From Peptococcaceae bacterium (GTDB taxonomy: Bacteria; Bacillota; Peptococcia; DRI-13; PHAD01), in contig JANLFJ010000035.1 in the NCBI GenBank assembly GCA_024655825.1, positions 1-32,710 of the forward strand: a stretch of DNA of 32,710 nt, in the 5' to 3' direction. How positions within the stretch are numbered: the stretch's first letter is position 1; each line of letters starts with the position of its first letter. Shown in pieces: positions 1 to 32,710 of the stretch. The notes beneath the pieces are model-generated. The model was not told the origin of the DNA. It ran no database searches and was given only the letters and a program-made list of their open reading frames with translations. The translations under genes were made by a program, and so were the position numbers.

Positions 1-65
1 TTTTTGATTATGCTTTGGTGTTATTTTCCATCAACTGCATAACTCCTGTTTATAATATGACGAAT

Positions 66-91
66 AAAAAGGGCGAATGTTCCGAATCGCC
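66..91 (-). terminator. Possible weak intrinsic terminator after the histidine kinase
   Basis: Read on the minus strand, a 5-bp GGCGA/TCGCC stem with a 10-nt loop is followed by CTTTTTAT. It lies about 57 nt past the stop codon of the sensor kinase. The stem is short, so this may be a weak terminator or chance. Confidence 0.35.
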
Positions 92-147
92 GCAGGCAAT
101 ATCTGACATTCCCTGGGCAATTGCATTAAAACTGCCAGTATTCATGT

Positions 148-1950
148 TTATTGTTGCTTCCGGAGGCGCAGCGTGAAAGTGCTGCCCCGGGAGGGTTCGC
201 TTTCCGCCGCAAGCTCGGCCTGGTGCAGTTCGGCAATCTGTTTGGCGATGAAAAGCCCCAGCCCCGTGCCGTCCTCGGCCATGCGGCTCCTGGACTTGTC
301 CGCCTTGTAAAACCGCTCCCAGATGTAGGGCAAATCCTCTTCGGAAATGCCTATCCCCGAATCCTTCACGCTCAATACGACCTGGTTGCTTTCTTCCTTG
401 AGGAGAACCTCCACCGTCCCGCCTCCCGGCGTAAACTTCAGGGCGTTATCCAGCAGGATCACCAGGAGCTGCTCCATCCGGTCAGGATCGCAGTATGCGG
501 TTATATTCTGCCTGTTTCCGGTGTCGGTGATCAGATTTATATCCTTGGCCTTGGCCCTCTGCTTGAACTTGCCGGCTGTTTCCGAAACCAGTTGAGCCAG
601 GTCCACTTCTTCCAGTTCCAGCTGGATCTTGCCGGACTGCAGCAGGCTTAAGTCCATGATGTCCTTGATCAGCCTTTCCAGCCTCAGGGTCTCGCTCTTG
701 ATTATCCGGTGGTAATAATCGGGAGCATTGTCAGCCACCCCGTCCAGCAGGCAGTCGACATAGCCCCTGATCACCGTGATGGGCGCCCGCAATTCGTGCG
801 ACACGTTGGCGATAAAATCGCGGCGCAGCTGTTCCACCTTTTCCATTTCGCTGATGTCCTGCAGGATGCCCACCGCCCCTAGCAGGGAACCGTCTTCCTG
901 CTTGATGGGCGAGACAGCGACCCTGAAGGAGCGGTTGATTATTTTCAAAACGGATGAAGCGGCAAGGCCGCTTTCCAGCACGGCCTCAAAGGGCCGGACC
1001 AGGTCGGGCCGGCTGGTGACATCCGCCAGCCGCTGCCCGGTAATTTTTTTGCTGGGAGTCATGACGATGTTTTCAACAACGGGATTGGCCAGGATGATCC
1101 GGCCTTGCCGGTCCACCGCCAGCAGACCCTCGTTGATGCTGGTGACGATCGACTCCAGCTTGCTTTTTTCCTGCTGCAGGGCAGTGACATTCAAGTCCAG
1201 CTGGTTGGCCAGGTAATTCAAGGACGTCGCCAGTTCTCCGACTTCATCCCGGCTCGAGGGTTCTATCCTGGTTTTATAGTTCCCGCCGGCCATGCGAAGC
1301 GCCGCTTCATTCATGTTTTTAAGGGGCTGGGAAATGAGCCTGGAAAAGTAAAAAGCGATTGCGGCGGCCAGCAGCACGGCAATAAGACTGGAAATCGCCA
1401 GGTAATAATAGTTCTTTTTCATCAGATCCGTGACCTGCCGGACCGGCGAAAAGGCGAACACCGCCCCCCCCACCCTTTTTTCGCCGTTTAACCCGACCGC
1501 CGTAACCGGCAGCCCGACGGTAATCACCGGCACGTTAACAAACCGCGAAACGTTTTGTTTGACTATGGTTTGGCCTGATAAAACCTGCTGCTCCGTTTCC
1601 TCCCTGGCGATGCGCATTCCCCTGTGGAAAAAGGGCCTGTTATCCGGGCCCGGCGAAACAAGGGACGAGGCGATGACCGTCCCTTCCCGGTCGATAATCA
1701 AAAACCGGGTATCGGTATAGGAGTTCAGGGCATCCATCACCCTGTTGAACGTCTCTTCGTTCATCTCCCGGTTGTTCAGCTTGTTGGCCAGCGCGGCGAT
1801 CTCTTCGGCCTCGCGCAGGAGTTGTTGCTTCCTGGCCTCAAGCAAGTACCCCTTAAACAGCGGGTTTAAAAGAACGCCGGCAATGACAAGGGTGATTACC
1901 ACCAGCAGAATATAAGATGCGAGCAGCTTGACACCGATCCTCGAATTCAT
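148..1950 (-). CDS. Membrane sensor histidine kinase (PhoR/ResE/WalK-like)
   Basis: This is the sensor of a two-component system. It autophosphorylates on histidine in response to an extracytoplasmic or PAS-sensed signal and passes the phosphate to the regulator encoded just upstream. In order, the 600 residues show a first membrane helix (about 10-30), an extracytoplasmic segment, a second helix (about 182-203), a HAMP linker, a PAS domain (about 262-365), a HisKA domain with the H-box FIANVSHELRAP (phosphoacceptor near H384), an N-box with LLDNALKFTPGG, and G-boxes DSGIGI and GTGLGLF. This layout and length are typical of PhoR/WalK-type kinases of Firmicutes. The ATG start overlaps the regulator stop codon by 4 nt (ATGA), so the pair is translationally coupled. 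The signal is not evident from sequence. Confidence 0.93.
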   Translation of the reverse strand: MNSRIGVKLLASYILLVVITLVIAGVLLNPLFKGYLLEARKQQLLREAEEIAALANKLNNREMNEETFNRVMDALNSYTDTRFLIIDREGTVIASSLVSPGPDNRPFFHRGMRIAREETEQQVLSGQTIVKQNVSRFVNVPVITVGLPVTAVGLNGEKRVGGAVFAFSPVRQVTDLMKKNYYYLAISSLIAVLLAAAIAFYFSRLISQPLKNMNEAALRMAGGNYKTRIEPSSRDEVGELATSLNYLANQLDLNVTALQQEKSKLESIVTSINEGLLAVDRQGRIILANPVVENIVMTPSKKITGQRLADVTSRPDLVRPFEAVLESGLAASSVLKIINRSFRVAVSPIKQEDGSLLGAVGILQDISEMEKVEQLRRDFIANVSHELRAPITVIRGYVDCLLDGVADNAPDYYHRIIKSETLRLERLIKDIMDLSLLQSGKIQLELEEVDLAQLVSETAGKFKQRAKAKDINLITDTGNRQNITAYCDPDRMEQLLVILLDNALKFTPGGGTVEVLLKEESNQVVLSVKDSGIGISEEDLPYIWERFYKADKSRSRMAEDGTGLGLFIAKQIAELHQAELAAESEPSRGSTFTLRLRKQQ

Positions 1951-2636
1951 TGGATCACCTCGAACTTATAGCCTACTCCCCAGATCGTCTTGATGTCCCA
2001 CGGGCTGCCCGGATCGATCATCAGCTTGCGGCGCAGCCTTTTCACATGGGTGTCCACCGTCCTGGTCTCGCCAGAATATGCATAACCCCAGACACTCTCC
2101 AGCAAGTTCTCCCGGGTGAACACCATATTGGGATGTGAGGCCATCAGCCAGAGCAGCTCTATCTCCTTCGGGGTTAAGAGTATCGTCTGGCCTTTTATTT
2201 TAACCCGGTATTCGGACATGTTTATTTCCAGGCCGGGATAAAAGAGCGCCCTGGCCTCCTTGTTTTGCTCGACTGCCCGGCGCAGGACTGCTTTAATCCT
2301 GGCAATCACCTCCCGGGGGTTGAACGGTTTGGTAATATAATCGTCGGCGCCCAGTTCCAGCCCCAGGATTTTGTCGATATCCTCGGACTTGGCGGTCAAC
2401 ATGATGATGGGCGTGGATTTGACGGCCCGCACCCTCCGGCAGACCTCGGTCCCGTCCAATCCGGGCATCATCACGTCCAGGACAATCAGGCAGGGATCGG
2501 ACTGCAGGGCTTTCTCCAGGCCTTCCTGCCCGTTCTGGGCCGTCATGACCGGGTAACCTTCTTTTTTGATGTACAAGGACAGCACTTCCAGCACATGCGG
2601 GTCGTCATCCACCAGCAAAACGGGTTTATTGTTCAT
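1947..2636 (-). CDS. OmpR/PhoB-family response regulator
   Basis: This is the DNA-binding partner of the adjacent sensor kinase. The receiver domain has the acidic pocket (VDDD, residues 9-12), the phosphoacceptor Asp54 in LIVLDVMMPG, and the conserved Lys in ITKPFNP. A winged-helix Trans_reg_C domain fills the C-terminus (LTPKEIELLWLM, then TVDTHVKRLRRKL). The total length of 229 residues is normal for the family. I chose the ATG at 2636 because an AGGAGAGG ribosome-binding site precedes it at good spacing; a TTG six codons upstream is possible. The stop overlaps the kinase start by 4 nt. A TTCACA direct repeat upstream (2716-2732) is a likely binding site for this protein or a relative. Confidence 0.95.
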   Translation of the reverse strand: MNNKPVLLVDDDPHVLEVLSLYIKKEGYPVMTAQNGQEGLEKALQSDPCLIVLDVMMPGLDGTEVCRRVRAVKSTPIIMLTAKSEDIDKILGLELGADDYITKPFNPREVIARIKAVLRRAVEQNKEARALFYPGLEINMSEYRVKIKGQTILLTPKEIELLWLMASHPNMVFTRENLLESVWGYAYSGETRTVDTHVKRLRRKLMIDPGSPWDIKTIWGVGYKFEVIQ

Positions 2637-2715
2637 CCTTGGCCTCTCCTGCAAGAGTGTGCTATTATGAATAATACTACCAAAAAAATGCCGGTAATCA
2701 ATGAACTTGCTTCAG

Positions 2716-2732
2716 TTCACAAAAAGTTCACA
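2716..2732. promoter_or_regulatory. TTCACA-N5-TTCACA direct repeat, candidate OmpR-family regulator box
   Basis: Two perfect TTCACA hexamers are separated by AAAAG, giving an 11-nt period. This resembles the tandem TT(A/C/T)ACA boxes bound by PhoP-type regulators in Bacillus. The site lies in the divergent region between the response-regulator gene (minus) and the DUF2680 gene (plus). A possible -10 for the latter (TAAAAT, 2764-2769) lies downstream with no good -35, as expected of an activated promoter. Confidence 0.55.
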
Positions 2733-2800
2733 TTTTTGCCCTTTATTTGCCAAAATATACGGGTAAAATAAACATAGCCACAAAACGAGGAGGTGAGAAT

Positions 2801-3190
2801 GTGAAAAAAGCCCTGATCATACTCCTGGCCTTAGCCCTCATCGCCGGCACGGCTTCATTCGCGCTGGCCGATGAAAACGATTCGGCGAAACAACCTTTTA
2901 AGGGCAGGGGAAACGGTTTCGCGAACTGCCCCCAACTGCAAATAACTGACGAACAAAAAGCGCAAATGGCCTCGCTCCACAAACAAATGCTCGAGCTGAA
3001 AAAGCAAATCATCCAGCAGAACGTCACAAGCGGTGTTCTTACCCAGGAACAGGCAGACACGATGATTGAGAGAATTGACAAGCAGATCGAGGCCGTCAAT
3101 TCCGGCAATGTCTTCCCGATGGGCCGTCAAGGTTTTATGGGCAAAGGTTTCCGCGGTTTCAAACAAAAAACCCAGGAACAGGCCCAATAA
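2801..3190 (+). CDS. Small secreted DUF2680-family protein
   Basis: This is a 129-residue exported protein. A signal peptide (KKALIILLALALIAGTASFALA) ends near residue 24, so the mature protein starts around DENDSAK. The middle holds the DUF2680 pattern: an ITDEQKAQ segment, a helical K/Q-rich stretch, then GVLTQEQAD and an IDKQIE helix. The tail is rich in Gly, Phe and basic residues. Spy/CpxP-like helical proteins have comparable segments, but the function of DUF2680 is not established. The start is the GTG at 2801, which follows AGGAGGTGA (2788-2796) at 4 nt; an upstream in-frame ATG at 2747 has no such site. It is divergent from the two-component pair and probably controlled by it, given the box upstream. 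Confidence 0.85.
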   Translation: MKKALIILLALALIAGTASFALADENDSAKQPFKGRGNGFANCPQLQITDEQKAQMASLHKQMLELKKQIIQQNVTSGVLTQEQADTMIERIDKQIEAVNSGNVFPMGRQGFMGKGFRGFKQKTQEQAQ

Positions 3191-3200
3191 CCGGCCGGAA

Positions 3201-3228
3201 AAAGGGGCAGGAAGTCCTGCCCCTTTTT
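3201..3228 (+). terminator. Intrinsic terminator of the DUF2680 gene
   Basis: A near-perfect hairpin with arms AAAGGGGCAGGA and TCCTGCCCCTTT around a 2-nt AG centre is followed by a T run. It starts 11 nt after the stop codon of the small secreted protein. Confidence 0.9.
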
Positions 3229-3357
3229 CGTTATCGTTGTTATCGTTGTCATCCCTGCTGGTGCACCTATTCTCTGCAGCCGTAAAATGGTAGAATAATA
3301 TATACGGGTTCAATCTATTTTGGCCTTGAATTATCATCAAGAGGAGGTATCCGGCAA

Positions 3358-3903
3358 ATGGCAAAAGAAGCCCTGATTATTGTTGATATGAGCAACGATT
3401 TTGTGGCTGATGACGGCGGCCTCACCGTTGGCCGGCCGGCCCAGGAGATTGTGCCCTATATCGTCGCGCTGGCGGAGCGGTTCCTGGCAAAAAATGACCT
3501 GGTGGTTATAGCCATGGATTCGCACCAGCCCGCAGACCCTCATTTCGAGAGATGGCCGTTCCACAACGTGGCGGGCACAAAGGGACAGGAACTGTACGGG
3601 GAACTTAAAGAATGGCATGAAAAAAACAAGGACAACCCGAATGTGCTCTATGTTCCCAAAACGAACTACAACGCTTTTTACCAAACGGGACTGGCCGAAA
3701 AGCTGCGGGCTGCCGGGGTGGAGACGGTGCACGTCACAGGCGTGGCCACCGACATCTGCGATTTTTTGACTGTAGCCGGCGCCGACGCGGAAGGTTTTAA
3801 AACCATCGTGCACAGGAAAGGCGTGGCCACTTTTACAAAGCATAACGAAACATTCCTGGAACACATGAAACTGTGTTTCCACACAGAAATAATCGACAAC
3901 TGA
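3358..3903 (+). CDS. Nicotinamidase/isochorismatase-family cysteine hydrolase
   Basis: This is a 181-residue cytosolic hydrolase of the isochorismatase-like superfamily. The catalytic triad is visible as Asp10 (IIVDMSNDF), Lys101 (VPKTNYNAF) and Cys134 (GVATDIC). The pattern Asp54, His56, His62 and His69 (MDSHQPADPHF, then WPFHNVAGTKG) matches the metal-binding residues of nicotinamidases such as PncA. Nicotinamide deamidation is therefore the best guess, though the substrate cannot be proved from sequence. The ATG follows a GAGGAGG site at 3341-3347. A short CTTGA/TCAAG inverted repeat (3325-3341) abuts that site. No partner NAD genes are in the window, and the gene appears monocistronic. 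Confidence 0.88.
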   Translation: MAKEALIIVDMSNDFVADDGGLTVGRPAQEIVPYIVALAERFLAKNDLVVIAMDSHQPADPHFERWPFHNVAGTKGQELYGELKEWHEKNKDNPNVLYVPKTNYNAFYQTGLAEKLRAAGVETVHVTGVATDICDFLTVAGADAEGFKTIVHRKGVATFTKHNETFLEHMKLCFHTEIIDN

Positions 3904-3963
3904 AGCCGGCGATTCCCGTCATGTTCCAGAACCGCCAGCCATATTACCAAATATTAAACGTTC

Positions 3964-4010
3964 CATGAAGCGTGCAATCCGGAGATCGGAATCCATTTGC
4001 ACGCTTCATG
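3964..4010. repeat. 14-bp perfect inverted repeat before the XRE operon
   Basis: The arms CATGAAGCGTGCAA and TTGCACGCTTCATG are perfectly complementary and separated by 19 nt. No T run follows on either strand, so a standard intrinsic terminator is unlikely. The right arm ends on the possible -35 (TTCATG, 4005-4010) of the XRE promoter. It could be an operator, an unusual terminator of the hydrolase gene, or an island edge. Confidence 0.6.
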
Positions 4011-4033
4011 ATCTGTAACATATATGTTATAAT
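4005..4033 (+). promoter_or_regulatory. Candidate XRE-ImmA promoter with a 14-bp palindromic operator
   Basis: A perfect TATAAT (4028-4033) lies 17 nt after TTCATG (4005-4010). The spacer contains the palindrome TAACATATATGTTA (4016-4029), which reaches the -10. A related imperfect site, TTAACATATTGGTTAA, lies just before the ribosome-binding site. This is the expected arrangement for autorepression by the XRE protein encoded downstream. Confidence 0.6.
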
Positions 4034-4083
4034 AATAATATGATAAAGCAAATAATTAACATATTGGTTAAGGAGGGGGCTAT

Positions 4084-4428
4084 ATGAATGACCGATTGCT
4101 CAAAAGTCTTGGGGAAAAGCTTCAAGAAGCAAGAAAGAAAAGCGGTTTGACCCAGGACCAGGTTGCCAAAATCCTTGAAATAAACAAGGTACAGTTGTCA
4201 TATTACGAAACCGGAGCAAGAGAAATCAACATTACCCTCTTACAGGAATTGGCCAATTTATATGGCTATTCAGTCGGTTATTTTCTCGGTGATGAGAAAA
4301 AAAGCGAGCCCGAAGTAGAAATAGCCTTCAGAGCCGATGAGTTCTGCGAAGAAGATTGGGAAACCGTCGTTTTTGCCAAGACGTTTTTGCGCAATCTTTG
4401 TGAGATGAGGGCACTTCTGGGGAGATGA
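4084..4428 (+). CDS. XRE-family HTH repressor, partner of an ImmA peptidase
   Basis: This is a 114-residue regulator. The N-terminal Cro/C1-type helix-turn-helix runs from about residue 8 to 65 (ARKKSGLTQDQVAKILEI, then LSYYETGAREINITLLQEL, ending YFLGDEK). The C-terminal 45 residues are acidic and may contact the neighbouring peptidase. The ATG follows AAGGAGGGGG. The gene ends 4 nt before the ImmA/IrrE gene, the classic arrangement in which the peptidase cleaves or inactivates the repressor, as in ImmR/ImmA of ICEBs1. The palindromes upstream suggest autoregulation. It could equally act as the antitoxin of a three-gene XRE-ImmA-PIN unit, whose PIN gene is broken here. Confidence 0.88.
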   Translation: MNDRLLKSLGEKLQEARKKSGLTQDQVAKILEINKVQLSYYETGAREINITLLQELANLYGYSVGYFLGDEKKSEPEVEIAFRADEFCEEDWETVVFAKTFLRNLCEMRALLGR

Positions 4429-4432
4429 CGAG

Positions 4433-5203
4433 ATGAATTATGATGAAATAAAATTTAAGGCAGCGGAAACAAGAAAAAATCTTGGGATTGGACAATATGA
4501 CATGGTGGATATATTTAAGGTGCTGAAAGACATTGAAAATATTTCCCTGATAATAACTAAAATTAAGGGGAATATTTCTGGTTTTTTTATGCGTCATAAA
4601 GAAGCTGGACTTATTGTCATAAATGCCAGCAGGAGCCTGGGCCACCAGCATTTCACGGCTGCCCATGAGTTTTATCATATTAAGTACGATATTGGCATGT
4701 CGGGAAAAGTCTGTCCCATCAATAAATTTGAAGAAGAGTACCAAAACGAACGCGACGCCAACCATTTTGCGGCTCATCTCCTGGTTCCAGACAATGCCCT
4801 GGAGTATATGATACTGAAAAGGACTAAAGGACAGCAGATTACCCTAAACGATGTGATATTTTTAGAAAATTACTTCCAGGTAAGCCATAAACTGATGCTT
4901 CTCCGCCTGAAAAGTATCGGAGCGATCACAAGTAAACTATACGACTCCTTGGAAAAAAACATTATTAAAAATGCCGCTCAGCTTGGTTACAACACCGACC
5001 TGTATCGTAATACCGAAAATAAGGGAACACAAATCTATTCGGATTATGCAGAACTTGCCCAGACTCTTTTGGACAGCGGCAGGATAACTTACGGAAAATA
5101 CGAAGAACTGCTTTTGGATGGAGGCTATGCAGATATTTTGTATGGGGATAATGAAGAATCGGAAGGTGCGGAAAATGCATTTGAAGATGCCGATAGTTTT
5201 TGA
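4433..5203 (+). CDS. ImmA/IrrE-family zinc metallopeptidase
   Basis: This is a 256-residue protein with the zinc-peptidase motif HEFYH (His78, Glu79, His82) and a downstream glutamate ligand, probably Glu106, in ERDANHFAAHLLVP. This is the standard COG2856 pattern. Family members cleave or inactivate the cognate XRE repressor to switch on mobile-element or toxin genes. The C-terminal 100 residues form a helical region with an acidic tail. The gene follows the XRE repressor by 4 nt and overlaps the PIN-domain fragment by about 29 nt. The reading frame looks intact. Confidence 0.9.
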   Translation: MNYDEIKFKAAETRKNLGIGQYDMVDIFKVLKDIENISLIITKIKGNISGFFMRHKEAGLIVINASRSLGHQHFTAAHEFYHIKYDIGMSGKVCPINKFEEEYQNERDANHFAAHLLVPDNALEYMILKRTKGQQITLNDVIFLENYFQVSHKLMLLRLKSIGAITSKLYDSLEKNIIKNAAQLGYNTDLYRNTENKGTQIYSDYAELAQTLLDSGRITYGKYEELLLDGGYADILYGDNEESEGAENAFEDADSF

Positions 5204-5327
5204 TAACGACTGCATTGCTTCATTTTCCTGGATTAATCGATTAGACATAATTAATACCCTCTTCCCAGGACAAATCATTATCCCCGCAGCCGTTTACCCG
5301 GGTTCGACAGTTTTTCGTGACTTTTAG
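5175..5327 (+). pseudogene. Truncated PIN-domain toxin gene (5' fragment)
   Basis: About 50 codons remain. MPIVFDNDCIASFSW carries the first conserved PIN acidic residue, and a second strand reads IIIPAAVY. From about 5300 the frame runs into an unrelated tail (PGSTVFRDF) and stops. A full PIN domain is about 120-150 residues, so the other catalytic acids are missing. Third genes of this kind commonly follow XRE-ImmA pairs. The ATG at 5175 has GGAAGGTG upstream; the ATG at 5187 is an alternative. The fragment overlaps the end of the ImmA gene. Its break lies next to the broken end of the convergent DUF6079 gene. Confidence 0.7.
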
Positions 5328-5331
5328 GTAT

Positions 5332-7155
5332 TTATAATTTCTTGCTATCCTGCTGTGCCGCCAGGATTTCCATTTCCTTGGCGGCGGCAAACAGTTTAAG
5401 GTTTTCCTTTAAATCCCTCGTCGCCAATGAATTTGAAAAAGACCTCATCGTCCTTTTTGTCATCCTGAGCGGTAAGCTCGCCGTAGGGAGGAAGGAAATA
5501 GACATAGAAATCCCGCGGGGGCTGGGTGGTGGGTCTTTCGTTGGTCTCTCCCATAAAGAGGTAGCCGAAACGGCAGATATTCTTTTCCTCCCAGTTCAGA
5601 TAGTATTCATAGATTTTATAGCCGGTCCTGTACTCCGGCGCATCCCAGTCCAGCATCTCATAAATCACGGAATAATAGTAGGGATTAAGCTGGGAATCAT
5701 GTAGCGCTCCGGCCTTCTTTTCAATCTGAGCATCATAATCAATGTCTTTCTTGAGATCAAGGTAGTATTGCTCATTATCCTTGTTGTACTCGATGAATTG
5801 CCCGCTGACCGTGTCAATGATGGCTTTCATGACTGAGTTAACCGTGGACAAGAGAAAATCCTCGGTCAGGACAGGCATGTTGATGTAAAGAGACAAAGGT
5901 CGTCTTTTAGATTCTGGGCTGTCAGGCCGGCTTTAACGTCCAGTGTGCCCGTGGTAAGCCGGTGGACGCTGAGGGCATAAATGATCTGAATGGCCAGCGG
6001 CTTGTAAACCGGTTTTGTAAAGGAACGGTTGACAATATCCTCTAAAATGCCGCTCTTGTCCAACACCTCTTTTATTTCCTGTTCCGCTTTTTTGGCCACA
6101 TTTTCTTTAATGTATTTCCAGTAAGAATCATACGATTTAATCCCCGGCTCGTTTGCCGGGACATCATTATCTATAATCGCTTTGACCGTTGCCGAAATTG
6201 TCTTTAAGACCTCGCGCTTTTCCGCCAGGTATACTTTCTGGAAAATCTCTATGAAGGCAGGATGGATGGGGAAAAGCTCCACAAATTCCTCCAGCCGCTC
6301 CGACATGTTTTTATACAAGGGGCAAAACTTCTGCAAATGCTCCCTGATCCAGGTCTTCTGCTCAGGCGTCTTTTTCAGAATTCTCTCGGAGACAACATAG
6401 GCTATATCCTCGCGCCTGATGATGATTTGTTCAAAGCGGTCTTTTACTTTTAACAGCGTGGCTGTCACAAAGGTAAAATTAGGGCTGTCAAAAAGCGCCT
6501 CCTGAACCCCGCAAATCACCCTAAACCGCGAATTCTTGATGAATTCCCCAATTTCCCTAAGAAAACCAAGGTCCAGCATTAAATCCATTTGTGTCCGGCT
6601 CTTTAGATAATCGAGCAGTTCGTCGATTACTAAAAGATACCCCTTCTGACCATAAACCTCCTCGAATCTGGCCATCATTTCATTGAGGGCATCTTTGTTA
6701 CCGGTGATAGTATTGGCTGCCGGGAACTTGTAGACGATCCCTCTTTTGGCCAGGTCCTTTTCCAGTTCCGCTGTAACGATGTCCCGCAAGGGGGTTTTTA
6801 CGGCGCCGATTTCTATTCTCAGCACTTCAAACCTGCCCGCCAGTGGTTTTATGTATTCAGTAAACTTCTGATTGCGCAGAAAGGCTGCCTTGCTCTCATC
6901 CTGGGCTATACAGGAGATGACTGACATCAGGTGTGATTTTCCGGTCCCGTAATTACCGACAATAAATACGCCTTTATTGTCCACGACCTCATCAAGGCTT
7001 AGCTGGGAAAGCACTTTTTCTTTTAGGTTTAAAGCCATGTCATCAGACATGACATAAGTTTCAATTAACTTTTGTGCTTTTTTCGAATCATCTGCATCCT
7101 TCAGTTGAATAATCGTATCGATGGGATCAAAGTGAATCAGGCCACTGTATTTCAT
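5332..7155 (-). pseudogene. DUF6079-type (PglY/BrxC-like) ATPase, frameshifted and 3'-truncated
   Basis: From recall, DUF6079 proteins are large P-loop ATPases of roughly 1200 residues found with phage-resistance genes and resembling PglY and BrxC. The first 429 codons (7155-5866) hold the N-terminal domain, with Walker A GNYGTGKSH near residue 68 and a Walker B-like LLVIDELLDYL. The frame breaks near 5886-5890: DDLCL jumps to YINMPVLTEDF in another frame, which runs on to about 5425. There a second shift moves FFKFI into ATRDLKENLKLF, and translation stops at 5332. Roughly half the family length is therefore missing. The start has a GGGGGAGG site and lies 16 nt after the BrxF-like gene. The product is probably non-functional unless the shifts are sequencing errors; the 3' truncation would remain in any case. 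Confidence 0.72.
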
Positions 7156-7171
7156 ACGTCCTCCCCCTCTG

Positions 7172-7630
7172 CTACTTCGTTAAACAATAGACGTCATAAT
7201 TCTTTATGTCATAGAGATGATAATCCGGCAGCTCAGGAACAGAGGAGCTTAACAGGCCATCCCTGAAAGCCCCGTCCCACATGATGATCAACTTTTTGTT
7301 CCTGCCCAATTGAATGAACAATTTAAGCACATCAAGCTGGTAATAAGGCGCAAAGAGCAGATCGATATTATCAATAATAACCCTATCGCTTTCAGAAGCA
7401 GAAACCATTTCCTGGATAATGTCAACGATGTAATTGGGACGCTTTTCTTTCTTGTAGGACAGGACCTTTTGGGATATACAGAGACCCAAATTAAACCAAG
7501 GCCAGTCAGGAAATAATTGCTTTATCACTTCCCTGTTTGTGCAAGCGACGAATACTGGCTTCGGTCCTTTCCCCGTGCCGTATTCTGAAACAGCTTCCCT
7601 CAACAATATTTCTTTCCCCAAACCTATCAC
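7172..7630 (-). CDS. BrxF-like protein lacking a recognisable P-loop
   Basis: The 152 residues resemble BrxF, the small P-loop protein of type 3 BREX. Matches by eye are PWFNLGLCISQKVL, the Walker B-like VIIDNIDLLFAP, then LFIQLGRNKKLIIMWDG, and the end LPDYHLYDIKNYDVYCL. The N-terminus, where Walker A should lie, reads only VIGLGKEILLREAV: three spacer residues short and with Glu in place of Ser/Thr. The GTG at 7630 has only a weak upstream site. In the same frame, a TTG at 7735 has a perfect AGGAGG but meets stop codons. The gene is therefore probably N-terminally damaged. It is the fifth gene of the operon. The assignment rests on remembered family patterns. Confidence 0.55.
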   Translation of the reverse strand: MIGLGKEILLREAVSEYGTGKGPKPVFVACTNREVIKQLFPDWPWFNLGLCISQKVLSYKKEKRPNYIVDIIQEMVSASESDRVIIDNIDLLFAPYYQLDVLKLFIQLGRNKKLIIMWDGAFRDGLLSSSVPELPDYHLYDIKNYDVYCLTK

Positions 7631-7753
7631 GCACCTTTACTATTTACCCATCGCATGCCATCTATAGGTTATATTTTTTTACTTGTTTCCGATTTCCTGT
7701 CTCTTCCCCTGAACATATCCATTTTTCCCAAACAATCTCCTGCCTCCTATCTT

Positions 7754-10700
7754 TTACCCCTCAATCAATAATGCTTTTTTTAAAAATTCAATTACCATGC
7801 CCCTATTCAATTCGTCATGGCAAAACTGATTCCTGAAATGCCTGAGACAACCATAACAGCTTGTATTTCCTTCAGGCGCACCACATTCACATCGCTTTAA
7901 ACGCTCCAATGTTGCGTTCAGAACATCCATTAATATTTTATCATTGACCAGACGTCTTACGTGCCCGGCTCCGCCAGGGACATCATCGAATATCACAAGC
8001 ACAGGTTGATCCAGATTACCGACAGAATAGTATAAGCAACCGTCTAGGTCTTGCCTCTCAATTTGGAGAACTTCGCAAGTACCCTCAAGAATTCCATAAA
8101 GCATCGAGAGCCAAAAGCTTTTCCTGCTGTCAAAATATCCTTCGAAGGACATCATAAGGATGTCCGTTTCAAACTCATGCCCTAGAGCCAAGTGGTTGAT
8201 TAATGGGCCATTACATGCTGCCCCCCACGCGTTTTGGTGAGTGCTGGACGGTTTCTCGTCGCCCAGTACTGTGTATCCGCAACGGAAACATACTTTGAAA
8301 GCCTTTCCGCCGGCGTTATTGATTATCGCCAGCTTGCCCTTGGAAGCAGGGATGGCTATGAGTTTACCCCCATTCAATCCCAAGCTGACACTCTCCCCCT
8401 TATTGTCACAGCCGGAATAATATACCCTGGTAGTATACGTCCTTTCAGGCTTTTCTTCGCCTGGTTTGCCAGGCGCCTGTCTATCGGAGATAAAGCCAAA
8501 GGCAGGAATTATGAAGGTACCTTTATTTCTTATTATTTGACCACAGACAGGGCAAGTTTTTAGCGTTTCATTTTCGTTGCGTTTATCATCAAACTCCACT
8601 CGACTTCCCCGGTGATAGCTGTTGCAATTGTCACAAATGGCATACCTGTAACGCTCCCACTCTTTTTTGGGTAACCGTTTAAGATACCGGCTGGTCCATA
8701 ATTTTCCGCCAGCCACAACCTGGCTGCTTGGGGCATACTCGGATAATGCTATGCGTAAATCCCTTTCCAATCGCAGCTTCTTGACCTCTTCGCCGTGATG
8801 GGTGAGTTGCAGTTCGACCACATCTACGGGGAACCCATACTTTGGAATCACGTTCCTGGTCGATAAGTATTCAATCAGGTCTTTGTCTTTAATAGTGCTT
8901 ATTAGCCTTTTGATATGGTCAACATCGCGTCCTTCATAGAAAAGCTTTATTCGCAATTGCTCCAACTGTTCTATGTCGCCGGCTATTTCTTCCCAGGCTT
9001 TCTGTAAAACAGCCTCTCCTTCCTGGTAAAGGGTTCTTACCCACCCCCAGTTTTCCAGTTGTAGTTCATCGTGCAAATCTTGGGGAACAATCCTCTTTAA
9101 TGCTTCCTTCAAAGCCTGCGGCTTTTTATCAAGAAACTCAGCGAAGTACCGGGGACCGGACACTTCGTTTTGGAAAAAGAAATCATCCGCCTTGCCGAAA
9201 TAATCTGGTTTTTCCCTCCAGAAGTATGACAAGGCCACGGCATAAAGATGCCTTCTTACTATCTTAAGGTTTTCAATTTTAAAATAGGGCGGCTTAATAA
9301 TACCCGCAACCATGCGCCACGGTTCCTGGTAATGGGCCAAATCATGGGAGCGCCTTTGGGCAAAGGTCAAAACATAAGCAACGCTGTCAGTCCTTCGGCC
9401 GGCGCGACCGGCTCTTTGCACATAGTTCGCAGATGAAGGGGGCATATTGCGCATAAAGACCGTTTCTAGTTCGCCTACGTCTACTCCCAACTCAAACGTG
9501 GTTGAACAGCTGAGAATATTGACGCGGCCTTTGACAAAATCGTTTTGCAGTTCAGCCGCAGCCTCACCGCTTAACTGCGCTGTATGTTCTTCAGCTCTCA
9601 TTCGGATGGGAAGCAAATCTATGTACAATTTAAAATAGTGGTTCTCTTTGTTAAACACTAATGGGTTACATTTCCTTAACGTGCCTTCGCAGCGATAAGT
9701 AGGACAAATTCCCCGGATATTATGAAGGGTCAGATTTTTACACTTATCACATAGATACCACTCAACACTGCTGTCCAATTGTGTGGCCTTTAATTCCCAG
9801 ATAGTATTGTTTAGCCTAAATACAGTCCCCAATTGCGGAATACTATTAATGCTAAAATACTGATTCCAAATACTGCTTGGATCGTTAAACCAAAAACTCC
9901 TCCAGATATTGCTTAATAGCTCTAAGCACTTTTCTTTCGTAATATTAGGATTTATTTTTTGAGCCAGGCGTATCAGATAATCCGACCTGCTGTTGTTCGA
10001 ACTGGAGTTCCAGCCTATCACTCCTCTTTTCGTTAAGTCGCGATCAGTTCTATCTTTCACATAATACTCACGGTTCCGAGGCTGAAAGAATTCATCCTGG
10101 GGAGATACTTCCTCAGGAAAAACGAGAGCCCCTTTTTGACGAATGGTATCAAGCAATACCTGATACAAGGTCCAGACTTCCTCTGGGGTAAAGCACCACG
10201 GATCCTTTAAAAGAGGCGGAGGAGGCGCCCATTTTGTGGATTTTACCAGAGAAAAGCCCAAGAGGCCCAAACCTTCCAAACTATTGCGCTTATCTAATGC
10301 CAACAGCTCATACATCAACCACTTCCATATTTCTGTTTTTTGTCCTGTTTTGCTGTAATCGGGAAATATCTCCATTTTCTCCATATACTTTTGCAGCGGG
10401 TTAACAATATCTTGTACCCTCCATTTGTCGTTAAGTACAGCTTCTTTATTTATCTCTAAAATTTTTAAAATTAAGCCCCTTCTAAGGATACGATCATAAG
10501 TGCGGTTTAAATAAGGTGCAAAAAAAGCCGCATCTTGCCTGCTATCGGAAAACGCCAACAACTTTCTTTGGCCGCTATGCATGAAGTCTTTATCAGTATC
10601 ATCAACATTGATTTGATATGATCTCCAGGAATCATCTTCGGCGGGAGGATTTGCTTCCTTAGCCGCTTGCCTCGGCTCGACTTCTCGATATAAAGCGGTG

Positions 10701-12640
10701 GCCAGCACACTGGTTGCCGCATCTGCGCCCGTCAGAAAACGCCATACCACTCCTTGCGGGCTCCTCTTGCCGCAGGCAGGGCAGGCATATACTTTCCCGT
10801 CTTTCACAGGCATTTTGAGCAAACTAAAGTGTTTCCTTTCTTGACAGCAGTTGCCGGCAATGGCATTGTCCTTGTCTATTGAACCGCAACTGCCACAGAG
10901 GGTGTATCTTTCGAACTTCCCGGCTGCTTCTCCAATATTGTCAGGGAAACCGACGATTTCATCCTCATCCTCTTCCACCGGCTCTATTCCCAAATTCAGC
11001 AAAAGATAGTGTTCCAAACGGGTTGACCCTACCCCCTGTTTCAGGCAATGCCTATTATTCTCTCCCTCTGCTGTGATGCCTGATAAATAAACGGCTCCAC
11101 ACTGGCGGCAGCCGGATATTTCAAAGACCGGGTACTCTCTCTCCTTCACCTTGACTGTCTCATGCCTGTCCAAAAACAACTGGAGTCCGGGGGTTAGGCT
11201 GAGGTATGCTCCCTCAATGGCCCTCACAAAGACATGATATCTGGCCGGCAGCAAGGGCTGGCTCTGAGATTCGCTTTTGGCTTTATTTGCCAAGTCAACC
11301 AAAGCTATCAGCGATACCGCCGGATCGGGTACGCCCTGGATTATTTCTTTGGCCAGGTCTAATAAAAGGACAGGACCACCTTTTTGTAAAGCATTTTGCA
11401 AACTTAATAACCTCTGTTCTCCCTTCAGTATTTCGTAAAGGAACGCCGGCCAGCCTTCAGTGCTCCCTCTGCGACAGGCTTCATCAAGCAATTGTCGGGG
11501 GACTTTGCCATCCAAGATTGATACCAATTTATCAATTTTATCCTCCTTATCCACCTTCTGTTCATCCACGATGTTCCTGCATCGGATATACTCCTCAGGG
11601 TCCAACGCTCCCCAGCTGTCTGCGGTTTGCGCCAAAGGAAGGCGAGCAGCACCTATGATGTCCTGTTTATCGGGATTATTGCTTTCGAATTCAAAATCCT
11701 CGCCAAAGAGTTGCCGGGCAAAGGCAGCCACTGCCGGGAAGTCTTTTTCTCCGCCGCCTAAGGTGGCACTGGTGGCAATACATCTTAACCGACCAGGCCG
11801 GCTCATGTTCACCCGGTCTTTTAAGCGTCGCAACAGCATGGCAGTTTCTATTCCTTTGGCTCCCATATACGTGTGGGCTTCATCGAGAACCAAAAAACGC
11901 CAATGCTTGGCATAATCGCCATCAAAAAACACGCTGTCGTCCGGTCTTAAGAGCAGGTACTCCAGCATAGCATAGTTTGTCAACAGGATGTGAGGAGGTG
12001 ATTGCCACATCTGCGTCCTGGATATTAATTCATTATCCAAGGGTTTACTGCCAAACATTTTTACGTGTTTGTCTAAAGCCGCAGCATCCTCCCGTTCAGT
12101 CTCACCCGTATAGCGGCCAAAAGTAATGTCTTTGTAGTTAGCCAAAATTTCGCGCAGGCGCGCCAGTTGGTCATTGGCCAAGGCATTCATGGGATAAAGA
12201 AGAAGCGCTCTCACTCCTGGCCCTAAACGACCCGCTTCTTTCTCTTTGAATAAATGATCAAGTATGGGAAGCAGGAAAGCCTCGGTTTTACCGCTGCCCG
12301 TGCCGGTGGCAAGAACAATATTGCGGTTTTTTTCAATTATTTTGCGCAAAGCCAATTCCTGGTGTAGGTACAGGTTACGGTCAAGCTTAAAAGAAGAAGA
12401 CTGCAACTTTATAAACTCCCTGGATAAGAGTCCCTCCTTGATCAGTTCGTTTATTGTTGCCCCTTTTTGAAAAGAAGGTGTCGCCTCCAGGATGGGGCCC
12501 TTAATAAATTTACCCGGTACTTTAAGAAGATTTACAAACTGTTCATGCAAATTGTGGTCATGTAGAGGAAACGAGGTGGATAAATAGCTGAGATAACTAT
12601 CCTCGACAGCTTTTGTCACTTTAATAGGATCAAAGCTCAT
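7754..12640 (-). CDS. Large DEAH-box helicase with DUF1998-type C-terminus (DruE/DrmB-like)
   Basis: This is a 1628-residue superfamily 2 helicase. Walker A GTGSGKT is at 113-119, followed by LLYPMNALANDQLARL, DEAH at 253-256 and SAT at 291-293. The second RecA domain includes TFELGVDVGELE and the arginine-finger motif YVQRAGRAGR around residues 1040-1070. The long middle and C-terminus carry many paired cysteines (CRQCG, CGSCG, CPACG, CDKC, CDNC, CPVCG, CFRCG), suggesting several zinc ribbons. The end, from DDVPGGAGHVRRL to CYGCLRHFRNQFCHD, is the DUF1998 signature. Helicases of this layout occur in Druantia (DruE) and, as two proteins, in DISARM. The start overlaps the giant upstream gene by 11 nt, which implies coupled translation. 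No frameshift is seen. Confidence 0.85.
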   Translation of the reverse strand: MSFDPIKVTKAVEDSYLSYLSTSFPLHDHNLHEQFVNLLKVPGKFIKGPILEATPSFQKGATINELIKEGLLSREFIKLQSSSFKLDRNLYLHQELALRKIIEKNRNIVLATGTGSGKTEAFLLPILDHLFKEKEAGRLGPGVRALLLYPMNALANDQLARLREILANYKDITFGRYTGETEREDAAALDKHVKMFGSKPLDNELISRTQMWQSPPHILLTNYAMLEYLLLRPDDSVFFDGDYAKHWRFLVLDEAHTYMGAKGIETAMLLRRLKDRVNMSRPGRLRCIATSATLGGGEKDFPAVAAFARQLFGEDFEFESNNPDKQDIIGAARLPLAQTADSWGALDPEEYIRCRNIVDEQKVDKEDKIDKLVSILDGKVPRQLLDEACRRGSTEGWPAFLYEILKGEQRLLSLQNALQKGGPVLLLDLAKEIIQGVPDPAVSLIALVDLANKAKSESQSQPLLPARYHVFVRAIEGAYLSLTPGLQLFLDRHETVKVKEREYPVFEISGCRQCGAVYLSGITAEGENNRHCLKQGVGSTRLEHYLLLNLGIEPVEEDEDEIVGFPDNIGEAAGKFERYTLCGSCGSIDKDNAIAGNCCQERKHFSLLKMPVKDGKVYACPACGKRSPQGVVWRFLTGADAATSVLATALYREVEPRQAAKEANPPAEDDSWRSYQINVDDTDKDFMHSGQRKLLAFSDSRQDAAFFAPYLNRTYDRILRRGLILKILEINKEAVLNDKWRVQDIVNPLQKYMEKMEIFPDYSKTGQKTEIWKWLMYELLALDKRNSLEGLGLLGFSLVKSTKWAPPPPLLKDPWCFTPEEVWTLYQVLLDTIRQKGALVFPEEVSPQDEFFQPRNREYYVKDRTDRDLTKRGVIGWNSSSNNSRSDYLIRLAQKINPNITKEKCLELLSNIWRSFWFNDPSSIWNQYFSINSIPQLGTVFRLNNTIWELKATQLDSSVEWYLCDKCKNLTLHNIRGICPTYRCEGTLRKCNPLVFNKENHYFKLYIDLLPIRMRAEEHTAQLSGEAAAELQNDFVKGRVNILSCSTTFELGVDVGELETVFMRNMPPSSANYVQRAGRAGRRTDSVAYVLTFAQRRSHDLAHYQEPWRMVAGIIKPPYFKIENLKIVRRHLYAVALSYFWREKPDYFGKADDFFFQNEVSGPRYFAEFLDKKPQALKEALKRIVPQDLHDELQLENWGWVRTLYQEGEAVLQKAWEEIAGDIEQLEQLRIKLFYEGRDVDHIKRLISTIKDKDLIEYLSTRNVIPKYGFPVDVVELQLTHHGEEVKKLRLERDLRIALSEYAPSSQVVAGGKLWTSRYLKRLPKKEWERYRYAICDNCNSYHRGSRVEFDDKRNENETLKTCPVCGQIIRNKGTFIIPAFGFISDRQAPGKPGEEKPERTYTTRVYYSGCDNKGESVSLGLNGGKLIAIPASKGKLAIINNAGGKAFKVCFRCGYTVLGDEKPSSTHQNAWGAACNGPLINHLALGHEFETDILMMSFEGYFDSRKSFWLSMLYGILEGTCEVLQIERQDLDGCLYYSVGNLDQPVLVIFDDVPGGAGHVRRLVNDKILMDVLNATLERLKRCECGAPEGNTSCYGCLRHFRNQFCHDELNRGMVIEFLKKALLIEG

Positions 12641-15600
12641 TTTTAAGCACCCCTATAAATTTATTGCATAGTTCCGCTTCTTCTTTCAAAAATATTTGGG
12701 TTAACTCATCAGCTTTTAGGCTCTGGATTGGATTTAAGCCAAACTCTATTGGGAAGGGTTCGGTTTTTGATGAAAACAGAACAAGAAGATCGTCCTTAGC
12801 CATCGGGTATTTATTAAAGATTTTGGCATATATGTCCCTAAAATTAAGACAATATAAGAATTTAGCCTTAATGGTATCAAACTGATGTTCCAGGCCTTTG
12901 CATTTCATAAAGGGGTTATGGGCATACCAGTCCGCATCGTTTTGAAAGATCCTCCCACATGTACTGCATACTACAATCCCGGTAGGTATATCAAAATAAA
13001 CCTGCTGTTCATCTTCTTTCCAGCGCAGCTTAGAATTCTTAAATGGAAAATTCAAATCTAACGAAAAGTCTCGTTTTTCTAATAACCTTGTCAGCACCCG
13101 CCCGGCTAATCCTTCCAAATTGATTGTTTTACTGGAGCCTTTATGACGGTACACCAGCTTTAAACCAATGTCATTTAATCCCTGTATTTGCTTGATAAAC
13201 TCCGTGCATTCTCCGTTTGGGCATTCCAAGGATGCGCCTTCCGTAAGGGCCATAACTCTATAGTAAGAAGGTCCATCCAGGACATCTATTGCCAACCAAT
13301 GGGCTGCCTGACCTAAATTATTGTCTTGCAGGGTTAAGCTGAATTTGCCGCCTGCGCAATAAATCTTCTCTTTAACGACTTTAGGGTTCCCTTCGTGAAT
13401 GCCCAATAGCGAAACCTCTGCCCTGATCAGGGGAGGTGCGTTGATAAATTCACCGGTTATAACAGCTTGGCTGCCAGTGACTAATTGAACTCTGCAGCTT
13501 CTCAGATATATTCCCTCGTAGTTTATATCGATTAAAAAGGTGTCTTTATCCTGGTTTGGAAACTCAACATCTCGTGGGCTCCATGGATCATCAATATCAA
13601 AGTGCAATAAATATTTGCCTTCTGATAAATGTTCTTCGATATGATCTATCACAATACTGCAGCGGCCATTCGGAATTTCCTGCACATATGGTTCCACCCA
13701 AGGTTCCTCCAGGCGCCAAAACCTTATAACCCTCTGCTCCGCCTTTCCTTTTTCTTTCCAAAACAGCTCCAAGGAATACCCATGTTTTTTGTTTTTGATG
13801 AAATATTCAAAACCATATACTTCCCACTTGCTGCGAACCCTCAACACCGGTCCTGCCCTGATTTTCCGCCGATCCTCTAATAGGTTGATGCTGAACACCT
13901 GAACCGGAAAACTGCTCTGCCTTATGGAATCAGTAAACGAAGTCAACTTAAACTGTGCCCTCCCTCCATATAAAGGCAAGGTCAATTCTTGTGCATAATC
14001 ATTCATGTACAGTTGAAGACCCCTTTTCCCCCGGCTGGAACAGAGCACCTCAAGAACCCAACCGTCCGCTTTCTGCCATTCGCCAAACCAGATTTCCTCT
14101 AAGCTGTCTGACCATTCGAAGGATCCCTTCTCTTGGTCACCGGCCAAGCGCCATTTCAGCTTAGGAATATTAACAGTCAGTTGAAAGATTGCTGTTTCTC
14201 CGCCAGATCTAGCAGTTTTAAGGTCACAGCCGAAACTGTCTGCTGAGAAATCTACAACAACATCACAGGTATCAGCTTCTTCACGTATTTTTTGGGCAGG
14301 CTGATGAACAAAAAACTCTGCCGATGGTGGTTTTGCAATACTGAGCTTAACCTCTTTCCTTGTTCCCTTCTCTTGTGGAGGGTAGATTTCCTGCTCAAAA
14401 TCGACCCGGAAACCAGGTAGATAGGCCAGCCGGTAGATTTTAAACTCCTGCCCGAGGTAGTTAAAGACAATGTCATATAACCCGGCATCCAGAGAACCGA
14501 AGAGGGATTGGTCATGTAAATCAAGCCAGGCGTTTCGGCCGTCTTTATCTATCTTTACTGCTTTAATGTCGGCTATCCTGGACCGGACAATCTTATCTCC
14601 TTTTTCATTCTCCATCATAAATATCCAATAAGATAAATCATCCTTTTCATGAAGCGGTATTTTTATTAGCGGTAATTTCTCTGAGTATACCAAAACGCCA
14701 TCCATCGAAACGTTGGAAATTTCTTCTCCGCCCTCTAACTCAGGTATAACAGTGCTCCAATCCTGGATAGGTATCTTGTATGCAATCCCTTTAATGTCAG
14801 TAAAATGTAAGCCTGTTGTATTAGAAAGGTCTAACAGCACCATGCGGAAAGACTTGTCAAGAAAGCCTATTTGCCCTTCTTCTATTATCCTTAGAGAAGG
14901 AGCGATAACAATTCCTTCATTAAGAATAAACCAGTACCGGTTTTTCCTTAATCTCTTGATATCCTGTTTTTTGCCATCTTCACTGAAAACAAGGAAATAA
15001 TCTTTCGAACCCAGACCATTAATGGTCCATGAGCGCAGGAGAGCATCACCTGAGTAAATCTCCACCTGATACTCATCTTTTAGCAAATCCAAATTGATCG
15101 CAGCCGGCAGGGTTTCCACAATACCGTCCTTACTCAAATAAGCTCTAAGGTCTGTTTTGGCCAAAACAGTTGTACCTTCCGTTGCAGTAACCACTAAAGA
15201 CAACGATTGGTAAGAGCTTCCCTTTTGATCATGATAAAGGAAGCGCATTTTTCCTGCCGCCAGCTTAATTCTTTTATACACTGGATCAAGAACAATTGTC
15301 GGAGCCACTGACCTTTCACCCTTGGGTTCTCCTTTCTCCGGCTTCTGTTCATCCCTTTTCGGCCACCATTGTTCAAACCAGCTAATCACTCTCTCAGGGA
15401 GCTGTACTGCCCTGGCCTTGTTGAATTGCCCGTCTGATGCCAATTTCACGAGTTTAACACTCTGGGCAAGAAAGTCCTCAGCCCAGTCCCCCCCGTAGAG
15501 AAGAAACCGTCTTATTGGTTCGTCGACATAAGGATACACCGTCGGGTAAGATGATAATTCTTTTTGTTTAAAATCAAGTGCGTCCTTTAGCTGTGTTAGC

Positions 15601-17360
15601 TGGGTGGATATTTCCCGTTTATGCTGGGCCAAAACGTCATTTCCAGAGCCAGGACTAATCTGAAACAACCTCTCTAATTGCCTTATTTTTCCGATAATCT
15701 TTTTATTGGTCTGTCGTAAGCTTTTAAGTTCTTGGATGGCTGATACGCCTGCCTCCAGGTCGCCATTGCCGAATCCACGGATTATCCGTTCCTTTTCTTG
15801 TAGTTCCCTTTCAATGCTTTGCTTTTTCCTGGTTAGCTCTTTTAGGGCAGGAATAACGGTCTTGTTCAGCTTAACCTTGGCCAGATAAGCATTTTTTCTC
15901 CTGTTTTGGGCTTCAGAAGCCTCGAGTGTTTTGCGTCGAAGCTGTTCCGCTTTATCCGGCTCGTTTTCAAAAGCGGCTGCCAATTCACAAATCCCGGCAT
16001 TTTGTCCCATGATTTTATTATGTGCATGTAATTCCCTTAAACCTTTGTTAAAGCAATCAGTAAGGCTTGCTACTGTTTTGACTAAAGAGCTAAACTCCTC
16101 ATGACTTTGCAAAAACAACTCCTTTTTTAAAGGGCTGTCGTATATCTCCCTCAGTGTCTCCTCTATACCTTTACGCAGTTCCAAAACCCTGTCGCTGTCA
16201 TTTTTTCCTAAAGGGATGCTCCTCCTGGAACCAAACAAACCCATAATAAAGAAGGCCAATCTCTTTATCCACCCGTTGCCTTTAGCTCTTTCTTTTTGTT
16301 CTTTCTCAGTGCTCTCTTTTAGTTGGTAATACGCCTCGATTAGCAAAAGCAATTTATCGGAGCGAAAAACAATTTCAGACTCTAATCTGGGATTTATTTG
16401 AAAAATTTTAACCAATTCCAATGATAACTGTTGTTTGGCTGTATTCAGATTCTCTAACAGTGCCTTTCTGTTTTTCTCTTGTTCTTCAAGCTGCTGTAAT
16501 CTTTCAATTTCTGCGTTTAGGTTGGGTAAAGAATCAAGCAAGGCTTGTTCTCGGGGACCAAACAGATTAATAATAGCTTCCAAGACAGTCCTTTGCTTGT
16601 CCCACTCATCCATTTCTTCCTTGAGTTGCAATAATTCCCTCTGCTTTATAGTCCGGTAACCCTCAAAGTCTTCTGGTAGACCGGACAGATTGCCGTAACT
16701 GCGGAGCTTATTCTCATAATCATTATATTGTTGATGCAATTCGATTAAAGTAGTAAGTTGTCTCTTTTTGTCATCATAATCATGGAACTTTATCATCATT
16801 TCATTTATCTCGTTATGGATTATCATTCTCTTTCTTTGCAATTGTCTAATCTTCGCCAGAAAGGACTTAAGCTCATGGCTTGATGCAATTCCCATTTTTA
16901 GTAATGGCACGACTATTTCCTCAAAGAAATCAGGCAAACAACTCTGAGGAATACCCGCATGTAAGAGGATAGGACCAACAAAACGATGGGCGCCTTCGAT
17001 CTCAGCATGATTTAAGTCATTTGAATTTATATAATCAAGAAAAAAACTCCCCAGTTTGTTCTGTAAAGTCGCATTGCTAATATCTGGGAAGGCTTCGTCA
17101 AGCGACCAGTATTGCCCTTGTTTGTAATTCCAGACGGCTTCATTAACCAATAAAAAAGCCAGACATGACGGGGCAAAGTTCAAAACAAGCTCTAGTCCCT
17201 TGTCTACATCCCGCCTAATCCGGCTATAAATAAAATCTCGCAATTTATTGGCATCCATTTCCGTCAGTTCTAGCTGTCCAATAAAGGAAACACTATTGTT
17301 AACCCTCTGTTTGTTTAAAAAATCTTCGCACTCAGAAATGTTAGTAATGCTCTCCAACAT
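12630..17360 (-). CDS. Giant uncharacterised defence-associated protein (coiled coil plus Cys/His cluster)
   Basis: I do not recognise this 1576-residue protein. Residues about 1-160 are helical. Residues about 165-640 are rich in Glu, Lys, Gln and Leu with heptad-like spacing, which suggests a long coiled coil; a hydrophobic, basic break near 370 reads KRLAFFIMGLFGSRR. Residues about 690-1440 have a beta-rich, repetitive-looking composition with many aromatic and charged alternations. Near 1460-1490 a C-x2-C cluster (CSTCGRIF, then H, C and H residues) may bind zinc. The ATG at 17360 has a GAGGTG site 6 nt upstream; a GTG three codons earlier is less likely. The gene follows the WYL gene by 36 nt and overlaps the helicase. 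It might play the part of DruH in type III Druantia, but that is only inference from position. Confidence 0.8.
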   Translation of the reverse strand: MLESITNISECEDFLNKQRVNNSVSFIGQLELTEMDANKLRDFIYSRIRRDVDKGLELVLNFAPSCLAFLLVNEAVWNYKQGQYWSLDEAFPDISNATLQNKLGSFFLDYINSNDLNHAEIEGAHRFVGPILLHAGIPQSCLPDFFEEIVVPLLKMGIASSHELKSFLAKIRQLQRKRMIIHNEINEMMIKFHDYDDKKRQLTTLIELHQQYNDYENKLRSYGNLSGLPEDFEGYRTIKQRELLQLKEEMDEWDKQRTVLEAIINLFGPREQALLDSLPNLNAEIERLQQLEEQEKNRKALLENLNTAKQQLSLELVKIFQINPRLESEIVFRSDKLLLLIEAYYQLKESTEKEQKERAKGNGWIKRLAFFIMGLFGSRRSIPLGKNDSDRVLELRKGIEETLREIYDSPLKKELFLQSHEEFSSLVKTVASLTDCFNKGLRELHAHNKIMGQNAGICELAAAFENEPDKAEQLRRKTLEASEAQNRRKNAYLAKVKLNKTVIPALKELTRKKQSIERELQEKERIIRGFGNGDLEAGVSAIQELKSLRQTNKKIIGKIRQLERLFQISPGSGNDVLAQHKREISTQLTQLKDALDFKQKELSSYPTVYPYVDEPIRRFLLYGGDWAEDFLAQSVKLVKLASDGQFNKARAVQLPERVISWFEQWWPKRDEQKPEKGEPKGERSVAPTIVLDPVYKRIKLAAGKMRFLYHDQKGSSYQSLSLVVTATEGTTVLAKTDLRAYLSKDGIVETLPAAINLDLLKDEYQVEIYSGDALLRSWTINGLGSKDYFLVFSEDGKKQDIKRLRKNRYWFILNEGIVIAPSLRIIEEGQIGFLDKSFRMVLLDLSNTTGLHFTDIKGIAYKIPIQDWSTVIPELEGGEEISNVSMDGVLVYSEKLPLIKIPLHEKDDLSYWIFMMENEKGDKIVRSRIADIKAVKIDKDGRNAWLDLHDQSLFGSLDAGLYDIVFNYLGQEFKIYRLAYLPGFRVDFEQEIYPPQEKGTRKEVKLSIAKPPSAEFFVHQPAQKIREEADTCDVVVDFSADSFGCDLKTARSGGETAIFQLTVNIPKLKWRLAGDQEKGSFEWSDSLEEIWFGEWQKADGWVLEVLCSSRGKRGLQLYMNDYAQELTLPLYGGRAQFKLTSFTDSIRQSSFPVQVFSINLLEDRRKIRAGPVLRVRSKWEVYGFEYFIKNKKHGYSLELFWKEKGKAEQRVIRFWRLEEPWVEPYVQEIPNGRCSIVIDHIEEHLSEGKYLLHFDIDDPWSPRDVEFPNQDKDTFLIDINYEGIYLRSCRVQLVTGSQAVITGEFINAPPLIRAEVSLLGIHEGNPKVVKEKIYCAGGKFSLTLQDNNLGQAAHWLAIDVLDGPSYYRVMALTEGASLECPNGECTEFIKQIQGLNDIGLKLVYRHKGSSKTINLEGLAGRVLTRLLEKRDFSLDLNFPFKNSKLRWKEDEQQVYFDIPTGIVVCSTCGRIFQNDADWYAHNPFMKCKGLEHQFDTIKAKFLYCLNFRDIYAKIFNKYPMAKDDLLVLFSSKTEPFPIEFGLNPIQSLKADELTQIFLKEEAELCNKFIGVLKNEL

Positions 17361-17396
17361 ACACAACACCTCTTTTTGCTAAAAAAAGAAGCCAAG

Positions 17397-18641
17397 TTAT
17401 AAAACTGAGTTGTCTGCATACATCGCTTCTATTTGCGATGCGATCTTCCGCATTTTCTCCTGCAGCGCCGGGGGTTCAAGCAGTTTAGCCCCTGTCTTCC
17501 ACTGCAAAAGCCAACTGATGAATTCAATAATTCCTTTTATTTTAAAGCTGACTACGATTGAACCGTCTTCCCTTTCCTCTTCTATCATTTGGCTGGGATG
17601 ATATTTGATTTTTTTCACCCTGTAGGCAACAGAAGGGGCGAATTGCACTTTGATATGAGTTGCTTCCTTTTCCTCAAATACTCCCCACCTGTCTTTGACA
17701 TATTCTCCAAGTTGGAAATCGGCCGGATAAAGGAATTTCTGATGCTGTCTTGGCGAGATGTATTCAATCTGATCAATGCGAAACGTCCGCAGGTCATTCT
17801 TCTCCAAGCACTTCCCTATCAAATACCAATTATGATGCTTGCATACCAACCCGTACGGTTCGACTAACCTTTTTGATATCTCCTGGTTGTAAGATAGAAA
17901 GTATTCTATATAGATGACATACGACTGATTAAGAGCATGCAATATCTCTAAGAAAGTTTTACTTACTCTTTCTGTATCGATAAGAGCTTCATCCACAATG
18001 TAGACTCTTGATTCCAACTCCTTTAAAGCAATCGCCTGGAGAGAATACCTGTTTCTGGTAAGGGTGCCTATCAAGGCTTCCTTTATTTCTTGAGTCCCCA
18101 AAGTAAGGGCCGTTTCTTTTTGCTGCAACAGGCTCAGGTAAATAAACATAGCCTTCTCGGGGCTTATCGCAGGAAGATAGGTGTTATCTAATTTGTACCT
18201 GCCCTTTTCCCCCATATTTCTATCCGGTCGAACTATTCTAATGTTGAGTTCCTGCTCCAGATCACACAGGTCTCTGTATACCGTCCGTTCGGTAACATCC
18301 AGCTTTTCCGCCAATTCCCCCAGGGTGGCTCCTCCAAAAGGGGTCCTCTGGTTTAAAACGTTGATGAGTTTAGCCAGCCGGGTAGATTTATTCATAACTT
18401 TGCTGACACTCATCTTGTTTTTCCTGTTGTATTCTTTAATGGCTTCGATATTAAGAGCCTGGCCGTTGTGTTTAACCATGCCAACATCTATTGCAGCGGC
18501 TGCCGATTCAAGATAGGTAAAAAGGGTCTTTTCGTTTATGCCCAACAAACTGCAAAGTTGTTCGGTTTCTACCTCGTTGCCTTCTTTAACAGAATCAACA
18601 ATCCCCTGGTAAATACGCATCTCCCGTTTCAGTCTGCTCAA
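17397..18641 (-). CDS. WYL-domain transcriptional regulator
   Basis: This is a roughly 414-residue regulator. After an N-terminal helical segment that could be a second HTH, a DeoR-type winged helix is clear (GATLGELAEKLDVTERTVYR). It is followed by a WYL domain (VEPYGLVCKHHNWYLIGKC and LRTFRIDQIEYI) and a WCX-like C-terminus ending near SQIEAMYA. WYL regulators such as BrxR and CapW repress phage-defence operons and are thought to respond to nucleic-acid or nucleotide ligands. I placed the start at the TTG at 18641, preceded by AGGTGAG; a TTG at 18692 and an ATG at 18620 are alternatives. It is the second gene of the operon, and the TGACA-N6-TGTCA pair before the first gene is its probable target. 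Confidence 0.88.
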   Translation of the reverse strand: MSRLKREMRIYQGIVDSVKEGNEVETEQLCSLLGINEKTLFTYLESAAAAIDVGMVKHNGQALNIEAIKEYNRKNKMSVSKVMNKSTRLAKLINVLNQRTPFGGATLGELAEKLDVTERTVYRDLCDLEQELNIRIVRPDRNMGEKGRYKLDNTYLPAISPEKAMFIYLSLLQQKETALTLGTQEIKEALIGTLTRNRYSLQAIALKELESRVYIVDEALIDTERVSKTFLEILHALNQSYVIYIEYFLSYNQEISKRLVEPYGLVCKHHNWYLIGKCLEKNDLRTFRIDQIEYISPRQHQKFLYPADFQLGEYVKDRWGVFEEKEATHIKVQFAPSVAYRVKKIKYHPSQMIEEEREDGSIVVSFKIKGIIEFISWLLQWKTGAKLLEPPALQEKMRKIASQIEAMYADNSVL

Positions 18642-18801
18642 GTTCTCACCTGCCCCGGAAATGCATTTTTCGTCCTCCTGATGGTGCCGCAAGCGGCATG
18701 GCCGTCATCTCAACATGAAAACTGGAAGACTCCGCTGCCTTTCTTAAGCGGTTCCTTTCAAATCGGTTATATACACGTTGCATAATTAACCGCCTCAACA
18801 C

Positions 18802-20055
18802 TCAACGCTTATTCCTGGACCTGTAGCTGGAAAACTTCATTTCTTTTCTTAATAGAGGGCTAAATTCTCTGCTCTCGCTTACCTTATAATAGTTCGATTC
18901 AAGACTTCTAATTTCCTCCAATATTTCGTTGTCTTGACATTTCAAAAACAAATCGTCTAATTTTTCTTTTTGTGCTTTAAGCATCTGACATGCAGCATCA
19001 AAAAGTCCCTCATCAGCCTTTTTGATGGCTTCTTCCCTGATTTGAGCGGTTCGATATATCTCAATCTCTTTTATTACCTTAAAGTCCACCACCGCATCCT
19101 GTAAATCCCCGTATTTTTCGGTCACAGGCACATTAATGGCCAAATCGAGCTTAACTGATACCAGGTTGTCCTGAACGTCGTCATACCTTAAACTAATCTG
19201 CCCCAGGTCCAATCCTCCGCTATCTCCAGTTTGCACCGTAAGTTCAATAAGGACAGTTTTAATGTCGCCGCTATACATATCGGGGAGTTTAATCCGGATA
19301 TCATGACCAAACTCCGGTTTATAACCAATAATCCCTATGGCTTTCACGCTTTCTGAAGGGGTAATGGTCAGTTCAAGGTTCTGGGCTGCAACGCTTAACA
19401 ATCCTTGCAGTTCCTGGCGGAAGATTTCCGGCAACATGTCAGGACTGGAAATATAATAGAAGTTGCCTCCTCCAGCCTCAGCCATGTCTACCAGTAAGTC
19501 TTCCTGAAAATCCTGGCCAACCCCCAGTGTTGATATGGTTATGCCCTTACCGTTTAACCTTTTGACATGGGAAACCAATTTTTGGGGTTCGGTAATACCG
19601 CGATTGGCTAAACCATCCGTTAATAGCACTACCCGGTTTACCTGATCCCCTAACAAATTTTCTCTCACCAGCCCAGCGCCCTTGAAAAGGCCGCCGCTTA
19701 GATTAGTACAGCCGCCAGATCCAATACTTTGAATTGCTTGTATCATCTGGTCTTTGTTGATGGCCTTTTGAGCCGGTATCAATACATTTACCTCATCGTC
19801 AAATGCAACTACAGACACAGTATCGTGCGTATCCAGATGCTCCAAGGCAAATTTAACAGCCCGCTTGGTGTAGTCAAGCTTCTCTCCTGCCATTGAACCG
19901 GACCTGTCCAGAACAAAGCTTACATTGACCGGCAACCTCCCCTTAATCTGAACTGGCGGTTGCCTCAGTTGTAACATTACGTAAATCTGCTGCAGCGAAT
20001 TAACCCCAAGACACCGATGGCTAAGAGAAAGGTTTAAATCCAACTTTTCAGTCAT
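18802..20055 (-). CDS. VWA-domain protein, first gene of the defence-like operon
   Basis: This is a 417-residue cytoplasmic protein with a von Willebrand factor A domain. The metal-ion-dependent adhesion site is complete: DRSGSM at 50-55, a threonine in GGCTNLSGG, and an aspartate in LLTDGLANRG. After the VWA fold come a beta-rich region and a charged helical C-terminus with many Lys and Glu residues. There is no signal peptide or membrane helix, so an intracellular scaffolding role for partner proteins is more likely than adhesion. The ATG at 20055 follows GGGGGTGG at good spacing. An upstream in-frame extension crosses the promoter elements and is unlikely. The gene leads the operon and lies about 160 nt before the WYL regulator start. 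Confidence 0.85.
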   Translation of the reverse strand: MTEKLDLNLSLSHRCLGVNSLQQIYVMLQLRQPPVQIKGRLPVNVSFVLDRSGSMAGEKLDYTKRAVKFALEHLDTHDTVSVVAFDDEVNVLIPAQKAINKDQMIQAIQSIGSGGCTNLSGGLFKGAGLVRENLLGDQVNRVVLLTDGLANRGITEPQKLVSHVKRLNGKGITISTLGVGQDFQEDLLVDMAEAGGGNFYYISSPDMLPEIFRQELQGLLSVAAQNLELTITPSESVKAIGIIGYKPEFGHDIRIKLPDMYSGDIKTVLIELTVQTGDSGGLDLGQISLRYDDVQDNLVSVKLDLAINVPVTEKYGDLQDAVVDFKVIKEIEIYRTAQIREEAIKKADEGLFDAACQMLKAQKEKLDDLFLKCQDNEILEEIRSLESNYYKVSESREFSPLLRKEMKFSSYRSRNKR

Positions 20056-20102
20056 AAAAAACCACCCCCATATGTGCTTTAGTTCTAGTATGCCGGAGGT
20101 GG

Positions 20103-20120
20103 CTGACAATAGACTGTCAG
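20103..20120. promoter_or_regulatory. Palindromic operator 1, TGACA-N6-TGTCA
   Basis: CTGACA and TGTCAG face each other across ATAGAC. The site lies over the expected transcription start of the minus-strand operon, just downstream of its -10. Together with the second copy it is the likely binding site of the WYL regulator encoded by the second gene. Confidence 0.65.
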
Positions 20121-20124
20121 TATG

Positions 20125-20152
20125 ATTATCGCAAATGACAACACTTTGTCAG
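20125..20152 (-). promoter_or_regulatory. Candidate promoter of the defence-like operon
   Basis: Read on the minus strand, CTGACA (20152-20147) is followed after 16 nt by GATAAT (20130-20125). The first element lies within operator 2 and the start site within operator 1, so a bound repressor would block the promoter on both sides. The match to the vegetative consensus is fair, not perfect. Confidence 0.5.
20136..20151. promoter_or_regulatory. Palindromic operator 2, TGACA-N6-TGTCA
   Basis: TGACA and TGTCA face each other across ACACTT. The half-sites and 6-nt gap are identical to those of operator 1, and the centres are 32 nt apart, about three turns of the helix, so two dimers could bind the same face. 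The site overlaps the candidate -35. Confidence 0.65.
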
Positions 20153-20163
20153 CAACTATAAAC

Positions 20164-20220
20164 AAAAAAGGGATAAGTGGCGTAAGTCCTGTATTTACAA
20201 GACTTTGCCCTTATCCCTTT
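20164..20220 (-). terminator. Intrinsic terminator downstream of glmS
   Basis: Read on the minus strand, an 11-bp stem (AAAGGGATAAG with CTTATCCCTTT), extended by a second imperfect stem inside, is followed by TTTTTT. It lies about 125 nt beyond the glmS stop and also marks the right edge of the accessory region. Read on the plus strand it has no T run. Confidence 0.75.
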
Positions 20221-20243
20221 GCTGTTCTTTATGGACTTGAACC

Positions 20244-20308
20244 TTTATCCTTTTCCCTTTTTTCCTCCCAATCGGAATCCCTTTTTTCGCATGGGGAAAA
20301 GGAATAAA
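20244..20308. repeat. Second imperfect hairpin in the glmS 3' region
   Basis: TTTATCCTTTTCCC pairs with GGGAAAAGGAATAAA apart from a one-base bulge, around a long purine/pyrimidine-skewed loop that repeats the motif AAAAAAGGGA. It may be part of the glmS 3' untranslated region or low-complexity sequence. Confidence 0.4.
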
Positions 20309-20344
20309 TGAGAAATATAACCTCTCCCGGCAACGGTGAACGTT

Positions 20345-22171
20345 TTACTCCACGGTTACGCTCTTGGCCAAATTTCTGGGCTGGTCCACGTTGCAGCCCC
20401 TCACCACCGCCGCATAGTATGCCAACAGCTGGAGCGGGATTATGGCCAGGACAGGGCTGACAATATTTTCAATCTTCGGGATGTAAATAACATTATTGAC
20501 CGTTTTCAGTATCTCGGTGTCCCCCTCATTGGCCAGCCCGATTACGTAAGCGTCGCGCGCAATCACTTCCTTGATGTTGCTCAGGGTCTTTTCGTAAGTT
20601 TTTTCCTGGAGGGCAATGGCGATAACCGGCGTTTCTTCCGTAACCAGGGCCAGGGTGCCGTGCTTGAGTTCTCCGGCCGCGTACGCTTCAGCATGGATGT
20701 AGGAAATCTCCTTTAGCTTGAGGGCCCCTTCCTGGGCGATGTTGTAGTCATAGCCCCGGCCTATGAAAAAGAGGTGCTCGCAGCCTTTGATGCTTTCGGC
20801 CAGCTTGTGCAGGCGTTCTTTTTCGTCCAGGATCTGCCGCGCCTTGCCGGGCAGTTCCAAAAGCCCGTCAAGAATCCGGGTGGCTTTCTCCTCGGGAATT
20901 GTCCCCTTGACCTGGGCCAAGTAAACGCTCAATAAGTACTGGGCAATGAGCATGGTGGTGTAAGCCTTGGTGGAGGCGACGGCGATCTCCGGACCGGCCC
21001 ACAGGTAGATTGTGTAGTCCGCCTCCCGCGAGATGGAGCTTCCCACCACGTTGGTAATGGCTAAAGTGGCGGCCCCCCTGTTCTTGGCTTCCCGGAGCGC
21101 GGCCAGCGTGTCGGCCGTCTCTCCCGACTGGCTGATAAAGACGGCCAGGGTCTGTGAATCCACCAGCGGCTCACGGTAGCGAAACTCGGAGGCGATGTCC
21201 ACTTCCACGGGGACCCGCAGGAAATCTTCGACCAGCGGCTTGCCGATGAGACCGGAGTGGTAGGCCGTGCCGCAGGCCACGATAAAAATCTTCTTCCATT
21301 TTTCCACCTGTTCCCTGGTAAAATTGAGCTCGTTGAACTTAACCCGCCCGTTTTGAATGCGTCCAGTCAGGGTCTTTTTAAAAGCCTCCGGCTGTTCCAT
21401 AATCTCCTTGAGCATGAAATGTTCGTAACCGCCCTTTTCGGCCGCTTCCGCATCCCATTCCACATAAAACACGGGGCGCTCCACCGGGCGGTTGTCTTTA
21501 TCCAGGATAACTGCCTGTTTCTCGGTGAGCAGCACCACTTCCCCGTCTTCCACCAGGTAGACGTTCCTGGTATGGTTAAGAATGGCCGGGATGTCCGAGG
21601 CGATAAAATTCTCGCTTTCTCCCAGCCCCACGATAAGCGGGCTGTCTTTCCTGGCCGCCACCAGCTTGTCGGGCTCCTTAACGGAAATCACCCCGATGGC
21701 GTAAGACCCCTGGACCTTCTCCAGCGTTTTTCGCACAGACTCAACCAGGTCGCCCTGGTAGAACTCTTCCACGAGGTGGGCAATCACTTCCGTGTCCGTT
21801 TCCGAAGCGAAGACATGCCCCCGCTCATTAATCAACCATTCTTTTAATTCCAGGTAATTCTCAATTATCCCGTTGTGCACGACGGCAAAGTCGTTGGAAC
21901 AGCCCTGGTGCGGGTGAGAGTTGACGTCGCTGGGACGCCCGTGTGTTGCCCAGCGGGTATGGCCGATACCCACCTTCCCTTCCGGCATGTGTTCTTCCAG
22001 TTTCTTTTCCAGGTTGCTCAGCTTGCCTGCAGTTTTGATCACCCGGATATCATGGTTTTCAATCACCGCCACACCGGCGGAATCATAGCCCCTGTACTCA
22101 AGTTTCTTTAATCCGGATATTAAAAGAGGAGTTGCCTCCCTCGGTCCAATATAGCCAACAATCCCGCACAT
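20345..22171 (-). CDS. glmS: Glutamine--fructose-6-phosphate aminotransferase (isomerizing)
   Basis: GlmS converts fructose 6-phosphate and glutamine to glucosamine 6-phosphate, the first step to UDP-GlcNAc and peptidoglycan. The 608-residue product begins MCGIVGYIG, where the cysteine becomes the N-terminal nucleophile of the glutaminase domain (residues 2 to about 220, with HTRWATHG). Two SIS sugar-isomerase domains follow (VACGTAYHSG with SQSGETADT, and FFIGRGYDYN). The C-terminus reads DQPRNLAKSVTVE, as is standard. An in-frame extension to 22294 exists, but the Cys must follow the initiator Met, so the start is 22171; a GGGAGG site lies upstream. No glmS ribozyme was recognised in the leader. 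Function is certain; regulation is not. Confidence 0.97.
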   Translation of the reverse strand: MCGIVGYIGPREATPLLISGLKKLEYRGYDSAGVAVIENHDIRVIKTAGKLSNLEKKLEEHMPEGKVGIGHTRWATHGRPSDVNSHPHQGCSNDFAVVHNGIIENYLELKEWLINERGHVFASETDTEVIAHLVEEFYQGDLVESVRKTLEKVQGSYAIGVISVKEPDKLVAARKDSPLIVGLGESENFIASDIPAILNHTRNVYLVEDGEVVLLTEKQAVILDKDNRPVERPVFYVEWDAEAAEKGGYEHFMLKEIMEQPEAFKKTLTGRIQNGRVKFNELNFTREQVEKWKKIFIVACGTAYHSGLIGKPLVEDFLRVPVEVDIASEFRYREPLVDSQTLAVFISQSGETADTLAALREAKNRGAATLAITNVVGSSISREADYTIYLWAGPEIAVASTKAYTTMLIAQYLLSVYLAQVKGTIPEEKATRILDGLLELPGKARQILDEKERLHKLAESIKGCEHLFFIGRGYDYNIAQEGALKLKEISYIHAEAYAAGELKHGTLALVTEETPVIAIALQEKTYEKTLSNIKEVIARDAYVIGLANEGDTEILKTVNNVIYIPKIENIVSPVLAIIPLQLLAYYAAVVRGCNVDQPRNLAKSVTVE

Positions 22172-22392
22172 CTCAGCTCCGTCCTCCCTTTGTTTGACCT
22201 GTGGGGTCCTGGCGTCCGGCCCTCCTGCAGCTTCCGGGCTAATAAGACGCATTAGATGATACGCCGCAGCATGGGCGCCCGCCGGGCTTTTCAATAAATC
22301 CCCTCCGGAATACCTTCATATGCGTCAAAAACCCAGTGTTGCCTGTCCAAAACCCGATTATTCTTTCAACTTCATGACTAAACGATAATATT
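22172..22392 (-). other. 221-nt glmS leader without a recognised ribozyme
   Basis: This gap between the diguanylate cyclase gene and glmS is GC-rich near glmS, with self-complementary stretches such as CCCGGCGGGCGCCC. I could not find the conserved glmS ribozyme pieces (the AGCGCC cleavage-site segment and GACGAGG). No clear promoter or terminator is visible either. Confidence 0.4.
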
Positions 22393-24087
22393 TTACACCA
22401 CATCGCCGTCCTCATCAAGGAAAAGTCGCAGCTGCCTGCTGTCAGCTTCTTCCGCGAATATTTCCACGCGGTTTCGCCCTTTCTGCTTGGCCAGGTACAT
22501 GGCCGCGTCAGCCTTTTTAATAAGATTTTCCAGGACCTCGTTTCCGTAAATCCGGCCCTTGGTCCCAAAATATGCCGCTATGCCCATGCTGACCGTAATT
22601 GTCAATGATTCTTCAGCCAGCTTGACTGGTGTTTGATAAATCTTTTTTCTTAAACGTTCAGCCAGCATCCTGGCCCCGGTCAAATCCGTATCAGGCAAAA
22701 TGATGGTGAACTCTTCTCCTCCCAGCCTGGCAACAATATCGCTGATCCTGACATTGCTTTCCAGGATCCTGGCCAGGTGGATCAGCACAAGGTCGCCAAT
22801 CGCGTGTCCATATGTATCGTTGACTTTTTTAAAGTAATCAATGTCCAGGAAAACAAGCGAACAGACCCTTTCTTTTCGCTGGACAAGTTCAAGCACCTGC
22901 TCGCCGCGTTTGAAAAAATACAGGCGGTTGGGAAGCCTGGTCAGCGGGTCGTACTGTGCTTCGGATTCCAGGTTCTCCATCAGCTGCTGTATTCTCTCCC
23001 CCATGGAACTGAAGGCTTCGCTCAGGAGCGCGAATTCCTCATAAACAAGCGAATCCAGCGAGAACCATGACAAAACATCTGATTTGTAATTTTCGCTGAA
23101 AACACCCACTTTCCTGGTAATTGCCGCCAGCGGGGCAACGATTTTTCCCGCCATTCGCCGGGCCAGGAAATAAGTGGACATGGTCATCGCCGCCAAAAAA
23201 ACCGCCAGGAAAGGCAGCACTTTTTTTAGCCAGCCGCTCACCACTTCCCCTTTTTCAATTTCCACAACCAGCCCCCAGCCGCGCTCCGGCAGCCAGCGGT
23301 ACGCCCCCAGCACCGGGACCTGCCGGTAGTTTAAATACTCCCCTGTGCCGTTTTCTCCGTTTATAACCCTATCGACACCCCTGGATCTGGCACTTAAACT
23401 GTATTTTGTCGTCCCATTCGCCAGCCCGTTGTCGGTAAGCGTTTGAGTGAACCGGGACTCTGTCAGCATCAAACCGCTTTCATTTACCAGGTAAGTTTCC
23501 CCGGTTTGACCGAAATGAAAGGATGAAACAAAGTCGTCTACTCTTGATAAACTCAACGTACCCAGAACAGCCCCCGATACCTCGTTGTCTTCGGAATAAA
23601 CCGGGCTGCAGACAACCACTACGGGTTGGCCGTCTATTCTGCTGGTAAGCACTTCACTGGTGCAGCTTTTTCCCTCCACAGCCGCCTTGAAATAACCGCG
23701 GTCACCCACGTAGAGCAGGATATCTTCGCCTGCAGCACCAGTAACGATAAAGCCGTTCTTACCGGCAAAGTAATAAGAATCAAATTCCGCATCAACTCTT
23801 TGCTTGTATACCGCGAATGTCTCCTTGATTTCTTCCGCATCGCCGCGTCTTAGGGCGGGCAGCACGGAAAGCCTGTCTATTTCCCGCGCCCTCTCCCTGA
23901 ACCAGCCGTTGATCATCATGGACTGCTGTTCACAGCTGTTTTGGAGATTAAGAAAAGCAAATTCCTTTATTGAACTGTACGAAAGGTATAAAAAAATGAC
24001 CAGGCTCAACAAAACGGAAGCATAGCCGATTAACAAAAACCATTTCTGCAATACCTGGAAAAGCTTGGGTTTGCCGCGTGAAGGCAC
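22393..24087 (-). CDS. Membrane-bound diguanylate cyclase (Cache sensor plus GGDEF)
   Basis: This enzyme makes cyclic di-GMP from two GTP in response to an extracellular ligand. Two membrane helices, one near the N-terminus (WFLLIGYASVLLSLVIFLYL) and one before the catalytic part (VLPFLAVFLAAMTMSTYFLA), flank a roughly 260-residue double-Cache-like domain. A HAMP-like linker and short helix follow. The GGDEF domain begins DPLTRLPNR, has the active-site loop GGEEF near residue 456, and keeps an RxxD inhibitory site (RISD) five residues before it, so product inhibition is likely. I chose the GTG at 24087, preceded by AGGGAGG; a TTG at 24135 lacks a ribosome-binding site. The gene seems to have its own promoter. 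Confidence 0.9.
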   Translation of the reverse strand: MPSRGKPKLFQVLQKWFLLIGYASVLLSLVIFLYLSYSSIKEFAFLNLQNSCEQQSMMINGWFRERAREIDRLSVLPALRRGDAEEIKETFAVYKQRVDAEFDSYYFAGKNGFIVTGAAGEDILLYVGDRGYFKAAVEGKSCTSEVLTSRIDGQPVVVVCSPVYSEDNEVSGAVLGTLSLSRVDDFVSSFHFGQTGETYLVNESGLMLTESRFTQTLTDNGLANGTTKYSLSARSRGVDRVINGENGTGEYLNYRQVPVLGAYRWLPERGWGLVVEIEKGEVVSGWLKKVLPFLAVFLAAMTMSTYFLARRMAGKIVAPLAAITRKVGVFSENYKSDVLSWFSLDSLVYEEFALLSEAFSSMGERIQQLMENLESEAQYDPLTRLPNRLYFFKRGEQVLELVQRKERVCSLVFLDIDYFKKVNDTYGHAIGDLVLIHLARILESNVRISDIVARLGGEEFTIILPDTDLTGARMLAERLRKKIYQTPVKLAEESLTITVSMGIAAYFGTKGRIYGNEVLENLIKKADAAMYLAKQKGRNRVEIFAEEADSRQLRLFLDEDGDVV

Positions 24088-24144
24088 TCCTCGAACCTCC
24101 CTGGCGCTTCTCCTGCTCGATTTCAGGATGAGCAAAATTAGTGC

Positions 24145-24202
24145 TTGGAAAAACTATTCCAAATAGTTAATATATTATACTCCATCGGGAAAGTAAAGTA
24201 AA
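24145..24202 (-). promoter_or_regulatory. Promoter of the diguanylate cyclase gene with an inverted repeat
   Basis: Read on the minus strand, TTTACT (24202-24197) is followed after 17 nt by a perfect TATAAT (24179-24174). Downstream, TTGGAA and TTCCAA face each other across 6 nt (24145-24162) and could form an operator or a small leader hairpin. Confidence 0.6.
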
Positions 24203-24207
24203 TTCGC

Positions 24208-24234
24208 AAAAAAGCCCGGCCAATGCCGGGCTTT
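24208..24234 (-). terminator. Terminator of the lactate operon
   Basis: Read on the minus strand, AAAAGCCCGGC and GCCGGGCTTTTTT form a 10-bp GC-rich stem with a 4-nt loop and a T run, 25 nt after the permease stop codon. It also insulates the diguanylate cyclase promoter. Confidence 0.92.
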
Positions 24235-24258
24235 TGGTGCCATCATTTTTCCAACGGT

Positions 24259-25917
24259 TCAGTAAAGGTTGGTTACTCCCATCAGGAACATTACGAAAAA
24301 GGCGGCGGCCAAGCCGTACATGACGCAAGGGAAGAAGTTTCGCCTGATGATGGTTCCTTCCGCTCCTATTGTCCCCACCGTCGCGCAGACGGCCACGACG
24401 TTGTTCACGCAAATCATGTTGCCAATTGCCCCGCCCACCACCTGCAGGGTATTGATTAGGGTGTGGGAAATCCCCAGCTGGCTGGCCACATCGAACTGGA
24501 ATGAAGAAAAAAGGATGTTGGAGACCGTGTTCGAGCCGGAAATAAAAGCCCCCAACACCCCGACAAAGGGCGATACCAGCGGCCAAGCGGTACCAAACAT
24601 TCCGGCGGCGGCTTTGGCCATGGTCACCATCATGCTGTCCAGCTTCAGGGGGTTGAGGTTGGAATTCAGCATCAGATGAGTCATGCCCACCCCGAACAAC
24701 AGGGCGATCGCGGCGCCGGAACACTTCTTGAAGGTAGCCTTCCAAGCCTTGGCAGCCTGCGCCCCCGTCATACCGTGAATGGGAATCATCAGGAGAGAAA
24801 CCAGAATGAACGGGACTGTACCGGGCAAATAAAGGTACTGGAAAGCATATTTGAATTTTTCATATCCAAAAAACGGCGGTAAGGCAATCACCTGTTGAGT
24901 TATCCACCCCTTTATTCCCAGGCTGGGAACCCGGGTGACAACCAACAGCAGGGCAATGAGGACATATGGCAGCCAGGCCATGGACATGGACATCTTTAAG
25001 TTTTCTTCCCTGGCGCCGGCAGTCTCCACAGCGCTCTTCCAGTCAGCTTCCCACTTGCTGGAATCAACAAACTCCCAGGCGGTTTTTGGAGCCAGGAAGC
25101 CGGATTTGGCAGCATACAACACTACCGGCAGGCCGATCAGGGCGCCCACCAGAGAGGGGAACTCAGGACCAAACAGCCAGGCTGTTGCCATATAAGGAAC
25201 AGTGAAGCAAAGGCCGGAAAAAATGGCGAAAGGAGCAGCGGCCAGGCCGTGTTTGACGGACCTGTCCTCACCGAAGAACCTAGTCAGAAAGCAGATGCCC
25301 AAAAGTGGAATAAACGTACCGCAGACAGCGTGGGTGAGGGCGACGTATTGGGTCAGACCCAGTTTGTAGACCTCGGCCGATACCGGCGCAGCGGCAGCAG
25401 TGAGATTGGCGCTAAGTGTGGACATGGCTCCAAAAATCGGTGTCCCGACACAGCCGAAGCTGACCGGCGTACTGTTGAAGATTAGGGCGACCATCGCCGC
25501 AGCGAGGGGAGGAAAGCCCAGCCCGACAAGCAGCGGACCGGCGAGCGCGGCCGGAGTGCCGAAGCCTGCCGCCCCTTCTATAAAGGCGCCGAACATCCAG
25601 CCGATGATGATGGCCTGGATGCGGCGGTCTTTCGTTACGCCCATGAAGCCGTTTTTAATTGTCGCCATGGCGCCGCTCTCGTCCAGGGTATTCATAAGCA
25701 ATATCGCGCCGAAGATAATGACCAGCACGTCAAAGCCTTTCAGGGCGCCAAACAGGGATGCTCCCAAAACCGCCGCGATTTCCATTTTCCAAAAAACCAG
25801 GGCTATAACGGCGGCCAGCAACCAGCCCACGGGCACGGCCTTCTTGGCAGGCCAGTTCATACCTGCCATTAGAACGATAATAACAAGTATGGGCAAAAAG
25901 GCTAAAAAAGCCAGCAT
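24259..25917 (-). CDS. lctP: L-lactate permease, LctP family
   Basis: This is a 552-residue membrane transporter importing lactate, probably with protons. It has about twelve to fourteen hydrophobic helices across its length. The LctP-family core is clear: [22 protein letters not shown] near residue 110 and, near the C-terminus, [19 protein letters not shown]. The ATG at 25917 follows AAGGAGGG. It is the last gene of the lactate operon, 33 nt after the lactate racemase gene and directly before the operon terminator. It corresponds by position to lctF of Acetobacterium woodii. Confidence 0.95.
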
Positions 25918-25950
25918 ATAAATCCCTCCTTTTCGTTTTCTTCGTTTTCG

Positions 25951-27228
25951 TTATTGCTGCACAATCACCGCAACCCCGTCCGGGATAACGGTTACCTTGG
26001 CCCGGTCATCGCCAACCATTTTCCCGGCCATTTCCAGCGCCGCCGCCAGCGAAGGCGCCCATTTCATGTGCATGTCTTCGACCATTTCCCGCGGGGCGTC
26101 CGTCACCATGATCACCCGGTGTTTCAAGAGGACCCGGGCCAGGATTTGCGATTCCCACTGGTCGGGAACCGTTTCGCTTGCTCCGCGCCTGATGATGTCG
26201 TCCATGACCTCCCGCACTTCTTTGGCCTGGGCAAAGGTGCGGTAGAACCCCTCCCCGCCGTGCCCGTCGCTGCACTGCGAAGCCACGATAATGACCCCGC
26301 CTTCCTTGCAGGTAGCCTCGGCCGCCGTCATGCTCTTGACGGACTGGTAAATGTTCTGGTCAAGCGGGTAGCCGCCGTTGGTCGTAACGACGATTTCCGC
26401 CGGGGCGGCTTTGACCCCGGCCAGCTCGTTAACAAACCGGCAGCCTTCCTCGTGCGCCTTTTCAAAATCGCCGGCAAAAGCCTTTATCACCTTCTTCTCC
26501 GCGTTGATCACCACGTTCAGGATGAATTTCAGCCCTGCCGCCCGGGCGGCGTAAACCATATCCGCATGGATGGGATTCCCTTCGAGTATGCCGGTGCGTG
26601 ATTTTTCGTGGGCGATGAACTGCGCGCAGTGATTGGCCAGGATGGTATCCTTGCTGGCGATGCCGGGAAGCACGCTTTTTCTGCCCCCGGAAAAACCGGC
26701 AAAGAAGTGGGGCTCGATGAATCCTTCCGCCGCCAGCAGGTCAGCATCCTTCACCAGCCGGTTAAGCAGCAGGGCGCCGCCGGAGGGAAGGGTCCCCAGG
26801 TTTACCATGTCTTCTTCCCGGAAGGCGTTATGTATGACAATGCGTTCATTCTCCACGATCGAATCACCGTACTTTTGCCGCAGTTCGCTTTCCGTGGTAG
26901 GCCGGTGATAACCGGTGGCTACCAGGATAGTAATCTCCGCTCCCGCATTTCCTTTCTTGACCTCTTCCAGCAAAAGCGGCATCGTGACATGACTGGGCAC
27001 GGGGCGGGTGTGGTCGCTGGAGATTATCACCACCTTCTTCTTCCCTTTGGCCAGTTCACGCAGGGGCAAAGAAGCGATGGGGTTGTCAAGGGCTTTTGCC
27101 ACCAGCGCCGTTTCCGTGTCTTCCGGCTGGTATTCATGGGCCCTGGACACAAGAAGTCCTGCGATCCGCTCATCCGGAATTTCCAGGCTCAAACTACCCG
27201 GACCATATGGCAGGCTCACCTTTGCCAT
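25951..27228 (-). CDS. larA: Nickel-dependent lactate racemase LarA
   Basis: LarA interconverts D- and L-lactate so that both isomers can feed one dehydrogenase. The 425-residue protein keeps the residues known from Lactobacillus plantarum LarA at the same numbers: Asp72 and Arg75 (SDHTRPVPSH), His108 (VATGYH), His174 (EPHFFAG), Lys184 (SGGRKS, which tethers the nickel-pincer cofactor) and His200. The DUF2088 N-terminal and C-terminal LarA domains are both complete. The start follows AAGGAGGTG. Cofactor synthesis genes larB, larC and larE are not in this window and must be elsewhere if the enzyme is active. By position it is lctE of the A. woodii operon. Confidence 0.93.
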   Translation of the reverse strand: MAKVSLPYGPGSLSLEIPDERIAGLLVSRAHEYQPEDTETALVAKALDNPIASLPLRELAKGKKKVVIISSDHTRPVPSHVTMPLLLEEVKKGNAGAEITILVATGYHRPTTESELRQKYGDSIVENERIVIHNAFREEDMVNLGTLPSGGALLLNRLVKDADLLAAEGFIEPHFFAGFSGGRKSVLPGIASKDTILANHCAQFIAHEKSRTGILEGNPIHADMVYAARAAGLKFILNVVINAEKKVIKAFAGDFEKAHEEGCRFVNELAGVKAAPAEIVVTTNGGYPLDQNIYQSVKSMTAAEATCKEGGVIIVASQCSDGHGGEGFYRTFAQAKEVREVMDDIIRRGASETVPDQWESQILARVLLKHRVIMVTDAPREMVEDMHMKWAPSLAAALEMAGKMVGDDRAKVTVIPDGVAVIVQQ

Positions 27229-27251
27229 CTCGATACACCTCCTTCCTACCT

Positions 27252-28667
27252 TTACATCTCGAAAATTTTTCCGGGATTCATGATGTTGTTGGGATCAAAG
27301 GCACGCTTTATCTTTCTCATCAGGTCTATTTCGTCAGGCCCGTAAAACAGGTGGATATACTTTTTCCTTTTCGAGCCGATCCCGTGCTCGCCGCTGATGG
27401 TGCCGCCGAGTTTTTTGGTGGCCTGGTAAAGTTCCAGCAGGGCTTCGTCTTCGCTCTTGTACCATTCTTCCATGGTGCTTGCCGGGTTCTTGACCAGGGT
27501 GGCGTGAAGGTTCCCGTCACCAGCATGGCCGTAAACGGGGATCTGCAGGCCGTACTTTTGGGAAATCCTCTCTATCTCCGGCATCAGGTCGGGAATGGCG
27601 GCAATGGGAACCACAATATCCTCAAGGCTCTGGTGGGGGCTGAAAACTTTAAAAGCTTCCGCGATGTTCCTCCTGACGCTCCAGACCCTCTCCTGGGTTG
27701 TCTTGTTATCGGCAACGTACACCTCGATTGCCCCTCCCTGCAAGCACAACTCGCCGATGGTCTCCGCATCGTCTTCCACCTGCCCGGCCCGGTTGCCGTC
27801 CACCTCAAGCAGAAGCATGGCCCCGCAGTTTTCGTAAGGCAGTTTTTCGTTGAGGTAACGGCAAGAAGTCTGCACGGACAGTTTATCCATAAACTCGATG
27901 GAGGTGGGTATAACCCTTCCTTTGGTCATGATCTCCGGGACCATGGCTATGGCGGTTTTGACGTCCTCAAAAAGCGCCAGCAGGTTTACCCTCACCGTGG
28001 GGAGGGGAAGAAGCTTGATCACGGCCTTGGTCACTATCCCCAGCGTTCCTTCCGAGCCGACAATGAGCTGCTTGATGTCATACCCGGTCACGTCCTTCAC
28101 CAGCTTGCCGCCGAAACTGACTATCTCCCCGGTGGGCGTAACGAATTCCAGTCCCATGATATAACGCCCGGTGACCCCGTACTTTACCGCCTTGCCGCCG
28201 CCGGCGTTTTCAGCGATGTTGCCGCCAAGGTAACATGTTTCCAGGCTCATGGGGTACCCCGCAAAAAACAGCCCTCTTTCAGCAACCATGGCATTAACTT
28301 CGTTTGTAACCACGCCGGGTTCTAGAACCATCATCATGTTGTCGTAATCTATTTCCAGCACCCGGTTCATTTTTTCAAAGGAAATGACAATCCCGCCGTG
28401 TTCGGGAATGGCGCCTCCCGAAAGACCGCTGCCGGCGCCCCGCGGGGTGATTGGTATCAGTTCCCTGTTGGCAAGCCTGACAATTTCCGCAATCTCCTCC
28501 GCACTCCTTGGCGTTACCACCACTTCAGGCATGCGGGCGTACTGGCTCACCGGGGTTTCGTCGTGTGAATAGGCTTCCAGCTTTTCCTCGTCGGTAATGA
28601 CATTCTTCTCGCCCACAATCGCGCCGAGCCGGGCTATGACCTCTTTGGTCACCGGGTTGTATTTCAT
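27252..28667 (-). CDS. lctD: FAD-linked lactate dehydrogenase, Etf-coupled (LctD/GlcD family)
   Basis: This enzyme oxidises lactate to pyruvate and delivers electrons to the EtfAB pair encoded upstream. The 471-residue protein has an FAD_binding_4 domain ([13 protein letters not shown] near residue 75, then [19 protein letters not shown]) and an FAD-oxidase C-terminal domain with [13 protein letters not shown] and [10 protein letters not shown]. The length fits GlcD/LctD proteins, and no iron-sulfur domain is fused. I chose the ATG at 28667, which follows AGGAGG and overlaps the etfA stop by 4 nt. Neighbouring etfB, etfA, racemase and permease genes make a lactate rather than glycolate substrate most likely. 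Confidence 0.92.
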
Positions 28668-29674
28668 TTTTTCACGACCTCCTTCTTCAACCTCTCGCAC
28701 AGGGCAGGTACCACTGCAAAGAGATCGCCGGCGATCCCGAAATCAGCCACCTTGAAAATGGCGGCATCAGGGTCCTTATTAATAGCCACAATGGTATCCG
28801 CGGTTTTCATTCCGGCCAGGTGCTGGATAGCGCCGGAAATACCGGCGGCAATGTATAGTTTGGGGGTAACCGTTTTCCCGCTGAGCCCTACCTGGTGGGG
28901 ATAAGACATCCAGCCCCGGTCGACAACCTCCCTGGAGCAGCCCACCACGCCACCCAGCAGCCCGGCAAGCCTTTTGAGGAGTTCAACGTTTTCCGCCTTT
29001 TTCAGGCCTTTGCCGCCTGAAACGATGATGTCGGCATCCTGGAGGTTGACATCTTCTCCTTCAACACGGCGAAAACCCACGCGTTCCACCCGGCCGTCGA
29101 GCCAGTCGATATTGAAATCCACCCGCACAATTTCCCCTGTTCTCCGTTCATCTCTCGCTGCCGGCCTGGTGGACCTGGGTCTAACCGTGGCCATCTGCGG
29201 CCTGTGCTCCGGCGTCTTGATTGTGGCCATAATATTGCCGCCGATAGCCGGCCTTGTTTGCAGCAGATTCCCCGTTTCCTCTTCAATATCCAGTTCGGTG
29301 CAGTCCGCAGTAAGGCCCGCCTTGACCCTCACGGCCACGTAAGGCATCAGCGTCCTGCCGCTGGAGGTGGCTCCGGCGAGTATAATTTCGGGCCTGTACT
29401 TGTTGATCAGGTTTACCAGAACATTTGCGTAATTCTCGACAATAAAGTGTTCCAGGAAAGGATGGGTTACCAGGTAAACCTTATCCGCACCGCGCAGGAT
29501 CAATTCCCTGACCTCGCTTTCCTGTAGAGGGTAACCCATTAAAACCGAAATGAGTTCTGTCCCCAGTTTATCCGCCAGTTTCCTTGCCCTGGCCAGGAGT
29601 TCGAAAGATACCGTTTTCACCCTGCCCTGACCGGCTTCGGCGATAGTCCACACACTGTTATAGTTCAACTTCAT
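28664..29674 (-). CDS. etfA: Electron transfer flavoprotein alpha subunit (LctC)
   Basis: This subunit carries FAD and pairs with EtfB to accept electrons from lactate dehydrogenase. The 336 residues have the N-terminal alpha/beta domain with [11 protein letters not shown] (Arg108) and the C-terminal FAD domain, including [11 protein letters not shown] near 220 and the Etf-alpha signature [16 protein letters not shown] at 273-288. Unlike LctC of A. woodii as I recall it, there is no N-terminal ferredoxin-like domain with Cys ligands. The Shine-Dalgarno GGAGGG sits only about 1 nt from the ATG; a TTG two codons later is better spaced. The stop overlaps the dehydrogenase start by 4 nt. Confidence 0.95.
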
Positions 29675-29680
29675 CCCTCC

Positions 29681-30487
29681 TTACGCCAACAATTCTTTTT
29701 TTTGCAAAAACTCGACCAGCTGCTCAACGGCCTCCTGCAGGCTGTCCTCGTCCTGGGCTTTCAGCAGGACGCCCTTCCTGGCAACCTTGGGAGATTCAAT
29801 TTTGACAACCCTGGTGGGCGAACCCTTTAACCCGATTCTCGTCGCCTCAATACCTATTACCCCGGCATCCCACACCGGGATGTTCTTCGCCCTGGCGGCC
29901 TTTTTCCCTCTCAGGGTGGGAAGACGGGGATCGCTTATTTCCTTTACTACCGTGAGAACAGCCGGAAGAGGAAGGCGAAGCATTTCATATCCTTCTTCCA
30001 CCAGGCGCTCCACAACGATCCTGCCTTCATTAAGCTCGACAATCCTGCTGGTGTAAGTCGAGAGGGGCAAATTTAAAAATGAAGCCAAGCCGGGGCCAAC
30101 CTGCCCTGTATCGCCGTCGGTCGCCCGTTCGCCGGCAAGAATAATATCAATCCTCTCAATTTTTCTGACCGCCTCGGATAACGCGTATGAAGTGGCCCAC
30201 GTATCGGAACCGGAGAACTCTTTACCGCTGACCAGTATCGCCTCGTCGCACCCCATGGCCAGAGCTTCCCGCAGGGCTTTTTCCGCCGACGGAGGACCCA
30301 TGGTGATGACAGTTATCTCTCCCCCGTATTTTTCTTTCAACTGGATACCCGTCTCAATGGCGTACAAATCGAGAGGGTTAATAATGCTTTCCACACCCTC
30401 CCGGATCATCGTCCCTGTCTTTTCGTCCATCTTTACATTGCTCGTTTCAGGGACCTGCTTGATCGGAATAACAATCCTCAAAACCAA
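29681..30487 (-). CDS. etfB: Electron transfer flavoprotein beta subunit (LctB)
   Basis: The 268-residue partner of EtfA starts with IVIPIKQVPETS, the usual Etf-beta N-terminus. Residues 119-132 read GERATDGDTGQVGP. The DGDT-x-QVGP form is that seen in bifurcating Etf proteins, where this site holds a second FAD rather than AMP. The complex would therefore oxidise lactate with NAD while driving the reaction with reduced ferredoxin, as in A. woodii; that is inference from sequence and operon order. The start is TTG at 30487 behind GGAAGG; a second TTG at 30481 is possible. etfA follows 6 nt later. It is the first structural gene after the operon promoter. Confidence 0.94.
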   Translation of the reverse strand: MVLRIVIPIKQVPETSNVKMDEKTGTMIREGVESIINPLDLYAIETGIQLKEKYGGEITVITMGPPSAEKALREALAMGCDEAILVSGKEFSGSDTWATSYALSEAVRKIERIDIILAGERATDGDTGQVGPGLASFLNLPLSTYTSRIVELNEGRIVVERLVEEGYEMLRLPLPAVLTVVKEISDPRLPTLRGKKAARAKNIPVWDAGVIGIEATRIGLKGSPTRVVKIESPKVARKGVLLKAQDEDSLQEAVEQLVEFLQKKELLA

Positions 30488-30498
30488 TCACTTCCTTC

Positions 30499-30537
30499 CT
30501 AATATTCGATTAGTCTAATATTATACTGGTCCGACCG
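30499..30537 (-). promoter_or_regulatory. lct operon promoter region with FadR/GntR-type operator
   Basis: TGGT-CCG-ACC (30527-30536) is close to the TGGT-N3-ACCA core bound by FadR-subfamily regulators such as LldR and PdhR. It lies directly beside a minus-strand TATAAT (30525-30520), in the promoter spacer; the -35 is poor. CTAATATT is repeated at 30499-30506 and 30515-30522. The regulator gene lies immediately upstream. Confidence 0.55.
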
Positions 30538-30592
30538 CTTGGTATATAATATTCGTCATTAACCTTTATTTTCCTGCTAAGAAAAAAATTTT

Positions 30593-31315
30593 TTATTCCG
30601 TTTTCTCTATATTTTTCTTAATCAGGCCCTCAACATAATCAAGGTGATCCCTCATCGCCTTCATGGCTTTTTCAGAGTTTCCTTCCCGCAAGCCTTCAAA
30701 AATGCTGTAGTGCTGCCTGATAAAATTCATCATTGTTTCTCTATCGGAGACAAGTTTCGTCCTGGTGTTTTTGATGTGAAAGTCCATTGCCTGGGAAATG
30801 GCCATCATTACGTCATAAAGCACCCTGTTTTTGCTTGCCTTCGCGATCGTAAAATGAAACTTGGCGTCGGCCTTGACGCAGTGTTCCTCGTGCCCGGCGC
30901 TCTCTTCCATGATGCCGATATGCTTTTTCATCTCGGCCAGCTCTTCTTCGGTCACCCGCTCGGCAGCCAGGCGCACGCAGTCTATTTCCAGAACTCGCCT
31001 CAGCTCAAGCAGTTCCAGGGCCAGGTCGTCTTCCAGCATCAGAATGAGGGAAAGCGGCTCCAGGGCCATCCCGTTCCTGTGCTCCCGGATGAAAGTGCCC
31101 TCCCCGGGCCTGCTTTCGATCAGGCCGATCATCTCCATAACCCTGAAAGCCTCGCGGATGGAGGCCCTGCTGACATGAAACTGGCTCCTCAGTTCCCTCT
31201 CTGAAGGCAGCTTATCCCCTCTTTTGAGGCTCCCGTTGTAAATCATTTCTTTTATTTGTTCAATGACCTGCTCATACACCTTAATGTTCTTTATCGGTTT
31301 AAAGTTCTGCATCAT
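30593..31315 (-). CDS. FadR/GntR-family lactate operon regulator (LldR/LctA-like)
   Basis: This is a 240-residue regulator with an N-terminal GntR winged helix (KLPSERELRSQFHVSRASIREAFRVM, residues 36-60, then ESRPGEGTF) and a C-terminal all-helical FCD ligand domain with metal-type histidines in FHFTIAKAS and MRDHLDYV. Relatives LldR and LctA repress lactate genes until lactate binds. Its place directly before etfB, with a TGGT-N3-ACC site between, supports this role. The start follows GGAGGG; two ATG codons are adjacent, so the exact one is uncertain. purD lies 45 nt upstream on the same strand, so some transcription may come from there. Confidence 0.9.
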   Translation of the reverse strand: MMQNFKPIKNIKVYEQVIEQIKEMIYNGSLKRGDKLPSERELRSQFHVSRASIREAFRVMEMIGLIESRPGEGTFIREHRNGMALEPLSLILMLEDDLALELLELRRVLEIDCVRLAAERVTEEELAEMKKHIGIMEESAGHEEHCVKADAKFHFTIAKASKNRVLYDVMMAISQAMDFHIKNTRTKLVSDRETMMNFIRQHYSIFEGLREGNSEKAMKAMRDHLDYVEGLIKKNIEKTE

Positions 31316-31360
31316 GTTCCCTCCACCGCTGCGGTTTCCGGATCCCCCTTTTCCCTTTTC

Positions 31361-32626
31361 TTATCCCAGCGCCCTGCGGGCGATATCACTGCGAAACTGG
31401 CATCCCCAAAAGCTTATTTTCTTCACCGCCTGGTATGCCTTCTCCCGGGCTTCCGCAATATCGCGGCCCAGCGCCGTCACCGATAAAACCCGGCCCCCGG
31501 CTGTGACAACCCGGCCTTCCCGCAATGCGGTCCCGCTGTGGAAAACAACCGCCCCGCCGGCTTCCGCTTCCTCCAGCCCGCTGATGGGATAACCGGTTTT
31601 ATATTCGCCGGGATACCCGGCGGAAGCCATTACCACTGTAATGCAGGCTTCAGGTCTCCAGTTTATTTCGACCTCGTACAACCTTTCTTCCACGCAGGCC
31701 AGGATTATCTCGCCCAGGTCCGACTCCAGCCTGGGCAGGACGACCTGCGTCTCCGGGTCGCCGAAGCGGCAGTTGAACTCCAGGACTTTGGGCCCTTCCT
31801 TCGTCAGCATCAGGCCCGGGTAAAGCACACCGCGGTAAGGACGCCCTTCTTTTTCCATGGCCTTGATGACCGGCTCCAGGATCTTTTCCCTTATTTCCCG
31901 CATAAGCGGACCTGTCCCAGCCGGCACAGGAGAATACGCGCCCATGCCGCCGGTGTTCGGACCCCTGTCGCCGTCAAAAACGCGCTTGTGGTCCTGGGCG
32001 GGAACCATGGGCACGATGGTTTTACCGTCGCAAAAGGCCAGTATGCTCAGTTCTTCGCCTTCCAGGTGCTCTTCAATCACTATTTTTTCGCCCGCTTTGC
32101 CGACGGCTTTGCCTGACAGCACCTTCTCGACGGCTTCGTCCGCCTCCCCGAGCGTCGGGCAGATCAGGACTCCCTTTCCGGCAGCCAACCCGTCGGCCTT
32201 GATTACCCAGGGACCTTTCATTTCCCGGGAAAACCTCTTGGCCTTTTCCACTTCGGTAAAAACCCCGTAGCGGGCCGTAGGAATGCCGTAGCGGCTCATC
32301 AGGTCTTTGGCAAACGCCTTGCTCCCTTCGATTTCGGCAGCCGCCCGGCTTGGGCCGAACGCTTTGACGCCCTTGGCCTCCAGCTCGTCGACCAGTCCCA
32401 GGGTAAGAGGAAGCTCCGGGCCTACCACGACAAGGTCAATCGCGTTTTGCAAGGCAAATTGGACCAAGCCCGGCACATCGTCAGCCTTCAAGGGGACACA
32501 TTCGGCCAGCCGGCTTATTCCCGCATTGCCCGGAGCGCAGTAAATCGCGGATACCCTGCCGCTTTGGGCAAGTTTCCAAACCAAGGCGTGCTCGCGCCCG
32601 CCGCTTCCCACTACAAGGACTTTCAC
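31361..32626 (-). CDS. purD: Phosphoribosylamine--glycine ligase (GARS)
   Basis: PurD joins glycine to phosphoribosylamine using ATP, the second step of purine synthesis. The roughly 421-residue protein starts KVLVVGSGGREHAL and has the ATP-grasp domain with KADGLAAGKGV, the GARS signature RGPNTGGMGAYSP, and LEFNCRFGDPETQ with metal-binding residues. The C-domain ends with the usual tail. I chose the GTG at 32626, which follows GAGGGTG and gives the canonical N-terminus; further in-frame GTG and ATG codons up to 32662 are possible. Other purine genes probably lie beyond the window edge. The neighbouring lactate regulator is unrelated in pathway. Confidence 0.96.
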   Translation of the reverse strand: MKVLVVGSGGREHALVWKLAQSGRVSAIYCAPGNAGISRLAECVPLKADDVPGLVQFALQNAIDLVVVGPELPLTLGLVDELEAKGVKAFGPSRAAAEIEGSKAFAKDLMSRYGIPTARYGVFTEVEKAKRFSREMKGPWVIKADGLAAGKGVLICPTLGEADEAVEKVLSGKAVGKAGEKIVIEEHLEGEELSILAFCDGKTIVPMVPAQDHKRVFDGDRGPNTGGMGAYSPVPAGTGPLMREIREKILEPVIKAMEKEGRPYRGVLYPGLMLTKEGPKVLEFNCRFGDPETQVVLPRLESDLGEIILACVEERLYEVEINWRPEACITVVMASAGYPGEYKTGYPISGLEEAEAGGAVVFHSGTALREGRVVTAGGRVLSVTALGRDIAEAREKAYQAVKKISFWGCQFRSDIARRALG

Positions 32627-32710
32627 TCGCTTCACCCTCTTCACCGTTCCTCTCCCTAGCATGACTTTACGAAATAAATTTTTTTAGACCATTTTCACGT
32701 AATTTTAAGC

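Follow-up and report, generated by a model that had tools for sequence, protein, structure and literature searches.

The window, that is, the whole 32,710-nt stretch of DNA analysed here, contains a block of six genes, all on the minus strand. In transcription order, they code for a VWA-domain protein, a WYL regulator, a giant protein, a helicase, BrxF, and DUF6079. The successive intergenic distances are 109, 27, −11, 123, and 16 nt, and the negative value denotes an 11-nt overlap of the giant protein and helicase genes. The gene order, the shared strand, the short gaps, and the overlap reported in the first-pass annotation were all confirmed by the coordinates. Its family names (WYL/WCX, VWA, DEAD with MZB(DUF1998), BrxF, and DUF6079) agreed with the profile matches. 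The GC content of the block is 41–46% versus 53–54% in both flanks. On one side lies glmS, the 3′ side of which is variable in relatives. A comparison of the glmS side with the far end for Tn7-like terminal repeats found no shared 16-nt stretch, even when up to two mismatches were allowed.

The last two genes of the block are parts of BREX type 3. BrxF (7172..7630, minus strand), a P-loop/iSTAND protein with an intact open frame, obtained 72 bits in PADLOC and 72.1 bits against NCBIfam NF033453, the cut-off of which is 50. The adjoining BrxC/DUF6079 gene (5314..7155, minus strand) is split into pieces in three frames (5866-7155, 5396-5896, and ~5314-5390). In a tblastn comparison with the intact BrxC of locus L152, they showed 80% and 77% identity, and the Pfam DUF6079 model was covered at positions 1-425 and 435-586 of 1238. 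Since the gene carries two frameshifts, and the similarity stops at residue 624 of 1239 so that the C-terminal half is missing, BrxC is a decayed pseudogene. The DUF6079 ATPase of the first-pass annotation was therefore placed in the right family (669 bits), but it is not one gene. The order BrxF-BrxC is the usual one in BREX type 3. Each of the 30 Bacillota DUF6079 loci that were read resembles an ordinary BREX-3 head of this kind, with PglXI next in most of them. In contrast to BREX type 3, the window lacks PglXI, BrxHII, and PglZ, and there is no BrxA among its genes. As had been noted earlier, no match to DrmC or a methylase was obtained either with the eight window proteins searched. PglXI was not found anywhere in the genome, and a PglZ-BrxA tail, in which PglZ is partial, lies on another of its contigs (C71). 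Judged by its sequence, BrxF-BrxC forms a BREX type 3 operon head that is broken and non-functional here.

At the opposite end of the block, the VWA-domain protein (18802..20109, minus strand; start probably the ATG at 20055; Pfam VWA 77.9 bits) is followed by an HTH-WYL-WCX transcription regulator (17397..18692, minus strand; Pfam WYL, WCX, and HTH_11). The four best relatives of the regulator (298–317 bits) are all VWA-linked. Two perfect inverted repeats, TGACA-N6-TGTCA, are present at 20104-20119 and 20136-20151 (no strand assigned) as predicted operators; these are the only two matches in the window versus 0.02 expected in shuffles. A promoter scan revealed a promoter-like CTGACA-N16-GATAAT at 20152-20125 on the minus strand, with the repeats placed around it. 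A one-mismatch copy of the repeat was found 90 nt upstream of VWA in locus L236. The repeats are probably operators of the WYL regulator, which would exert the control. According to the first-pass annotation, all six genes formed one composite system. The same strand, the short gaps, and the single promoter-like site with operators before VWA are consistent with one working six-gene operon, in which VWA and WYL would be active parts. So is the L085 locus of Desulfoscipio, where a split VWA, WYL, and an HD protein are divergent from a DruE pair. We consider this reading most improbable: VWA-WYL pairs occur without DruE (L236, L237, L242, and L238), VWA is missing from all DruE loci read except the window and L085, and BrxC is broken. 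Conserved co-occurrence of all six genes was found in none of the other loci among the ~116 examined. VWA-WYL stands on its own as a pair, found repeatedly with no defence helicase, and the six genes fall into three separate modules, not one system. What stands of the earlier claim is the presence of a Druantia-III-like pair and of BREX-3 parts, as well as the remark that VWA is standard in neither Druantia III nor BREX-3.

The helicase (7754..12640, minus strand; 1628 aa; Pfam DEAD, Helicase_C, and MZB) matched the PADLOC models DruE1 and DruE3 with 637 and 541 bits, respectively. Its motifs GTGSGKT, DEAH, SATLG, TTFELGVDVG, and QRAGRAGRR are unbroken and invariant in the alignment. The MZB domain occupies residues 1517-1599, the protein ends straight after it, and a C-terminal nuclease domain is absent. 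By these profile and motif matches, the enzyme is a YprA-family SF2 helicase, DruE-like, with an MZB/DUF1998 end. The YprA/MrfA-type domain set, and the presence of YprA (6znp) among the solved-structure matches, would also suit a DNA-repair (MrfA-like) helicase unit with no role in defence. Such a function is very unlikely. The DruE models gave 398–637 bits versus at most ~108 for NCBIfam helicase models, a 2108-aa DEAD/DEAH helicase is the top-scoring relative of solved structure (252 bits versus 64 for YprA), and the distribution is patchy, with an island context. ARMADA and DISARM resemble the locus in that a YprA-family helicase is joined to BREX-like genes (PglX-like, BrxHII-like). DISARM was rejected, as DrmA gave at most 64 bits versus 637 for DruE and none of the eight window proteins searched matched DrmB, DrmC, or a methylase. 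ARMADA was rejected because the window has no BrxHII-like or PglX-like gene.

The gene of the giant protein (12630..17369, minus strand) codes for 1579 aa from a GTG or 1576 aa from the next ATG. The protein consists of an N-terminal domain, a coiled-coil-like region (~180-600), an Ig/Fn3-like beta-sandwich array (~690-1380), and a C-terminal Cys-rich, zinc-like motif with conserved cysteines, C1468 and C1471. The AlphaFold2 model of residues 601-1579 (pLDDT 82.6) shows a predicted beta-sandwich array. Fold searches with this model matched Ig/Fn3 chains of a generic kind. The fold matches listed (library up to 8 April 2026) included no DruH chain, an absence that is uninformative on DruH homology. 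The protein gave no match in Pfam, PADLOC, or NCBIfam, nor in plasmid and phage records by tblastn. Its profile found weak, mostly coiled-coil, matches among PDB sequences, and searches of its own-lineage class and family returned one distant match (G003). The giant-protein alignment contained no stretch conserved enough for the scan of genome contigs, so the helicase alignment was used instead. The PADLOC DruH3 models (2023) did not match the window protein, L089, L128, L110, or others, and E. coli L218 scored 1830 bits. In an hhalign comparison with E. coli DruH, the match was weak (E 0.0021, probability 13%) and confined to the N-terminal 120 residues. The shorter relative L110 is predicted to have a helical N-terminus, a beta core, and a helical C-terminus, and the layout reported for DruH comprises the same three parts together with an Ig-like sensor (PMC13192584). 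On sequence grounds, the giant protein appears DruH-like in position and architecture, while homology to DruH is unproven, because PADLOC gave no DruH match and profile comparison brought out only a weak resemblance to E. coli DruH.

The giant-DruE pair was found in ~100 loci of bacteria and archaea. In nearly all of them, a relative of the giant protein lies directly upstream of DruE, mostly overlapping it or within 50 nt. An iterative profile built from the window protein captured 98 of the 109 DruE upstream neighbours, actinobacterial ones included, and the Bacillota version matched the alignment of the shorter versions with a profile-profile E of 3.5e-84. In viral contigs, only one distant DruE relative was detected. 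The L217 plasmid DruE match, first read as Druantia III, was dropped as a source of DruH because a methylase-like gene lies upstream of it. The description of the giant protein and helicase as a Druantia-III-like pair was upheld by the DruE match and by the partner directly upstream, with the qualification that this partner has no PADLOC DruH match. Druantia III of E. coli (DruH, PDB 9tud) shares the arrangement of the pair, the helicase core, and the Ig-like sensor layout (PMC13192584). E. coli DruE, however, has about 2110 aa (2114) with C-terminal PLD-like nuclease domains, which are absent from the window DruE, and E. coli DruH (1096–1119 aa) shows only the weak N-terminal profile match to the giant protein. 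A nuclease-less branch of Druantia III is known as 'III-B' (PMC12458937). A mycobacterial DruH (1132 aa) with a nuclease-less DruE (1667 aa), encoded by overlapping genes, gives phage protection (PMC13316683). The window pair shares with III-B and the M. smegmatis DruH-DruE the two genes, the large overlapping partner upstream, and the DruE-like YprA helicase of 1600–1670 aa with a DUF1998 end and no nuclease; short partners are likewise helical-beta-helical. It differs in the 1579-aa partner with a long coiled-coil-like insert and the zinc-like motif, in the missing PADLOC DruH match, and in its BREX-3 linkage here and in eight loci. Our helicase tree included actinobacterial pairs of similar size and no named III-B sequence. 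In these sequence features, the nuclease-less Druantia III branch is the known system closest to the window pair.

The pair lies inside BREX-3 operons in eight loci of Chloroflexota and Bacillota, and the helicase tree indicates that these hybrid loci arose several times. Four Anaerolineae-type loci (L105, L112, L204, and L235) share one order, NERDhelicase-BrxC-PglXI-giant-DruE-BrxA, with no BrxF, BrxHII, or PglZ in the neighbourhood. The others read BrxF-BrxC-giant-DruE-NERDhelicase-PglXI-AbiEi-AbiEii-PglZ-BrxA (L089), BrxF-BrxC-giant-DruE (L082), PglXI-giant-DruE (L065), and, at two contig ends of G312, BrxF-BrxC-PglXI-245aa-giant and giant-DruE-BrxHII-PglZ-BrxA. The hybrids differ from BREX type 3 in carrying the pair, and they retain PglXI and BrxA, and also PglZ in L089 and G312. 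Genomes with both the pair and BREX-3 numbered 8 versus 2.8 expected in Bacillota (p 0.004; own genome excluded) and 3 versus 0.55 in Chloroflexota (p 0.014; starting genome excluded). In a 2026 survey of BREX, 77% of type 3 loci had BrxHII, and neither Druantia nor DUF1998 was mentioned (PMC12839542). A Druantia-like pair within BREX-3 operons appears to be new, as no description was found in the literature searched. The Druantia/BREX composite proposed for the window is real in these eight loci; the gene order there differs from that of the window.

For the window itself, it has nearly an even chance that the pair and the BREX-3 fragment are plain neighbours with no functional link. Among the 26 Bacillota giant-protein genomes, the pair and DUF6079 lie close on one contig in our window only, the BREX part is dead, and L035 and L041 also have the pair beside BREX-3 fragments, as island turnover predicts. 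The eight same-strand BREX-3 sets containing the pair, four of them in identical order, speak against it. They would instead suit a decayed true hybrid, in which ancestral BrxF, BrxC, PglXI, and others worked with giant and DruE and the BREX half was recently lost. The excess of genomes with both systems points the same way, and so does the 80% identity of BrxC to an intact one, which suggests that its decay is recent. This origin is possible but rather doubtful: none of the other loci read has the window order, with the pair upstream of BrxF; the closest BrxF-BrxC (L152) is followed by PglXI as is usual for BREX-3, and its contig ends too early to reveal a pair; the PglZ-BrxA tail of the same genome lies on another contig; and defence genes cluster in any case. 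The pair may formerly have acted jointly with what is now the BREX remnant. We tentatively propose, at somewhat less than an even chance, that giant-DruE is a recurrent working part of BREX-3, with PglXI methylation marking self and the window as a decayed relative. The pair would replace the BREX helicase and the PglZ effector in the Anaerolineae-type operon, since this operon has neither BrxHII nor PglZ, and the operon would then be a new hybrid system.

The 4.0-20.1 kb region is, in our judgement, quite likely an acquired defence island downstream of glmS, composed of VWA-WYL, the intact Druantia-III-like pair, and the broken BREX-3 head. It would have been acquired horizontally. VWA-WYL would form an independent, regulated pair with two predicted operators on its promoter. 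In the window, only the Druantia-like pair looks functional, and it would most likely work like Druantia III. By analogy with DruH, which recognises a phage tail or baseplate protein, the giant protein may sense infection through its Ig/Fn3-like array and then switch on the ATP-driven helicase. The helicase would act on phage DNA intermediates, so that circularisation or replication is blocked. As it has no nuclease domain, any cutting would fall to the partner or to host nucleases.

The partner that accompanies nuclease-less DruE helicases, bacterial and archaeal alike, can now be assigned a sequence family; such loci have been unnamed or half-named because PADLOC-DB 2023 misses the partner family. 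BREX type 3 operons have taken up a Druantia-type pair on more than one occasion, and the compact Anaerolineae operon lets one ask if another effector module can replace PglZ and BrxHII in BREX. At the broken BrxC end of the window, an HTH_3 regulator and an ImmA/IrrE-type peptidase form a further pair (4084..5203, plus strand; Pfam HTH_3 and Peptidase_M78). It lies on the opposite strand and is a neighbour outside the systems.

The six genes of the first-pass annotation were recovered at the positions assigned to them, all on the minus strand, and five of the six were named by Pfam, PADLOC and NCBIfam. They encode a VWA protein (18802-20109), a WYL regulator (17397-18692), a giant protein of 1579 residues (12630-17369), a helicase (7754-12640), BrxF (7172-7630) and a DUF6079/BrxC protein (5314-7155). 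The giant protein had no match in Pfam, PADLOC or NCBIfam at E 0.001. The helicase is a YprA protein of the DruE type, scoring 637 bits with the PADLOC model DruE1, 541 bits with DruE3 and 64 bits with DrmA; it has no nuclease domain. BrxF scored over the curated NCBIfam cut-off. The annotation had read these genes as one composite operon, part Druantia III-like and part BREX-3-like. As a six-gene system this was not upheld in the window, which consists of three modules: an intact Druantia III-like module, a dead BREX-3 head and an independent regulatory pair. The combination of Druantia with BREX-3 is nevertheless real in other genomes.

The pair of giant protein and DruE was followed by a scan with the helicase alignment, using one genome per species (84,980 species), in which 80 loci were kept. 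Where the flank was long enough, nearly every locus has a large gene immediately upstream of DruE; the two genes usually overlap or are at most 50 nt apart. An iterative profile seeded by the window giant protein alone recruited 98 of 109 such neighbours; most of those left outside were fragments of split DruE genes or controls from E. coli and cyanobacteria. The lineages carrying the pair include Bacillota, Chloroflexota, Actinomycetota, Planctomycetota and archaea, and a phylum-wide search found the giant protein in 26 of 398 genomes. Members of the family are about 800-1930 residues long, and two alignments of its distant parts matched over 660 columns (E 3.5e-84). Between the N-terminal domain and the beta-rich core, particular lineages carry an inserted coiled-coil-like stretch. 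An E. coli plasmid locus (p4M18F, L217), in which the gene for a 2113-residue YprA-type helicase is preceded by a methylase-like gene and followed by another helicase gene, resembles ARMADA type II.

Residues 601-1579 of the giant protein were modelled with AlphaFold2 from 30 sequences as a chain of beta-sandwich domains (mean pLDDT 82.6). Foldseek and VIA-align matched this model to Ig/Fn3 chains, an arrangement so common that the matches identify the class of fold rather than a relationship. In the model of a short relative (L110, pLDDT 78.0), a beta core is flanked by helical N- and C-termini. This predicted layout is that reported for DruH, a proposed protein-recognising sensor with helical ends and Ig-like domains (PMC13192584). 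The PADLOC DruH models did not match the giant protein, a profile comparison of the two was weak and confined to the N-terminus, and sequence homology to DruH is unproven. In M. smegmatis, the activator of DruH-DruE is a minor tail protein, and the outcome is a block to circularisation (PMC13316683); in E. coli, a baseplate protein associates weakly with DruH, and DruE engages ssDNA-containing intermediates (PMC13192584). By analogy, the giant protein would most likely sense a phage component and then activate the helicase on phage DNA. As the DruE of the window lacks a nuclease domain, cutting would need its partner, the giant protein, or host enzymes.

The DUF6079 gene is disrupted. In tblastn, the intact BrxC of a different Bacillota genome (L152) aligned to it in two frames (80% and 77% identity), with a short piece in a third, and similarity stops at residue 624 of 1239. 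Probes for PglXI, PglZ and BrxHII were all without match in the window. All 30 Bacillota DUF6079 loci look like BREX-3 heads of the order BrxF-BrxC, with PglXI next in most. A second BREX-3-type fragment of the same assembly, on a contig of 5090 bp (C71), carries a partial PglZ (C-terminal half of the model only) followed by BrxA. Because DUF6079 exceeds the family cut-off only in the window, the PglZ-BrxA fragment lies on C71 and the assembly has no PglXI, the BREX part is not a working system in this genome.

Elsewhere, the pair was found within BREX-3 operons (L089, L082, L105, L112, L204, L235, L065 and G312), and in L035 and L041 it adjoins BREX-3 fragments. In a Chloroflexota locus (L089, 2147-23819), BrxF, BrxC, the giant protein, DruE, a NERD helicase, PglXI, AbiEi, AbiEii, PglZ and BrxA are encoded on one strand. 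Four Anaerolineae-type genomes (L105/L167/L171, L112/L168, L204/L271 and L235) share a six-gene operon of NERD-UvrD helicase, BrxC, PglXI, giant protein, DruE and BrxA. No BrxF, BrxHII or PglZ was found in the neighbourhoods of these four operons, and here the pair stands in place of BrxHII and PglZ. In genome G312, two contig ends each cut the giant gene, one with BrxF-BrxC-PglXI-245-residue protein-giant protein and the other with giant protein-DruE-BrxHII-PglZ-BrxA; we infer that they join at this gene. As G312 retains BrxHII, the pair is not simply its substitute. On a FastTree helicase tree, some branches of which are unsure, 9 changes are required to explain the 11 BREX-linked rows and 6 to explain the 8 operonic ones, so the link was gained, or lost, several times. 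Among 400 Chloroflexota genomes, DruE occurred in 21, DUF6079 in 12 and both in 4, in 3 of these within 7 kb. With the starting genome removed, 3 Chloroflexota genomes had both against 0.55 expected (p 0.014). The corresponding Bacillota figures, minus the genome studied here, were 8 against 2.8 (p 0.004). The counts of both phyla would also be raised by defence-rich genomes. The sections of PMC12458937 considered here describe a nuclease-less Druantia III-like branch, name III-A and III-B representatives, and contain no BREX-3 linkage of Druantia. A BREX survey (PMC12839542) mentions neither Druantia, YprA nor DUF1998, and none of the open-licence papers searched brings Druantia, BrxC and PglX together. 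The combination is apparently new to the literature.

Of 9 loci with Bacillota relatives of the VWA protein, 4 have an adjoining WYL gene, in the same order in L236, L237 and L242 and reversed in L238, and these four stretches have no DruE gene. All four of the best relatives of the window WYL protein are VWA-linked, with scores of 298-317 bits; the WYL genes of other DruE loci reached at most 80 bits against it. Two perfect TGACA-N6-TGTCA repeats at 20104-20151 overlap a promoter-like sequence in front of VWA, and the motif is absent from the rest of the window (0.02 expected). Copies with one and two mismatches lie at -90 and -134 from the VWA genes of L236 and L237, respectively. The repeats are putative operators to which the WYL protein would bind, and the VWA promoter may also drive the downstream genes. 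In Desulfoscipio (L085, 2306-5170), a DruE pair is divergent from genes for a WYL protein and an OB-HD protein and from a VWA gene that is split.

The block at about 4.0-20.1 kb has a GC content of 41-46%, against 53-54% in both flanks. At 20109-22294, this island begins immediately downstream of glmS, a classic Tn7 attachment site. No Tn7-like terminal repeats turned up in a 16-nt search. The upstream neighbours of glmS (a GGDEF protein and PurD) are mostly kept in relatives of the same taxonomic order, whereas the downstream side varies. In the flank at 24259-30487, a lactate permease, a LarA-like protein, a GlcD-like oxidase and EtfAB, all named by eye, are encoded in a row, which is likely a lactate-use cluster.

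What the first reader, a model, noticed from the sequence alone, without database searches (positions are those of the whole stretch)
20103..20152. Twin TGACA-N6-TGTCA palindromes flanking the defence promoter
Two copies with identical half-sites and gap length lie with centres exactly 32 nt apart. One overlaps the candidate -35, the other the expected start site. Repression by the WYL protein of gene 2 is the simple explanation, similar in logic to BrxR and CapW control of their operons. Silencing with release on infection would explain how such a large operon is tolerated.
Basis: partly seen in the sequence, partly recalled or inferred. Interest (0 to 1): 0.7.

Follow-up and report, generated by a model that had tools for sequence, protein, structure and literature searches.

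The report
WYL-box activator promoter before defence operon
The two matching DNA palindromes in front of this defence operon are real and belong to a control element shared by many bacteria of this phylum, which most likely works as an on-switch for DNA-repair and anti-virus genes, probably in response to DNA damage, rather than as the off-switch that was proposed.

Summary
TGACA-N6-TGTCA occurs exactly twice in the window, and these are its only exact copies in the 3.16-Mb genome. Expectation in the window is 0.02. The centres are 32 bp apart, upstream of a VWA-WYL operon.

The regulator is probably the operon's WYL protein. The palindrome (a "WYL box") precedes VWA-WYL operons of distant relatives even where the downstream genes differ. 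It recurs in genomes carrying related WYL genes before AddAB, RecQ, YhaM-like and HIRAN genes, Shango, CRISPR Cas6-Cas8b, Cas3, Cas2-Cas1, type I R-M and other WYL genes.

The proposed repression is not the best reading. In sites chosen without regard to a -10, a -10 element sits exactly 11 bp after TGTCA (19 of 31 de-duplicated, p = 3e-12). There is no -35, and G-14 is enriched. This is the geometry of the PafBC (tTGTCRgtg-N8-TAnnnT) and DriD promoters, both activated by ssDNA-bound WYL proteins. The WYL sequence matches DriD and PafBC (E about 2e-15), not BrxR or CapW (E 0.3-0.5).

Best model: the WYL homodimer activates an autoregulated, damage-inducible promoter with tandem sites. Binding, sign and signal are inferred, not shown.

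The parts
20104..20119 (-). proximal WYL box, TGACAGTCTATTGTCA read towards the operon
   Evidence: conserved before VWA in L007, L008, L043, L044
20136..20151 (-). distal WYL box, TGACAAAGTGTTGTCA, 32 bp upstream (three helical turns); conserved in L007 with an N7 gap
   Evidence: no such second box at the other sites tested
20087..20092 (-). inferred -10 of the proximal unit, CATACT, 11 bp after TGTCA (TATTCT in L007, TAATCT in L008, TATAAT in L043, TACAAT in L044)
20119..20124 (-). possible -10 of the distal unit, CATACT, also 11 bp after its TGTCA and overlapping the proximal box by one base; same in L007
20125..20130 (-).
18802..20055 (-). VWA-domain protein, first gene of the operon (ATG at 20055)
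   Evidence: Pfam VWA 1.4e-21; 57% identical orthologue in L007
17397..18692 (-). WYL regulator: N-terminal helical domain, HTH_11, WYL, WCX
   Evidence: Pfam WYL 7.6e-18, WCX 3.9e-15, HTH_11 1.2e-7; profile search hits DriD and PafBC at about 2e-15
12630..17369 (-). 1579-aa protein of unknown family, partner of the helicase
   Evidence: no significant Pfam, PADLOC or NCBIfam hit; homologues beside the helicase in several other loci
7754..12640 (-). DEAD helicase with MrfA Zn-binding domain, DruE-like
   Evidence: Pfam DEAD, MZB; PADLOC DruE1 2e-191
7172..7630 (-). BrxF
   Evidence: NCBIfam NF033453 72 bits, cutoff 50; PADLOC
5866..7155 (-). BrxC (DUF6079), N-terminal third; continues out of frame at 5396-5896 and then stops (truncated)

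Best explanation
The twin palindromes are WYL boxes: tandem binding sites for a homodimer of the operon's own WYL protein. The proximal box is centred about 31 bp before the start site, over the place of the missing -35 element, with its -10 (CATACT, 20092-20087) 11 bp downstream. When activated through its WYL domain, most likely by single-stranded DNA arising from phage attack or DNA damage, the dimer recruits sigma-A RNA polymerase to a promoter that polymerase alone cannot use, as DriD and PafBC do. The distal box, 32 bp upstream on the same helical face and centred near -63, could hold a second dimer in a class-I position or drive a second overlapping promoter. The operon, WYL gene included, would thus be self-amplifying and induced. 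Shown by sequence: the boxes, their conservation, the fixed -10 spacing, the absent -35, the gene content. Inferred: binding, sign, ligand, dimer state.
For: The boxes are unique in the genome. Twin boxes are kept in L007, an orthologous VWA-WYL operon (57% identity) followed by other genes (YhaM-like, SbcD-like); single boxes occur in L008, L043 and L044, the last two with one base off in the right half. At palindromes in 19 genomes, chosen without using the -10, NAnnnT sits at offset 11 in 32 of 46 oriented intergenic sites (19 of 31 after removing similar ones, p = 3e-12), against 2 of 28 for in-gene sites. In 35 promoter-type sites G-14 is enriched (23 of 35) and no -35 exists (best match to TTGACA 2.1 of 6, shuffled 2.55; 1 of 35 reaches 4). 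The composite occurs 110 times in 398 Bacillota genomes against 21 for the reversed pattern, and more often in genomes with this WYL family (12 of 25 against 52 of 373, p = 1e-4). The profile's best PDB hits are DriD and PafBC at about 2e-15; BrxR 0.31, CapW 0.53. PafBC promoters are tTGTCRgtg-N8-TannnT, the same 11-bp spacing (PMC5656591). DriD binds ATACGAC-N7-GTCGTAT over the -35 at a fixed distance from the -10, with weak -35s and G-14 conserved (PMC12340889). SiwR, another WYL activator, needs the -26 region (PMC10693628). Genes behind the boxes are mostly repair and defence.
Against: No expression or binding data exist. The window's own -10 (CATACT) is a weak match, lacking the first T of TAnnnT. 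BrxR of Acinetobacter represses from a palindrome that overlaps a -35 (PMC9122589), so position alone does not fix the sign. Some box-bearing WYL genes look like YafY/YobV-type regulators and may be simple autorepressors. L040 has only a weak box. The spacing statistic draws on partly related promoters, even after de-duplication. A few downstream genes (GGDEF-HD sensor, DUF932) are not obviously repair or defence.
Confidence: 0.68

Rival explanations
1. The WYL dimer is a repressor: it occupies both boxes over the -35 and start site of CTGACA-N16-GATAAT and is released by a ligand on infection, like BrxR or CapW.
For: Two boxes on one helical face flank a readable promoter. BrxR and CapW repress defence operons from palindromes over or near the -35 or -10.
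Against: GATAAT is not kept in L007 and the spacing there changes; the fixed 11-bp -10 is kept instead. Across many promoters the box replaces the -35. WYL sequence affinity is to activators.
Confidence: 0.2
2. Mixed control: the protein activates from one box and the other box damps it, for example the proximal box blocking the distal promoter whose -10 it overlaps.
For: Both boxes have CATACT 11 bp downstream and the distal -10 overlaps the proximal box by one base; same arrangement in L007.
Against: Single-box orthologues exist (L008, L043, L044), and no other site tested has a second box.
Confidence: 0.08
3. The boxes bind another regulator, not a WYL protein.
For: Some composite sites have no WYL gene in the few kilobases read around them (L179, L180, L183, L184).
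Against: WYL genes stand directly behind, or in the operon behind, boxes in the window, L007, L008, L041, L042, L119, L123, L136, L188 and L190, and beside boxes in L181 and L186 (L119, L123 and L136 named as WYL-type by eye from their N-terminal sequence); box presence goes with this WYL family; DriD and PafBC half-sites share GTC.
Confidence: 0.03
4. Chance palindromes without function.
For: None found.
Against: Expected 0.02 in the window, none of 100 shuffles gave two; conserved in orthologues.
Confidence: 0.01

Closest known systems
DriD (Caulobacter crescentus WYL activator, ssDNA-responsive)
   Same: Palindromic site over the -35 at a fixed distance from the -10, weak -35, G-14 conserved, GAC/GTC half-sites, HTH-WYL-WCX protein; among the best PDB matches of the WYL profile.
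   Different: DriD site is ATACGAC-N7-GTCGTAT, here TGAC-AN6T-GTCA; here tandem sites, an extra N-terminal domain, a Bacillota host and an operon with defence genes; ssDNA response untested.
PafBC and the RecA-NDp promoter (mycobacteria)
   Same: TGTCA followed 11 bp later by TAnnnT, the -26 element; WYL-WCX sequence match.
   Different: PafBC is a heterodimer on a non-palindromic motif; here the site is a palindrome and the regulator a single gene.
SiwR (mycobacterial WYL activator)
   Same: Homodimer on a 19-bp palindrome between -35 and -10; depends on -26.
   Different: Controls DinB-like genes; different sequence.
BrxR and CapW (WYL repressors of BREX and CBASS)
   Same: WYL regulator beside a defence operon with palindromic operators.
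   Different: Repressors, with operators over the -10 (CapW) or of other half-site length and spacing; poor sequence match to this WYL protein (E 0.31 and 0.53).

Membership tests
DriD-type WYL activator promoter | palindromic site centred on the -35 at a constant distance from the -10 | tested here: met
   offset 11 in 32 of 46 sites, 19 of 31 de-duplicated, p = 3e-12
DriD-type WYL activator promoter | poor -35 element | tested here: met
   best match 2.1 of 6 on average, below shuffled
DriD-type WYL activator promoter | sequence ATACGAC-N7-GTCGTAT | tested here: not met
   sites are TGACA-N6-TGTCA; only the GAC/GTC core is shared
DriD-type WYL activator promoter | ssDNA-dependent activation by a homodimer | not testable with these tools
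   needs protein and transcription assays
PafBC / RecA-NDp promoter | tTGTCR at -26, TAnnnT 11 bp downstream | tested here: met
   in the window itself the first T of the -10 is C
PafBC / RecA-NDp promoter | non-palindromic site and PafB-PafC heterodimer | tested here: not met
   site is a palindrome; one WYL gene in the operon
BrxR/CapW-type repressor | sequence relationship of the regulator | tested here: not met
   E 0.31 and 0.53 against 2e-15 for DriD and PafBC
BrxR/CapW-type repressor | represses the operon in the absence of infection | not testable with these tools
   needs reporter assay
BREX type 3 | brxA, brxF, brxC, pglXI, brxHII, pglZ | tested here: not met
   only BrxF and a truncated, frameshifted BrxC were found
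Druantia | DruE with its Dru partner proteins | tested here: inconclusive
   helicase matches DruE models; the partner has no PADLOC hit

The most novel reading that the evidence does not exclude
A widespread SOS-like regulon in Bacillota: one WYL-box promoter class (TGACA-N6-TGTCA-N11-TAnnnT, no -35), read by ssDNA-sensing WYL activators, jointly switches on recombination and repair nucleases (AddAB, RecQ, SbcD-like) and immune systems (CRISPR-Cas, Shango, type I R-M, BREX/Druantia-like operons).
Probability: 0.5. Interest if true: 0.82.

Novelty: new variant of a known kind. Interest (0 to 1): 0.64.

Why it matters
WYL regulators next to defence systems are mostly discussed as repressors or as unknowns. 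A readable promoter signature gives a genome-wide way to predict which immune and repair operons a WYL activator controls, and ties CRISPR-Cas and other defences to a DNA-damage-type signal in Bacillota. No paper describing this regulon was found in the open-access library searched; most subscription journals are not covered.

Tried and rejected
Repression through GATAAT: demoted because that -10 is not conserved. Box as property of the 1579-aa/helicase pair: rejected, since the related pairs in L172, L173, L174, L176 and L177 have no box, even in G289, which has the regulator and a box elsewhere. Twin boxes as a general rule: rejected, a second box appears only in the window and L007 among the 51 sites scanned. 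AlphaFold model of the WYL protein from two sequences: mean pLDDT 52, not used for fold comparison. WYL scan of genome contigs gave only three loci. A script failed on a file name and one family search on wrong coordinates. The PafBC sigma-adaptation paper PMC8635444 is not held.

Full report
Check of the observation. TGACA-N6-TGTCA lies at 20104-20119 and 20136-20151. In the window 0.02 exact copies are expected and no shuffle gave two. The genome of 3.16 Mb has no other exact copy, and the composite box plus -10 with up to one mismatch gives these two and one further match, the reversed control one.

The operon. Leftward from the boxes stand VWA (18802-20055), WYL (17397-18692), a 1579-aa protein of unknown family, a DruE-like helicase, BrxF, and a BrxC that is frameshifted and truncated. 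Upstream of the boxes, an inverted repeat (about 20168-20220, seen in the sequence) and glmS follow.

Orthologues. VWA-WYL relatives at 57-58% identity occur in G001 (L007) and G025 (L008, Clostridiaceae bacterium BRH_c20a), together with other genes: a YhaM-like OB-HD protein and a SbcD-like phosphoesterase. L007 keeps the twin boxes (distal N7, proximal N6) in almost the same text, L008 has one box. More distant VWA-WYL pairs (42%) have TGACA-N6-TGTCT-N11-TATAAT (L043) and TGACA-N6-TGTCC-N11-TACAAT (L044); L040 has a weak form. By contrast, five relatives of the 1579-aa/helicase pair without VWA-WYL have no box. The boxes thus travel with VWA-WYL.

The regulon. A profile of the WYL family found it in 25 of 398 Bacillota genomes sampled. 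Exact palindromes in 19 such or related genomes were located without regard to a -10 and most were fetched and read. Oriented to the downstream gene, NAnnnT stands at offset 11 in 32 of 46; other offsets give 0-10 except offset 13, which gives 20, part of which is the GATAATCT register; in-gene sites give 2 of 28. After merging similar sequences it is 19 of 31, p = 3e-12. In 35 promoter-type sites, G-14 is enriched and there is no -35. The composite is found 110 times in 64 of 398 genomes, the reversed pattern 21 times (counted from the table). Genomes with the WYL family have it in 12 of 25 cases, others in 52 of 373 (p = 1e-4).

Genes behind the boxes: AddB-like genes (L081, L082, L100, L101; named from weak helicase or ADDB_N hits and by eye) and an AddB homologue after a DUF1232 gene (L052); RecQ (L078); YhaM-like OB-HD proteins; HIRAN with ARPP-1 (L077; similar genes in L079 and L080 by eye); ARPP-1 before YhaM-like and WYL (L041, L042); SngA-SngB and a DEAD helicase, the Shango system (L081); Cas6 before Cas8b-like genes (L097, L099, L102), Cas6 (L084), Cas8b (L108); Cas3 (L189, L191); Cas2-Cas1 (L186); WYL with Cas6 (L188); HNH and HsdM (L048); WYL-type regulators (L119, L123, L136, L190). 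Exceptions are a GGDEF-HD sensor and DUF932.

Mechanism. PafBC promoters have tTGTCRgtg-8 nt-TannnT (PMC5656591), which is the same 11 bp between TGTCR and the -10; PafBC is turned on by ssDNA in its WYL domains (PMC11804915). DriD binds ATACGAC-N7-GTCGTAT over the -35 at a constant distance from the -10, on promoters with poor -35s and conserved G-14, and needs ssDNA (PMC12340889). With the -10 11 bp after TGTCA, the box here centres at about -31.5 and its spacer takes the place of the -35, as in DriD. The WYL profile ranks DriD and PafBC first (about 2e-15) with BrxR at 0.31 and CapW at 0.53. I therefore favour ssDNA-triggered activation by the operon's WYL homodimer. The distal box, three helical turns upstream, may hold a second dimer near -63 or serve a second promoter; this is inference.

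Limits. Nothing here measures binding, sign or signal. A WYL repressor over a -35 exists (BrxR of Acinetobacter, PMC9122589), so repression keeps a probability of 0.2. The structure model was too poor to use.

Noticed in passing
window 5396-7155: BrxC is frameshifted near 5880 and ends about 590 residues into a 1238-residue family, so the BREX-3-like tail of the operon looks decayed.
   Followed up: partly
window 7754-17369; L172, L173, L174, L176, L177: The 1579-aa protein and the DruE-like helicase form a two-gene module found in other Bacillota without VWA-WYL; the first protein has no significant match in Pfam, PADLOC or NCBIfam.
   Followed up: partly
window 4084-5203: HTH_3 and ImmA/IrrE-like peptidase pair on the + strand beside the truncated end of the operon.
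   Followed up: no
L081 and L007 (G001 687500-724000): Shango, AddAB and VWA-YhaM-WYL-SbcD-like genes lie within about 30 kb, with boxes at 689872, 703682 and 710110: three of the six exact palindromes of that 3.8-Mb genome.
   Followed up: partly
window 17397-18692: The WYL protein carries an extra N-terminal domain (about residues 19-95), predicted helical with a short wing, that seems shared with the G276 and G204 relatives.
   Followed up: no
L184 4404, L183 9422 and other sites of G137: G137 has eight composite sites with a common TGTCAAAAG sequence after the box in several of them, suggesting a separate WYL subfamily regulon.
   Followed up: no
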